Source: Protonemura montana (Eukaryota > Arthropoda > Insecta > Plecoptera > Nemouridae). Taken from it: a stretch of DNA of 64,000 nucleotides. Shown in pieces: positions 1-64,000 of this stretch (position 1 is the first letter of the stretch; each line of letters opens with the position of its first letter). The position numbers and the translations under genes are program-made. The stretch spans positions 3,972,001 to 4,036,000 of the forward strand of contig OX387609.1 of the NCBI GenBank assembly GCA_947568835.1, read 5' to 3'. The notes under the pieces are model-generated. The model saw only the letters and a program-made list of their open reading frames with translations. It did no database searches and was not told the origin of the DNA.

Positions 1-324
1 GTTAGGGTTTCAAGATGAAGCCCCAAGAGTCAGTTGCCTTCCAATCTATTTTCAAGTCAATCACGGCTGTCATAGTGATTTTCTACTTCCCTCGAGAAAC
101 CTTTCATTTCAGTCACTTTTGCTGGCTGGAATTATTTAAAAAACAAGTTATTTTCCATTGATTCAAATAAATGTCCTACACTTTTTTTCAAACTATTCGA
201 TATGCCAAATAATTTGCAGGATATTCACTGGGTAAAGATTTTTTTTCGTAATTAATCAGAAATTTGTTTGTTATTTAAAACTGTATTTTGGCTTATAAAG
301 ACTATGAAAGTTGTTCTTATTTAG
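1..324. other. AT-rich leader without gene
   Basis: No coding signal, splice pair or clear repeat was seen. It may be unrecognisable upstream sequence of the LINE remnant that follows. Confidence 0.4.
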
Positions 325-550
325 TTGAGTGCTCTACAATATCACAAGGTCTTATTTTCCAAACTGCACGCCGTTAGAACGTCGTACAAATCCAGTGTAA
401 AGATATGCTTGAAGAAGCATTGCAAAGACAGCGGAATGAACGATGGAAAACACTCATTTGTGTCAGGCAGCGTTCTTGGTTGGAACCGCTTGCCAGAGAG
501 CACTGTACATCCCTAGCCATTAAACGTACAAGTGTTCAAAGAGGATATTG
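325..550 (+). pseudogene. LINE (non-LTR retrotransposon) ORF2 C-terminal remnant
   Basis: The + frame encodes a tail typical of non-LTR retrotransposon reverse transcriptases: a basic stretch, then SFVSGSVLGWNRLPEST, matching the family pattern 'sFFprtv..WN.LPest'. An in-frame TAG at about 514-516 interrupts it. The same frame then continues with PLNVQVFKEDIGK, matching the usual 'sl..Fk..i' ending. No reverse transcriptase core is present, so this is a dead 5'-truncated copy. A SINE has inserted into its last codons. The subfamily (Jockey/CR1/L2-like) cannot be decided from so short a piece. Confidence 0.55.
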
Positions 551-743
551 GAAAGGAAGCTTGACTGGAAAAATTTGCAACCAAACCGGGATACGAACCC
601 GGGACCTCCTAATTGCCGGTCGGGTGCTCTACCAACTGAGCTATCCGGACACACATATTCCAGCTTTCGCGGGGGTGGGATATTCCCACCGGCACCGGGT
701 TTAAGCTCCCTAGTGGAAATGCCAGAAAACCAAAAAAACACTG
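551..743 (-). mobile_element. tRNA-derived SINE, family 1, full copy with TSD
   Basis: The minus strand contains a tRNA-like Pol III promoter: A box TAGCTCAGTTGGTAGAGC and B box GGGTTCGTATCCC. The insert is flanked by the direct repeat CAAAGAGGATATTG at 537-550 and 744-757. The duplication is 9 to 14 bp depending on whether CAAAG belongs to the element. It sits inside the LINE tail above, so it is younger than that LINE. A second full copy is at 53098-53300, with fragments at 30205-30270 and 35343-35393, all in the same orientation. A non-tRNA leader precedes the tRNA head. Confidence 0.75.
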
Positions 744-914
744 CAAAGAGGATATTGATTTAATGTTATTAATGTAAAAATTTTTTTTTGTAATATGTAG
801 CAGGTTATATATAGCCCAAAACTAAGCAAAAATCATAAAAGTAGAAAAAAATGTTGATAAAAACTAATGCACGAGTCTAAAAATCGTAATAAAAAACGTC
901 TCTTCGTGCGCCAG

Positions 915-3900
915 GATTTGCTGCCTGCGATGTCGCGTGAATACGGTTTCGAGTTCGAACTGGTACAGTACAAGTGGCCGCGATGGCTGCACCAGCAGAC
1001 GGAGAAACAGCGGATCATCTGGGGATACAAGATTCTCTTCTTGGACGTACTCTTCCCGCTCGACGTTAAGAAGATTATCTTCGTAGACGCCGACCAGGTG
1101 AGTCCTTGATGGTGCTAGTCTCAAACCATCATGTCTTGGCTTTGTATGGTTAATATTGTAAAGAATTTGAAAGGATTTGTTGATTTTTTTGGGTAAAACA
1201 ACCCAGGATAGTGGATAGCAATGTATTTTTAGATTTAGAAATTTATATCTACCCTGTTGTGTGAATTGACCTGCGTTGTTTGCATCCTTGAAAGTGTGCT
1301 TTTGACGACATAAAGAAAGTAAAATATCTGTGACTTTTCTGAGGTTTTGATAGCCCTTGGTCAATAATTCTTTTGATTTTACGGTGTATGCACTTTTTCG
1401 AAGGGTTCTAAGAAGGACTGCGTATCCTGACGTTTCGACGGAGTTCGCTTCGTAGCATGAAAACAGTGAAGGCTAAAAATAACGACGTTGAAAGCAGATC
1501 CGTTCCTATGCTTTTACCTTTGCGCTGACGTGATGTCGATGTCGCAGGTGGTTCGTGCGGACATGAAGGAGCTTCGCGATCTCGATCTCGGAGGAGCGCC
1601 GTACGGGTACACACCGTTCTGCGAGAGCCGGCCAGAGATGGACGGCTTCCGATTCTGGAAGACAGGTGAGAGCCGCACGGAATTCCATCTTGCTACAAGG
1701 CTGAGTTCATTGGAATTTAAGTACCAGACTCTCTTGGTCACTGAAATTATCAAGAACCTTCTTGTGCAATGCTGGTTTTAGTTGACGCCAATATATATTT
1801 TTTTCGATGTCATTTTAGTCTGGGATTTTACAAAGTTTTTCCTAGTTGGAGTGGGATTCTTGCCGACATGACAGGCAAACAAAGTGTTGCTCGAACAAAT
1901 ACTGTTTAAAAAGTGGCATGAACAGAACCCATATGTAGATTTTAGAATATGATTGGCCCCGCAAGAGACCTTACCTAAAGCAACCTTTCATTGCCCAACT
2001 TCTAACGTTGGTAACACCGTGCTAATGAATACCAACTTTGCGCCAGGCATTCATCCAAACATAGCTTGGTAGTGCATAACGGTACGAGGAAAGTGGAGTT
2101 GACTCAGAACGCACCAAAAGAAGGGACGTAAAGGACGGAGTCGAATAGTTTTAAGTTAGGTTAATGTTTCGGCTGTTGCGTGACAGATTCGTGACCGATT
2201 CAGAGTTATGATTTAGAGTTTGTGACTGTTTTGTGTTCATTTTTGTGTTAGAGGGTAGTTAGCACATTTTTTAGTGACTCTGGACTCACGCTTTATGCAA
2301 TTTTATTATTTTAACCTTGATGAACTATTATGGTCAAATGATCAAATGGTTCTTATGGTGCATTTTGCCTTCTCGATTACGCTGAAACAGTAGAACGGTG
2401 AATGAAATCTGTTCCTAGAAGTGCTAGTCCATGAGTGGTGTTTCCCTCTGTGCAGGCTACTGGCGCAACCACCTTCAAGGTCGGCGCTACCACATCTCCG
2501 CACTCTACGTCGTGGACCTGAAGCGCTTCCGACGTATTGCCGCCGGTGACCGGCTGAGAGGGCAGTACCAGGCGCTGAGCCAGGACCCGAACTCGCTGGC
2601 CAATCTTGACCAGGTGAGCATTTTGCCACGGCTGGCTTGATAGTGAATGTCCTAATTCACAGGTTACTCGGAACTTTATATGCGCTAAAAACGTGACTAA
2701 ACCAAGAAGAGCTGGTTGTTCGTTTAGTTAATATTTAATAGAAAAAATAGAGAATTATATAATTTCCCTCTTCCACCCTCTTCCAGTAACTTCAATTATC
2801 TTAATTGTTGTGCAAAATGTGGCCATCTATAAGAATCTCATTTCTGTACCGTAATTGTAATAATTGGTGAACTATATTTTAAATATTGCTCTCAGAATAT
2901 GAACATAACATATTTGTCCAACCTATTTATTTGTTTTTATTTATTAATGCCTATACAGACACATATCGTACATAAAATACAAATAGAATGCCAAGAGACT
3001 GGATATCTGTTATGATGCAGAAGAAAAGAGATAAAGGGAGCACAACTTACCAGAGAAGAAGACTGGCAAGAAATTTCTAGAATTCCTGAAAATGTCAACA
3101 TTCTGATAACATCTTTAACTATGACAGAAGTAACAGGCTGAAATTCTCTTGAATTCTACGAAATTTCTCGACACAAGGGCACAACGCTACGCCGATTTTC
3201 TTCTCCAGTTTGTTGCGCTCCCTGTCTTTTTCCTTCTTCATCACCACCGTTCCACAAAACGGTACATAAAATACATGTTTTGCAGGAGCCTGCAGTGATA
3301 ATAAGCTAGGTATGCGGTGTAATCTTGGAGTGGGTTAAGGTTACCAAAATGTTTCAAAAGCTGAAGAATACAATTCAACTAACAGTGGTTGAAATAGTCA
3401 ATTGAATCGGTATTTTTAAGATGGGAGCATACCCACTTCCTTACCCGCTGATTTTTTGGGAATGGTAAAAATGGTAAAATGATAGGGAAATAGAATGGCA
3501 AAAGCATTAAAAAACATTAAGCAACATTACCGTTTCCTTACAGGACCTGCCAAACAACATGATCCACCAAGTGGCGATCAAGTCGCTGCCGCAAGAGTGG
3601 CTCTGGTGCGAGACCTGGTGCGACAATGCCACCAAGCGGGCGGCGAAGACGATCGACCTGTGCAACAACCCGCAGACCAAGGAGGCCAAGCTCTCGGCAG
3701 CCGTTCGTATCCTCGATGAGTGGCGCGACTACGACGAAGAGATCAAGTCGTTGCAGCGGAAGCTAGACAGGGAGGTACACGCGGAAGACGCAGAACGGAC
3801 ACAGCAAGGTCGGTACTCAGCGAAGTTGTTGTAGGTTATTGTTGGAGAGCGATCGCTAGTGTTAAGCTAACTGCGGAGTAAATGAGCGGGCTACCTGAGA

Positions 3901-4465
3901 CGGGACTGGCGTTAATGATTAACTGTCTGCTGAGTAAACGAGTCAGCAATTCGTGGTAATGGTAGGACCCACTGAATAACATTCTGCATGTGATTGGAAG
4001 TTGTCATGGCAATTGTTTAAACTAACACTTCGATTAGGAGGCAAGATTTTCGTAAAACCGAACCTTTGTAAAGTTTGCAAACCTTGCTAGTACCATCTTA
4101 AGGCCATCTAACCATCTTTAAACATCTTCAGAAGAGAGAAAATCAATTTATTTAAAAATCGACAGCTTTCCATAGATACGGTTGACCAGTAAGGTCTAGC
4201 TTACTAATCACTTACTGCTAACAATTTGTTATTAGTATTATTTATGATTATGGTAATGAAATGAACACATTGAAATTATGAATTGTTGTTGTATAAATGG
4301 TTGTGTAAGATGTAAATTGATGATTTAAGAACGGCAGGAACTATTGACTCTAATAATGAGATGCACAATAATAATATGCACAAATCTCTCCTGAATAACA
4401 AGTGGCTAGTAGCTTCAAATTTCGCGCTTTTTCCAGATTCACACTCGGAGCACACAGAGTTATGA
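915..4465 (+). CDS. UGGT: UDP-glucose:glycoprotein glucosyltransferase, 3' part of gene
   Basis: This ER-lumen enzyme re-glucosylates misfolded N-glycoproteins so that calnexin/calreticulin rebind them. Exons: 915-1097, 1548-1665, 2456-2613, 3544-3808 and (inferred) 4437-4465; all junctions are GT-AG and phases agree (0, 1, 0, 1). Together they encode 250 residues plus stop, the GT24 catalytic domain. Family-specific blocks are [19 protein letters not shown], the metal-binding DAD motif in [46 protein letters not shown] and [13 protein letters not shown], in the usual order. The upstream folding-sensor domains are absent from the window. Just before 915 the sequence resembles the dispersed repeat end 'gagtctaaaaa', so the first intron carries repeat DNA. 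Exons are far richer in GC than the introns. Identity is very secure; the last exon is an inference. Confidence 0.93.
1666..2455. other. UGGT intron
   Basis: Bounded by GTGAGA and TGCAG. AT-rich, with no coding or clear repeat content recognised. Confidence 0.6.
2614..3543. other. UGGT intron with repeat-like sequence
   Basis: Bounded by GTGAGC and TTACAG. The part around 2930-3000 resembles an A/T-rich LINE 3' tail in minus orientation. A locally GC-richer patch at 3190-3260 has an open minus-strand reading of low complexity (K/E/R rich). I do not call either as a gene. Confidence 0.4.
3975..4080 (+). repeat. Dispersed repeat copy (related to 9995-10090)
   Basis: Contains TGCATGTGATTGGAAGT followed by TCATGGCAA, then an 'aggaggc..gat' block and a 'gtaaaaccgaacct' ending. 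The same string of blocks occurs at about 9995-10090. It lies inside the last UGGT intron. Confidence 0.6.
4437..4465 (+). CDS. UGGT: Inferred terminal UGGT exon with HTEL ER-retrieval tail
   Basis: A pyrimidine-rich acceptor (ctttttccag) ends at 4436. The next 29 bases read, in the phase left by a donor at 3809 (AAG|GTCGGT), as D-S-H-S-E-H-T-E-L-stop. A C-terminal HTEL is a KDEL-like ER-retrieval signal, which an ER-lumen UGGT should carry. Reading exon 4 on without splicing gives a protein ending AKLL with no retrieval signal. The donor is not a strong consensus, so cDNA support is needed. Confidence 0.6.
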
Positions 4466-4857
4466 CAGGCCTCGCTGTTAGAAAAAGCGCCTGGCCGAAA
4501 TGGCGTCCTCGGCGGAGACTGCTGCCCTCTGGTGTCACCCGCCCGCAACACTCGTTTGTCTTGCTCCTCGGCAAAACTTGAACACTTGGTGCAGCGCTGC
4601 AACTCTGTTTTCTGTTGACGTGCACTGTTTAGCGGAGATTTTGATTGCCGTAACGCAGAGAATCCATCGTGGGTTAAAATAGGATGCAGAAATTTTGCTT
4701 GAAAGGAGTTTAGCTGGAATTGGTGTCCCCCTTACGTGCTAGCTGAAATGACAGTTCATCGATTCAGTTCAGGCCCGACTCATTAGAATGCAAAGAACTC
4801 TGGAACTTGTTTTTGTGCCGAAATAACGCTCTGATTTGCGTTATGATTCAGTTTGCA

Positions 4858-4863
4858 AATAAA
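4858..4863 (+). promoter_or_regulatory. Candidate polyadenylation signal for UGGT
   Basis: AATAAA about 390 bases after the inferred stop at 4465. It gives a 3' UTR of ordinary length and fits the five-exon model. Confidence 0.35.
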
Positions 4864-5133
4864 ATTGTGTGCTTATTAATATATATTTGACGGAAATTTG
4901 AAACGAAGCGAGAGCTAATCACATTTGAAATATCCAGAACAATCTTTGAAATTCAAGTAGTTTCTTTGGCATCTGGGGCCCCAGTTTTGAAATGTTTTCC
5001 TGTGAAAAATTCTCGCTGGGGAAACAAAAATGGAAAACGAAATCAAAACAAAAATTTTTGCTAGACATTTTTCCCGCAAAGCCCCCAGATGGAAAAGTGT
5101 GCATGATTTTCTTGCCTCCTCAAGTTTGCAAGT

Positions 5134-6229
5134 CTGTGGAGCAGTGATGTATTGGTCAATGCACGCGGGTGTACGCAGTCCACCCACTATTAATTTTATT
5201 TTTGGCCGTACCCCCACTTTGAATTTTTGAGGGAACGCAGGTGAATGCACGGGAAAGCAGTATTAAATTATGATTATTCGGAATATCCTGCACTTCTTTT
5301 TTTAAAAGCCGAAAATATCCCAGTTAAGGGTTTTATTTCTAATAATCCACTTACTTAAAAATAGACCTAGCAAGATTGCCACTGTATGCGAACGTACTAA
5401 GAGTAGGTAGGCTGGAACTATGTCGGCGTCGCGACTTGCAACAAAGGGGTTAGTTAGAACCATATTACTGTTATCACGTAGGGAAGTCGGTAGCCGCTTT
5501 CGCGGCGTCGCACGGCGGTGCAAGCTCTCAGAAGCAAGCCCGCTTCAAATAATAAGAATTCGCAGGAAAGACAAAAATACAAACAATAACCAAATTGCCA
5601 CATACGAGCCACACTGGACGAGTTAGTTCAATTCAAGATACAGAAGAGGAAGCAAGTGGATTTGCATTCCCTTTCGGGCCTTGCCCCTCCTAAAAAACCA
5701 AAATTTGGTTTGGGAGAAGTTGAAGACACCACCAACGTCGAATGAAGAAGAGTTCAATGAAAAAGAGTCATTGTGGAAACTGATGTAATCTCCTCAACGC
5801 GAAAGTACGCGCGTATCTATGGATAGTTTCAACAAAAATTTAAACCAGTATTCGATTAAAATGATTAGACTTTCTTTTACCAGATTCCCGAATCCCCACC
5901 AAATTTCAAGACTGCAACAATGTGGGAAGGTGTAGACATGAGAGGGCGGCATTAATTTAATTTTCTCAAAATCATTACGTAATTAAAAATGCAGTTCTGA
6001 CCATGTCATTCCAAGCCCAATTTCATCGTAAACTCGTAGATTGGCTCCAAAAGAAACCTTAGAATAAAAATTCACTTGGAGCTGCGCCCGAAGCCCCCTA
6101 TTTCCACTCTTTCGGTGCATTCGCCTTGGGTCTCCTCCCCCCCCCCCCCCCCCCCCCGCCGACACAAAAAAATGGGTCATTTTTGCGTACCCCCACTAAA
6201 AATTTTACGAATACATCACTGCTGTGGAG
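5134..6229. mobile_element. Non-autonomous hAT-type DNA transposon with 8-bp TSD
   Basis: The element spans 5142-6221 (1,080 bp). Its ends are perfect 12-bp inverted repeats, CAGTGATGTATT and AATACATCACTG. It is flanked on both sides by the identical octamer CTGTGGAG (5134-5141 and 6222-6229), the target duplication expected of hAT elements. A subterminal GTACCCCCACT block near the 3' end recurs near the 5' end in the same orientation at about 5210, suggesting internal rearrangement. No transposase homology was found; the short internal ORFs look like chance. A run of 21 C lies at 6137-6157. Confidence 0.8.
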
Positions 6230-6757
6230 CATTTTGTAAGATTTTTTTTTCAATTTATGGCCAGTACACTAGCAGTGAAAAGGTTAATAGCTGATAATGG
6301 ATTGTTAGGTTCTTGATCTTATTTAGCACCTACCTAATAGGAATTCGCAACGTACGACTGCTGTCAATTTTTACTTTTGACGGCAGATTTTTGACTTTTT
6401 TGCACTGATATTAAGACGAAGATGAAAGATGTATTTTTCTTTGGAATGAAAAGATGACACATTTGTAACGCCAAAGATTTTACTATTAGGAACACTAATA
6501 ACCTCTAAACATTTCCCAATTGTTCCTAATAATAAAATACTTTGCACATAGCAACCATTTGCAATTTAAATCCAATTTCATGGTTAAAGATATCCCTGGC
6601 TGCATGTATATTTTTATCAAAGCTGCCTCTAATTTTGCCCTTATCTATCAGAAAATTGTCCGGTTTCTATAGCTTAAGGCCTCATAATACTACAGGAGTT
6701 CTAAAATTTATCTGAAATAGCATTTTTGTTGCTAACTATCAAAACAAACAAATGTCA
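6230..6757. other. AT-rich intergenic DNA
   Basis: No gene, RNA or clear repeat seen. Confidence 0.4.
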
Positions 6758-7195
6758 AGCATAGGATTTTCAATGGTAGATTCAACGTTTGGTAGCCATG
6801 GAGATGCTGAGATCACCTGACAGAGCTTCTCAATTCTGCTATCTTATGTTACCACGGGTATATCATGGCCTAGCATAGGAAGTTCAATGATAGATTCAAC
6901 GTTTGGTAGCCATGGAGATGCTGAGATCACCTGTTGGAGCTTCTCAATTCTGCTATCTTATGTTACCACGGGTATATCATGGCCTAGCATAGGAAGTTCA
7001 ATGATAGATTCAACGTTTGGTAGCCATGGAGATGCTGAGATCACCTGACAGAGCTTCTCAATTCTGCTATCTTATGTTACCACGGGTATATCATGGCCTA
7101 GCATAGGAAGTTCAATGATAGATTCAACGTTTGGTAGCCATTGAGATGCTGAGATCGCCTGACAGAGCTTCTCAATTCTGCCTTCTTATGTCACT
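6758..7195. repeat. 114-bp tandem repeat, about 3.8 copies
   Basis: The landmark TTCAACGTTTGGTAGCCAT begins at 6781, 6895, 7009 and 7123, an exact 114-bp period. Inner copies are nearly identical; the first and last are more diverged at their outer ends. Stops occur in the unit, so it is not coding. Confidence 0.9.
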
Positions 7196-8114
7196 GCAAG
7201 TTAAATCAATTAGAAAGTTACTCAACAGTTCTAAACACAATTGGGGTACTTGCTTTCAATGATGTGGTTATTACAAAAATGTTAGAAATTTCAAACAAAA
7301 AAGAACCAAACCAATCCCCTATCATAAGCTTTTAAAATTTTTAGCAATTATTCTTATCTTTGCCTCTCGTCGAAACTTAACACGTGTGCAGTGTTTTAGG
7401 GGAGAACAGCGGAGAACAGCGTGCCGAATTTTCTATTTCCATGAAAAAAATCTCCCGATGGAAGTGTTGTGATTTTTCTTGTGACTTATGTCAATCTTTA
7501 GCAATGTGCAACTGTCCCACAAGGGCAAGACTGTCGACTTGTTCTTTGTTAATGTCTTTGAATCAATAAATACAATTAAAATGAAACCGTTGTTTTGCTT
7601 TTCTTGATAGACGATAGTTTTCTAAACAAAATTACTATTACCACTTAGCTGCTTTCATTGATTGAAAGTATTTTTAGCTTCTATATTTTTTTTTTTTATG
7701 CTTTCTGTTAGATATTATCTTTTACCTACTAGATATGGGGAGAAAAAGTTACTCCCTGGCTTTAAAAGTTGCCAAAATCTCCTGACTGGTAGATATGTCA
7801 GTTGTCATGCAATTGTATTCGTTAAGATATTATTTTTTATTATAAGCCAAAAAGTCAAACGGTGTGGTGAACTACATTCGACGATAGATGAACTATTATG
7901 AACTTTTAAGCAAAAGAGAAATCCATTTCAGCCACGGAAATATTAAACGACAGTATTTGTGTGAAAACGTACTAACGAGATTATTATAAATCAAGAAAAT
8001 ATTACATATTTCCACTGTTCTTCATAATTACTTAAGCAGCTGAGTCTTCAGCCAATCAATGCGTTATTTGTGTCACTTTGCAAACATAAAAACCTTGGTA
8101 TCCAACTAGTAAGA
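7196..8114. other. AT-rich intergenic DNA
   Basis: No supported gene. A 20-bp string near 7961-7981 recurs as its reverse complement near 31768-31788 (CTCGTTAGTACGTTTTCACA), perhaps a shared repeat end. Confidence 0.4.
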
Positions 8115-8620
8115 CTGAGCTATGGTAGTAAGTTAAGCCCACTCCAATACGATCACCGAAGTTAAGCAACACTGTTTTGGGTCAGGTATTGGATGGGTGA
8201 CCATCATACACATGACCAGATCTGTTCGGGAGAGAGGTTAGAGGGATGAAAGTTAAGCAACACTGCGCTGGGTCAAGTATTGGATGGGTGACCATCATAC
8301 ACATGACCAGTACTGTTCGGGAGAGAGGTTGGAGGGATGAAAATTAGTACAACAACTTCACTCGCCTTGCTTATCAACCTCTCGACAGCATGGATTTGTG
8401 GAGGAATCCTGTTGTTCGCGTTGTACCGTCCTTCGGAAGGGACGTTAAGCCGGTGGTCCTCTTGCTCTTCGACAGAAGTGGGCTACGTGCCGGCACCGGG
8501 TTTCCCCTTCTCCCTTCTAAGCTAGATCAGGTTCATCCTCATCATCATCCACTCATTCACCGATTTACTAAAGCCAAATGGCCCGTTGTGAAAAGAGTTC
8601 GTCGTTAAACCCCAATAATA
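8115..8620 (+). mobile_element. 5S-rRNA-derived SINE with duplicated 5S head
   Basis: The head matches the internal control region of 5S rRNA: GATCACCGAAGTTAAGCAAC, then TATTGGATGGGTGACC. A second head (AGTTAAGCAACACTG ... TATTGGATGGGTGACC) follows about 90 bp on, so the head is tandemly duplicated. The body from about 8400 contains ACCGTCCTTCGGAAGGGACG and ends GTCGTTAAACCCC followed by an A-rich tail. This body is shared with 40345-40562. It is the layout of a 5S-headed SINE with a conserved central domain, not a functional 5S gene. Confidence 0.8.
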
Positions 8621-9522
8621 AAAAATATGGCAAAAAAAATCGTTTTCCTGCCATGGCCAAAATTAAAAATTAATTGCTAAACCCTTATTTTTATTTTGCA
8701 AGTCTGATTTTAAAGTTTCATGAAAATTTGAGTAAATACTGAGATAGTACGATATTTGAGAGTGAAAATCTGCTATAGAATAACTCTTGCATTTTTTATT
8801 TCTAGAAATTGCATGCATACAATAGGGAAGTCTCTTTAAATTTGAAACTATTTTTTTATTTTTTTTTGTGAGAAAATAATGAACACGTATTTTTTTATTT
8901 TCTTCTAAATCCGATTTTGAATAAAATATACCTGTTTAAAATGTTTCCGTTTCAATCTCGTACGAAAACGAGGGTCGCCATTTTTTATGACATGAAGTGA
9001 TATCTGACGTCAGTATGACGTCAAAAATCGTCAAGAAACAGAAGTGAACGCAAAGGAGACCCAAAATGACGTCAGAACAGAATTTCTGACGTCACGGCCA
9101 GTTTTAATCCCACCACGAGAATTAATATTTTAGCCATTCTTAAAACAAATAGAAATAGAAAAGTTATGATCGGATTATAAAAAGAAAAAATACGCCAGAT
9201 TTTATTTTCAATACGTATTTAAACACAATGATAATAATTAAATAATAATCTTAATGAGATTTCCCTATTTGGATGTTTTGCTTAAGTTATACATTTGGCG
9301 TTTTTTGACCATTATTTGACGTTCCTTTGGCTCAGTGTCAAAATAAATGAAGGGGTGCCAATTAACCAAGAAATTATTTTTATTTTGTTTAATAGTTTGA
9401 ATAGTGTTGCCAAATTTTAGAACCCGAACGCGTGTGACACAATGCACGACACTGCAGCCACAACGTTGGCAATAGTTGTTTATTTCCCAGATTGATCTTT
9501 GTACAAGATATTGGTTTGTCAC
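8621..9522. other. AT-rich intergenic DNA with CRE cluster
   Basis: No gene. Contains the four TGACGTCA octamers listed separately and, at its right end, probable 3' UTR of the minus-strand LINE remnant. Confidence 0.4.
9005..9094. promoter_or_regulatory. Cluster of four perfect CRE octamers
   Basis: The palindrome TGACGTCA occurs at 9005-9012, 9016-9023, 9067-9074 and 9087-9094. This is the binding site of CREB/ATF bZIP factors in animals. Four in 90 bp is far above chance in AT-rich DNA. It lies about 1.3 kb upstream of the NACHT-ankyrin ORF, so it could be a distal element of that gene, but it may instead belong to a repeat. Confidence 0.4.
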
Positions 9523-9771
9523 TTATATACATATATAGTAGTCATTTACATTATAAAAATCATTTACATTATAAAAACACTTGTCAATTAAAAAGGTTTT
9601 TAGTTTTAATTTAAACTCGTCCTTATTTTTACTGTTCTTGATAGAGGCCGGAAGTGCGTTGAAAAGTTTCCATCCTGCATGTTCTGATGTCCGTAGCCTG
9701 AAGCGTTTTATTGGGTGTTCTTCTTCACTGGCTCTTGTTCTACTAATCTCCCCGCATTCCTTTTGGGACAC
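9523..9771 (-). pseudogene. LINE ORF2 C-terminal remnant
   Basis: The minus strand encodes about 82 residues with RLRTSEHAGWKLFNALPAS followed by IKNSKNKDEFKLKLKTFLI, the standard non-LTR tail (basic block, 'a.klfNaLP..ik......Fk.kLK.fL'). Nothing of the reverse transcriptase core lies upstream on that strand, so the copy is 5'-truncated, as is usual for LINE insertions. The ending is partly duplicated (YNVNDFYNVNDY). Confidence 0.7.
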
Positions 9772-9861
9772 TATTCTGCTTTGTCAAATGTTTTCTATTG
9801 CTGACATTAAAAACCCCTTTCTTTAGATCACCGAGTGAATGTAAGTTAGGTCGGATTTACC

Positions 9862-10090
9862 AAAATGTTCAACTATAAGTTGGATCTCTAGCTCACAGAA
9901 ACATCTGAATTTCACTGCATGTGATTGGAAGTCGTCATGGCAATAGTTTCAACAAAATGTTCAACTATAAGTTGGATCTCTAGCTCACAGAAACATCTGA
10001 ATTTCACTGCATGTGATTGGAAGTCGCCATGGCAACAGTTTTACTAAAACTTCAACTAGGAGGCGATATTTTGGTAAAACCGAACCTTAT
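9862..10090 (+). repeat. 92-bp tandem duplication within a dispersed repeat
   Basis: The block starting AAAATGTTCAACTATAAGTT at 9862 is repeated at 9954 (92-bp period). Both end in TGCATGTGATTGGAAGTCG. The second copy continues into the 'aggaggcgat...aaaaccgaacct' block also found at 3975-4080. Confidence 0.8.
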
Positions 10091-10418
10091 TGTGGGAACA
10101 TTTAGAACTGCCAAGGCTAGCAAACACTAGGGAAGAGAACAACGAATGTTTTGGTAAATTAACAAATACCCAGTAGATACCATTTTATCCATTAAACCAA
10201 GAAAGCTGGAGCCTCGTTCTTCTGTTTTCGCAGCAAAACATAAGTTCTAGTCTACTTGGGTTAAACATTTGACAAATGCGGAGCTGGTTACAAAAACCCA
10301 TTGTTGCAAATCAGTCTCAGTGTTTCTTTCGTCAAGCGCAGAGCCATTGATCGTATCCACGGTAATTAATAACGACAAACTTTAATTTTGATAGTAAATT
10401 CTTATTACAGAAACTCAA

Positions 10419-13400
10419 ATGATCGACACAGTAGAACTGGCTTCAACGCTAAACGCCACAGGCTCAGATGTAACCGGTAAAGATGTCGACCATTCAGATA
10501 TCTACGTTCCTCGGACATTGATAAAGACAACCGCGATGAAACCAAGTCTCCTGCATAGTTCCGTTCTCACAGAGAGTGTCACCGTGGTACACTCCAGCAA
10601 GAGGGACATTCCGTCGATTTTACTCTCAACAGGGACGCCGTTCAATACGTCACGTATCCACGATCTTCTGGGCAAATTGAAGAGCTCCAGATCGCCATTC
10701 TATCCGTCAAAGATCGAGAAGTCCTTCTTCGAGCTGAGCGAAACGCTCGAGCTCGGCGGTTGTTCATTCAGTGGCATCGGTCTGCGTTTCAGTTCAGACG
10801 ATAAAGTCCTCGGAATTCGTGTCCGCTCGCGCAGAAACGGTGCGAGTAAATCGCCCCGCTGGTGTCTGCTGTTGTCCGATAGAGTGAAGCCCCAGGACAT
10901 CGCCGTCCTGTCGCAATTCAACGAGTCGAAGCACTACTTCAAGGTCGACGACGACGGCAAGATCAGATGGACAAAGTCGGACGGCGACATGGAGGTAGTG
11001 CGATCGTATCTCGACGACGGCGACGGCGAGACCGTGCAAGTTGACAAGGTGACCGACCTCGACGAAAAGGTGGCGTTGGTCTGTGCCGAACCGGGCGCTG
11101 GGAAGTCGACCCTCGTGAAACACGTTGCCGAGCAGGCTAACAGCGATTTCACAAAAATGATGGTCGTCTTGGTTACGCTTAACGAGCACGCTCGATTGTT
11201 TGAAGACGGCACGTACAAAGATCCGGTGGAGTTTTTGGCATCGGTGGTAAGATCTCGAAAGACGGGCAAAAATTCGCCGATCAAAGTGGCCTTAGATTCT
11301 GGCAATCTAATCGTGATTTTAGACGGATTTGACCAGGTGGCAGCACAGCACGTCAAACAATGCTGCACTTTAATGACAAGCCTTCTTGAAACAAACGTCA
11401 AAAGCTTGTGGATCACCACTAGGCTGTGTAAGCGGCGCTATCTGGAAGATCATCTTTCAGTGCTCGCAATGACGCTCGATGATTTCAACATGGCCGACCA
11501 GACGTCGTTGTTAAAACAAAGTTGGAACAGTGTCCCACTTGATGACAAGGTGGATGACGTCATTGCGCAGCTATTGAAAATGACGTCACAGGGAATTAGC
11601 GCACGTGAGCGAGACATAGCCGGAAGGGCTCTCCAGACTCGCATGCTGGCAGATGTCTTCGCTGGCCACGTGACCGGCACGCCACTTGGATACAAAATGG
11701 TGGACAAAATTGACTTGATCTACCTGTTTGAGAGCTTCTTTGCGCAGAAGCGAGACGATTTTCTCCAAGAAAAGGTCCAGTTGAGCCCGGCTAGCGGCCA
11801 CTACGACGTAATACGCATGCGTAACGGTGCGGCTTGTGACAAGAACCTGGAGCATGCGGCCCTCTGGATCGTGTTGGGCGACACGGACCTCAAGGACTTG
11901 CGACCGCGCACGCAAAGACAAAAGCAAGACGACTTTTACGAGGCCGTGAAAGGCGGTCAAGACACGACGGGTATCGTCAGCGATGTCATCGACGGCACGC
12001 CGCACTTTGCTCACGCTACTTTCGCTGAGTTCTTCGCTGCGCAGTGGTTCGTAAAGCGGCGTGCGCAGAACCCACTGTTCCTGAAGAACGTTTGGTTCGC
12101 GCAGCGGTTCGCGCCGGTGCGCAGCTTTCTTGACCGGCTGCTCGCACGCGGCTGCGCACTGCACGTGGCTGCTCTAAACGCAGACCTCGAGGAAGTGCGT
12201 GCGTTGCTAAGAGACGGCATGCACGTCAATGACAGGGACCTTGGAGGTCGGACGGCGCTCCACTTGGCGGCTGGCTTGGGGGTCAGTGAAGATCGTGAGG
12301 AAAACGGCCGTCGTGTTGCGATCCTAAACGCCCTCATTCGGCACACCAGCGATTTCCAACAAGAAGACGAGATACTGAACGGCTCGCCATTGCGCTATGC
12401 CGACCTTGCGCAGGCGTGGACAGCGATCGACGCGCTCTTAGCGTGCTCCGGCGACACCAAAAACCTCGGCACGACCACTGTTAGTGTCAACAACCGCGAA
12501 ATGATCGAATACGCAGTGATCCACGACTTGGACAGGTTGATGCACTTCTGTTTGACCATGGGCTTTGCGCTAAGGGAGGCTTTGGAAGATGGCTCACGGT
12601 TGCTGCCGCTGGCGTGCGAACACGGCAGCGTCCGCGTGGCTGCGCTGTTAATTGCAAATGGTGCTCAAATTGAAAAGACCCGCTTCGAGGTCGAGTCACC
12701 GCTGCACATCGCGTGCAAAAATGGGCACCTGCCGGTCGTGAGACTGCTTCGTGATGCCCATTGTGCGGCATTGGACAGCAGGGATAGAACGCCGCTTCAT
12801 TGGGCGGCGATCGAAGGTCATCTGGACGTTGTGAAGACGTTAGTTGGTGGGATACCGGATGGGGAAATCAGAAAAAACTACTTGGACATGACGGATAAAG
12901 ATGGCTGGTCCGCTCTGCGTCATGCCGTGTCCGAAGGGTATCCTGGTGTCTTAAGATACATTCTGAAAGAGGGCGGTGACGCAGGGTGCATAGATGACCT
13001 TGTTCATCTTGCCATATGCAACAACAGGGGCGATGCAGGTGTTGTTAGGATTTTACTCAAGGCATTTCCAGAGACTCTGAATGTGGCAAAGGGAAAGGGG
13101 TCCTCCTTGCTGTTGGTAGCAGCCGAGAAGTGCGAAAACGCGGACATAGTGAAAACTCTGCTGGACACGGCGTCCTCCAAAGACAGAACCGATTGGGCGA
13201 ACTTTGGAGACGTGACCGGAAACACTCCCGTTCATCTGGCGTCCAAGGCGGGTGTCTTCGAATCGGTAGTACACATTTTAAAACGAGGCGGGAAAGTTAC
13301 CACGGCCAACTATTACGGGCGAACGCCGTTGATGGAAGCTAGTCTAGCCGGCAGTGTCAACATTGTCAAGCTTTTGTTGACGTACGTCAGCAAGGAAGGC

Positions 13401-14000
13401 GTCAGCAAGTTTGCGTACATCGATAAGAAGGACAAGAACGACAAGACGGCTCTGCAGTACGCCGCAATGGAAGGGCAACCGGAAGTGGTGGAACATCTGC
13501 TGAAGGAGCAAGCACAAAAGGGTAATTTCACAAAGTTGTTAAATCTTGCAGTTCAAAGCGTGAAAGCCAATCCTAATGTCATCGACATTTTACTGAATTC
13601 GATTCCGGTTGACGAAAGAGCTGATTGTGTGAATGCTACTGACGAGCTCGGGAACTCAGCTGTGCATTGGGGAGCGATGCACAAGAGCGTTGAGATTGTC
13701 GAACACTTGCTCGGCGCTGGTGGTAAGGTGTCTGTCGTGAACAAGAACAAGCATACGCCGTTGATGCTAGCCGCAATCGGTGGCAACAAGTTTGTAGTCA
13801 AACATATCTTGAACAGTTTCGACGGGGACAAGGAGGCGATGGGATTGGCCGAGTTTGTTGCTTTGAAGGATAAAGATGGTGCGACGGCGTTGGATTTGGC
13901 TTGCAAGATGACCGCTAGAACGCAGGGTGGTATAAGTGTGCGGTCGAGTGCGAGCGCCGTCGTGGGTTACCTCAAGGCGGCTGTGCTGGAACAACGCTAA
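10419..14000 (+). CDS. NACHT-ankyrin repeat protein (STAND NTPase)
   Basis: A 1,193-aa intact ORF. Residues 1-215 form a unique N-terminus that I do not recognise. A NACHT/STAND ATPase follows: P-loop AEPGAGKST (about 223-231, with Ala where the first Gly is usual), Walker B region LIVILDGFDQ (Asp302 and Asp305), sensor-like ITTRL (Arg335), and the family block FAHATFAEFFAAQWF (about 530-544). From about 577 to the end are many ankyrin repeats, with units such as SPLHIACKNGHLPVVRLL and TPLHWAAIEGHLDVVKTL; I estimate 13-15, some degenerate. There is no transmembrane segment. The acceptor TTCTTATTACAG ends at 10410, eight bases before the ATG. A possible donor at 10362 would make a 49-nt intron, so a 5' exon may extend the N-terminus. 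GC content is far above the flanks but like the UGGT exons, so this alone does not suggest transfer. Related proteins are usually innate-immunity or signalling ATPases; the ligand is unknown. Confidence 0.9.
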   Translation: MIDTVELASTLNATGSDVTGKDVDHSDIYVPRTLIKTTAMKPSLLHSSVLTESVTVVHSSKRDIPSILLSTGTPFNTSRIHDLLGKLKSSRSPFYPSKIEKSFFELSETLELGGCSFSGIGLRFSSDDKVLGIRVRSRRNGASKSPRWCLLLSDRVKPQDIAVLSQFNESKHYFKVDDDGKIRWTKSDGDMEVVRSYLDDGDGETVQVDKVTDLDEKVALVCAEPGAGKSTLVKHVAEQANSDFTKMMVVLVTLNEHARLFEDGTYKDPVEFLASVVRSRKTGKNSPIKVALDSGNLIVILDGFDQVAAQHVKQCCTLMTSLLETNVKSLWITTRLCKRRYLEDHLSVLAMTLDDFNMADQTSLLKQSWNSVPLDDKVDDVIAQLLKMTSQGISARERDIAGRALQTRMLADVFAGHVTGTPLGYKMVDKIDLIYLFESFFAQKRDDFLQEKVQLSPASGHYDVIRMRNGAACDKNLEHAALWIVLGDTDLKDLRPRTQRQKQDDFYEAVKGGQDTTGIVSDVIDGTPHFAHATFAEFFAAQWFVKRRAQNPLFLKNVWFAQRFAPVRSFLDRLLARGCALHVAALNADLEEVRALLRDGMHVNDRDLGGRTALHLAAGLGVSEDREENGRRVAILNALIRHTSDFQQEDEILNGSPLRYADLAQAWTAIDALLACSGDTKNLGTTTVSVNNREMIEYAVIHDLDRLMHFCLTMGFALREALEDGSRLLPLACEHGSVRVAALLIANGAQIEKTRFEVESPLHIACKNGHLPVVRLLRDAHCAALDSRDRTPLHWAAIEGHLDVVKTLVGGIPDGEIRKNYLDMTDKDGWSALRHAVSEGYPGVLRYILKEGGDAGCIDDLVHLAICNNRGDAGVVRILLKAFPETLNVAKGKGSSLLLVAAEKCENADIVKTLLDTASSKDRTDWANFGDVTGNTPVHLASKAGVFESVVHILKRGGKVTTANYYGRTPLMEASLAGSVNIVKLLLTYVSKEGVSKFAYIDKKDKNDKTALQYAAMEGQPEVVEHLLKEQAQKGNFTKLLNLAVQSVKANPNVIDILLNSIPVDERADCVNATDELGNSAVHWGAMHKSVEIVEHLLGAGGKVSVVNKNKHTPLMLAAIGGNKFVVKHILNSFDGDKEAMGLAEFVALKDKDGATALDLACKMTARTQGGISVRSSASAVVGYLKAAVLEQR

Positions 14001-14040
14001 GGTTTGCTTTTCTGAAATTAACGCGTTATTTTGTAACAGA

Positions 14041-14046
14041 AATAAA
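14041..14046 (+). promoter_or_regulatory. Polyadenylation signal of the NACHT-ankyrin gene
   Basis: AATAAA begins 41 bases after the stop codon, with A-rich overlapping copies just downstream. It fits a compact gene with a very short 3' UTR. Confidence 0.55.
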
Positions 14047-14058
14047 AAATAAAAAATA

Positions 14059-14954
14059 TTTATTAGGTAAACGTTAAGTTAAAAAAAAACTGTATAAAAG
14101 AGAAAATGAAATTGTTTGTGAATAATTTACTTGTATTGCTATGCAGGGTAACACACCATGTTTTGCGGCATTTCAGCTTCAAGACAAAAGCTAACTTATT
14201 TTTAGAGTGCCCTGCACCTTCCACCTCATTGTGCTTCGAATGCGTATTAATTCCAGTTTCACAGTGGGCCGTTAAATGTCTAATCGTCCATTAATTTGTT
14301 ATTTTATTAGCAACAGCCAATCAGTAGATGTGTTTTGTTCGTTATTGGTCTGTTAATAAATTAACGGAGCACTGAAAAACCGGCCCTTAGTATATGAGAA
14401 TGAGTTTTCAACTAGTCTGAACCTCGTTGTCACAACAAAAGTTGTCGTCGGTCAAGAAGGGAGTCACCGCCATTTCGAATGTATTTGTATTTGTATTTAT
14501 TTTCCTTTGTTTTGCTTACAATGAAGGTGTCGTCTACTCGGGGACAGAGGTGAGCCTATGGGATCTCCCTAGTCCCTCCACTTGTTCGTAGAACTGGCCC
14601 TCTTAAAGATTGAACAGATTTTTTCTCTTTTCCAATTTTCTCTGCCGTTCAGCTTTGAAAATGACACAGAGAACAATAATAATGACCATGAATCAAACTG
14701 GGGAAGTGAAGTTGCAAGAAAATGACGATGTTCGTCTCAAACTCAATTAATCTTAAACCAGTTTTCTGATATGTTTATTTTGTTGCGGTTTAATTCCCTT
14801 TGTTAGACATTGATTCTTGCTAAACAAATCAATATTTCCCATTGTCTTGGTCTTTCTGCTACCTCGTTTTAATTTTTAATTTCATACATTTTTTTGGAAA
14901 CCATTTCCCATAACTATTCCGTAAAAAAATAATAAAACAATACTCCTGTATCTT
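14059..14954. other. Intergenic DNA
   Basis: No supported gene. The stretch at about 14465-14600 has a 'tttgtatttgtattta' end next to GC-richer sequence and may be a minus-strand LINE 3' end. Confidence 0.35.
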
Positions 14955-15055
14955 TTAAGAAAAACTATTTGAATTGGGTTTTGAATGCTAAGTAAAGGAC
15001 AACATAATTTCCCGACGTTTCGTAACATATACTAGTTACATGTACTAGTTTCATT
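14955..15055 (-). mobile_element. Hammerhead-like / Penelope-like repeat, copy a
   Basis: On the minus strand the core reads GTAAC, an 8-nt loop, GTTAC, then GAAACGTCGGGAAATT. It continues through CCTTTACTTAGCATTCAAAA and ends in AAATAGTTTTTCTTAA. The same arrangement occurs at 28135-28255, 33950-34090 and 52629-52765. GTAAC/GTTAC forms a 5-bp stem directly before GAAA, as stem II does in hammerhead ribozymes. The CTGATGA box is not conserved in this copy. Confidence 0.55.
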
Positions 15056-16142
15056 GTTTCATTGTAATTCATTGATTTTGAAAATTTCATTAATTGAAAA
15101 TTAAAAAGTGAATTTTTGGCATTCCCAGCACTTGCTAGTGCCTAGTTAAAAATTGAAGACAGCTCTGTAGTCATGCGTAGTCACGTGCGAACTAAAATGG
15201 TATTTCAAATATAATAATAATAATAATAATAATCATAGAGATTCAAGGAAAAAACCTCCGCTAAAAGTTACTTTGCAGCCAGGTTTAACCTTTTCATTAG
15301 CAGAGCAATCCCGGAGATGGTCACGGTGAGACGGTCATGGAAGATTTTGTTGAATTTACATGGAGTCCGAGATTAACCACTTTGTATAATAAAAGATAAC
15401 TCATATTCAAAAGTCAGGTGACCCTGTCAGACAACTCTTTTAAACCAAATTTTGTGATATGTGAAATCTATAAAAGTATGCAATAGTATAATTATTATTC
15501 TATATTCTATATTATATTATTATTATTGATATCACAATACATTTTTGAGATTGGTCCAGCACCTTGTTTTAATTAATAAGACTCTTTTAAATTTGAAATA
15601 CTGGTTGACCTCTGCAGTTTTCAATTACATCAGCAATTCGTGCATTTTTAATTACTTAAAAATACTTATATGTTCTTTATAAACAAAATCAGAAAGAAGC
15701 AGCTGAACTAGAAGATTTATTTTTGTGAATTATTGTATTTTTGTCCGCGCATATTTTGAAGCCATGTATTGCCATCAAAAAATGCATGCATGTAGTGATT
15801 TACACTCATTTCCTTCCGCTTATTTCAAATTAAAATTATATTATCTGACGACTCAAATGCTTACCTTAAAATAATATGACAATTAATTAAATTTTATTCT
15901 CTGTTGGAAAAATGCGTAAAATAGAAACGAAATGTGGGAAAGTTTTTTTTAATTAATTTATTTTATTTTATTTTGAAAAATATGTTGAAATCATCCATTC
16001 ATCAATTTTATCTGGATGGATAAGATCATTTAATTTGAATTCAACGCTTAAAATGAGGACAATAGGTATTTTCGATGAATTTACTTTCGTATTATTTCAG
16101 GAATATATATATACAAGATTTTGTTGCGTTCGGCGATGGCAA
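15056..16142. other. AT-rich intergenic DNA
   Basis: Simple (AAT)n tracts near 15212-15234. No gene seen. Confidence 0.4.
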
Positions 16143-16338
16143 GAAATCGCACATATTTTTGTACACCAAATTAAGATTCAATTTGTTAGATGAAATCGCA
16201 CATATTTTTGTACACCAAATTAAGATTCAATTTGTTAGATGAAATCGCACATATTTTTGTACACCAAATTAAGATTCAATTTGTTAGATGAAATCGCACA
16301 TATTTTTGTACACCAAATTAAGATTCAATTTGTTATGA
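16143..16338. repeat. 49-bp tandem repeat, 4 copies
   Basis: GAAATCGCACATATTTTTGT begins at 16143, 16192, 16241 and 16290, and a partial fifth start (ATGAAATCGAGG) follows. Copies are essentially identical, so the expansion is recent. An ORF running through it is a by-product. Confidence 0.9.
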
Positions 16339-17379
16339 AATCGAGGAATTTTTTGGATAAAGTTTGTTGTCAGTGTGTACGTGAAATCAGAATCTGTTTT
16401 AGTGAAACAATTGCATTCAAGTGATTGTCCGAATCTTTACATTTATGCTAATAATTTTGACCTAAATTTTGAAAAGACGAAACGAAACACAATTATTTTG
16501 TGTTCAAAGCGTTTTCGAGGTAAATATAAATAACACGTTTCATAAACTTCAATTTGACAAATGGCACTCGAAAGGTTTAAGAAACATCGAAGAATATGTT
16601 AAAGAAATAACTGCAGACAGAATGCAAAGAAACAGTGAAGACATTCAAATGGTAATGAAAATACATTAACAAATATTTCGTTATAATTTAAAATTAATGC
16701 CTTTGCTAATATCAAACAAGACAAAAATTTGTTCGAGTTAAAAATAAACAAGCAAAAGTCAATATGCATTTGACAAATTGGAAGGAAGCTAGAAAAGGAA
16801 TTAACCTGAAATCATGTTTTCACATTCAATACGAATGGATTTTCTTTTACAAAAACAGCTGGGTTTGTACAAAAAGAAACAAGAAATTGCCATTTAAATG
16901 CAAATGACAAGAAAATTAAACTATTCTTCCCCAATCGCTCACGGTTGTAAGTTAGCAAAAGGACATTTTTAATCGTCAACTTTGACAAATTTGCAAACAA
17001 TCTTAATATTATAATTGTAAAATTAGTGAAAGAAATACGTCAAATGATGATAACACTACCGTAAGAATGGAATGGAAAATGATGAAGTTAATAAAAAACT
17101 TCAAATTTTGTACACACATTTATTAGTTTAAATTGAAACTAGCAAAAGCCAAAGACAAAAATATCTGAATAAACCTTATAACTTCATTTAATCTCACTAT
17201 TCAAGTCATTTTTTTTTATACTTCAACAAAGTTCAACAAAACCAAAAATCCTGCAACAACCCAAATTTGTTGAGATACAAAACGGGATTCAAGGAATGGA
17301 GACAAACGTTCTGTGTGCGAAGTAGAGAAAAAATGTAATTCTTAACTCTGTCAAAACACCGCTAATTCATAGCCACTCT
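16339..17379. other. AT-rich intergenic DNA
   Basis: No supported gene or repeat. Confidence 0.4.
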
Positions 17380-18250
17380 CATGTTCGAGCGGTGTTGCTC
17401 TCTGATTCATGAGACTGAAGTACCGTGTTCGAATCACGTCAGGGGAATGCTATGTTATATATATTTTTTTTAACTCTAGGCATTCGTCCATCAGCCGCAT
17501 AACCATCCAGGTTTCCCGACCTATGACCGGTATTAAATAATCAAGTACATTTGACATCCAACAGAATGCAAGGTCTGTATGGATACGTCTTATTACAACT
17601 GCCTAATCGTCCTGGGAGTTTTTTATCGCACAACGGGGTCCGATTGGCGTGTCCCCAGTCTGGCTCTATCGGCTGGCATTTTGCGTCAGAACGTAGCTAA
17701 TAGTGTAAGTCATAATGGCGCTGCTTGGAGTGGGGACCAAGTTTATCTCTTGCTTGCTGCGGGAGCGAATTATAGTCGGTTATACTATTTAAAAAAACTT
17801 TAAGATTGTATCACTGACTGCAAATGGGAATACCACCCTACTGCTGCTGAACGGTGCTGTAGATACTTAGTAGATAATTGACTACATTGTCCGGGTTTTC
17901 AAATATGAATGTTCAACTCACTGCACCAATTATGACCTTCTGCTTGGCACAACAGTAGCGTTGCTACATCGGTACATCTAAATCTATCGCGACTAGAGTT
18001 GAATCCGCTAGACGGCAAAGATTTTTACTGTTGGGAAACGACAGCTATCCGTGGTAGCTGTTGTCAGAAGACATCAGTGTACGAAAGTGCCAGTAAATGT
18101 ACGGGTGGTCGTGCGGTTTGAGGCTGTGACTTGCAAATCTACTATGCGACTGGAATCGAATCTCACTGCAGCAATCATAAACTTTTGCATTTTGTTAGGT
18201 GTATGATTTAGATTTCAGGCGTTCTACTAAAATCTTCGAGTTCATGTCTA
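17380..18250. other. Degenerate tRNA-like modules left of the tandem array
   Basis: A tRNA-like module lies on the + strand at about 17385-17450 (A-box-like TGTTCGAGCGGTG; B box GTGTTCGAATCAC) and another at about 18110-18185 (B-box-like GGAATCGAATCTC). Near 18255 the string ACGATATTTTCCGAGT matches the tandem array units. This suggests a decayed outer copy of the array. The ORF at 17579-17803 has no recognisable domain. Confidence 0.45.
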
Positions 18251-18454
18251 TTGCACCACGATATTTTCCGAGTTTTCTTTCTTTGTTACTCAGAGCAAAT
18301 ATTTAATATAGCACACTCATATCCAATATAATATCATTATATCCAATATCTTATATTATTAGATACTATTTTATTTAATATTTTATTAGAAACGATGTTT
18401 TAACCCTCCCTTCATAATATATATATATGATTGCCCTGTTAATGTATTTAAAAA

Positions 18455-18915
18455 TATAACACATTTTACATTAGGAATGATATACACGGCCACAACACCA
18501 GAAACTCCCAACTGATACACCTAGACAAGCACAGAACTGCTAAATTTGTAAATCAAGCTAGTGGTGCATACCCATTAATAATTAACAAGTTGCCAGAAAC
18601 TTAAAAAAAAATCGACTCGCAACCTATGTTTGAAAAAACGAATTTTTAAAAAGTTGACAAATGTACCAATGCACCGTTAATATGATTAATTTTGTATAAA
18701 TTAAATATTTCTGTATTTTTTACACAAGACTTACCCTTAGTTGTGACAAGCATTGTTTTTCTTTTTCTTTTTTTGTGATTTTGTTCTAGTATTTTATTGT
18801 AAATTGCTTCATATAATTTTGTCTGTTTTCTTGACTGATAAACTGTGTTATGCTCTAAGCCCTAAAACATAAAAAATGTTCTTTTTGTGGCAATAAATAA
18901 ATAAATAAAATAAAA
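18455..18915 (+). pseudogene. LINE 3' end (ORF2 C-terminus plus 3' UTR)
   Basis: The + frame from about 18458 reads NTFYIRNDIHGHNTRN, then HRTAKFVNQASGAYPLIINK and LPET, followed by a stop. This is the non-LTR tail pattern 'diH.yNTR...l...G..lyNkLP'. A frameshift beyond it recovers IDSQPMFEK, expected of the same tail. The insertion ends in (AATA)n around 18893-18910, a typical LINE 3' terminus. Confidence 0.65.
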
Positions 18916-19221
18916 TCTCCAACTTAATATCCGACAGATTGCGCTGGGGGTAACAGTGCCACTTAACACGATTGCATGTTCAGTGAAACATTTACAGACA
19001 AGAGAACTTGGGGGCCCTGAGAATAGTCAACGCAGATCGCAGTCGGCCCGTAATGCTTCCATCATCGTGATTAATGGTGCATGGAAGCCAATATTCATGG
19101 AGTGGCGAAGCACCGCAGCGCCGCTTGGTGCATCTTTGCAGGGGCAGGGCCTTGGGCTGTGACTGGAATTTTCCAATCGCTTGACGGCGCTAAGAAATTT
19201 GAACATGCTACTAATAAGTAA

Positions 19222-19518
19222 GAAAAAAAAAGGACAATTCGACGGGGATCGAACGCAAGCCGTGCCGCACCGCATATGCAAGCTTTAACCGCTTGACCAC
19301 GAAAGAAAGTGATTCGTACGGAAGTTTTTTTGTAAACATAAATTGCTAAACTATCAATAAGACAAGCACCTTGATAATAAGCAGCGACATTGGTTAATTC
19401 GGGTGAGTTGAGTGGGTGTATTTCCCTCACTTACAAACTGTAGAGCGTAGCTCTGTGGCAAGCGCTGTGCTTCGTGTCGCGGAGGTATAGCGTTCGATTA
19501 CCGGCGTAAGTGCTTTTT
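19222..19518. ncRNA. Divergent tRNA-like Pol III pair 1
   Basis: Minus module 19222-19305: A box TGGTCAAGCGGTTAAAGC, B box GCGTTCGATCCCC, then a T-run (the A-run at 19222-19231). Plus module 19443-19518: A box TAGCTCTGTGGCAAGCGC, B box GCGTTCGATTACC, then TTTTT. Neither folds into a full cloverleaf by eye (acceptor and T stems mismatch), so I call them tRNA-derived transcription units, not tRNA genes. Confidence 0.5.
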
Positions 19519-19907
19519 GGTTTCTTACCATCGAACTAGGTAACACATGACCAAATATGAAAAATTATTACAAGTCCAGAGTGAAGTACCAATTTCGGCC
19601 AACAGGTGGCTCTGATGCTAGTTTTGTGCTTAACTCTAGTTCCAATGTTCCTATATACTTGATGCTAGACGTAGGAGCTGCACTCGGGGTATCGGTGGGG
19701 TTTGGGGTCGTGGCAAGTGCCCGCAAAATATATGCAATATATTGCATATATAAAATGCAAAATTACTGAAATGCAAAATTGCTGAGAAGGCCTCAATATT
19801 TGCAGCCTTGCTGGGGCAAGTTCTTCCTTTTTGGCGCTATGCGTGGAATTTTCCAATCGAATGACGGCGTTGAGATATTTCACAATACCACTTACTACGA
19901 AGAAAAT

Positions 19908-20216
19908 AAAAAAAAGCGAGGTCAACGGGGATCGAAGGCACGACCTGGCGAATCGCAATCGGATACCTTAACCGCATGATCAAGAGGGCAGGTGATTAGT
20001 AGAGCTTTTCTTTGTAAATATAATTGCTAAACTATGAAGAAGACAAGCATGTTGATGATTAAAAGAGATATTAGATAATTTGGGCAAGTATTATTTAGTC
20101 AGCAGTTTAGTTGGATAATTTCTCTCAATCATGGCCTGAATAGTGTAGCACAGCGGTAAGCCCTGTGCTTCGTGTCGTGGAGGTAATGCGTTCGTTTCCC
20201 GGCGCAGCTACTTTTT
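19908..20216. ncRNA. Divergent tRNA-like Pol III pair 2
   Basis: Minus module 19908-19985: A-box-like TGATCATGCGGTTAAGG, B box TTCGATCCCCG, then T-runs. Plus module 20146-20216: A box TAGCACAGCGGTAAGC, B-box-like GCGTTCGTTTCCC, then TTTTT at 20212-20216. Confidence 0.5.
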
Positions 20217-20420
20217 GGTTTCTAAGCATGAAACTAGGAAGCACTTGATCTAATATGAAAAAATATTACAAGTCCCGAGTGAAGTACCAATTTCTGCCAA
20301 CAGGTGGCTCTGATGCTAGTTTTGTGCTTAACTCTAGTTCCAATGTTCCTATATACTTGATGCTAGACGTAGGAGCTGCACACGGGGTATAGGTGGGGTT
20401 TGGGGTCGTGGGAACGGCCC

Positions 20421-20475
20421 GCAAAACTGGCGGGCGCGACTGGCGCGAAGCGCCAGGAGCACCCGGCAGTTTTGC
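20421..20475 (+). ncRNA. 55-nt GC-rich hairpin, unit copy 1
   Basis: The outer arms GCAAAACTG and CAGTTTTGC pair perfectly, extended by a GGG/CCC block with one mismatch. A symmetric internal loop (CGCGA/GAGCA) follows, then the inner stem CTGGCGC-GAA-GCGCCAG. The structure is present on either strand. It is one of the most conserved parts of the array unit and is GC-rich in an AT-rich setting. Function unknown. Confidence 0.6.
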
Positions 20476-21599
20476 TAGTGTCTAAACCATACGCCCAAAA
20501 ATATTGCAAAAGTGAAAGCCTCCGTGGTAAATCGAACGTGATTCGAACCCAGCTCATCACCAATCCTTTGCATGTGGTGTTTGATGTCTTCGATGCCTCG
20601 AACCGCATGTCCACGAAGGCATGTTCTTATCTTAGAATTTTTGAGGTTCATAAGTATCCTATCTCCAGATGATACTGGTGGATGTTGATTGTCGTACTGA
20701 AACGGTAAAATGGTTCCTACGTCGAATGGGTTCGATCCCAGTAGCGTATGAGTGAGACATTAGCCGAGCAGCGACATTACCAATGTGCCACGCAGACGGT
20801 CATGCATATCGGGGTTTGATGAATCTATTTTAATTTCATGTTTGAAAATCCGGCCCACTAGGCCGTTTCATGACATGGACTCGCCCCTTGTTTCGTTTGT
20901 TTAACAATCATTCTTTCAAAATTATTATTAACAGCATCGACGATTATTAGTCGTCCTCGCAAGAAAGACCTGGACCCGGTTACGATAAAGAGCACTGCAG
21001 AAGCCCGCAGCTACTTCAGCAGTTGGGCTTTTACCACACTTTGCCACGACCGACACCATAGGTGCAAGCAGAACGGCCTGACTGACAATACATGGCGCCC
21101 CCAATTAATCTTATTTGTAAAGTTTCACCGAACACGCAGTAGTGTTACGCACTGAAACCCCAGCGCCATCTGTTAGTTATTAAATGTACTACGATATTTT
21201 CCGAGTACTATATTTGTGTTCAATGTTTTTGTAAAAATCCAATATGAAATATTTAGGTCCAATAAAATATCCATTAATATCCAATAATATCGACAGATTG
21301 CGCTGGGGGTCACGGTACGACTTAACACGACTGCATGTTCGGTGAACCCTTACAAATAAGAGAACTGATTGGCTCTGTGATCAGACAAGGGAGTTAGACT
21401 GGCGTACCACCAGTCGGGCTGTTATGCTTACATCTTCATCCGAGTGATGAAAGTCCTTTTTCAGGAAGTGGCTGGGTGCCACGGCGAAGCTCGGAGGGAA
21501 GGGGGCCCAACATTTGCAGCTAAGAAGGAGCACGACTTTATTTCTCGGCGCTTTGACTGACATTTTCTAATCGCGTCATTCAGATAATTGACAATACGA

Positions 21600-21909
21600 A
21601 GAAAAAAAAAGGGACGTTAACGAGGATCGAACGCATGCCCTACAGAGCCGCATTCGGATGCGTTAACCGCATGACCAAGAGAGCAGGTGATTGGTAGAGC
21701 TTGTCTTTGTAAATATAATTGCTAAACTATGAAGAAGACAAGCATGTTGATAATTGGAAGAGATATTAGATAATTCGGGCGAGTATTATTTCGTAAGCAG
21801 TTTAGTTGGATAAATTCTCTCAATTAACCTGAATAGTGTAGCACAGCGGTAAGCCCTGTGCTTCGTGTCGTGGAGGTAATGCGTTCGTTTCCCGGCGCAG
21901 CAACTTTTT
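21600..21909. ncRNA. Divergent tRNA-like Pol III pair 3
   Basis: Minus module 21602-21681: TGGTCATGCGGTTAACGC, GCGTTCGATCCTC, then T9. Plus module 21839-21909: TAGCACAGCGGTAAGC, GCGTTCGTTTCCC, then TTTTT at 21905-21909. The spacer is nearly identical to those of pairs 4 and 5. Confidence 0.55.
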
Positions 21910-22113
21910 GGTTTCTAAGCATGAAACTAGGAAGCAGTTAATCTAATATGAAAAAATATTATAAGTCCCGAGTGTAGTACCAATTTCTGCCAACAGGTGG
22001 CTCTTAAGCTAGTTTTGTGCTTAACTCTAGTTCCAATGTTCCTATATACTTGATGCTAGACGTAGGAGCTGCACACGGGGTATAGGTGGGGTTTGGGGTC
22101 GTGGGAACGGCCC

Positions 22114-22168
22114 GTAAAACTGGCGGGCGCGACTGGCGCGAAGCGCCAGGAGCACCCGGCAGTTTTGC
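22114..22168 (+). ncRNA. 55-nt hairpin, unit copy 2
   Basis: As copy 1 with one change, GCAAAACT to GTAAAACT, which turns a G-C pair into a G-U pair and keeps the stem. Confidence 0.6.
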
Positions 22169-23294
22169 TAGTGTCTAAACCATACGCCCAAAAATATTGC
22201 AAAAGTGAAAGCCTCCGTGGTAAATCGAACGTGATTCGAACCCAGCTCATCACCAATCCTTTGCATGTGGTGTTTGATGTCTTCGATGCCTCGAACCGCA
22301 TGTCCACGAAGGCATGTTCTTATCTTAGAATTTTTGAGGTTCATAAGTATCCTATCTCCAGATGATACTGGTGGATGTTGATTGTCGTACTGAAACGGTA
22401 AAATGGTTCCTACGTCGAATGGGTTCGATCCCAGTAGCGTATGAGTGAGACATTAGCCGAGCAGCGACATTACCAATGTGCCACGCAGACGGTCATGCAT
22501 ATTGGGGTTTGATGAATCTATTTGAATTTCATGTTTGAAAATCCGGCCTACTAGGCCGTTTCATGACATGGACTCGCCCCTTGTTTCGTTTGTTTAACAA
22601 TCATTCTTTCAAAATTATTATTAACAGCATCGACGATTATTAGTCGTCCTCGCAAGAAAGACCTGGACCCAGTTACCATAAAGAGCACTGCAGAAGCCCG
22701 CAGCTACTTCAGCAGTTGGGCTTTTACCACACTTTACCACGACCGACACCATAGGTGCAAGCAGAACGGCCTGACTGACAATACATGGCGCCCCCAATTA
22801 ATCTTATTTGTAAAGTTTCACCGAACACGCAGTAGTGTTACGCACCGAGACCCCAGCGCCATCTGTTAGTTATTAAATGTACTACGATATTTTCCGAGTA
22901 CTATATTTGTGTTCAATGTTTTTGTAAAAATCCAATATGAAATATTTAGGTCCAATAAAATATCCATTAATATCCAATAACATCGACAGATTGCGCTGGG
23001 GGTCACAGTACGACTTAACACGACTGCATGTTCGGTGAACCTTTACAAATAAGAGAACTGATTGACTCTGTGATCAAACAAGGGAGTTAGACTGGCGTAC
23101 CACCAGTCGGGCTGTCATGCTTTCATTTTCATTCGAGTGATGAAAGTCCTTTTTTAGGAAGTGGCTGGGTGCCACGGCGAAGCTCGGAGGGAAGAGGGCC
23201 CAACATTTGCAGCTAAGAAGGAGCACGTCTTTAATTCTCGGCGCTGTGACTGACATTTTCTAATAGCGTCTTTCAGATAATTGACCGTACGAAG

Positions 23295-23604
23295 AAAAAA
23301 AAAGGAAAGTTAACGAGGATCGAACGCATGCCCTTCCGAGCCGCATTAGGATGCGTTAACCGCATGACCAAGAGAGCAGGTGATTAGTAGAGCTTGTCTT
23401 TGTAAATATAATTGCTAAACTATGAAGAAGACAAGCATGTTGATAATTAGAAGAGATATTAGATAATTCGGGCGAGTATTATTTCGTAAGCAGTTTAATT
23501 GGATAATTTCTCTCAATTATGGCCTGAATAGTGTAGCACAGCGGTAAGCCCTGTGCTTCGTGTCGTGGAGGTTATGCGTTCGTTTCCCGGCGCAGCTACT
23601 TTTT
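23295..23604. ncRNA. Divergent tRNA-like Pol III pair 4
   Basis: Same layout as pair 3. Minus module 23295-23375 ends in a T-run; plus module 23534-23604 ends in TTTTT. Confidence 0.55.
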
Positions 23605-23807
23605 GGTTTCTAACATGAAACTAGGAAGCAGTTGATTTAATATGAAAAAATATTATAAGTCCCGAGTGTAGTACCAATTTCTGCCAATAGGTGGCTCTGA
23701 TGCTAGTTTTGTGCTTAACTCTAGTTCCAATGTTCCTATATACTTGATGCTAGACGTAGGAGCTGCACACGGGGTATAGGTGGGGTTTGGGGTCGTGGGA
23801 ACGGCCC

Positions 23808-23862
23808 GCAAAACTGGCGGGCGCGACTGGCGCGAAGCGCCAGGAGCACCCGGCAGTTTTGC
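23808..23862 (+). ncRNA. 55-nt hairpin, unit copy 3
   Basis: Identical to copy 1. Confidence 0.6.
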
Positions 23863-24984
23863 TAGTGTCTAAACCATACGCCCAAAAAAATTGCAAAAGT
23901 GAAAGCCTCCGTGGTTAATGGAACGTGATTCGAACCCAGTTCATCACCAATGTTTTCATTAGATGTTTGATAAAATCGATGACTCGAATTGCGCGACCAC
24001 GGTGACACATGTTCTTCTCCGCAGTTTGAGGTATACAAGTGTCCTGACTGCAGGTACCACTAGCGGACGTTGATTATCGGCCTCAATCGGTAAAAATTTT
24101 CCTCCGTCGAGTGGGTTCGATCATAGTAGCGGCTGAATTTGAAGTTTCCCGAGCAGCGACAGTACCAATGTGCCACGCAGACGGTCATACATATTGGGGT
24201 TTGATGAATCTATTTGAATTTCATGTTTGAAAATCCGGCCCACTAGGCCGTTTCATGACATGGACTCGCCGCTTGTTTCGTTTGTTTAAGAATCATTCTT
24301 TCAAAATTATTATTAACAGCATCGACGATTATTAGTCGTCCTCGCAAGAAAGACCTGGACCCAGTTACCATAAAGAGCACTGCAGAAGCCCGCAGCTACT
24401 TCAGCAGTTGGGCATTCCACACTTTGTCACGACCGATACCAAAGGTGCAAGCAGAACGGCCTGACTGACTATACATGGCGCCCCGAATTATTCTTATTCG
24501 TACAGTTTCACCGAACACGCAGTAGTGTTCCGCACCGAGACCCCAGCGCCATCTGTTAGTTATTTAATGTACTACGATATTTTCCGAGTACTATATTTGT
24601 GTTCAATGTTTTTGTAAAAATCCACTATGAAATATTTTGGTCCAATAAAATATCCATTAATATCCAATAATATCGACAGATTGCGCTGGGGGTCACGGTA
24701 CGACTTAACACGACTGCATGTTCGGTGAACCTTTACAAATATAAGAACTGATTGGCTCTGTGATCAGACAAGGGAGTTAGACTGGCGTACCACTAGTCGG
24801 GCTGTTATGCTTACATCTTCATCCGAGTGATGAAAGTCCTTTTTCAGGAAGTGGCTGGGTGCCACTGCGAAGCTCGGAGGGAAGGGGGCCAAACATTTGC
24901 AGCTAAGAAGGAGCACGTCTTTAAATCTCGGCGCTGTGACTGACATTTTCTAATCGCGTCATTCAGATAATTGACAATACGAAG

Positions 24985-25295
24985 AAAAAAAAAAGGGAAG
25001 GTAACGAGGATCGAACGCATGCCCTTCCGAGCCGCATTCGGATGCGTTAACCGCATGACCAAGAGAACAGGTGATTAGTAGAGATTGTCTTTGTAAATAT
25101 AATTGGTAAACTATGAAGAAGACAAGCATGTTGATAATTAGAAGAGATATTAGATAATTCGGGCGAGTATTATTTCGTAAGCAGTTTAGTTGGATAAATT
25201 CTATCAATTATGGCCTAAATAGTGTAGCACAGCGGTAAGCCCTGTGATTTGTGTCGTGGAGGTTATGCGTTCGTTTCCCGGAGCAGCTACTTTTT
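24985..25295. ncRNA. Divergent tRNA-like Pol III pair 5
   Basis: Same layout as pair 3. Minus module 24985-25066 ends in a run of about ten T; plus module 25225-25295 ends in TTTTT. Confidence 0.55.
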
Positions 25296-25498
25296 GGTTT
25301 CTAACGTGAAACTAGGAAGCAGTTGATCTCATATGAAAAAATATTATAAGTCCCGAGTGTAGTACCAATTTCTGCCAACAGGTGGCTCTGATGCTAGTTT
25401 TGTGCTTAACTCTAGTTCCAATGTTCCTATATACTTGATGCTAGACGTAGGAGCTGCACACGGGGTATAGGTGGGGTTTGGGGTCGTGGGAACGGCCC

Positions 25499-25553
25499 GC
25501 AAAACTGGCGGGCGCGACTGGCGCGAAGCGCCAGGAGCACCCGGCAGTTTTGC
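25499..25553 (+). ncRNA. 55-nt hairpin, unit copy 4
   Basis: Identical to copy 1. Confidence 0.6.
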
Positions 25554-26342
25554 TAGTGTCTAAACCATACGCCCAAAAATATTGCAAAAGTGAAAGCCTC
25601 CGTGGTAAATCGAACGTGATTCGAACCCAGTTCATCCCCAATGTTTTCATTAGATGTTTGATAAAATCGATGACTCGAATTGCGCGACCACGGTGACACA
25701 TGTTCTTCTCCGCAGTTTGAGGTATACAAATGTCCTGACTGCAGGTACCACTAGCGTACGTTGATTGTCGGCCTCAATCGGTAAAAAGGTTCCTCCGTCG
25801 AGTGGGTTCGATCATAGTAGCAGCTGCATTTGAAGTTTCCCAAGCAGTGACAGTACCGATGTGCCACGCAGACGGTCATGCATCTTGGGGTTTGATGAAT
25901 CTATTTGAATTTCATGTTTGAAAATCCGGCCTACTAGGCCGTTACATGACATGGACTCGCCCCTTGTTTCGTGTGTTTAAGAATCATTCTTTCAAAATTA
26001 TTATTAACAGCATCGACGATTATTAGTCGTCCTCGCAAGAAAGACCTGGACCCGGTTACGATAAAGAGCACTGCAGAAGCCCGCAGCTACTTCAGCAGTT
26101 GGGCTTTTACCACACTTTGCCACGACCGACAGCATAGGTGCAAGCAGAACGGCCTGACTGACAATACATGGCGCCCCCAATTAATCTTATTTGTAAAGTT
26201 TCACCGAACACGCAGTAGTGTTACGCACCGAGACCCCAACGCCATCTGTTGGATATCAAATGTACCATGATATTTTCCGAGTTTTCTATTTTCCGATCGC
26301 TTGACCGCGTTTAGATATTGGACCATACTACTAATTGCGAAG

Positions 26343-26615
26343 AAAAAAATTGAATAGCGTGGGGATGCGAACACGGGTCCACCGCTCTGTAAACGGATGC
26401 TTTGCCCGCTCGACCACGAGAACATATGAAGAACCCTGAAGTTTTAATGTCATTATAAATTGCTTAACTATGAAGAAGAGAAGCATGTTGGTTACTTCGG
26501 GCGAGAATGATAACGTTCTCAGTTAAGTGGGTTTAATTCCCTCAAATACGAACTGTATAGCGTAGCGCTGTGCGTCGTGACGCGGAGGTTAAGCCTTCGA
26601 TGCTCGGCGTAGCTA
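26343..26615. ncRNA. Divergent tRNA-like Pol III pair 6 (diverged)
   Basis: Minus module 26343-26425: A box TGGTCGAGCGGGCAAAGC, B-box-like GTGTTCGCATCCC, then T7. Plus partner about 26550-26615 keeps the GCGTAGC start and a degenerate CCTTCGATGCTC B box but has lost its T-run. Confidence 0.4.
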
Positions 26616-26735
26616 TAACTTGATATCTTACCATAGAAAAAGATAAAGCTTGACTAAACATGAAAAATTTTCGCAAGTCCAGAGTGTAGTACCGATTTCC
26701 GCCAACACGCTGATGCTAGTTTTGTGTATTAGTCC

Positions 26736-27963
26736 ACTGATTGAAGAAATTTTGTCGCACGAAGTGCCAGTCGTGCTCTGCATATATATCATTTATCATG
26801 CGCGTATATCATTTAGACAGTAGCAAAATTGCAGAGGCTAAGGACAGCTATGCAGATGACATCTATGCGTGTACGCAGTCCAGCGGCACTCATGCGTGTG
26901 ACGTCAGATGTAGTGACGTCAGTGCTCGATCGATCCCGTCCGTCGACAGAAGGCTAATGATATGGATAATGCTGTAAATCCCTGACAATGTGTACCGTCG
27001 ATTGAGCTGCACTCTGTATCAAAAATGCAAACTAAAGCACCGCAAATTAATAAAAGTGCGGTAAAATTAAAAAATCTGATGGTGAAGGTGTACAAATATT
27101 GTCTGGTGTTTCACACGAATCAAAAATTACTAATTTTTTCGCTCGCATGTCAATAAAATTATCGTAAATCAAAGTATATTGCAATGTTCTTACATCTTAG
27201 ATATGTTTATGAAAATGTATAAATAAGTACAAGTTTTTGACCGGCGACAGTGTTACGTACATTACCTAAGTGCATATGCGCAGTTTGAAGAAATATATTT
27301 AAGAGCTAATATTTAGAATATAAATCGACAAGACCACACAATGACCCCAAGGTTCCGAATTTCAGCACAATCTGGATGTATTGACCAATGACGACTTTTA
27401 TTCAAAATATCCACAAAATAAAATGTCACATGGAAAGTCCAACAAGTCTTACAAATATTGTCCTTGTAGGCAGCAACCTCGATATATCTTAATACAGCTA
27501 CATCTTTCTGTTTGCAAGGCAGTCGTGCGTATGTATGGTTTTTATTTAGCTTTTTTAGCTAGTAAAAAAAGAACAATGTTACATTATATGTATCCCTTTA
27601 TCCTCTTTAAATTTATCATACAATTAAGTCTTAAATTTACTTACAGTTTTTATATTCCTAATTTTCTTTGATAATTTATTATAATCACTAGTTCCTTTAG
27701 TTTTTACTGTGTTTAATTTAGAAGACTTAGCAAATTTAGTCTTGCAAATTGCTTGTACATACTCATGCAAATACTCGGCCAATTGCTAGAAACCTCTCAA
27801 TAAAAAAAGAAGTAATAGAAGTGAAGTATCCAGTAATTATAGCAAACTATCAACTGAGAAAAAACAACAGATCAATTTAACAAATGTTGTTTTCCAATAG
27901 TCATGGCTTCTTTCTGATTTTTTTATTTTTTTATTCCTATAGTAGCTTAACTTTAACTTTTAA
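26736..27963. other. Intergenic DNA with a CRE pair
   Basis: Two TGACGTCA octamers lie at 26899-26906 and 26914-26921 in a short GC-richer patch whose ORF (26741-26977) is not recognisable. The rest is AT-rich and holds nothing I can support. Near 27920-27940, T-rich sequence gives AATAAA signals on the minus strand, suitable for the NDUFV1-like exon. Confidence 0.4.
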
Positions 27964-28074
27964 TTATGTACAATAGTTTCTTTTACAAACGCAATTAGTC
28001 ACACGCGGCCACCTCTTCTCTCTGAACTTCTTCGTCGGGTTTTCCAGCTCAGGTCGGAAATGGTGAATCAATCC
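27964..28074 (-). pseudogene. NDUFV1: NDUFV1-like last exon (complex I 51-kDa subunit C-terminus)
   Basis: On the minus strand an acceptor TTTGCTTTCAG is followed directly by GLIHHFRPELE, then NPTKKFREKRWPRVTN and an open tail to TAA. GLIRHFRPELE is the diagnostic C-terminal block of NADH:ubiquinone oxidoreductase 51-kDa subunit (NDUFV1), which carries FMN and the N3 4Fe-4S cluster in the mitochondrial matrix arm. The preceding exon, which should encode HTICALGD...WPVQ with a cluster cysteine, is absent from the 860 bases up to the next NDUFV1-like piece. Either the locus is broken or the sequence is incomplete, so I list it as a probable gene remnant. Confidence 0.65.
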
Positions 28075-28134
28075 CTGAAAGCAAATCAATAAAGAATAAA
28101 TATAACACAAAATATAAAAACAGATATTATTATT

Positions 28135-28255
28135 GACAAAAACTATTTGAACTGGGTTTTCAATGCTAAGTGAAGAACAAATAAATTTCCCAACGTTTTG
28201 TAACTTGTACCTGTTACTTTTTCAAGGGTACATCAAGTAGATATGAGTCTAAAAA
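28135..28255 (-). mobile_element. Hammerhead-like / Penelope-like repeat, copy b
   Basis: The minus strand shows GTAAC, loop AGGTACAA, GTTAC, AAAACGTTGGGAAATTT, then the same tail as copy a. The + strand then carries ACATCAAGTAGATATGAGTC, the usual other end of the family, so this copy is internally inverted. It sits where the missing NDUFV1 exon would be expected. Confidence 0.5.
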
Positions 28256-28934
28256 TAATCAGATATTATTATATTTTGTATGATTTACAGGCCAAAATAT
28301 TGATCCAATTATCAAAATATAACTTTGAAATAACATATCTAAAATTTAAGTATCTCTCCTATATTCCCAACCATGAAACCAAACACAAAAAAAAAATCGA
28401 CTGGAGGATCAACCAGAAATGTCATATATCCCACAAAAATGAATTTCATGAACTTTATGTTTCATTCCAGAATTTTCCATCTTCTGGAACCTTTAAGACT
28501 TTGAGAACACAGACTTTGAGAAAGTAATACATAGTTTACTTTTTTCACTTATAAAACTGGAATTGGTCTGATTGAAAAGGCTGTTTTGAACTGTGATAGA
28601 TGAACAGTGAATGTACGAAGAGGATAGTGATAAATAAATTACAGGAGACCACTGGCTTTATGTCCTTCTACAAGGAGGTACATCTCAAACAACAAGATTG
28701 TATCAATAATCCAAAGATTGATCAGCAAGGTGAATTGTGCCATTTAACGTAAATCCCTCCAACTTTTCTCCTAAACAAATCTAGTTGTAAATCAAATTAG
28801 TACAGCTTTTTGGAAGCACAACGCAAAACACCAAACAAAACCAAACAAAACGGAAAACCGGAGAGGGTGGTTTTATAAATACAGTCAAATAGCACCTCTG
28901 CTACCTTGTGCCAACAATAAAGGCCTGCAGTTAC

Positions 28935-29029
28935 CTGTACAGGTCAGGCAGCAGTGTCTCCCACGACTGGCCGTTGCCCGGGATGAATCGGTGGATCATC
29001 TTTTTCATCCAAGTGATGCCCTCTCGACA
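28935..29029 (-). pseudogene. NDUFV1: NDUFV1-like internal exon fragment
   Basis: The minus strand reads CREGITWMKKMIHRF, then IPGNGQSWETLLPDLY, ending at a good donor (ACAG|GTAACT) at 28935. The family sequence here is CTPCREGVDWMNK.MARF. The end phase (2) does not join in frame to the GLIHHF exon, which confirms that one exon is missing between them. Immediately upstream the codons expected for SCGQCTP are replaced by a GTGCCCC minisatellite. Its pyrimidine-rich strand could act as an acceptor tract, so a functional exon is not strictly excluded. Confidence 0.6.
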
Positions 29030-29032
29030 CAG

Positions 29033-29126
29033 AGCACGGAGCACGGGGCACGGTGCACGGGGCACGGGGCACGGGGCACGGTGCAAGGGGCACGGGGCAC
29101 GGGGCACGGGGCAAGGGGCACGGGTA
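29033..29126. repeat. GGGGCAC heptamer minisatellite
   Basis: About 13 tandem copies of GGGGCAC with variants (GGTGCAC, GGGGCAA). It is very GC-rich in AT-rich DNA and abuts the CREG codons of the NDUFV1-like exon. All frames are open across it, producing meaningless P/V/R/A/C-rich ORFs. Confidence 0.9.
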
Positions 29127-29174
29127 CTGCACGATAACCGTCACGCAAACGCTGCAAGTGCAAGTGGTTGACAC

Positions 29175-30177
29175 AGAGAGATTAATGCAGTGCTAAGTTT
29201 GTTATAACTGATTGAAAACATATTGACTTGGGGTATTCGGTAATTTGTAAAATGTTGAGGGTACAATTTTCTAGGATTGAGCATGAAGAATTAGAACATT
29301 TGACTCAATCAAAACTTCAACCTATTTATAACCTTTAAAATATAAAGAACCTTTTACACAATTAATTAAACCAAAGAGTTGATTCATCTTTTAGTGTGTT
29401 TAAAATCATATCAAAGTCTAGAGTAGCCTATCAATTTAGTTCCTTAAACGGTCAAAAATAGCAAAAATGCAGCCGGAAAGCCGGACATTGAAAACTTTCT
29501 TTTGGGGCTCTGAATTTCAGGGTGCAAATACAGGGCAACACAAGTTCTGCAACAACTTCAAAAAAAAAAACGTTGTGTTTCCAGATTTTCGGGCTTGTGG
29601 AGGGTGAGAAGGAATTAAGGGGTACCATATATTTTTGTATCCATCTCTTTTGACCATAGAGATGGTCTTTGACCATTTGAGTCATCTTATGTGTTATGAG
29701 AGGAGATTCTTGGTTTGAAAATCAAAACCAAAAATAAATACAAATACCCTAACACAAGTTTCAATTAAAGTCATATTTCGGAGCAAATCTAAGCAATTCA
29801 TACAAAAGTTTTTTTTATTTAATTTAATTTTTGAAGCTCAATAATTTTATATTTTTATTTATTTTTCTAAAAAAATAACGAACTACAGGTCAGTCAAAAA
29901 TGAAATTAAAAAAAATCTCTTAAGATTCTTATAATGTAATCCAGCAAAGGCAACTTATAACCCCTCTCCAGCCAGTTTATTTTGATATGAACAGATATCT
30001 AAAATATTTTTAATAAAAATTCGACAGAATTGTATTTTTTTTTAGATAAAATTTTAAGAAAACATACAGAATCATTAAAAATAAAAAGTCAAGATTATTA
30101 GACTTAAAATAAACCGAGTAAAAAAATGTAACTTTAAAAAATGACTACCTTTAAATACAAGCGACGTAAAGATACCA
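29175..30177. other. AT-rich intergenic DNA
   Basis: No supported gene. No further NDUFV1 exon is seen on the minus strand. Confidence 0.4.
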
Positions 30178-30420
30178 GCATTCTTTGGAAAACTTCATCT
30201 GAAATGCAGAGGAAGCTAGACTGAAAAAATGAGCAACCGAGGGGGGATACGAACCCAGGACCTCCCAGGTTGAAATGTTTCTCCAAATAACACCAAATAT
30301 AAGGTGAGTATTAAACATTTTATGCAGAATGTCTGTACGTAAATCAGGTGTAATGCTAGCACTCAATTGCCTTTGTAGCAAAAATCAGTTCTGAAACCGA
30401 CAAATTTAATTTCTTAAAAT
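30178..30420. repeat. Dispersed repeat (paralogous to 54523-54680) split by a SINE fragment
   Basis: TTCTTTGGAAAACTTCATCT is shared exactly with 54523-54680. Beyond it both copies have a GTRAGTAT...AAACATTT block. Here a fragment of SINE family 1 (30205-30270, minus; GGATACGAACCC B box) separates the two, flanked by GAAATG on each side. The 54.5-kb copy is the empty site. Confidence 0.55.
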
Positions 30421-30724
30421 CAGCTTAAAAGAATTTAAAAGAATTTATTTTATCTTTATAACAATTTTAAAACAAACACATCATTTCTTCCTTTCTTTCA
30501 TTTCTTCTGATATGCTGTTTATTCCGTACCTTTCTGAGACCGCTCAAGTTTTAAGATAAAAAGACAGATCTAGCTGATAAATGAAAATCAATCCGCCACT
30601 GTTGTAATTTCCCTTAGAATATATTTCAAACAAGTAATTTTTTATTGTTCTTAAATAAGTTTGCGTCAAACGAGTTATGTTTGCTTCACCCACAATGAAA
30701 TTAGAAGGATATAGGCGATTATCA

Positions 30725-31023
30725 TATTTCACCATTTTGCAACATTTACCATCGTTTTGGACCAAATTTTCACTTTTTTGCAACGTTTTGCACCGTTTTG
30801 CACTGGTTTTTTAAATATATTTGCACCGTTTTAATAGTTTTTAAACGTTTTGCATCGTTTTGAAACGTTTTGCACCGTTATTCACTGTTTATTTAATATC
30901 TTTGCACCATTTTGCACCGTTTTGCACTGTTTTTTTTTTAATAGGTTTGCATCGTTTAGAAACGTTTTGCAGTTTTACACCATTTTGCATCATCTTTTAC
31001 CGTGTTTCATCGTGTTTTGCACC
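30725..31023. repeat. Degenerate ~10-bp repeat (CGTTTTGCAC)
   Basis: Many imperfect CGTTTTGCAC/CGTTTTGAAA units separated by T-rich spacers. It leads directly into the 39-bp minisatellite. Confidence 0.7.
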
Positions 31024-31032
31024 CTCATCTTT

Positions 31033-31618
31033 AACCAAGAACAATACAGTTCCATTGGACGGTGGCAACTGAACCAAGAACAATACAGTTCCATTGGACG
31101 GTGGCAACTGAACCAAGAACAATACAGTTCCATTGGACGGTGGCAACTGAACCAAGAACAATACAGTTCCATTGGACGGTGGCAACTGAACCAAGAACAA
31201 TACAGTTCCATTGGACGGTGGCAACTGAACCAAGAACAATACAGTTCCATTGGACGGTGGCAACTGAACCAAGAACAATACAGTTCCATTGGACGGTGGC
31301 AACTGAACCAAGAACAATACAGTTCCATTGGACGGTGGCAACTGAACCAAGAACAATACAGTTCCATTGGACGGTGGCAACTGAACCAAGAACAATACAG
31401 TTCCATTGGACGGTGGCAACTGAACCAAGAACAATACAGTTCCATTGGAAGGTGGCAACTGAACCAAGAACAATACAGTTCCATTGGACGGTGGCAACTG
31501 AACCAAGAACAATACAGTTCCATTGGACGGTGGCAACTGAACCAAGAACAATACAGTTCCATTGGACGGTGGCAACTGAACCAAGAACAATACAGTTCCA
31601 TTGGATGGTGGCAACTGA
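31033..31618. repeat. 39-bp minisatellite, 15 copies
   Basis: The unit begins AACCAAGAACAATACAGTTC and ends GGACGGTGGCAACTG. The 15 copies are almost identical; one has GGAAGG and the last has GGATGG. Because 39 is divisible by three and the unit lacks stops in several frames, long ORFs appear on both strands (for example a QEQYSSIGRWQLN repeat). There is no independent sign that any is translated. The near-identity points to a very recent expansion. Confidence 0.95.
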
Positions 31619-32187
31619 TTAAGAAAAGAACCAACACTCAGAACCAAATGCTGTAAACGCACCAATTGCATGTTAGCTCTTCCCCAGACATTTGGTACAC
31701 AGAGAAATCTTAATACCTAAAACCACACAGATCTTGTTTTAGGCGAATCGTCAGACTGAACGAGCGCCCTCGTTAGTACGTTTTCACATGTTTAACTACA
31801 TTTAATGGAACCATCGGACTACGCCCTCTTGAATTTAGAATGCTGAGAAGTTCAGCATTAGGATCGATTTAATTAGAACAAATAAAACAAAATATAATCA
31901 TTAATTCATCATTCATCAATCATTAATAATGAATTCTAAGAAAGATTGAAATAGAACAAAATTAAGGTCGTTGTTTTGCAACCACGAAAATGTAAACAGC
32001 CTTTTTGTTTCAAAGAAGAACGTATTTTTTTTTGTATTTCAGAGACAAACAATTAATCAATATGTTACATTATTCAGTTTTTTTGAGGCAAACGGTACAC
32101 ATTTAAACTCTTACACATCTCAGAACAGAGGACATTTTTTTTAATGAAACAACTGCTCAAAATAGCGAGCTATTTTTCTAGGAGCAA
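31619..32187. other. AT-rich intergenic DNA
   Basis: A small hairpin ATGCTGA-GAAGT-TCAGCAT lies near 31840-31858. No gene. Confidence 0.4.
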
Positions 32188-32582
32188 GAAAAGAATCTAC
32201 TTCGTGAAAAAGTTTTGAGAATGAAAGCGTGTGTTTGAATAATATAAAGAATAAACTGGTAAATTGTAGTTTTGAAATATCTACGAAGCTAATTAAATCT
32301 GTGAGCAATGTCATTTGGAAGAACGAACGTTTTGAGAAACATTTCCAATCTTTAATTCTGTAAGATCTAGGTAAAATTACGCCGTTAATTACACTTAAGT
32401 TGGATCAAATTAAGATTAAAAAAAAAATCGCTTTATTGTTCCAAAAATTGTCACCAACTATAATTTTTAACTTAAAAATACAATTAACAAATAATTACAT
32501 TCTAAGATTATCTCGTTTTTTGCGTAATTGCGGTGTACATTATCGAATACAACAACAGAATATAGTTATTTAATTTTAATTT
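32188..32582 (+). repeat. ~395-bp dispersed repeat, copy A
   Basis: Starts GAAAAGAATCTACTTCGTG and ends TATTTAATTTTAAT. It matches 42625-43023 along its full length with scattered substitutions. No ORF and no recognised class. Confidence 0.85.
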
Positions 32583-33119
32583 CAATCATTTTCAAATGTT
32601 TAACTTAAAAAGAGATTGTAAAAGAAGTTACTTTCAACCAGATGCGAGGATTGGAGAAAGAATGAATTACAAAACCCTACGGCTATACCCCTAAAAAAAC
32701 CATAAACATCAATAGTTTAATTTTTGTTTTGTTTTTACAAGGGTTTTTGTTTTTACAAGTATGAGGGTTCACAAAATTAACATTTTTTTAAATTATAAAA
32801 ATTGATCACTTTTACTTGGTAGGTCAAAGAACTGTATAAAACAACCAAACGTTCTTTATTCCTCTTTAAGGTACAAGTGTACCTTAAAAAACCAAACATG
32901 AAAACCAAAAACCAAACATGAGGTTGTAATTCCACATATACATCCATGCTGAAAGATGAATAGCTTTCAACTAGGTATAGGTACATTGAACATAACTGAC
33001 CAATCTCCAATATCTCCGGTCTCGTGGCAATATCTTCAAGAATTCATTCTCCAAACGACGAGCACTTAAAAAAGCGGAGCTAGAATTCAATAACTTTGAA
33101 TAAAAGTTGAAATCTGATT
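32583..33119. other. AT-rich intergenic DNA
   Basis: A short duplication (AAAACCAAACATGA) near 32886-32920. Nothing else supported. Confidence 0.4.
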
Positions 33120-33290
33120 TAATTTGAAACGCTTGAAATACGAGGGGCATTTCATTATTAAGAACACTATAACCGTCTAAAAAATTAACATTCGGACGGG
33201 AACTTGAACCCAGATCTCTACTTATCGTGGGTGTTGCTCTAACCAATTGAGCTACTTGGACACACAATTTGACAGTTCTCCAAGGAGTAG
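33120..33290 (-). mobile_element. tRNA-derived SINE, family 2
   Basis: The minus strand has A box TAGCTCAATTGGTTAGAGC and B box GGGTTCAAGTTCCC, then the family-2 body (TTTTTTAGACGGTTATAGTG ... CTCGTATTTCAAGCGTTTC). Further copies or parts lie at 33413-33485, 40681-40775, 41025-41150 and 58971-59130. Confidence 0.75.
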
Positions 33291-33412
33291 AACCAAGAGG
33301 CTGTGAATACTCACAGTCACTCTGATTCTAGTGACGCTATATCACGTCACAGCCTGTAAATCTCAAGTAACTACAATTTGAAGTTGGATGCGTTTTAATT
33401 ATTTGAAATATT

Positions 33413-33485
33413 GTTTAAATTGCAAACGCTTGCAATACGCGGGATATTTTATTATTATGAACACTATAACCGTCTCAAAAATTGG
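33413..33485 (-). mobile_element. SINE family 2 body fragment
   Basis: Contains AAATTGCAAACGCTTGCAAT and ACACTATAACCGTCTCAAAA, the body of family 2 without the tRNA head. Confidence 0.7.
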
Positions 33486-33949
33486 TTTATAACTAATTAA
33501 TAAATAACTCATTTAATTCATATGGCTATAACGCTTGTTATTTAAGCCGTCTACGGAATAATTAGCTCTAGCCATTGTTAAAGTGGAACCAAAAATTTAA
33601 GAAAGCACACATATTATTTTTGAATCGTATGTTTGAACTGTAAATATCCTATTTGTTGATTTTATCAGTACTGTAATGTAAGTAAGTATCTGTATGTAAG
33701 TATATATCAATAAATATACTATAACCTCCATCCGAATGTTAAATTAGATCTCTTGACTGGATATCATCTCATAAGGTAGGCGAGTAAACATGATCAACAT
33801 CCTAAAATAAATCCAGTTGTTACAATATGAGGAAGTTGAAAGTTATAAACAAGAAAAATGCAGTGCTTCTTGGGAGAGTTTACAATGAAATCGCAGAGAT
33901 TACAGAGAAAGTAAGGATTAACTAGTATATATGTATATGTATATGTATA
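33486..33949. other. AT-rich intergenic DNA
   Basis: TATATG-type simple repeats at about 33928-33960. No gene. Confidence 0.4.
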
Positions 33950-34090
33950 TATGTATATAGTAACTAGTATATGTTGCGAAACGTCGGGAAATTTAGTAGC
34001 CCTTTACTTAGCATTCAAAACCCAGTTCAAATAGTTTTTCTAAAAACTTGTGCTAAGGATAAATTAAATAGACATGAGTCTAAAAACCAT
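33950..34090 (+). mobile_element. Hammerhead-like / Penelope-like repeat, copy c
   Basis: GTAAC, loop TAGTATAT, GTTGC, GAAACGTCGGGAAATTTAG, CCTTTACTTAGCATTCAAAA, then AACTTGTGCTAAGGATAAAT and the CATGAGTCTAAAAACC end. It is one of the longest copies. GTAAC still pairs with GTTGC through a G-U pair. Confidence 0.6.
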
Positions 34091-36330
34091 CATTATTATA
34101 CTTGTCATGATTTCCTGAATGTAATGGACGTCTTGATTGATGAAAAGAAAGACGTTAAAAATTGTACATGCAGACCGAGAAAGTGTATTGCTCGTCTCTT
34201 TTGTTGAATTATTTAAAAGAAAGAGGGAAGAAAGGATGCAGAACTTAAAGAGATACTTGAAAGAGACTAGAGACTATAAGATGAGTAGCTAGAATATCGG
34301 TCAACACTTTCAATGTTTGATTTGCTTTGAATCGGATCAGAGTACTATTTATCAGTAATTGTTATAATTATTATTTTTATAAATACATTTTGTATTTAAA
34401 AACTTCTATTTTCCGTGGCTGCTTAACCTGGCAAAATATTCAACTGTTTTTTAAGATAATAAAGCCCTTTTGTTAACCACCTTATCAAAGGTAGCATATT
34501 TTATTGAGAGACACTAAATTACTGTTAAAATTTTCTCGAGACTATTTGCTCGGCAAGATTCATAGCTGTTACGACTTAACATAGGATAAAAACCTTACAT
34601 ATTAAGCGTTTTGTTTTTTCATTGGAACTTCATCAAAGTATATCAAAGTATAAGAATAATCATATAAAAATGAGTATAAATCGAGTAAAAGATTTGATGC
34701 TAGAACATGGCAATTCAGCTTTTATTTAATTTAAATAAAAGAAATAGCAGATTAAAAAATACCTTGATAAAAAAGGTAAATCTTCTTCAGATATTTTGTC
34801 ATTCAACTAAATTAGAGCAATGGTACTGTCTTATCAACAACCTTCAGCGTTTTATGAAAAGTAAACGTTTGATCCTAATGTTAGGCAAGCCTCAATTTCA
34901 AATAAGCACTATTTGTATATAGTAATTGTAATAATTGCCTTCAGACTCGTTCTTGGTCAGGTAGGTTGATGAAGATCAAAAATAGGTCCACTCAATGTGT
35001 TAACTGATGTGATTGCCACCAGGTTAGTTAATTCGGTCAACAAAAATGCAGTAATTTTGTAAATTTCATGTCAAACGTCTTTAGACTTCAGTCGAAGTCA
35101 GCATGGAAAGCTAAATATAAGATTGCATTAAACATTTCCAAGACTACCGGAAAATCTGTAAGACTATAAAAAAGAAACTCTCACGCTAAGGCTTAACGAA
35201 TATTTACTATAAACATGTATTTATTTAATTGAAGAGTTCTATCATGAATGAATGTATACCTAACATAAAAAAATACTTTTTTCCGACGATGGAAAGTAAT
35301 TTTGACACTTGTAAATATATTTCTGTAATGGTATCATAATGTAAGGAAGGTGCACTGGAAAAAATTTGTAGCTGAACCAGGATACGAACCTGTATAATAA
35401 TTTATAATAATATAATGTGTACCTATATCAAAATAAAATAATAATTTATTTAATATATAATTATAAAAATGTATATTAACGTGGGAATATGCATGCTCTG
35501 TTCATACTGTGGCGTATTTATTAAAAACACAATCTAGTATAATTATTATTAAATTCAAATTGTAATGGGTATCAGCATTGGTTTTCCAAACTTGTAGTTA
35601 CCTTGAAGAATTGTTAAACGTGGTGCATTTTGCTGTTCTTCACCAAAAACAGCTTGGCTAATGACCGCTCTTACTAAGGATGAAATTGCTCAGCCATGGA
35701 TTTTGCAAACACAGATCCTCGACAACTCTTGTATAATTAATCTAAGAGTATATGGATGAAGTGTGATTTTATTGAAGTGGATTACACCTAGATTATATCT
35801 AGATCTAGATCTAGATTAGGCCTACATTAGATCACAATCCCGGGGGTCGCCAAAATATGTGCGGAGTATTTTGTAAAATATTGAAAACAAAATGTGCACA
35901 TCATGTGGTACATGAGTGAACAAAGATGATTCCGGAGAACCATCAGATTAAAAACTGGTGACTTTTTGTCAAAATGTCTTTGTCCCCTTTTACTAGAAAT
36001 TTGTCAGCATCTTTAACGTAGCAATAATGTTTTCAGCCAAATATTTATATATTAAATATGTTTACCATGTGAAACATAAATTAAACATGATTGTATGCTT
36101 GATTCGAGTGCATTGCAAAACAATGCATTTTTTAATTAAACGTGCAAAATATCATTGAATTACATTAACGCCAAATTCTCCCACAATTGTCTCGAAATTT
36201 AATCTCGAAAACAATTAGCCAACTTTGGTGACAAACAAATGCGATGTACTTTGACCCACTTTTTAAAATTTAATCACAACCAGGACTCGATTGCGTGCGT
36301 ACGTAGAGTGCGTTTTATTCAAAATCAAAG
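34091..36330. other. AT-rich intergenic DNA with a SINE family 1 fragment
   Basis: The fragment at 35343-35393 (CTGGAAAAAATTTG; GGATACGAACCTG) is a truncated family-1 SINE on the minus strand. Short ORFs here have no recognisable features. Confidence 0.4.
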
Positions 36331-36540
36331 ATGGCGTCTCCAAATGTCCGTTATGAAGTCTTTTATGACAAATTGTTTTCAAAAGAGTTAGTACAAGATC
36401 TAAGTCTCGTAAAGGTAAGCGAAACAATCGACGAGGTTACAGAGGAAAAAGAGTATTTGTCTCGTACGCATTTTTGGACGAAGATCACGTTTTTTGAGAG
36501 GAAAGAAATGAACGAAACAGTTAAACAGCTTGACTTATAA
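36331..36540 (+). CDS. Candidate small gene or first exon, unknown function
   Basis: A 69-aa ORF starts in a good context (AAAGATGGCG) after a CpG-containing stretch. It begins MASPNVRYEVFYDKLF and is rich in K/E. A consensus donor (AAAG|GTAAGC) at 36415 would make 36331-36414 a 28-codon phase-0 first exon. AATAAA at 36862-36867 could end a short transcript. I recognise no domain. Confidence 0.35.
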   Translation: MASPNVRYEVFYDKLFSKELVQDLSLVKVSETIDEVTEEKEYLSRTHFWTKITFFERKEMNETVKQLDL

Positions 36541-37753
36541 ATGTACACAGAATGTATAATGTTTAGGTAGCCTAACAAAAAGTGGCATTTTAAATAGATG
36601 TATGGATGGCAGTGTGAGTAATCGTTATTTGTAGAAAATGTTCGATATAGTAAGGCAGTTACATCAAAGGGTACACAGACTGACGATTCCGAAAGGAGAC
36701 AAGGAATGGCGAAAAAAGTGTGCTTTAAAGTATTTAATTTAAAGTTTAATGTTAATAAAAAAAATTTTGAAGTAGGTACTTTCCGCTTTTTCAACATTTA
36801 GTTTATCTCCAATCTACATGTTTCTCTATTACACAATTGTATAATTTATTTTGTATATTTCAATAAAATTGCTGGTATTTTACGTGTTTATGTGTTTTAT
36901 TGGATCTTTTTATACGCCTAGAAACAATGCTGTTTGTCGAATATTATCCATGCAAGTTTAATTCAGGAGACTAGGAATCTTTTCCAAGGCATGTAACGGC
37001 TGGTTTGTCTGAAACAGGTGAACTAAGTTTGATTATTTTTTCAGCAACAAAAATAATGAGTTTATAGTATTATTTATTAATTAGTTCTAGGACAATTTTA
37101 AACTAAGATTTAAGTGTCCTTTGACTGGACATTTTTTATAATCGTATTGACTATTAATTGCTTAAATTGTTGGCAGGTACATTTTAAATGGCCACGGATA
37201 AAAGATTAAAAACTTCTTAATCGACTCCCTTTCCTTACGACAACGAAATTAAAGAACAGGATCGTTCTTTCTCTGAAACATCTTTGTTTTACCTCAAATA
37301 TCAAGGCTCCACTTTATGTGATAAAAGTGATTTTGACCATTTTTGTTGGTTAAAAGATACTTTGTAGGGGATGCATATGTGATGAGTGAAAAATGTGAGT
37401 CTACATAACTACTCGATATGTACTTTGATGAGCACCAAGGGCTTATCAGTCGGTTTGATTATATAAAGTTTAATTTTTCATTATTCATGGTTACATGCTG
37501 GATGGATTTTTAACAATTACATTATTGACATAGAAAAAAAACTTAATTTAAAAATAAAAAATTTACAAAAAATAAAAATATGTAATAATAAAAAGTATTT
37601 GGTTTACTTTCTTAAGTTTCCACATGGTCTCGTTGGTTGAAAATGATTAATTAAAAATTAAAAACATTGACAAGAGAAGATGAAGCAAACCCACCAAAGA
37701 GTGCTTTAACCTGTTCACAATATTTTAAGTCATAGGGTCTATTTATCCAGGAG
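36541..37753. other. AT-rich intergenic DNA
   Basis: Nothing supported beyond the AATAAA at 36862 noted above. Confidence 0.4.
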
Positions 37754-37981
37754 TCAATATTTTGTTGATAATTTTATTTGCTTCAAGTATTCTAAATTGC
37801 AAATTTCGGAAGGAAGGTTGTTGAACAGATGGGGTGCAGTGTATTCAAGCAATATTTTGCAGTTCTTATTTTGAAATGTTGGTACCACACACGGCTGCAC
37901 GTTTCCAAGTCCAGCCTTCAATGCGATTTCTGATTTCACTTCTTTAAATTTACAATAAAAAGTTGGAGTAATAATAATCAA
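37754..37981 (-). pseudogene. LINE ORF2 C-terminal remnant
   Basis: The minus frame contains KAGLGNVQPCVVPTFQNKNC, then ILLEYTAPHLFNNLPSEI and LEYLKQIK, the 'y.aP.lfNnLP.ei....lk.fk' tail of non-LTR reverse transcriptases. A stop interrupts it before the usual end. No upstream domain is present. Confidence 0.6.
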
Positions 37982-39724
37982 TCATGCCGAAGCAACTTTA
38001 CTATTGCCATGCTCAAATTCAAATCTAAATATCACTGCCGAACTCCAGGGGGATTTATTTGAGAATATGCCAGACGCTTGTCACTCAAACAATTTGTTAT
38101 TTTTAACAGACGTGTAACAAAGCGATCCCTGTCAGGTAGGTACATACTTAACGAGTGTTTAAAATAGAAGACATGGCCACGTCTCTTTTAGATGGACAAG
38201 TTAAAAACTTGTGGATGGTAAATTTGATTAAAGATATATTTCTGAATTTCCCTGCGAGTAATTCACTAATAAAATTAATGTGTTAAAAAAACGAAAAAAT
38301 ACGAACAGGTTGAAAAAGCAAAAGAAAGAACCCAGCAGCAAGGTTAATAATATTCAAGACGAACTATTTATTTTATAATTAAAATACCAAGGGATTATAT
38401 ATTTTTAATACGCAGACAGTTTTGCAATGGCTTTTAATATTTTTCTAAAGACTGGGTTCTCTGAGAAAACAGTCATGAATTCCCTTCTGTCTTTATTTTC
38501 TTCTAAATCTGTGTAAAACAAATCAGACTGATGTCAACTAGAACTTGAATCTAATAAAAAATCTCTGTAGGTTTAACGATTTGCCAGGAACACTGACAAA
38601 CCAACCACAACAAACCGGATGTCAGAACAAACCAACCGGATGCTGTCGAGCGAGAAAATTTCCTCCAAACGGATCCATGTCTTGAATTAAATGGTTTATT
38701 TATGATTGGTAATTAAAAATTGCTGTAATAATGGAAAAGTCACATTAATAGACTTTTTAATTAGACTGTGGTACTTTCTTATGCAAATTAATTTGTCTTA
38801 ATATTGGGAAAAAAAGGAAATTTGAAAAACGACGATGAAATCTTTTCTTTGTCACCAAAAACAAGGGCAAAAACGTGGCAGTTTTTCGACACCTGGTCAC
38901 TGTTTAAGAAATGTTTAAGTTTAATGTTTAAGAAAAGATAAAAACTGAAAGGAGACTAAAAAGGTTACGAAAATATAAAAGACTGTTTAGACGTAAGCTT
39001 GGCGAAACTGTAGATTGATTAAACATTATTAAACTAAGCAAAATCAGTGTCTTCGCATAACCTTTTTTTAATAAAATATATGGCCTGCATAATCCTTTAT
39101 GACAGCGACAGTTATTTTTTTAGATGTCACTGAAAGATGGAATCTTGAAACTAATTATTAACTTACAAGTGAATGAGTGCTGACAGCCCTGACATAATAG
39201 AAAGTAATCATGCAGTTACAATACTTGTTTATGTTTTATCTTGTTTAGTTACTTGACATTTTACCTTTGATCGAAACTCAAGCAACAATAAAAACTGTCG
39301 TCAAGTTTTTAAAACAAATAGTTTGCTTGGGAGATAAAAATAACCCGAGAATCACCAGAAAATCTTCCTACACTTGGTCATTTTGGTAGTTGATCTATTA
39401 ACAAAAACCACAGATGAATTAATTCTCAAAAATAAGCAATGACTTTTTCAAACTTACAGGCAGTAGGAACATATAAAAGAGGTTAACTATTAACTATTAC
39501 TAGTTAACTATTAGCATCCAAGCTTTCTATGGCAAGTTTGTTTAAATTGCTCGTATTTGTTCACCTTGAAAATAAACAAATACAAATAATCATTGTTATT
39601 ATAGAAAGCGGTCGTTTATAATCAGAAAATCATTTATTTTGTTAATAATTCATTAAAATAGTTAGATAACAATTACATTGAAATTTATTTAAAAATAATT
39701 AAATGATAGCTAATTAATTTTAAT

Positions 39725-39766
<42 letters not shown>

Positions 39767-40344
39767 CTATTTTGCTACACCACTTCAAAATAAAAATAGT
39801 AAGCAAACAAAAACATACGCATGCTTGAATGAGTAATTAAATTCTTTGATCAAACTGGTTTAACAGTTGGTCACTACCTAGGTTGTGATAAAATAAAATA
39901 ATAATAATTATTGTTATTTTAGAAAATGGTAATAAAAGCGATCGCTATTAATCAAAAAATCAATTACTGTGTAAATAATGGCAATAATAATTGAAAGCTT
40001 AAAATAATAATTAGTAATAATGAGAGTTATAATAATGAATTAAAATATATTGAAATAATTAAATAATAATTAAATTGAAATGAACTGCAAATTAATTGAA
40101 AAATAACTAATATAAATACGTTGATAATAAAAAACGCTTCAAAAAAGAAACAGCGCTGATTTAATTTAAAAATATTAGCATGTTTGAATTAGTAATTAAA
40201 GTCTTCTATCAAATTGGTTTGTCAGATTGGTCAGAAGATATTGAAACAAACTGACTGGAAATAAATAATAGGTTTGTGTGGTTAAATAAAATAGGTACTT
40301 CCATGGCTCTTATAAAAGCTGATTAAACTTTCAGTTCACTCGCT
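37982..40344. other. Very AT-rich intergenic DNA
   Basis: Includes an (AT)n microsatellite at about 39728-39759 and TAA-rich tracts. No gene. Confidence 0.45.
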
Positions 40345-40562
40345 GATCCTATTCGAGTTCTACCGTCTTTCGGAAGGGACGTCAAACCGGAAGTCCCGTT
40401 GCTGCTTTTAGATAGAAGTAGGCTAAGTAAAGCCACCGTTTCCCCTTCCTCTTTTCTAGGCCAGATTAGGTTTATCCACTCGTTTACCGACGCCATTTAC
40501 CGACGCCATTAGACAAGTGTCACATGGCCCGTCTCAAAACAGTGCGTCGTTAAACACCACAG
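40345..40562 (+). mobile_element. SINE body related to the 5S-headed SINE
   Basis: Shares CTTTCGGAAGGGACGT, a GTTTCCCCTTC block, CATGGCCCGT and the GTCGTTAAACACC end with 8400-8617. The 5S head is absent. GACGCCATTTACC is locally duplicated near 40488-40510. Confidence 0.7.
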
Positions 40563-40680
40563 ATCATTAATCAAAAGTTTTCATTATTGAAAAATGTTAT
40601 TTTAATAACAGACATATCTTTTATGATTCAGAAACAAAAACAAACGAAAAATGTGATTTTGATGAAATCACAATGAAATC

Positions 40681-40775
40681 TTATTTAAATTGCAAACGCT
40701 TGCAATGCGCTGGGTAATTTATTATTATGAACACTAACCGTCAAATAAAATAAACTAAAATCGTCTCAAAAAGCC
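40681..40775 (-). mobile_element. SINE family 2 fragment
   Basis: Body sequence AAATTGCAAACGCTTGCAAT, ATTATTATGAACACTAACCG and CGTCTCAAAA, with a short inserted stretch. The tRNA head is missing. Confidence 0.6.
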
Positions 40776-41024
40776 AGTGACCAAGTAGCTTCAGGCGACC
40801 CAGACCCTAGAAAATATAAAAAAACACTTTTTAAACATATCATTATGGTTATTGTAGTATTATTCTTAAAATCACAGGATTTTTTAAATCAAATCGATTC
40901 CCAAATATCATGTCGTATATGGCAGCCATTTCCTGAATATTAGGTACAGCCAATTTTTGTTCATTTTGCAATCCTCCGTACTTGTGTTCCAATGGAAGTA
41001 TGGGATTGCGAGTTATAAACCAGT

Positions 41025-41150
41025 TTTTCAAACCAGTTAGAGCAGCACCCACGATAGGTGGAGATCAGGGTTCGAGTCCCCGTTTGGAAATCAATTTTTG
41101 AGACAGTTAAAGTGTTGAAAATAATAAGATGTGATTTTGTTTTGCAGTGA
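41025..41150 (+). mobile_element. SINE family 2 copy
   Basis: + strand: CCAGTTAGAGCAGCACCCAC, B box AGGGTTCGAGTCCCC, then TCAATTTTTGAGACAGTT and a degraded body. The tRNA head is partly degraded. Confidence 0.65.
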
Positions 41151-42624
41151 TGTAACATTGGCAATGCTTGACACTTAAATTGACACCACCCTGTTCGGTG
41201 ACGTTCCGAGAATGGTACCCAGGGGTAACGAAGATAACTCTTATTTAGTAAACTCACTGGCAGTATTGCGATTTATTTCACAACTATTGGCACTACACTC
41301 GATGGAAGCACAGAAATTTATATTCAATTTGGAGCAGAAAATAGGAAAAAGCGGAAAAATCACTCTAGTAACTTTCAATAGACGTTTGACAATAGAATGT
41401 AGATTTCAATTAAAACAAATATTTAAAACATGCAATTTTTTTAACGTGCATTATGTCAGTTTCCAACCTCATTCCATTTTTTTTGTTTATTAATCTGTGT
41501 ATGTATATTGTAAATGTATTTACATTTGTATATTGTTTATTTGTTTATTGTCCACGATGAATTCGAGACTTACCCTATGTTCTGAGCTGTTATTATCTCA
41601 CAAAATTAGTGAAAATTAGTGAGTTTACTCACTTAATATTGATTTTTGTAAAGTTTCGATTTCAAAGCTGAATTGTCTGTACATTTTATATCGAATTAAA
41701 ATATCTAATAACCCGACTTTCAGAACAAGAAATAAAATACACTTAACATTTACTGGAAGCACTGAGGTTTATTGTTGCAATTATTTGCATTTCTTACAAC
41801 CCACGAGAAAGTGCCCCTTTTAAATCATATTCCAGCAAAAAATCTAAAATAGCAAAGTGTGTTTTGTAATAAAAAAATTGTTTAGTTCTTGGAGTATGCT
41901 GTGTCTTGAGACATAGCTCATAGTAAAATTTTCTCTGTTAAAATACAGAGACTGGAAATACAATGTAAACTCAAATTGAAATACGTTTGAAAGACCCATA
42001 AATGCTGAGAAATCTTGGTCTTTAACATGTTGAAAAAATGAAGCTCTAAACCATCCGGACAATCAAAATAATACTAACGACAATTTTCAGAAATAAATCT
42101 CGTTGAAGGCATCCAAGCCGTAAAGAAATTAACAACTAACAACCAATTATTTAATTTTATTAATATTTTAATATTTCAAGAAAGTGTGATAAATATTAAA
42201 CTTGAAACTTCAAAGTAGGTTATTGTAATTGAAATTTGATAAAAATTGCATACCGTGATTTATTAATTGAATATCAATAAAAAATCATTTTCGGGCACCA
42301 AAACGCCGTTGCGTCTAAAATAATAAAGGGTCATCAGAATGAAAGAAAATTTGCAGTTTACAAGATATGCAAGGAAAATCGAATCAGAGACCTAAGAAAC
42401 ACACAAGGTGACCACGGCCAGGTGGGTTGGCAGGTACACAATCAGCAAGAGACGATACCAGTGACAGTGAAAACTGGAGTCACCAAGTTGAGGACAAAAC
42501 AAACATCTGAGTGGTGATTCTGAAACTTTTTTTCTTTGGAATGAAATGAAATGATGAGTAACCTTCATTAAGTCCATTTTTAGCACACGAAACAATTGCC
42601 TATTTGATTCAATTCCATTTCACC
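41151..42624. other. AT-rich intergenic DNA
   Basis: ORFs of 70-93 codons occur (41212-41493 +, 41844-42062 -), but none has recognisable features or splice support. Confidence 0.4.
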
Positions 42625-43023
42625 GAAAAGAATCTACTTCGTGAAAAAGTTTTGAGAATGAAAGCGTGTGTTTGAATAATATAGAGAATAAACCGGTAAA
42701 TTGTAGTTTTGAAATATCTACGAAGCTAATTAAATGTGTGAGCTTTTTCTTTTGGAAGAACGAACGTTTTGAGAAACATTTCTAATCTTTAATTCTTTAA
42801 GATCTAGGTAAAATTACGCCAAAGTATGTTAGTTACACTAAAGTTGGACCAAATTAAGATTTAAAAAAAATCGCTTTATTGTTCCAAAAATTGTCAACAA
42901 CTATAATTTTAAACTTAAAAATAAAATAAACAAATAATTACGTTCTTAGATTATCTCGTTTCTTGCATATTTGCGGTGTTCATTATTGAATACAACAGCA
43001 GAATATAGTTATTTAATTTTAAT
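42625..43023 (+). repeat. ~395-bp dispersed repeat, copy B
   Basis: Same orientation and full length as copy A at 32188-32582. The sharp, shared ends suggest a defined element rather than a random segment. Confidence 0.85.
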
Positions 43024-43205
43024 TCATTTGTTCTTGCCATAAACTAGAAGAACACAAAAAAAGTAAGTGGGTGTAGATAAAGAAATTTACCAATTCTGGG
43101 AATTAAAAAAAATTATCTTGCGACAGTTTTTGTTTTTTTATAATAAAAGCACTTGAAGTGTTCCTTGGAGCTCGTATATGTGGTCAGAGGCCGGCAACGC
43201 GCTGT

Positions 43206-43280
43206 GACACTTAAAGGTTACTAAGGTTAATAAGGTTACTGAGGTTACTAAGGTTGCTGATGTTACTAAGGTTACTGAGT
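43206..43280. repeat. 9-bp tandem repeat (AAGGTTACT)
   Basis: About eight imperfect units of AAGGTTACT/GAGGTTACT. Confidence 0.8.
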
Positions 43281-43423
43281 AAACCAATATTTCTGGGAAT
43301 GAGGTGACGTCAGATCAGGTGCATGTTGGAAGGGGTAAGACAAATAGCAATTGATACAATGCTCTAAGACATCGTGCCTGTTTACGTGCAATTCATACAA
43401 GTAATTAATGTGAAAATTACGAT

Positions 43424-43943
43424 TAAAGGCCGATTTCACCAACGACGTTTAAATATTGCTTGGACCACGTTTAAGGGAGGGTTTGGGAAGAGATTTATCC
43501 CCCCGTTTAGCTGAAATTTTGAAAGATTTGTAACAGAATGTTAAGATAAGTTATCAAAAAAAGATTTAAATTTAAATTTGAATTCGGTGATGTTTCAGAA
43601 AGGCTTTGTGCGGTCACATAAAATAAATTTTATTTCGCAGCAGTCACAATTTTCTCTCTCCTCTTATTTGCCATTTAATATTTGAACCTGGAAGGATGGG
43701 ATTAACTTTTAAACTGTCATTTGCAGGTCAAAGTAAGAAGTCTCATTGATATTTTGTTTGAATTAACAAAATATTCAATTTAGAAGCAAACACATTGTTA
43801 AAAACTATTTTTTTCTTGAACTTCGTGTGTTGTCTTGATTTTTTGGTTTGCAATTATTAAAAAACAAATTACTGCGTCGGTTAAAATCACCCCTAAACGA
43901 CGTTTAAGAGCGTTTTAAACTGCGTCGGTGAAATCGGTCCTAA
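43424..43943. mobile_element. 514-bp MITE with TAA target duplication
   Basis: The element 43427-43940 begins AGGCCGATTTCACCAACG and ends CGTCGGTGAAATCGGTCC, imperfect inverted repeats. TAA precedes it (43424-43426) and follows it (43941-43943), the 3-bp duplication of PIF/Harbinger elements. Subterminal CGACGTTTAA motifs occur at both ends. There is no coding capacity. The superfamily is inferred from end sequence and TSD only. Confidence 0.65.
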
Positions 43944-44197
43944 TATTTATAAATTCCATATATAACCTTCTTCGGACATATTGTCATTAGATTTCAAAAC
44001 CTGACAAATATTTTCGTTTATTACATTGCTAAAAGGACATCAATAATCAAAGTATCGCGTTAAGAAACCTTAATTCGTTTCTAAGAATATATCTTAGCTA
44101 GTAGACCCTCCCGCTGCGTCCGCAGCTGCCATGTGTAAGGTGACAGATAAGAGGGATGCGATTAAATTGTGTAATTCAAGTAATTTGAAATGGTAAG

Positions 44198-44605
44198 ACG
44201 CCCTTTCCAAAGCCTCCAATAATGGGACCACAACCGTTGTGGTTTCCATTTCTATTTCCGTTGCGACGCCACGGACTATTTCGTTGCTTCGCTACAAATT
44301 CGATGGTGAATTGACCAAAAAGTACATTGTTGTCGAACATTTTCCGTAGATTTTTTGGTTATTTTCAGCATTTCACCTGCCTGACACAAACTATTTCGGA
44401 GTCTTAGCAACAGATTAAAGCTTTTATATAAGGTTAACAATTATAGAAGGTTAACTAGCAGTACCCGCTGCCTGACGGCCGGATTTTGGTGTCGAGGGGG
44501 TTGTCATCATAGTTTAAACATTTCTCGATTTAAAGTATATTTAAAAGGATTTTCGTGTTTTGTCAGATGCCCTTTCCAATGCCAGTAATGGGACTACAAC
44601 CAAGA
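44198..44605 (+). repeat. Pair of related segments
   Basis: GCCCTTTCCAAAGCCTCCAA ... ATGGGACCACAACC at about 44200-44237 resembles GCCCTTTCCAATGCCAGTAA ... TGGGACTACAACC at about 44570-44602. Both follow a similar CCCGCTGC block (44110 and 44465). Class unknown. Confidence 0.5.
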
Positions 44606-44665
44606 AAAGTAAGAAACTGCTGAGAAAAGAATGTGTTATCGCCTTCTGCCTCTACGCGAGTGCCC

Positions 44666-44724
44666 TATGCCCTTAGGGCATACCCTACGGCCAGGTAATG
44701 ACTCAAATATGGCCCTAGGCCATA
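44666..44724. other. Twin 17-nt hairpins
   Basis: TATGCCC-TTA-GGGCATA (44666-44682) and TATGGCC-CTA-GGCCATA (44708-44724) are perfect 7-bp hairpins of near-identical design, 25 bp apart. Confidence 0.7.
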
Positions 44725-44995
44725 ACCTAGGTCCTAAACCCCGGTACCGAACCTGGACATTATAGGAGCTGCTTTATAACATATTAACATATAACATATA
44801 TCAGTACCCGCATGAGATTTTATTCAGTTAACATTTCGAAATCACAAAAATTTTAAAAAATGAGCAAAATACAAAGTTACAGTACCCCTAGACACTATTT
44901 TAGTACTATTACTAAAATTATTATTATTAATACTATTTACTATTTACACTATTTACACAATTATTTATTATAGATATTATTTACACTATTAGTAT

Positions 44996-45039
44996 CTAAA
45001 AGACATAGCCATTGAGAAGAGCAGGAGGCTGTTTGTCGA

Positions 45040-45079
<40 letters not shown>

Positions 45080-45205
45080 AGCAGTCGGCTCATGGGCAGC
45101 TTGCTTAGCTGCTCGCCTCAGTCGTGTCTTTTCGGCTGCTGTCCTTAACTTCACATTTTTGCCACCTTTTCGATGCGTCAGGTTCGGACGCTTTTTAGGT
45201 GGCAT
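44996..45205 (-). CDS. Candidate small basic protein with PT repeat, unknown
   Basis: 69 codons from an ATG that directly follows a splice-acceptor-like TTCTTTCACAG. It begins MPPKKRPNLTHRKGGKN, is lysine/arginine rich, and contains a (PT)6 run from a GTCGGC hexanucleotide microsatellite (about 45045-45075). The basic start resembles N-termini of some mobile-element proteins, but nothing follows to confirm that. It could equally be a chance ORF. Confidence 0.3.
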
Positions 45206-45798
45206 CTGTGAAAGAAAGCGAGGATTAAATAATACCCTGTCCACCAACGCCAAACATAATTTATTGATATCAGATAACCTTTGTTATTTATCCACTGGGT
45301 CTCCGTTTATATTTATTAAATATGTACTATGCATAGTAGTTTCGGAACTTACTGGATTGGCGTATTGACCGTTACACTGCTTCTTTATTTAATTTCCGAC
45401 TTCTTCAACGACTACAAAATTGCAATTTGTAGCGATGTTAAATGAAAAACAATAATTTTCAACAATTCTCCATCCACTGCCATCAAGATTGTACAAAGAT
45501 TTCAAGAATATAAATTGGTTATTCGGTTTTGCTTTGTAGGATTTTTGACCCTGACGTTGACGAACCGTGTGGGCTTTCTGAAATTTATTCCTCGATGTGA
45601 AATTTTAGGATGCTTATGCAAGTGTGACATTTGTTCCAAAATCATTCGATCAAGTGATTTGTTTTACTATAATATACTATTATCTTCTTATTAATATTGT
45701 TATTGTTTAAACTCTATGAGTAACAAATTGAGTTGAAAAAAACATTTTTTCGGTTTCATAAATAGACCAGAGAAAAAAATAACCGTTTTTCGACGGTT

Positions 45799-45817
45799 GG
45801 GGGGGGGGGGGGGGGGG
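45799..45817. repeat. Run of 19 G
   Basis: Homopolymer in AT-rich DNA, next to a CCGCCGCCGG patch. Confidence 0.9.
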
Positions 45818-48108
45818 CTTCGCTCTGCCGCCGCCGGAGGAAAAAATAATAAACAAAAAATCAGACGCCGGCGGCACCGACGGGGGAAAGGTAACGACAT
45901 TACACGTTATTAGATAGGATTAATATAAAATTGTGCGTATAGTACATATTATATGCAAAAATAAAAAAAATATTTCGCAAAAGCCAGTAGGTCAGGACAG
46001 CTTAGCACTTCCTGAACTCCAAGTTCACATATGGGAGAAGAGAGTGACATTATTAGCGAAAGCAGAAAGCCTTGATCAGTGTATTGTTTCAGGAATGAAG
46101 CAATTGGAGCGAAGCGATGCCCCGTCAACCCTCAATGCCCCTAACTAAAAATAAAATTATCTAAATTGGTATTTATTTATGTTTATTAATTTTTGTATCA
46201 TGTAGATAAGCAATTCAATAGAGTTGAGCCCACAATTGCTTGACATAATGTCAGTATATTTTTATCATTGCCAAGGAGCTGTCAAACTCGATATATTATC
46301 CTTATATTTCGGTGCCAATTTGACGAATTCACAGGTAAGTGAAAACTGTCCAAATGTTTCCATGCCAGCCAGTTAAAGATGAAATTCAGCATGAAAGTCC
46401 CATCAAATCCCAGTAGAAATGTCACGTTGGGTTGTGCTCAGAAATCATATACAAATTAAAGCTATTTTCAGCCATTTTTGAACGATTTTCGAAATTATTT
46501 CACGTTCTGATTCCCATCTGCTGTGTGAATAGCCTGAAATTGCTGCCGAAACGAGTAATTCAAGTATTCGTTCGCCTTGCAGTGGTCAGAAACACCACGT
46601 TTTATAATTCATTTTTCGAGATTTTGAAAAGAATTTGACGTTGCGATCCCTATTGACATTTGAATAGCCTAGGTTTACTGCTGAATTGATCAATTCAAGA
46701 AATCGTTCACTTTGCTGTGGTTAAAAAATCAAATAAATGATTGCAACTGTCAAACTTTTTTCTGTTTCTAAAAAGATCAAACATTACGTAGGGTAAGCGA
46801 CGATTCGATTGGCATATTTCTTTAAAATTCGTTTTTATGGATACAATACGAAAATCAATTCAACAATCAAATCAATCAATCAATCACAACAATTCGAAAG
46901 TGCAATTACAAAAATACAGACATACAGATAGACTCCATTTCAGTTTTAAATATTAACCTTTACATATAAAAACATTAAATTTGCGATTGAAAATTTAAAG
47001 CTAAAACACGACTTAAATGTGTTCTACAAAATTGAACTCGAAAGCTACCTTGGTTTATTCAGTTGTACTATATTATCTAGCCGCAGAATTGACATATTTT
47101 AGTAATATCTCCAATTCGATCACAAACATTGTGTAACTCTAAAATACTGAAACCCATCAGCTAGTTGTACCTACTCTAATTTAACAGAGTCAAGACGCCG
47201 ACAGAATTGTGTAATAGTTCTTTAAAAAACAGAACAACATCAGCACAAAGTCCATCAGCCAAAGTCCTAAGTCCATCAGCCAAAGTCCTAAGTCCAAATT
47301 AAAGTCCAGCAGAATTTGGGACTTTTCAGGTCTTGGCTGGACAAAAGAGCTGAATTTTGCACGAGATTTTCAGGACACCTCCCGGAATGACTGCACACAA
47401 TTTTATAAAAATTAATCCAATGCGTCGTTATTTTTTACTTATATTCAGGGAAGGTTTTCATAAAAACAAAAAAATATTGGTGAAAAGGGTTGTAGAAAGC
47501 ATTGATACGAAAAAATAGGTCAACAATAGAAATGATGTTTGGTTGATTTCTGACGAATGACGGTTTTTTGGTCGGTTGATTTGACATGGAATGACCCTAT
47601 TGTTAAAATTAAAATACAGAATATGAAATACATTTCAGTTGTACTCAGATGAATCTTAATTTGTAGCGGTTTTTCACGAGCTACATCGTTTTAATGTTTG
47701 AATCAGAACATGTTCTTAAAATCAATCTTCTTTGCTGCATTCAGTGTTGCTAAAGAAATTCACCGGTAATTTTTAACGATTTTCTGAAGTAGGTACATGA
47801 AAGACGAAAGTCTAGTTTGATAAAGTTTGCTACACATGCAAGAGAAATACCGTAACAATTTATTTAAAAGCTTCTATGTTGTAATCGAAGTGAATGTTGT
47901 TTAAGCCCTTTGGTAGAACTCGTATGAAATCGGGCAAACAATGAAATTGAATATAATTGTTGAAATGTGGTCTGTCATAAGAAGAATCGAGAGAAATTAA
48001 ATATATTTTAATATCTGACAAACTTATCAATCTCCTTGAGATATTAAAGACTTGAACAAAATGTACTTCACGATTCATTTAATGCTTCTCAATTTATTTG
48101 TTTATAAA
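45818..48108. other. AT-rich intergenic DNA
   Basis: An ORF at 45933-46148 is somewhat GC-richer and begins in repeat-like sequence, but has no known motif. A 24-bp direct duplication (AAGTCCATCAGCCAAAGTCC) lies at about 47247-47293. No gene is supported. Confidence 0.4.
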
Positions 48109-48131
48109 TTTTTTTTTTTTTTTTTTTTTTT
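48109..48131. repeat. Poly(T) run
   Basis: 23 T; perhaps the tail of a minus-strand retroelement, but no body was recognised. Confidence 0.8.
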
Positions 48132-49330
48132 ACAATTTAAGACATATAATTAAGAAGATAATAAAGTCCTTCAGTATGTAGAAAATTTATTTTTAGTAAA
48201 AAATGTCGAGGTCTTCATAAAATATCAATCAGTTTCCAGAAATAGTTTCCAGAAAAATGCAGACAGTAGGCGATTACACAAACATAGCTCCCCTCAGAAA
48301 ATCAATTTTTTAAGTAATAGTGATTTTATTTTTGTTAACTTTTTGCAAACACTTGTTTATTTAAGACCTTGTTAAATAAGTATCCAAACGATTTTCAACA
48401 ACAACTTGGTCGAATTTTCTGGTTTAAAAAAAATACACCATGAAACCTACCGGAATTCATACGCATGGTCTTTTAAATCGATATCATATTAGTGAACATT
48501 TCGATGTCTTCTTTTATAACAAAACACAGATTAATCGCAAAATATATCTTTTGGCTTGTTTTGACTTATTGCATTCCCCTTCACTATGAGGCATTTATTT
48601 TCAAAACAAAGAAAAAAAAACGACTTGAACATTTTAACTGGTAAAGGGGTAAACTGGGTGATTGGGCATCAATTTGTGAGAGGGCATAGTTTTACTTATA
48701 ATATAATATATTCTTGTAAGGAAACATCTAGCGTATGCCAGATGCAATTCTGACAGCAAAAATATTTTGTAAAAAACAACAAAAGCAGAAAAGGCCTCAG
48801 TAACACGCCTCAGTAATTGTCTGGATGAAATTCTTAGATACTCATGTATAAGAGTGGATAGTGCATGTCGCTTTGATAGGAACAGATGCATGTAGTTGCT
48901 TTGCTCTTGGCACATATGGAAGAGGCTTACGAATGACTTGCATATTGAAGATTGACAAAAATAATCATGTTTGCAGATTAATTCCCGAATTTCCAGTCTC
49001 AAACGAATATTAACTATCTTCTAGCTTTGTGCAAACTGGTGCAATAGGTTTATGAAACTCTTTCCTATTTCTAAATTCTAATGACATAAACAGTGATAAC
49101 CGACCGATAAAGCAAAGTGATTCATCATTGGTATCAGTAAAATTTATTGTGATTTTTAAGATTAGAATCCGTCTTAAAAAATTCTTGCCATTCGCAAGAA
49201 ATGGCAAGAAATTGTTATTATTTCCCCTTTATTGTTAGTTTTTTTTTTTGAACGGAAAGAACCTGACATCTACAGTTGTGGCCAAGCGACTTCTTCAACA
49301 GAGGAAGCGATTTGCAATGAGAGGCAGTAG
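48132..49330. other. AT-rich intergenic DNA
   Basis: No supported gene. An acceptor-like CTTCTTCAACAG at 49290-49301 precedes the exon-like island below. Confidence 0.4.
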
Positions 49331-49542
49331 CTTCGGCAAGTGAAAATCATAATTCACAACAGTGATTATGAAAATGATAGCATCGGAAGCTTTGCCAGCA
49401 TCAAAATCACCGCTAGCGACGATAGAAGAGCCAACTGCACCTACATTCACAGGCATTTAAGTGACTTCAGTGACTTCGGTGAATTAAGCGACTTCAGCAT
49501 ACTCAACGACAGTAACAACGTGAAAAGTCAGTTATACCCAAA
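49331..49542 (+). other. Exon-like island ending at a perfect donor
   Basis: An open frame without ATG (reading KIIIHNSDYENDSIG, later HLSDFSDFGELSDFS) runs to AAA|GTAAGT at 49543. GC content is higher than in the flanks. Spliced to the acceptor at 50270 the frame would end after six residues (FKRFKC-stop). This could be a terminal coding part, an lncRNA exon or chance; no homology is recognised. Confidence 0.25.
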
Positions 49543-50270
49543 GTAAGTTCATGACATTATATCAATTATGATAAGTGTGTGACCCTTATTCACTAACTTT
49601 TCTCGTGGCCAATGTCCGGCTATGGGAGTCCAATTGCGAGAAATGGAAATCTCGCCTAAAATTGGTATTTGCTATCTAGTAACGCGATCCAAAGCCGCGA
49701 ATTGGAATTACAACCGGGACTTTCGCTTTCTGAGTCGACAGACCCCGTATATGAACTAAGTTGGGTTAAAGGTTGACAAACAATCATCTTCAAAGAACCA
49801 AATCCTTTTCAAAATATCCCTTCTAAGTTTTAATTCAGTATATATTGTGAGATGTGTTGTGTTACGCGTTTTATAAAGGTCGTGCGATTATGTTTCCGAG
49901 AAAAAACATGCGTAATAATTAAGTGTAACAAAGATTATTAGAATGTTAAAATATTGTAGTGACGGTGATGCCCAAAGTATTGGCATAGAACAAGGTTATT
50001 ACTCTATTCCACTAAAAATGAAATGAAACAGATTTGTATTTATTGTAGCTAATTGCCGTTTGAATATTAAAATTATTTATGGATAGGAAATAATGTATGA
50101 TTATGGTAATTTACAACGTAAGTGTCAATTATAAAAGGTTAATGAGTTTAAGGAATGAATTTAATTAATTTACAATTAAATAGGAGTATTCTTCTGATTT
50201 TCAGGAACATTTTAAATGATTTTAAAGCCTTGCATCTTGAATTGTAATCAATATTTAACGTTTATTTTAG

Positions 50271-50312
50271 GTTCAAACGTTTCAAATGTTAACCAGGAGG
50301 AATTGACAAGAA
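50271..50312 (+). other. 42-nt exon-like segment
   Basis: Preceded by the acceptor TTTATTTTAG and ended by AGAA|GTAAGT, the same donor form as at 49543. Its three-nucleotide-multiple length and flanking consensus sites suggest a real mini-exon, perhaps of a non-coding transcript. Confidence 0.25.
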
Positions 50313-52628
50313 GTAAGTCCACTGAATCAGCTATATTTAAAAATATTTAATATATTCGCTCGGACCTAAGTGCTCAAATACTTCAGAAAATGACTGTGAC
50401 CTCAGGAAGGCTTTTGGTAGCTTTTCTGATAGCCTTTTATCTCATTACGAAACTAATTATATTAAAAAAGAACGGTCTCACCACGGAATAAGTGGTATTG
50501 CAAATAACTGACTCAAATCTTACCAAAAAAAAAAAAAAAATCAATTGTATTTGCTTACAAAAGCCATTTGATAATATCAACATTTCCAGCTATGGGTAAT
50601 TAGATCTTTTCGTCGAAAAAAATGTAAACAGCTCAACTAGTTCTGTTATGAGTGTAATAATTTACAACGCCTCATAATGTTTCTCTGTTCTTGACCATCA
50701 TTATTACGTTATATGTTCACCAGGATACTCAAATGACAAAAAAATCAATCAAAGCTACCATCTACTATAAATAATTAATTTTTTTGTTAAACTTGTTTAA
50801 CTTGTTAAATTTCTAAAGGTAGAAATGTCAGTGTATGCAAACATTGCAGTAATAGTAAGCCTGGTAATTTGCAGTGATTATGAAGATGCCAGCTTTTAAA
50901 ATGCTCTAGCTAAGATGGCGACTGCAGCTAAGAAATCAACGCGTGCGACGTAAAGAGTAACTTCACTGTAAAAGAAAGCGAATCGGACAGAAAGCTAAAA
51001 GTAAGCCTTTTTGCTTTTAAACTTTTATGTAACTCCTCGCTGTTACTAAAAGTAAACGATATTTTCAACAAAAACATTTCGCACTTGAAAAATAACTAGA
51101 ACAATCATGTTATAACTATATTATTGAAAATATATTTATCATTATTATTATCATTCTTTTTTTATCTTACAAATTATTATTATTATATGATATGTATTAT
51201 TATTAGTATTATCATCTTAATATATTTAAGTAGTATTTGTTTTGTATTGCCCACGCACAAGTTACTAGCCTATGTAGGATCACTTCAATTGTATTCCTTC
51301 TTTATGTAAATGCAACCTTAATGTATTTGAATAAAAATAAAAAATACGAAGAACAATTTAAAGATGGATACGAAGTGAACTGGTGCAATGAAAGAACTTG
51401 AAATCGTACAAAACTGCTGAATTAGGAATACAAATTTCAAAAATCGGTGTTAACTTTTCGCCATCAGTTTTTTTTAGGTCAGAACAAGCTTAATTACAAG
51501 AATAATGTATAACAATAATTAATGAGAGACTTATTAGTGGCATGGAAATTTCTGGAGAGACAACAGGAAAAGCAATTGGCTACAGAATTTTTAGTAAGAT
51601 TATTACCAAAAAAAAAACATATTTTGCACAATTTAAAAACTAATTAAATCCTAAACACATGACAAAACATAATTAAATGTTGCAAATATGTTAGCGACAT
51701 TGATATGGTACAGATCAGCAAGATTTTAAATTCTAAAGTTTTTCACATTTTTGAAGTGAATGAATGAATAGTGGGGTTTATAGGCTAGAGCGGCGTTTAT
51801 TTGGACAGCGAATACAACGAGTTGTAAGATGATCAAGAAAATTACAATCTTATTGATGGAAAAACGTCCAGCCAGTAGAAAATTACGACAAAACCAATAT
51901 ATTTTTCAACTACCAGACAAATTTAATTTTCCAATAACTGACTCATAGAAAATAATCAATTGATCTACAGCTTGAACCTGTTGGGTATTGGACTGGGTCT
52001 TAAACAAAAATGATTCAAGAACACACCCTTTAAATTCATCCCTTGTAAGGAAATCAGAAAAGTAAAAATTAATTATTTGTGTTTTGGAATTTTGTAAGCA
52101 TAAAGTTGCTAAAAAAATATTTAAGACAAATTTATAATAATAATTGCTAGTTTGAAAAAAGCTATTTTCTATTTGTTTCCTTTTTGATTTATACATATTT
52201 ACCTAAAAATGATAATTTTTTAGATTATCATTTTAGATTAGAAGCGGCATATAGACGAGAAGTGTTTGAATTTCTGTATGTTTACTGTGAGGTTAAAATG
52301 CGGAGATGCCTGAGCCATTTAGAAACATTTCCCGCATTAATTTCTGTTGATTGGGTCATAATTTAGAAGACCACCTTCTGACAACCGTTTGAAACGGTTT
52401 TACAGCACTGTGCTCTAAATTCATAAATTATTTGTTTATTATTTGTCAGTAATTCACTGAGATTCTTCTACGATAGTCTTTTACTTTACCAACTTCAAAA
52501 ACAACAAACAATATTAATGCTTAGAAGGTTCGGTGGTAGATTACAATGGGAAGTAACAAGTTAACTTTATATTAAATTTATCTTAACTTTAACTTTATCA
52601 GGAAACTGTCAGGTCTGCTTTCACTTTT
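50313..52628. other. AT-rich intergenic DNA
   Basis: At about 50914 a short ATG frame (AAGATGGCG..., 12 codons) precedes a donor-like AAAA|GTAAGC near 51000. It could be a first exon but cannot be supported further. Confidence 0.3.
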
Positions 52629-52765
52629 GATAAAGTAACAGGTACAAGTTACGAAACGTTGGGAAATTTAGTTGTTCGTCACTTAGTATTCAAAATCCAG
52701 TTTAAATAGTTTTGTCAAAACTAGTGCTAAGGTAACATCAAGTAGACATGAGTCTAAAATTCTAT
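52629..52765 (+). mobile_element. Hammerhead-like / Penelope-like repeat, copy d
   Basis: This copy is closest to a hammerhead core: TTGATAA (5 of 7 match to CTGATGA), A, stem GTAAC/GTTAC with loop AGGTACAA, then GAAACGTTGGG. The family tail follows, with TTAGTATTCAAAATCCAG and the CATGAGTCTAAAA end. Confidence 0.6.
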
Positions 52766-53097
52766 TTATTTCTTCTATAATGTTTGGCGGTCTCTAGCAA
52801 GTTTTCGCGGCATTTTGGGAAGATAGTGATTTTATTCTGGAAAGCCAGAAGTTTCTCCTTTGTGTTACAAAATCTCCTGAATGCAACCCGCAGAGCAAAC
52901 CCGGCTCATCCACTACTCAGAAAATCACGGATTAACATCGAATATTGAAACTGTTTATAATTATAACTGGAATCTTGCTCGATTTCTTGTAAATGTTGTC
53001 TCACTTTTATTGTCAGAGATAAAAAGGTCTATGACCTCACAACTTGTGACAGTTGAAGATATTTAATTCTTGTTAAATGCAAATGACACAAAACTCT

Positions 53098-53300
53098 AAT
53101 AAAGAATTGGAAAGGAAGCTAGGACTGGAAAAATGTGCAATCGACCGGGATACGAACCCGAGACCTTCCAATTGCTGGTCGGATACTCTAAAATTGAGCT
53201 ATCTGGGCACACTTATTCCAGTTATTTGCGGAGCGGGGATTCGCTTGCTGGTTTCAGCTCCTTAATGGAAAGACTAGAAAAACCGAAAACCCTGCAAAGA
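53098..53300 (-). mobile_element. tRNA-derived SINE, family 1
   Basis: Same structure as 551-743 with a degraded A box (TAGCTCAATTTTAGAG) and B box GGGTTCGTATCCC on the minus strand. AAAGAATT on both sides is a probable target duplication. Confidence 0.7.
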
Positions 53301-53559
53301 AAGAATTTTCTTGGAATCTTGGTTCAAAGTAAATTTTCCTACGAAACAAACGTTGCCGTCAGCGCTTGATTTTTGAAGATTCAGTAATTATTCTCTAGAA
53401 ACTTCAAAAACGTCAAAAAAATCTGACAGAAGTATGACATGCGTTCAAATTGGATGAAATATAATATAAGCTCACGGAAGAGTCAAATATTATCTGACAG
53501 AAGACTATAAAATAAGTCATCTCTGATTCTACACATGTATCAAGCAAAGTTCTGCTAGT

Positions 53560-53935
53560 CTAGCTTCCTTTTCAAAGTTCTGGATGTTTTTCTAGTCAGC
53601 CTTCTGGACATTTACATATCAAGCAATGTGGAGAAAGGTATAAGTGACCACGAACTTATTAATCTATGTGTCACTCTTTCTATAAATCTCAAAACAACTA
53701 ACCAGAGGAAGACTGTTTGGTCTTACGCTAAAGCAGATAAGCCACAAATTACCTCATTTCTCGTAGATGCTTCGACACGTGGAGCAGCCAATCGGGGAAC
53801 ATTGAAAATTACTGGACCAGCTTCGAAGATCTACTCGAAACTGCAAGATTCAAGTTTTCCCACAATGATTACTCGCAAAAAATCCAGACCCTTTGTATTA
53901 CAACTCAAATAGAATAGGTACAAGACAGGGTTAGG
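53560..53935 (+). pseudogene. LINE endonuclease-domain remnant (frameshifted)
   Basis: The + frame reads VLDVFLVSLLDIYISSNVEK, then GISDHELI. The 'SDH' motif after a 'tlLDlflt' strand is the C-terminal signature of the APE-type endonuclease of non-LTR retrotransposons. TTNQRKTVWSYAKAD follows (usual 'kr.vy.y.kad'). The frame then shifts: another frame gives NIENYWTSFEDLLETARFKF, the usual linker that follows. The frameshift and missing reverse transcriptase make it a dead fragment. Confidence 0.65.
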
Positions 53936-54522
53936 TTGGGTTATTTATAATTTCTTAAAGAAATAATATAATCGAGTAATTTCTCCTTTCTTGATCTGAT
54001 ATGTGATACAGTGGTTGAAATAGGTTATGTGCTAGCGACACAGGAGGGATACATACTACCTGAAGGGATAGAGATTTTGCAAATTTTGGACAAGTTGTTT
54101 TTAAGAGAAACATTGCCAGTTCATCTTCACTTTTACAATTACCATATTTTTGGTTACCGGTCTCGTTTCAGCCCTGTAACTTTTTTGGATGTGACATGCT
54201 AATCAAATTTGTTTTGACCTTAACTTTTGGTCATCCCTTTAGCACTTTAGCTTTTCGCTAAAGCTATAAAAAAAAATTCAATATCTGCTACAAGTACACG
54301 ATATCTGAACTGTTGCTGCACTCTAGCAGCAAATTCAAATACCTACAGAATTGCCTGTCATTCCGAAATTTATTGCCAGGTGTCTCTGCCCAATAGATTA
54401 GCAACATTATGCAGTGTTAGCAAATCAGCGTTTAGTTTGAATTTCTAGTTTTCCAGTTCAAGTAACTCACGTCTACAAAGAAGTTGCGTTGAATTGGGTG
54501 AAGTTGGCAGCTTTATATATCG
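53936..54522. other. AT-rich intergenic DNA
   Basis: No supported gene. Confidence 0.4.
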
Positions 54523-54680
54523 TGTTCTTTGGAAAACTTCATCTGAAATATGTGTTTTAAATTTAAATTTATCCAAATTTGAGGTAAGTATGAAACATTT
54601 GACAAAGTGTGTCTGTCCACCATGTTTTATTGCAGCTGTCAATCGGAAATTTAAGAAAAAAAATATTTTTTTAATTTGAA
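54523..54680 (+). repeat. Dispersed repeat, empty-site copy of 30178-30420
   Basis: Shares TTCTTTGGAAAACTTCATCT and a GTAAGTATGAAACATTT block with the 30.2-kb copy but lacks the SINE. GTAAGT to TTATTGCAG would be a 52-nt intron, and the frame LWKTSSEI is shared (LWKTSSEM at 30.2 kb). The block may be a decayed duplicated exon. Confidence 0.45.
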
Positions 54681-57508
54681 CTATAATTTAAAAAAAAAAA
54701 GTTTATTTCAGAGTTCAGTTTTATTTCTTCTGATAATTTTTCCTCTGACAGTTAGTAAATTATTTACCATTTTTTACCATACAATTGCAAATGTAAAATC
54801 ATAATTATTAAATTTAAATTACATATTTAACTCATACACAATACATTAAGACAGATAATTATGAAAACGGTTATAAAATTATTTTTATGTTCTAAAAAAA
54901 ATCGCTTGTGTGGGGAAATACTTAGGCCGACAGCAGAATTGAAAAAAAAAGTCTGCTATTTTATTGTATACGCGTAAAAATGCTTATAAAACATGATTTA
55001 GAAACAAATAATAATACAATTATTTACTTGTAGGGGAAGGTGGTACATTTCTGCCACCTGGCTGGAAAGAAAATTTTCAAAAAATTACGTTGTTTTTTTG
55101 TTGATCTAAGCTACATTCTTGTACAGATTTCAAGCGGTGTTTGTATTGAAGAATTTGGAGATATTCCGTCATGCCAAATATAAGCTGCTATGTGGGTTGG
55201 TACATGGCAAGTCAAGTGATATATTGTGGGTCACTTCAGATATTTCAGCCACAAATGCTGGCATAATTCTAGAAAAAACATATGTTGTTCTAATTACTGT
55301 AATGCATGTCCAATAAAAATTTCCCTTCATTTACAGCTACTGTGAATGAGGAAACTCGAAAAAACTAAATCCGATCCACTATGTGCCACCTTCCCTTACG
55401 CTTTTTTTCATTATCCTTTGAATATATTTATTTAAATGGTAGAATTTAAATGGAAACTGGATTATCAGATATCCTCGTCTCAAAAGAAATGCAAGAGTTG
55501 ATTTTATTTGCCACACTTTTTAAAACTAAATGCTTTCAGACACCTTACTGCCATCAGATAGGTAACATGCTACAAATTGAATTTTACTTTGGGCACTAAT
55601 TACGCTTGGAAAAGTGTGCCAAGGCTTTGAGTTAGCAGATTATTTTAGTTGGTGCAGTTTTCTTTTATTTGAACAATTCACGGTCTACGTGAACATTTTC
55701 TGGGAATTCAAACCTGATTACGAAGACGCAATCAGAGTCAAACAAAACAGCACCAAAAGTTGAGAAAATAAAAACTGAATGAAAAAATTGGATCGATTTT
55801 GTTGTTGGATAACACGCTGAAAATTAAGGATTAAACATGAACACCCATCTGATTAAAGACGTATGAGATTAGATTGATTGTGGAATAAAACCGGTTGAAA
55901 ATTAGACAACCTACAGATCCAGATCAAGACCTAGAGGAGATCCTTCATCTTAAGATGGAGAAACTAATCTCGAATAGCCTGGACAGCGGTTTCCCTGAAA
56001 TTATCTGGAATAGCCTGGAATTCTAACTTGGAATTTTCTCATTAGAGCCTGTGCTATTTCAAGTGTTATAATTAGTGGTTTTTGTGGTTTCCATTCCATT
56101 AAAGAGAATTCGGTTAAATAAAGTAAAAATCCAGTAGTGTTTTTTTTATGTTGTTACGCCTAGCCGTGGTAGAACGCCAGCGATATCTTCGTAATTAACA
56201 GTTGAATTGCACGGAAAATAAGATTGAAAACAATGTTATCAAAGAAATTTCAGCCAGCCGAAAAAAAACTGTAATTGAAGTCGAAAAAGTGTGTGCTATT
56301 GACGGCAATTAGAAAATTAAATCAATTGTTCTGTGATCTAGCGATAATACATTGTTTTAATGAAAAATAATATTGAAATATGCTTGATATAAACGAAAGT
56401 TCTTTATAATTGCTCAATGAATAGCAAGGCTTAGTTGTAGCTCTATCAATTTGACACATTTACAGTTATTCTTCCCAAAGTTAAATGTTTAATTTAAGAT
56501 AAGCTTAACACACTTTGCATTTGTGCACAAAAACAAATCCATAACTGTTCAAAAAATTTCTATGTAAACTATCTCAAAAGTATTCAAACTTAAAAAAAGT
56601 TTCTATAAAATTGTTGCGACCCTACTACTACAGCTACGGAATGGATTTCATGATTTCATAGATCATCATATATATCATGAGACAAGAAAACGTTTCCACC
56701 TTGCAGGATTTTACTGTCTGCCACGGCTCTGACAGAAGTCTGTGTGAAGCGATATGATAAAACCAATTTAAAATGTTTTGCAAAAAGCGTCGATATGCTA
56801 GCATTAATCTTAAAATAATTGATACAATGTGAAATGTATATGTTTAAAGATACTTAATTCAGGCTGGAGACTATGAGACAAGGTATATGACAAGACTATG
56901 TGCATGCCGCCGAGGAACTCATTTAAATTGAAATGAAATAATACGTTTATTACCTGCTTATAGTTAAGTTTAGTTTGTCCATTGTTAATTTGTTTCCCAA
57001 ATACATCAGGAATGCACAGCAAAATGATCACGACTTTTTTTTCTTTATTTGCATTTTGAATTTACTGTGTATCATAAAATGAACATTTCTAACAAGTAAC
57101 AACGAAATACGTCAAAACTTTGATGTACGTAGTGGACTAATATACGTTGTTCATAACAGAAACATCGTTCAATAATTTTATAACGCGAGGAAAATGAAAC
57201 AACTGGTTCAAACTTTATGGTGAAAATCTATGCTTTAAATCGAAGCACCTTTTTTTCAATTTTCTAGAACAACAGATGACATGAAAATACTCTCTTACTG
57301 ATAATTCCATAACACAAGCACGAGATCGTTGCCATTTGCTTCAATTGTGTTTAAATGGGAGGAAGACGCAAACAACCGTCAGTTCTGATGGAAAACGCAA
57401 GTTTTGAGCGTCGCACTAAACTTTGGGACAGATTCAAATATGAAATTAAAAGTTATATAATTTAAAAGTTAATGTAAAGATATCAAGGTGTACTCTCAGT
57501 GTCTATAA
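54681..57508. other. AT-rich intergenic DNA
   Basis: No supported gene or clear repeat. Confidence 0.4.
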
Positions 57509-57658
57509 AGTTCCAGGGCTATCAGTTCCAGGGCTATCAGTTCCAGGGCGAACAGTTCCAGGGCGAATAGTTCCAGGACGAACAGTTCCATGGCGAACAG
57601 TTCCAGGACGAATAGTTCCAGGACGAATAGTTCCAGGGCGAACAGTTCCAGGGCAATA
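57509..57658. repeat. 15-bp minisatellite, 10 copies
   Basis: Unit AGTTCCAGGGCGAAC with point variants (GGACG, GCTAT, ATGG). Divisible by three, so it yields repetitive ORFs: ALELF-type on minus, NSSRT-type on plus. Confidence 0.9.
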
Positions 57659-58970
57659 GGTTCTCTGTCCGTATTTTTAGTGTGGTTTGCAATTATAACC
57701 ACCTTCAGCTATGAACCAGGATGGTTAAAACAAAATGGTTTTACATTTCACTTTTTCAAATTTATTTTTCAAATTTATGAGGTAAAATTCCAGGCTTCGG
57801 CTTCAATCTGTAACTTATCAGACAAAGCAATTGTTTTTTATACTTGTTTTGTTTCCGGTATTATGGAGAGCTTCTTTTGTTTCTTGTTTGAACATAAGAA
57901 AGCGAAGAAAAACGTAAGACCGCGTTTGAATTGTAACGTTGTTTTGAATAAAATGCACATACAAAAAATGACGGCAAATTGTATTTACAAAAGAGTCACA
58001 GAGAAATCAATGACGTTTTCTTCGGCAAACACTTCGGAAAACACTTCGGAAAACACTTCATAATGCATTTTCTTCAGAATAAGAAACATTTCAAACTATT
58101 CAGCATACAATGTGAGAACAAAATTCTTCATTTGCTTGTTCTTAGAACTTGAAAAAACATTTCATCAAACAAAGAATACTAAGTCACTCGTGAGTCAATC
58201 CAATAATATCTAAACATCAGAACAATATGTGCCAACAAATGAAGATGCTGTGGACATTGACTTCTAACTTGGTAGATCTGGAAGACAAAGAAATTGTTCG
58301 TTTTATTCATTTTTCTGTCAGTTTTTAACAAAGAATGTTATTAATTGTATACAATTTGAAGAAAAAAGAACTATTGTTTATAACTGGTTTAACAATTCCA
58401 CTTAAATCACATCGTAAACTTGTCAACCATTGGTATGTACCTACCAAGTATTGATTGAATTATTAGTAAACGCTGATTAGAATTTCGCAAATTTTCAAAA
58501 ACCAAATAGATAATGACTCAATCAGCTTTAGAAAGTCAGAACTAGGGTAGATTGGGAACCAAATGAAGCTAAAATGAAGAAAATAGAAATAGAAAAAACA
58601 CACTGATGAATGCAATATTGTTATAAAAAAAATCCCTAGTTCTTCAACAATACTTCTTTTCAAAGGGAATTAAGTCCACATAGTCCAGATATAGATATAG
58701 CCTTAAAAATTGTTAAAGTGACGTTAGCTGATGCGAATCTGTAAACTAAAAAGGTCCAATAATTTCCATACAGAAATTAAGTAAAAATTTACGTCAAATT
58801 CCCGTCAAACTATTCGATGGCTCGTTTTTACTGTCATTGCATAACGAGACATCCATAAGAGTAGAATCTTTAATTTTTAGAAGTATTAAAAAAAATCGAC
58901 AACACTGTCTTTTCCAGAAGTTATATATTTTCAAAATAAAATAAAAGAATAATCGTTGTTTTATTGTTAT
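57659..58970. other. AT-rich intergenic DNA
   Basis: A 157-codon + ORF (57590-58063) starts inside the minisatellite and ends in a 15-bp repeat (AACACTTCGGAAAAC, 3 units at about 58026-58060). It has no recognisable domain. Confidence 0.35.
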
Positions 58971-59130
58971 TAACACTATAACCGTCTCAAAAATTGATGC
59001 TCAAACGGGGATCAGTCCATGGGGTTTGAGTCCCCGTTTGGACATCAATTTTTGAGACGGTTATAGCGTTGATAATAATAAAATACCCCGCGCATTGCAA
59101 GCGTTTGCAATTTAAATAAGATTTTATCCA
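58971..59130. mobile_element. SINE family 2 inverted dimer
   Basis: A left arm (58971-59011) and right arm (59031-59071) are 41-bp inverted repeats with about three mismatches (TCAATTTTTGAGACGGTTAT and complement). The spacer holds a CCATGG palindrome. The right arm continues as a body copy (CCCCGCGCATTGCAAGCGTT) on the + strand to about 59130. Confidence 0.8.
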
Positions 59131-59327
59131 AATAATCATGTTTTTTTGTTTTTCTATAGGAAGATTCTTGTTCAAAATGAAACGAATATCATCCATCTCC
59201 AATGGAAAATCGGAAACTACTGCAATTGGTGGGAAAAGCACACGAGAAGCATCAAGAAAAGTGATCGCTGAAGACATCTACTGATTGTAACTCTAGCTTT
59301 CCAGTAAGTCACAGTGAGGACACAATG

Positions 59328-59437
59328 ACTGTCAATTGTTATAAGAAAAACTATTTGAACTGGGTTTTTGTTAAAACTAGTGCTAAGGATAAATCAAGTA
59401 GACATGAGTCTAAAAACCATCATACTGTCAATTGTTA
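59328..59437 (+). mobile_element. 82-bp miniature insertion with 14-bp TSD
   Basis: ACTGTCAATTGTTA occurs at 59328-59341 and 59424-59437. Between them lies an internally deleted member of the hammerhead-like family: AAAAACTATTTGAACTGGGT joined to AACTAGTGCTAAGGATAAAT and the CATGAGTCTAAAAACC end. The long TSD implies retrotransposition. Confidence 0.75.
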
Positions 59438-61586
59438 CAGTTCTTTTACATTATTCGCACAAATTTTTATTTTTGTTGTAAGAAGTGTTAGGATTGTGAA
59501 AATAAATATTTTTTTAAAAATCAAGCTAAGTTTAAGCTAAAACTATAAGCAGGATCAAAACCACAACGTTTTATTCAAAAAAATTTAACAACTGAAGAAA
59601 ATATGAAAACTGGTATCAAGTATTCAATGTAAATGCGAAGAATTAACAAAAAGCATAATAACGCAGTTGTATTCTGTGAAAAAATAGTCAAATACATTTC
59701 AAGTTTGAAAGCAAACGTGAAAATGGGTATATGCACTTGTTTTAAAACCCAACTGAAAGTACCACCGACCTTTATTAGAACACAAAATGTGGTCAACAAC
59801 AGGAACTTAATAAATGGATAGAAAACAGGTGATATTTAATTTATCCTATTTTTACTCTCAAGTTTTTCACTACACAAGTTTTCCTTGAGTTTTCCGTCCA
59901 GCCAGGGATATTGCTCTACTGGCACACTCAATTCACTCAATGGAATTGATGGCCAAAATTACCACTGATCACTAAAATTATTTGACTTCTTCAACAGACA
60001 GTCAATTTAAAGCTGTGATTTAATTTGTGTAAATTCTTTGCTGTACATTTCTGGGACAAAACAAACTGTGAACGGTGGACAGAAGCCAAAAATAAAACAG
60101 ACAAGAGACTTGTAGATTCGTACATTTAATTATTGAACTTTAAAAACAACAATTTAATTGTTTTGAAAAATTAATGCACACTATAAAGTAGCAAAATAAT
60201 CGAGAGAGCGCGAGCAAAAAGAAGAAATTAAATGCAAACGAGCCTTCATGAAAATTTTAAAGTGGCATTCTTAGCTCCAGGTTTGCCACTAAAATTGAAC
60301 ACAGAGATTAGCTTGCGATTAGAAATAATGATAATCATGATTACGATAATGAGAGTAACTTTGCGCTAAAATCTTCAATTTCCTTCATTAAAGCCTATAT
60401 TGCCAATTAAAATAGGCATAACTTTACGAAGTACTTCTGTGGTAATTTATTAAAGCCAATTTAGCACACAGAAGAAGTAACTGACAACAGACCATTTACC
60501 TGCAATCTAGGAACATTTTCTAGGTGATTTCTAGATGATACACAATATCAAAGTCATGTGTATTGCTGTATCGTCATGTTTATCATGTTTATATACATTC
60601 AGGAATCCATGACCTCGGTAACCTCGGTGAACTTGAAGCAATCTTGTGCCAGTAATTGGGTCATTTTAGTGATGCAAAAGCACACTTTAACAATTACATG
60701 AGGAGCGGATAAAATTGCCGGCTGAAAACTATACAGTGCATTGCCACCGCAATTTAAAGTTGGGAAAGAATCTAGTTTCAAAAACGAAGTTATACGAATT
60801 TTTACTAAAAAATTGTTTTTATCATATGGACAATCTCATTATGAAATTTAAAAGCTTTTGAAAAAAAATTGGAAACATTTGTTGACTGACAGTAAGTATT
60901 TATGTCTTGATCATCCCGGAGATTAAACTTCATACATGCAATTCATGTAATACATGAAATAAATAGGCGAAGCATTAATGACCCACCGATGTGATTTGAA
61001 ATTGGCTTCTGCAATTTTTAACATCAGTTTCGAAAAAAAAAAATATTAATTTTTGCGAATGTAATTTAATTTGCAATTTGTTCTTTTCCAGATTACTAAC
61101 GCAAATACGAAAGTGTGCGATTGTGCCAGTAACGTGACACCGATGTCATGAAAACCAATAAATACCTGATTCCAAATCGATAAGTTTTAACTGTGAACCG
61201 AATCGCCGACAGACTAACAAGTTAAATAAAAGGTATTTAAAAGCAAATTAATTTTTTTGCTAAAATCTTCTGATTTTATTTAATAATAACTTAACAAGTA
61301 AATAGTGTACAAATTGTAAAAGCAAGCCGACTAAAAAATTGCTAAGACTATCGCCAAAATAAAAACATAAATGGTTCAAGCTTCTTTGACATTACAGATT
61401 AATTTTACCGATTTTTTTTTTTTTATTTGTTTATGATGAACGCAAATCGTCTTAATTTATTCCTTGTTCATTAACTTGTTCACTTTCAAAGTCACGTGGT
61501 TTTAACGACCCAGTTCTACACTAATAGCGAAATTTCATTCAAATTTAATGAAATTTTTTTCCAATTATATGATCACGTTTAAGATC
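59438..61586. other. AT-rich intergenic DNA
   Basis: No supported gene. Confidence 0.4.
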
Positions 61587-61705
61587 TATCCTATAAGTCC
61601 TTATGTCCTTATGTCCTTATGTCCTTATGTCCTTATGTCCTTATGTCCTTATGTCCTTATGTCCTTATGTCATATAAGGCAAAGAAAATAAGGATGTATA
61701 GGATA
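61587..61705. repeat. Octamer satellite (TTATGTCC) inside an inverted repeat
   Basis: About nine TTATGTCC units (61602-61672) lie between TATCCTATAAGTCCTTAT (61587-61604) and ATAAGGATGTATAGGATA (61688-61705), which are near-perfect inverted repeats. Confidence 0.8.
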
Positions 61706-63298
61706 TAATGAGACATAGAAAAAAAAACGCAGCCCGCACGGCTAAAGTTCTATTCGGTAGAAAGGTTGGTGCAGTTTGTAAGAATCGTATTTATTATCTA
61801 CAGACCTAAACAAAGATAAATGTGGTGTAATGTTGTTACGTCATTTAGATTCATCATTTTTATATTTAAAATTTACAACTTAAAAATAAATACGATTTTT
61901 TTTTTTTTTTTTCTAGAATTCTAGCGGTAAATTGTAATATTTCTGTTATTATTCGACTTGCCTTTAAATGACATCGTCTTAAAACGGTCAGAAATAAGAT
62001 GAATACAAAATACCTGACAAGTGAATTTCCATCTCGTTGATAAACACAACGCAATGACTTTAAAATTACACACATTTAATAAACTCACAATTTTTAAAAC
62101 AAAACGCTACACTAAATTACACTTTATGCTATTTAATTTTTTTAATTTTGCTTGCACTATTTTTTTTATTTCTTATTTTCTGTAAATAACAAATCTCCAA
62201 GTGAATTTGTGAACCTTCAAATCGTCGTTCATTTTTATAAATAGTGAACGTTTATCAAACGTGTATTATAATTATTTAGTTTATTTAGTTATCGTGCACT
62301 TATTGAAAATGCATCTCACGTGACAGAAAGTTAAATATGAACAAGCCATTTGTTACTGGCAATAATGACGATATCGTGACGGCCTAGCATCAAAGCTCGT
62401 TGATCTAAAAAAAACTCAGATCAAGACCAAAAAATTAAAATATTAATAAATTACATATTTTTCTAATTAGTTATTAGTTGAATGTAAGGAATGTTAGAAA
62501 TAAGAAAAAAATTCACCTTGATCTACATTCAATAAACAAATGGGCTCAAGGTGCACTTTCTATGCGTCAAGCTGCCTATATGCATCTACAAGATGAAAGT
62601 GGAAGTTTATTTCAAAACAAACTAAAAACTTGTAATAAGTGTAAAAATGAATTTACTCGCCGAACGAATGTTTAAATATGTAAATATGTAAAATTTGAAT
62701 TATTATTAGTTTTTTTTTTTTTACTGAAAGAATAGTGGGTTTTATAGACGCATCAACAGCAAGTTCATTTTGCGCCTGAGAAAAATGTGTGATTAAAAAC
62801 CTTGAAAATCTACAAGCAACATTATTAATTTTTTTATTTATTTTATTTCCGTAACATACATGTTATTACAGTTAAACTTCGTCAAACAATATAAAATTAC
62901 TAATCATCATTAAAGAATTCTTCTTTATTTTCTGAATTATTTTTCATTGCATTTAAACTTTTTGAACGAGTTCTTTTTTTAAAGGTAAGGTTTTGGGGTA
63001 AATCTTTTTTTTCAGTTTTATCTCTAATTTTCAATTCCATCTGATCAGAGACGATGGTGCTTACTACCAAAGAAGGTTCACTTATATTTTGCTAAGCTTG
63101 GACGATTTCATTGAAATTTAATGATTGTAATAATATTTGTTGCTAGTTAAGTCAGTAACTAGGTTAATTCATGTGATTAAATTACACGTTGATTATATTA
63201 AGTTTGAGGACTAGACGGTAGTTACTTGTTTTATTTAACAAGGACAGTTTTTATGTAAGAAAACCACACGTTCTTATCTTCTGTTTTTTCGTCCACAG
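61706..63298. other. AT-rich intergenic DNA
   Basis: An ORF at 62478-62675 contains a CNKCKNEF motif but is a lone fragment without partner cysteines or splice support. No gene is supported. Confidence 0.35.
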
Positions 63299-63357
63299 CT
63301 ATATTTGAAACAGCAGACAAACGCCAAGCAGTGCTAAGAGTATCGAGAGGGCGGTGA
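63299..63357 (+). other. Candidate 3'-terminal exon, unknown
   Basis: A strong acceptor (CTGTTTTTTCGTCCACAG) is followed by a GC-richer open stretch reading IFETADKRQAVLRVSRGR and a TGA at 63355. No upstream partner exon was recognised. Confidence 0.2.
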
Positions 63358-64000
63358 ATAATGACAAACATTTGAAAAAATTACAGACTAACAGTTGAAG
63401 AAGAAAAGTTTATAAATTGTATAGAATAGTAAACCTCAATTGTCTACTGGGACATAACTTTAGCTTGACACTTTGGTCAAAGTGCAGGTGAAGTCGAAGA
63501 GGGCATACAGCAGCAGTTGGTTTTGCAAGACAACTGTAAATTGTCCATGTATTTTTTTTTAATTGATATAAAACTGCGAGAAATTAAATGCTTATTTCTG
63601 TGTTATATCTTTTATATTATACAAGTTGTACACATTTTTATTTTCCGTATTTTGATAAGCAAAAATCTTGAATTGATAAGCTTTAAAGCTAAGCAAATAA
63701 ATGTCTAAGAAATGTATGGGCGTAAAACTAGTAAGAAATAACAAAAGAATGAATTCACTGGATGCCTGCGGAACAAAATATGTAAGAAACTTCAGAAAAT
63801 TGTAAAAACAAATAAATTGGTATATCAAATGGTGTTATAAAATCAACCATTATAAAATATAAAGGAACAAAGTACATATCTACAAAATTAATCTCTTACA
63901 AACCATTTCACTCAGATTAATTACAAATAAGTATGAGTATTATTCTGTTAATGGAAACAGTGGAAAATAATCCGTGATTTGAATTATAATATCATCTCGT
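63358..64000. other. AT-rich DNA to window end
   Basis: Short ORFs only; nothing supported. Confidence 0.4.

Follow-up and report, generated by a model that had tools for sequence, protein, structure and literature searches.

The 64-kb stretch of DNA analysed here (the window) carries an array of four head-to-tail units of ~1.69 kb, with a diverged partial copy at either edge. One unit holds four tRNA-like modules (M1 on the minus strand, M2 on the plus strand, M3 and M4 on the minus strand) and a 215-bp hairpin core, and is bounded by inverted repeats of ~70 bp. The features, with the modules and core given for unit 2, are:

17489 to 18357, unstranded: scattered, partly inverted fragments of related elements adjoining the array (four short matches, 67-79%)
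18909 to 19728, plus: diverged left-edge copy, running from the inner repeat through M1 and M2 into the first part of the core (72-81% to unit and dispersed copies)
19908 to 21601, plus: tandem unit 1 (96% to unit 2)
21602 to 23294, plus: tandem unit 2, the reference unit (1693 bp)
21602 to 21690, minus: M1 (T9 21602-21610, B box 21622-21634, A box 21660-21677, A-B spacing 45)
21828 to 21909, plus: M2 (A box 21839-21854, B box 21881-21893, T5 21905-21909)
21980 to 22195, plus: conserved core, a 21-bp hairpin and G-runs (identity 0.92 in 14 copies over 21988-22182)
22215 to 22315, minus: M3 (B box 22231-22243, A box 22289-22306, A-B spacing 65)
22405 to 22500, minus: M4 (B box near 22421-22433, A box near 22466-22483, A-B spacing 53)
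22802 to 22873, minus: right inner inverted repeat, pairing with 22986-23055
22875 to 22883, plus: unit-to-unit junction AAATGTACT
22986 to 23055, plus: left inner inverted repeat belonging to the following unit
23295 to 24984, plus: tandem unit 3 (92% to unit 2)
24985 to 26291, plus: tandem unit 4, shortened (91% to unit 2 across 1306 bp)
26288 to 26728, plus: diverged right-edge copy, M1 to M2 (67-68% to unit and dispersed copies)

With units 91-96% identical to unit 2 (the left-edge and right-edge copies reach 78% and 67%), this is a homogenised, satellite-like head-to-tail array, as the preliminary description had suspected. That description saw six pairs of a minus-strand and a plus-strand module repeating every 1.69 kb, which is only half of the content of a unit; M3, M4, the core and the inner inverted repeats were overlooked. 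The order of minus module, then plus module is indeed found at all six places, and A-runs of 7-10, the reported T7-T10 of the minus strand, mark all six pair starts. Exact motifs are nevertheless fewer than claimed: the minus A box is exact in three of six pairs (2, 3 and 5 mismatches in the remaining three), the minus B box in three, and the plus A and B boxes in four. The last pair (26343) is badly damaged, with a broken minus B box and no plus A box found at up to 4 mismatches. Successive pair starts lie 686, 1694, 1693, 1690 and 1358 bp apart, so that the period holds in three of five intervals (1691-1695 bp by a second estimate) and fails in the first and last.

The modules present an A box, a B box and a T-run at tRNA spacing, the layout of a tRNA-type Pol III unit. 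Where both boxes were found, they are separated by 44-47 in M1 and M2, 53 in M4 and 64-65 in M3, with one exception at 38. Because 10 of the 11 matches to a simple A-plus-B rule in the 64-kb window, a rule that misses M2 here, fall within 19000-26700, the clustering of modules is not due to chance. The plus-module B box of the window, GTTCGTTTC, is without the usual A at its sixth position, which is kept in 11 of 15 dispersed rows. By sequence comparison M1 and M2 resemble real tRNAs of their own genome: against these tRNAs, dispersed M1 copies score 37.5 at best (shuffled maximum 24.2) and dispersed M2 copies 40.5, with tRNA-Ala (shuffled maximum 27.8). All modules fail to form a cloverleaf, with 2.5-2.8 of 5 T-stem pairs and 2.3-3.2 of 7 acceptor pairs, where 37 real tRNAs have 4.86 and 6.77. 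True tRNAs are ruled out: neither ARAGORN nor cmscan reported any when given the array and dispersed loci, and neither the array nor 6 dispersed loci yielded a match to a tRNA at E<=10, bearing out the earlier remark that the modules do not fold as tRNAs. We regard them as putative tRNA-derived, Pol III-type promoter modules that have lost the tRNA fold.

Copies of the unit are scattered across the 258-Mb, probably pancrustacean genome (40 scored matches from 335 candidates, on 8 contigs), and dispersed copies hold the modules in the same order as the array, a result favoured by a search query that spanned both M1 and M2. Subject to that bias, the modules were not seen as separate dispersed SINEs, and the array is more than a random SINE pile-up, as had been argued. 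Nor do they form the single retroposed head-body-tail of a SINE with target duplications; they come in sets that occupy both strands of a larger element. Both ends of that element could be read in five copies (L030, L034, L033, L025 and L035), and are P-type ends, CTTAGAGAAAAG..., in the form of imperfect terminal inverted repeats of ~36 bp. Exact 7-bp target duplications flank L030 (GTAATGG) and L034 (GTTCTGG), 7-bp duplications with one mismatch flank L033 and L025, and none was found at L035. Modules are carried by L030 (an M1-core-M4 stretch) and L025 (an M1-M2 stretch), while L033, L034 and L035 are without a module stretch; in additional module-bearing copies a single end or arm could be read. 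The left arm of L035 is shared over ~1 kb, with gaps, and its right end over 150 bp; separate ORF pieces of this element match the domains of a P-element superfamily transposase: THAP (5e-5), RNaseH_N (1e-14), the GTP-binding insertion (5e-12) and RNaseH_C (4e-7). The insertion domain has 106 matches in the genome. Since L035 combines the same ends with P transposase pieces, the carrier is taken to be a non-autonomous P-superfamily transposon, of which the window array is an inner piece, with no outer-arm match around it (17001-28500). An exact search with a 15-mer intended to represent the outer end had no match. At 3 mismatches outer ends gave only 30 near-matches, against 677 for a core 35-mer (360 forward, 317 reverse), so the majority of cores may lie outside recognisable P ends.

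Conservation was measured on loci found with a 399-bp window query or the outer end, a sampling that under-represents very different relatives. From 25 oriented loci, 17 chains each covering >1000 of 1684 bases were kept; L020_4299 and L020_7238 were excluded before alignment, and L015_5326 was dropped together with the row of the window before counting, leaving 14 copies (12 of which cover M1). With box columns set from the previously described motifs and the tRNA consensus, after a 20-base profile had already been viewed, B boxes are conserved at 0.895 against 0.737 for spacers and a shifted-mask mean of 0.730, with 1 of 1187 shifts equally high. A boxes (165/1187) and T-runs (81/1187) are not significantly above background, so that the earlier claim of preserved boxes and T-runs stands for B boxes only. 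Three of the four B boxes fall in the top 2% of windows, with 13 of 1138 windows as conserved as that of M2 and other windows matching or beating those of M3 and M4 in 8 and 21 of 1135; the M1 B box, equalled by 275 of 1144 windows, is not above background. The B mean stays at 0.889-0.901 across all leave-one-out runs. The core is the most conserved part (0.92) and the bodies between the boxes the least (0.652), ruling out module bodies as conserved RNA.

The bodies also weigh against the proposal that the array consists of divergent, functional non-coding RNA genes in tandem. It would account for an A box, a B box and a terminator at tRNA-like spacing, but given the poorly conserved bodies, the absence of tRNA matches and the dispersal of the unit as a mobile repeat we consider it very improbable; the modules appear as internal parts of a P-type transposon, not as the independent genes first envisaged. 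A more serious contender, whose chances we put somewhat short of even, holds that a founder transposon captured tRNA genes or tRNA-derived SINEs and that the modules are roleless, the array being an ordinary transposon-derived satellite. Loss of T-stem and acceptor pairing, poorly conserved bodies and non-significant A boxes and T-runs are all as such neutral debris predicts, but the high rank of three of the four B boxes and the stability of their mean to leaving out any copy are not. This alternative agrees on the carrier and denies the part of TFIIIC. The signal measured is conservation of B-box words, which could instead be sites for the transposase or another factor; this seems quite improbable to us, as they fit GWTCRANNC and lie at tRNA-type distances from A boxes and T-runs.

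Alternatively, the core itself may be the mobile unit or a structured RNA with the modules as passengers. Its 677 near-matches in both orientations, an RNA fold with z of -3.67, and a hairpin with 97.3% pairing and, in 2 of its pairs, 9 compensatory cells are consistent with this, as is its presence in two differently built families. In the second family, of palindromic elements, the core lies beside outward-pointing modules, and four elements gave an A-B spacing of 45 in 12 of 13 scored A-plus-B matches and a T-run 21 after the B box in 11 of 13; no P arm was detected within the 1.7-1.8 kb read of each. Covariation, however, is confined to 2 of the 21 pairs, one C-G/T-A switch makes up 8 of the 9 cells, and Rfam gave no core match over its cut-off in the array and dispersed loci. 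The U6 upstream region aligned with the core no better than shuffles did (score 18, reached by 104 of 300), which gives no sign of an snRNA-type promoter, and an snRNA-type gene is rejected. We find a primary role of the core rather unlikely. A SINE central domain was likewise rejected, as the outward-pointing modules of the palindromic family have no head-body order, and so was a Helitron: the hairpin is followed by CTAG, yet the outer ends with target duplications indicate a P element.

Our best reading is of a transposon-born array whose TFIIIC-type B boxes may have been kept during spread, neither a set of RNA genes nor a SINE pile-up. The array probably arose by tandem amplification of the inner part of a non-autonomous P-superfamily DNA transposon; that its B boxes were kept through TFIIIC binding we propose tentatively, as a possibility open to real doubt. 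Autonomous P relatives would have provided the transposase in trans for copies to spread, and the inner 1.7 kb would have multiplied through unequal exchange at the flanking 9-bp direct repeat AAATGTACT. While the family was active, TFIIIC binding would have preserved the B boxes, with open or bounded chromatin, or weak transcription by Pol III, as the outcome, the RNA sequence of the modules itself being immaterial. The requested survey for other arrays found at least 8 clusters of three or more tandem copies in the genome, a count that drew partly on a core list of 100 of the 677 copies, all from contigs C1 and C2. The motif (A)AATGTAC stands at the junction in 4 of 4 arrays or dimers (the window, C12 at 3.51 Mb, C13 at 8.40 Mb and the L015 dimer). 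Against our reading, this common junction may have been inherited from one ancestral dimer and not repeatedly formed. We also count against it the A boxes, T-runs and M1 B box at background, the core in palindromic elements without a detected P arm, and the scarcity of outer ends.

Target duplications in Drosophila P are 8 bp. The family described here has 7-bp duplications, and otherwise resembles non-autonomous members of the P-element superfamily in its imperfect terminal inverted repeats, short target duplications and the THAP and P transposase domains of a same-ended relative, differing in an interior of several tRNA-like modules and a hairpin core. With tRNA-derived SINEs it shares tRNA-like A and B boxes and, in M1 and M2, likeness to the genome's tRNAs; unlike them it has modules on both strands within a DNA transposon, T-runs soon after each module and no single head-body-tail unit. 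Extra TFIIIC (B-box) sites and tDNA insulators also retain a B box without a functional tRNA, as these putative sites do, but here the sites are spread and multiplied by a transposon. In Tetris of Drosophila virilis, part of a transposon is reported to have likewise turned into a tandem array (PMC4079207); the present unit differs in being long (1.7 kb) and bearing Pol III-type modules. In open-licence literature, the titles and abstract openings among the matches listed name no DNA transposon, P-type or other, with tRNA-like modules, which is weak evidence of absence.

A bolder version, unlikely in our estimation, is a class of DNA transposons in which several TFIIIC-binding modules are retained as functional components. 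B boxes and the hairpin/G-rich core would be selected as chromatin marks or fork-stallers, leading to escape from silencing and recurrent tandem amplification; the fast-changing bodies would fit transcription-associated mutation, and the module-core cassette would have moved between at least 2 transposon families. If our interpretation is true, a cut-and-paste transposon would be employing tRNA-type promoters as structural cargo, satellites would have been born repeatedly out of one transposon interior, and hundreds of natural copies would be at hand for probing the roles of TFIIIC sites outside tRNA genes.

Between 19.2 and 26.7 kb of the window (bases 3972001-4036000 of contig C12 in the 258-Mb assembly) lie four ~1.69-kb units arranged head-to-tail and flanked on each side by one diverged partial copy. 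Each unit carries, in order, a minus-strand module M1, a plus-strand module M2, a plus-strand core and two minus-strand modules, M3 and M4, the whole enclosed by two ~70-bp inverted repeats. The preliminary description had counted six module pairs at 1.69-kb spacing: all six are present at the positions it gave, with exact boxes only in three of six minus-strand and four of six plus-strand modules, and the spacing holds for three of the five intervals between pairs and fails for the other two. A simple A+B rule applied over 64 kb returned 11 matches, 10 of them within 19000-26700. Where both boxes were found, the A-B distance is 44-47 in M1 and M2, 53 in M4 and 64-65 in M3 (38 in one copy), and T-runs, where found, lie 21-41 bases past the B-box start. 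The window also contains:

577-650, minus strand: tRNA-like copy above the Rfam tRNA cut-off, typed by ARAGORN as tRNA-Ala
53143-53203, minus strand: second tRNA-like copy above that cut-off
3511-3834, plus strand: frame with a match to glucosyltransferase 24 (PF18404), likely to be an exon of a UDP-glucose:glycoprotein glucosyltransferase
10398-13997, plus strand: 1200-aa open frame rich in ankyrin repeats, plus a NACHT match that falls slightly short of its cut-off
8159-8346: tandem that we take, by eye, to resemble the 5S 3' half; cmscan found no 5S match there
6758-7191, 31033-31618 and 61597-61671: tandem repeats of 114, 39 and 8 bp, respectively, with 95-100% matches

Because the word GGGTTCGTATCCC of both tRNA-like copies recurs at 30244, these copies probably belong to a tRNA-derived SINE family.

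The array unit occurs dispersed across the genome, and comparison of dispersed copies reveals a larger element, in which the module block sits between a ~860-bp left arm and a right arm and the ends are imperfect inverted repeats (CTTAGAGAAAAG...). Both ends were read in five copies, of which two have exact 7-bp target duplications, two have duplications with one mismatch and one has none; modules are present in two of the five (loci L030 and L025). Another of the five, L035, shares the carrier's ends and ~1 kb of its left arm, and its ORF pieces, in broken or interrupted reading frames, match THAP, P-transposase RNase H and GTP-binding domains. Because of these ends, target duplications and transposase domains, together with 106 genome-wide matches to the P-transposase insertion domain, the carrier is, judged by its sequence, a non-autonomous P-superfamily element. 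Two observations speak against a simple carrier picture: near-matches genome-wide number 677 for the core versus 30 for the outer end, and no outer arm was found near the window array.

Seven P-transposase domain matches of equal score (56.4 bits; C2, C11, C12, C13, C14, C15 and C28) mark what appears to be a subtelomeric block common to these contigs; for six of the seven (all except that on C15), a contig end is 38-114 kb away and a diverged outer-end copy ~7 kb away. In the mitochondrial contig, trnL(UAA) lies between cox1 and a putative cox2 frame (read by eye), and cox1-trnL(UAA)-cox2 is the pancrustacean order. Nuclear copies of mitochondrial COX1 occupy C4:5760925-5777755, one scoring equal to the mitochondrial contig, C34. 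5S rRNA matches occur in dispersed loci at L012:3942-4060, L026:591-714 and, just below cut-off, L019:2174-2278, and U6 gave a single match above cut-off (C5:2671128) among 48 scored of 18858 candidates. C13 starts with (AAACC)n, a TTTGG telomere-like repeat, and two other contig starts read N; the TTTGG telomere motif has been reported in the rice weevil (PMC12134996).

Same-strand runs of at least three copies, 1.68-1.79 kb apart, occur in at least eight places:

C12: the window array
C12, 3.51 Mb: array
C13, 8.40 Mb: array
C3, 22.73 Mb: array
C1 and C2: four more arrays, among 100 of 677 cores listed

In all four arrays or dimers in which the junction was read, (A)AATGTAC marks the point where the right inner repeat meets the left flank. 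L014, a solitary element, carries AAATGTACT on both flanks of its block, so that unequal exchange at this flanking repeat would explain the common junction, as would descent of the arrays from one ancestral dimer. On the best reading, the array represents a transposon interior turned satellite at several loci.

The module-core cassette exists in at least two builds, because four loci holding neighbouring plus-minus core pairs (L082-L085) are all palindromic. Such pairs, among 100 of 677 cores listed, are spaced 513-716 bp apart in 17 of 18 cases. L082 contains two cores and four outward-pointing modules; the other three have three scored A+B matches each, one in L083 falling outside the palindrome. 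Pooled, 12 of 13 matches have an A-B distance of 45, and 11 of 13 a T-run 21 bases past the B box. The predicted RNA fold of the core (z -3.67) beats 200/200 shuffles; on the reverse strand (z -2.33), 3/200 shuffles are as good. Its 21-pair hairpin is 97.3% paired across 30 copies, with modest compensatory change: two pairs and nine cells, eight of which represent one switch (shuffles reached two such pairs in 53/500 and nine cells in 0/500). The core's G-runs are near-invariant and could form a quadruplex.

Dispersed module copies (six per module for M1 and M2, four per module for M3 and M4) were compared with 39 tRNAs of the same genome (ARAGORN typed 39 of 40 fetched loci). M1 (37.5 versus 24.2 in shuffled controls) and M2 (40.5 versus 27.8; best match tRNA-Ala) score clearly above every shuffle, and M3 (27.8 versus 24.2) and M4 (31.2 versus 25.8) show only a slight excess. 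No module adopts a tRNA fold: no tRNA match at E<=10 was found in the array or six dispersed loci, ARAGORN made no call in a set of 20 loci or in one of 12, and 2.5-2.8 of five T-stem positions pair (shuffled 1.9-2.2) versus 4.86 in real tRNAs.

Conservation across 14 dispersed copies, expressed as mean pairwise identity per column, is highest in the core (0.92), followed by the inner repeats (0.874), boxes plus T-runs (0.830), spacers (0.737) and module bodies (0.652); the core is more conserved than the modules in 91/91 copy pairs. When the box mask was shifted along the alignment minus core and inner repeats (mean 0.730), 1/1187 shifts equalled the B boxes (0.895; 0.889-0.901 leaving out one copy at a time), 165/1187 the A boxes (0.785) and 81/1187 the T-runs (0.828). 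Individually, the B boxes of M2, M3 and M4 fall within the top 2% of windows and that of M1 does not (275/1144 as conserved); no single A box or T-run falls below 100 of about 1100 windows. Copies with a strict B box (GWTCRANNC) number 8/12 for M1, 8/14 for M2, 13/14 for M3 and 13/14 for M4. Because post-insertion decay should affect all parts equally, this unequal conservation points to constraint during the family's spread. That most B boxes are kept and the sequence between boxes is not suggests that the modules are candidate TFIIIC sites rather than sources of RNA products.
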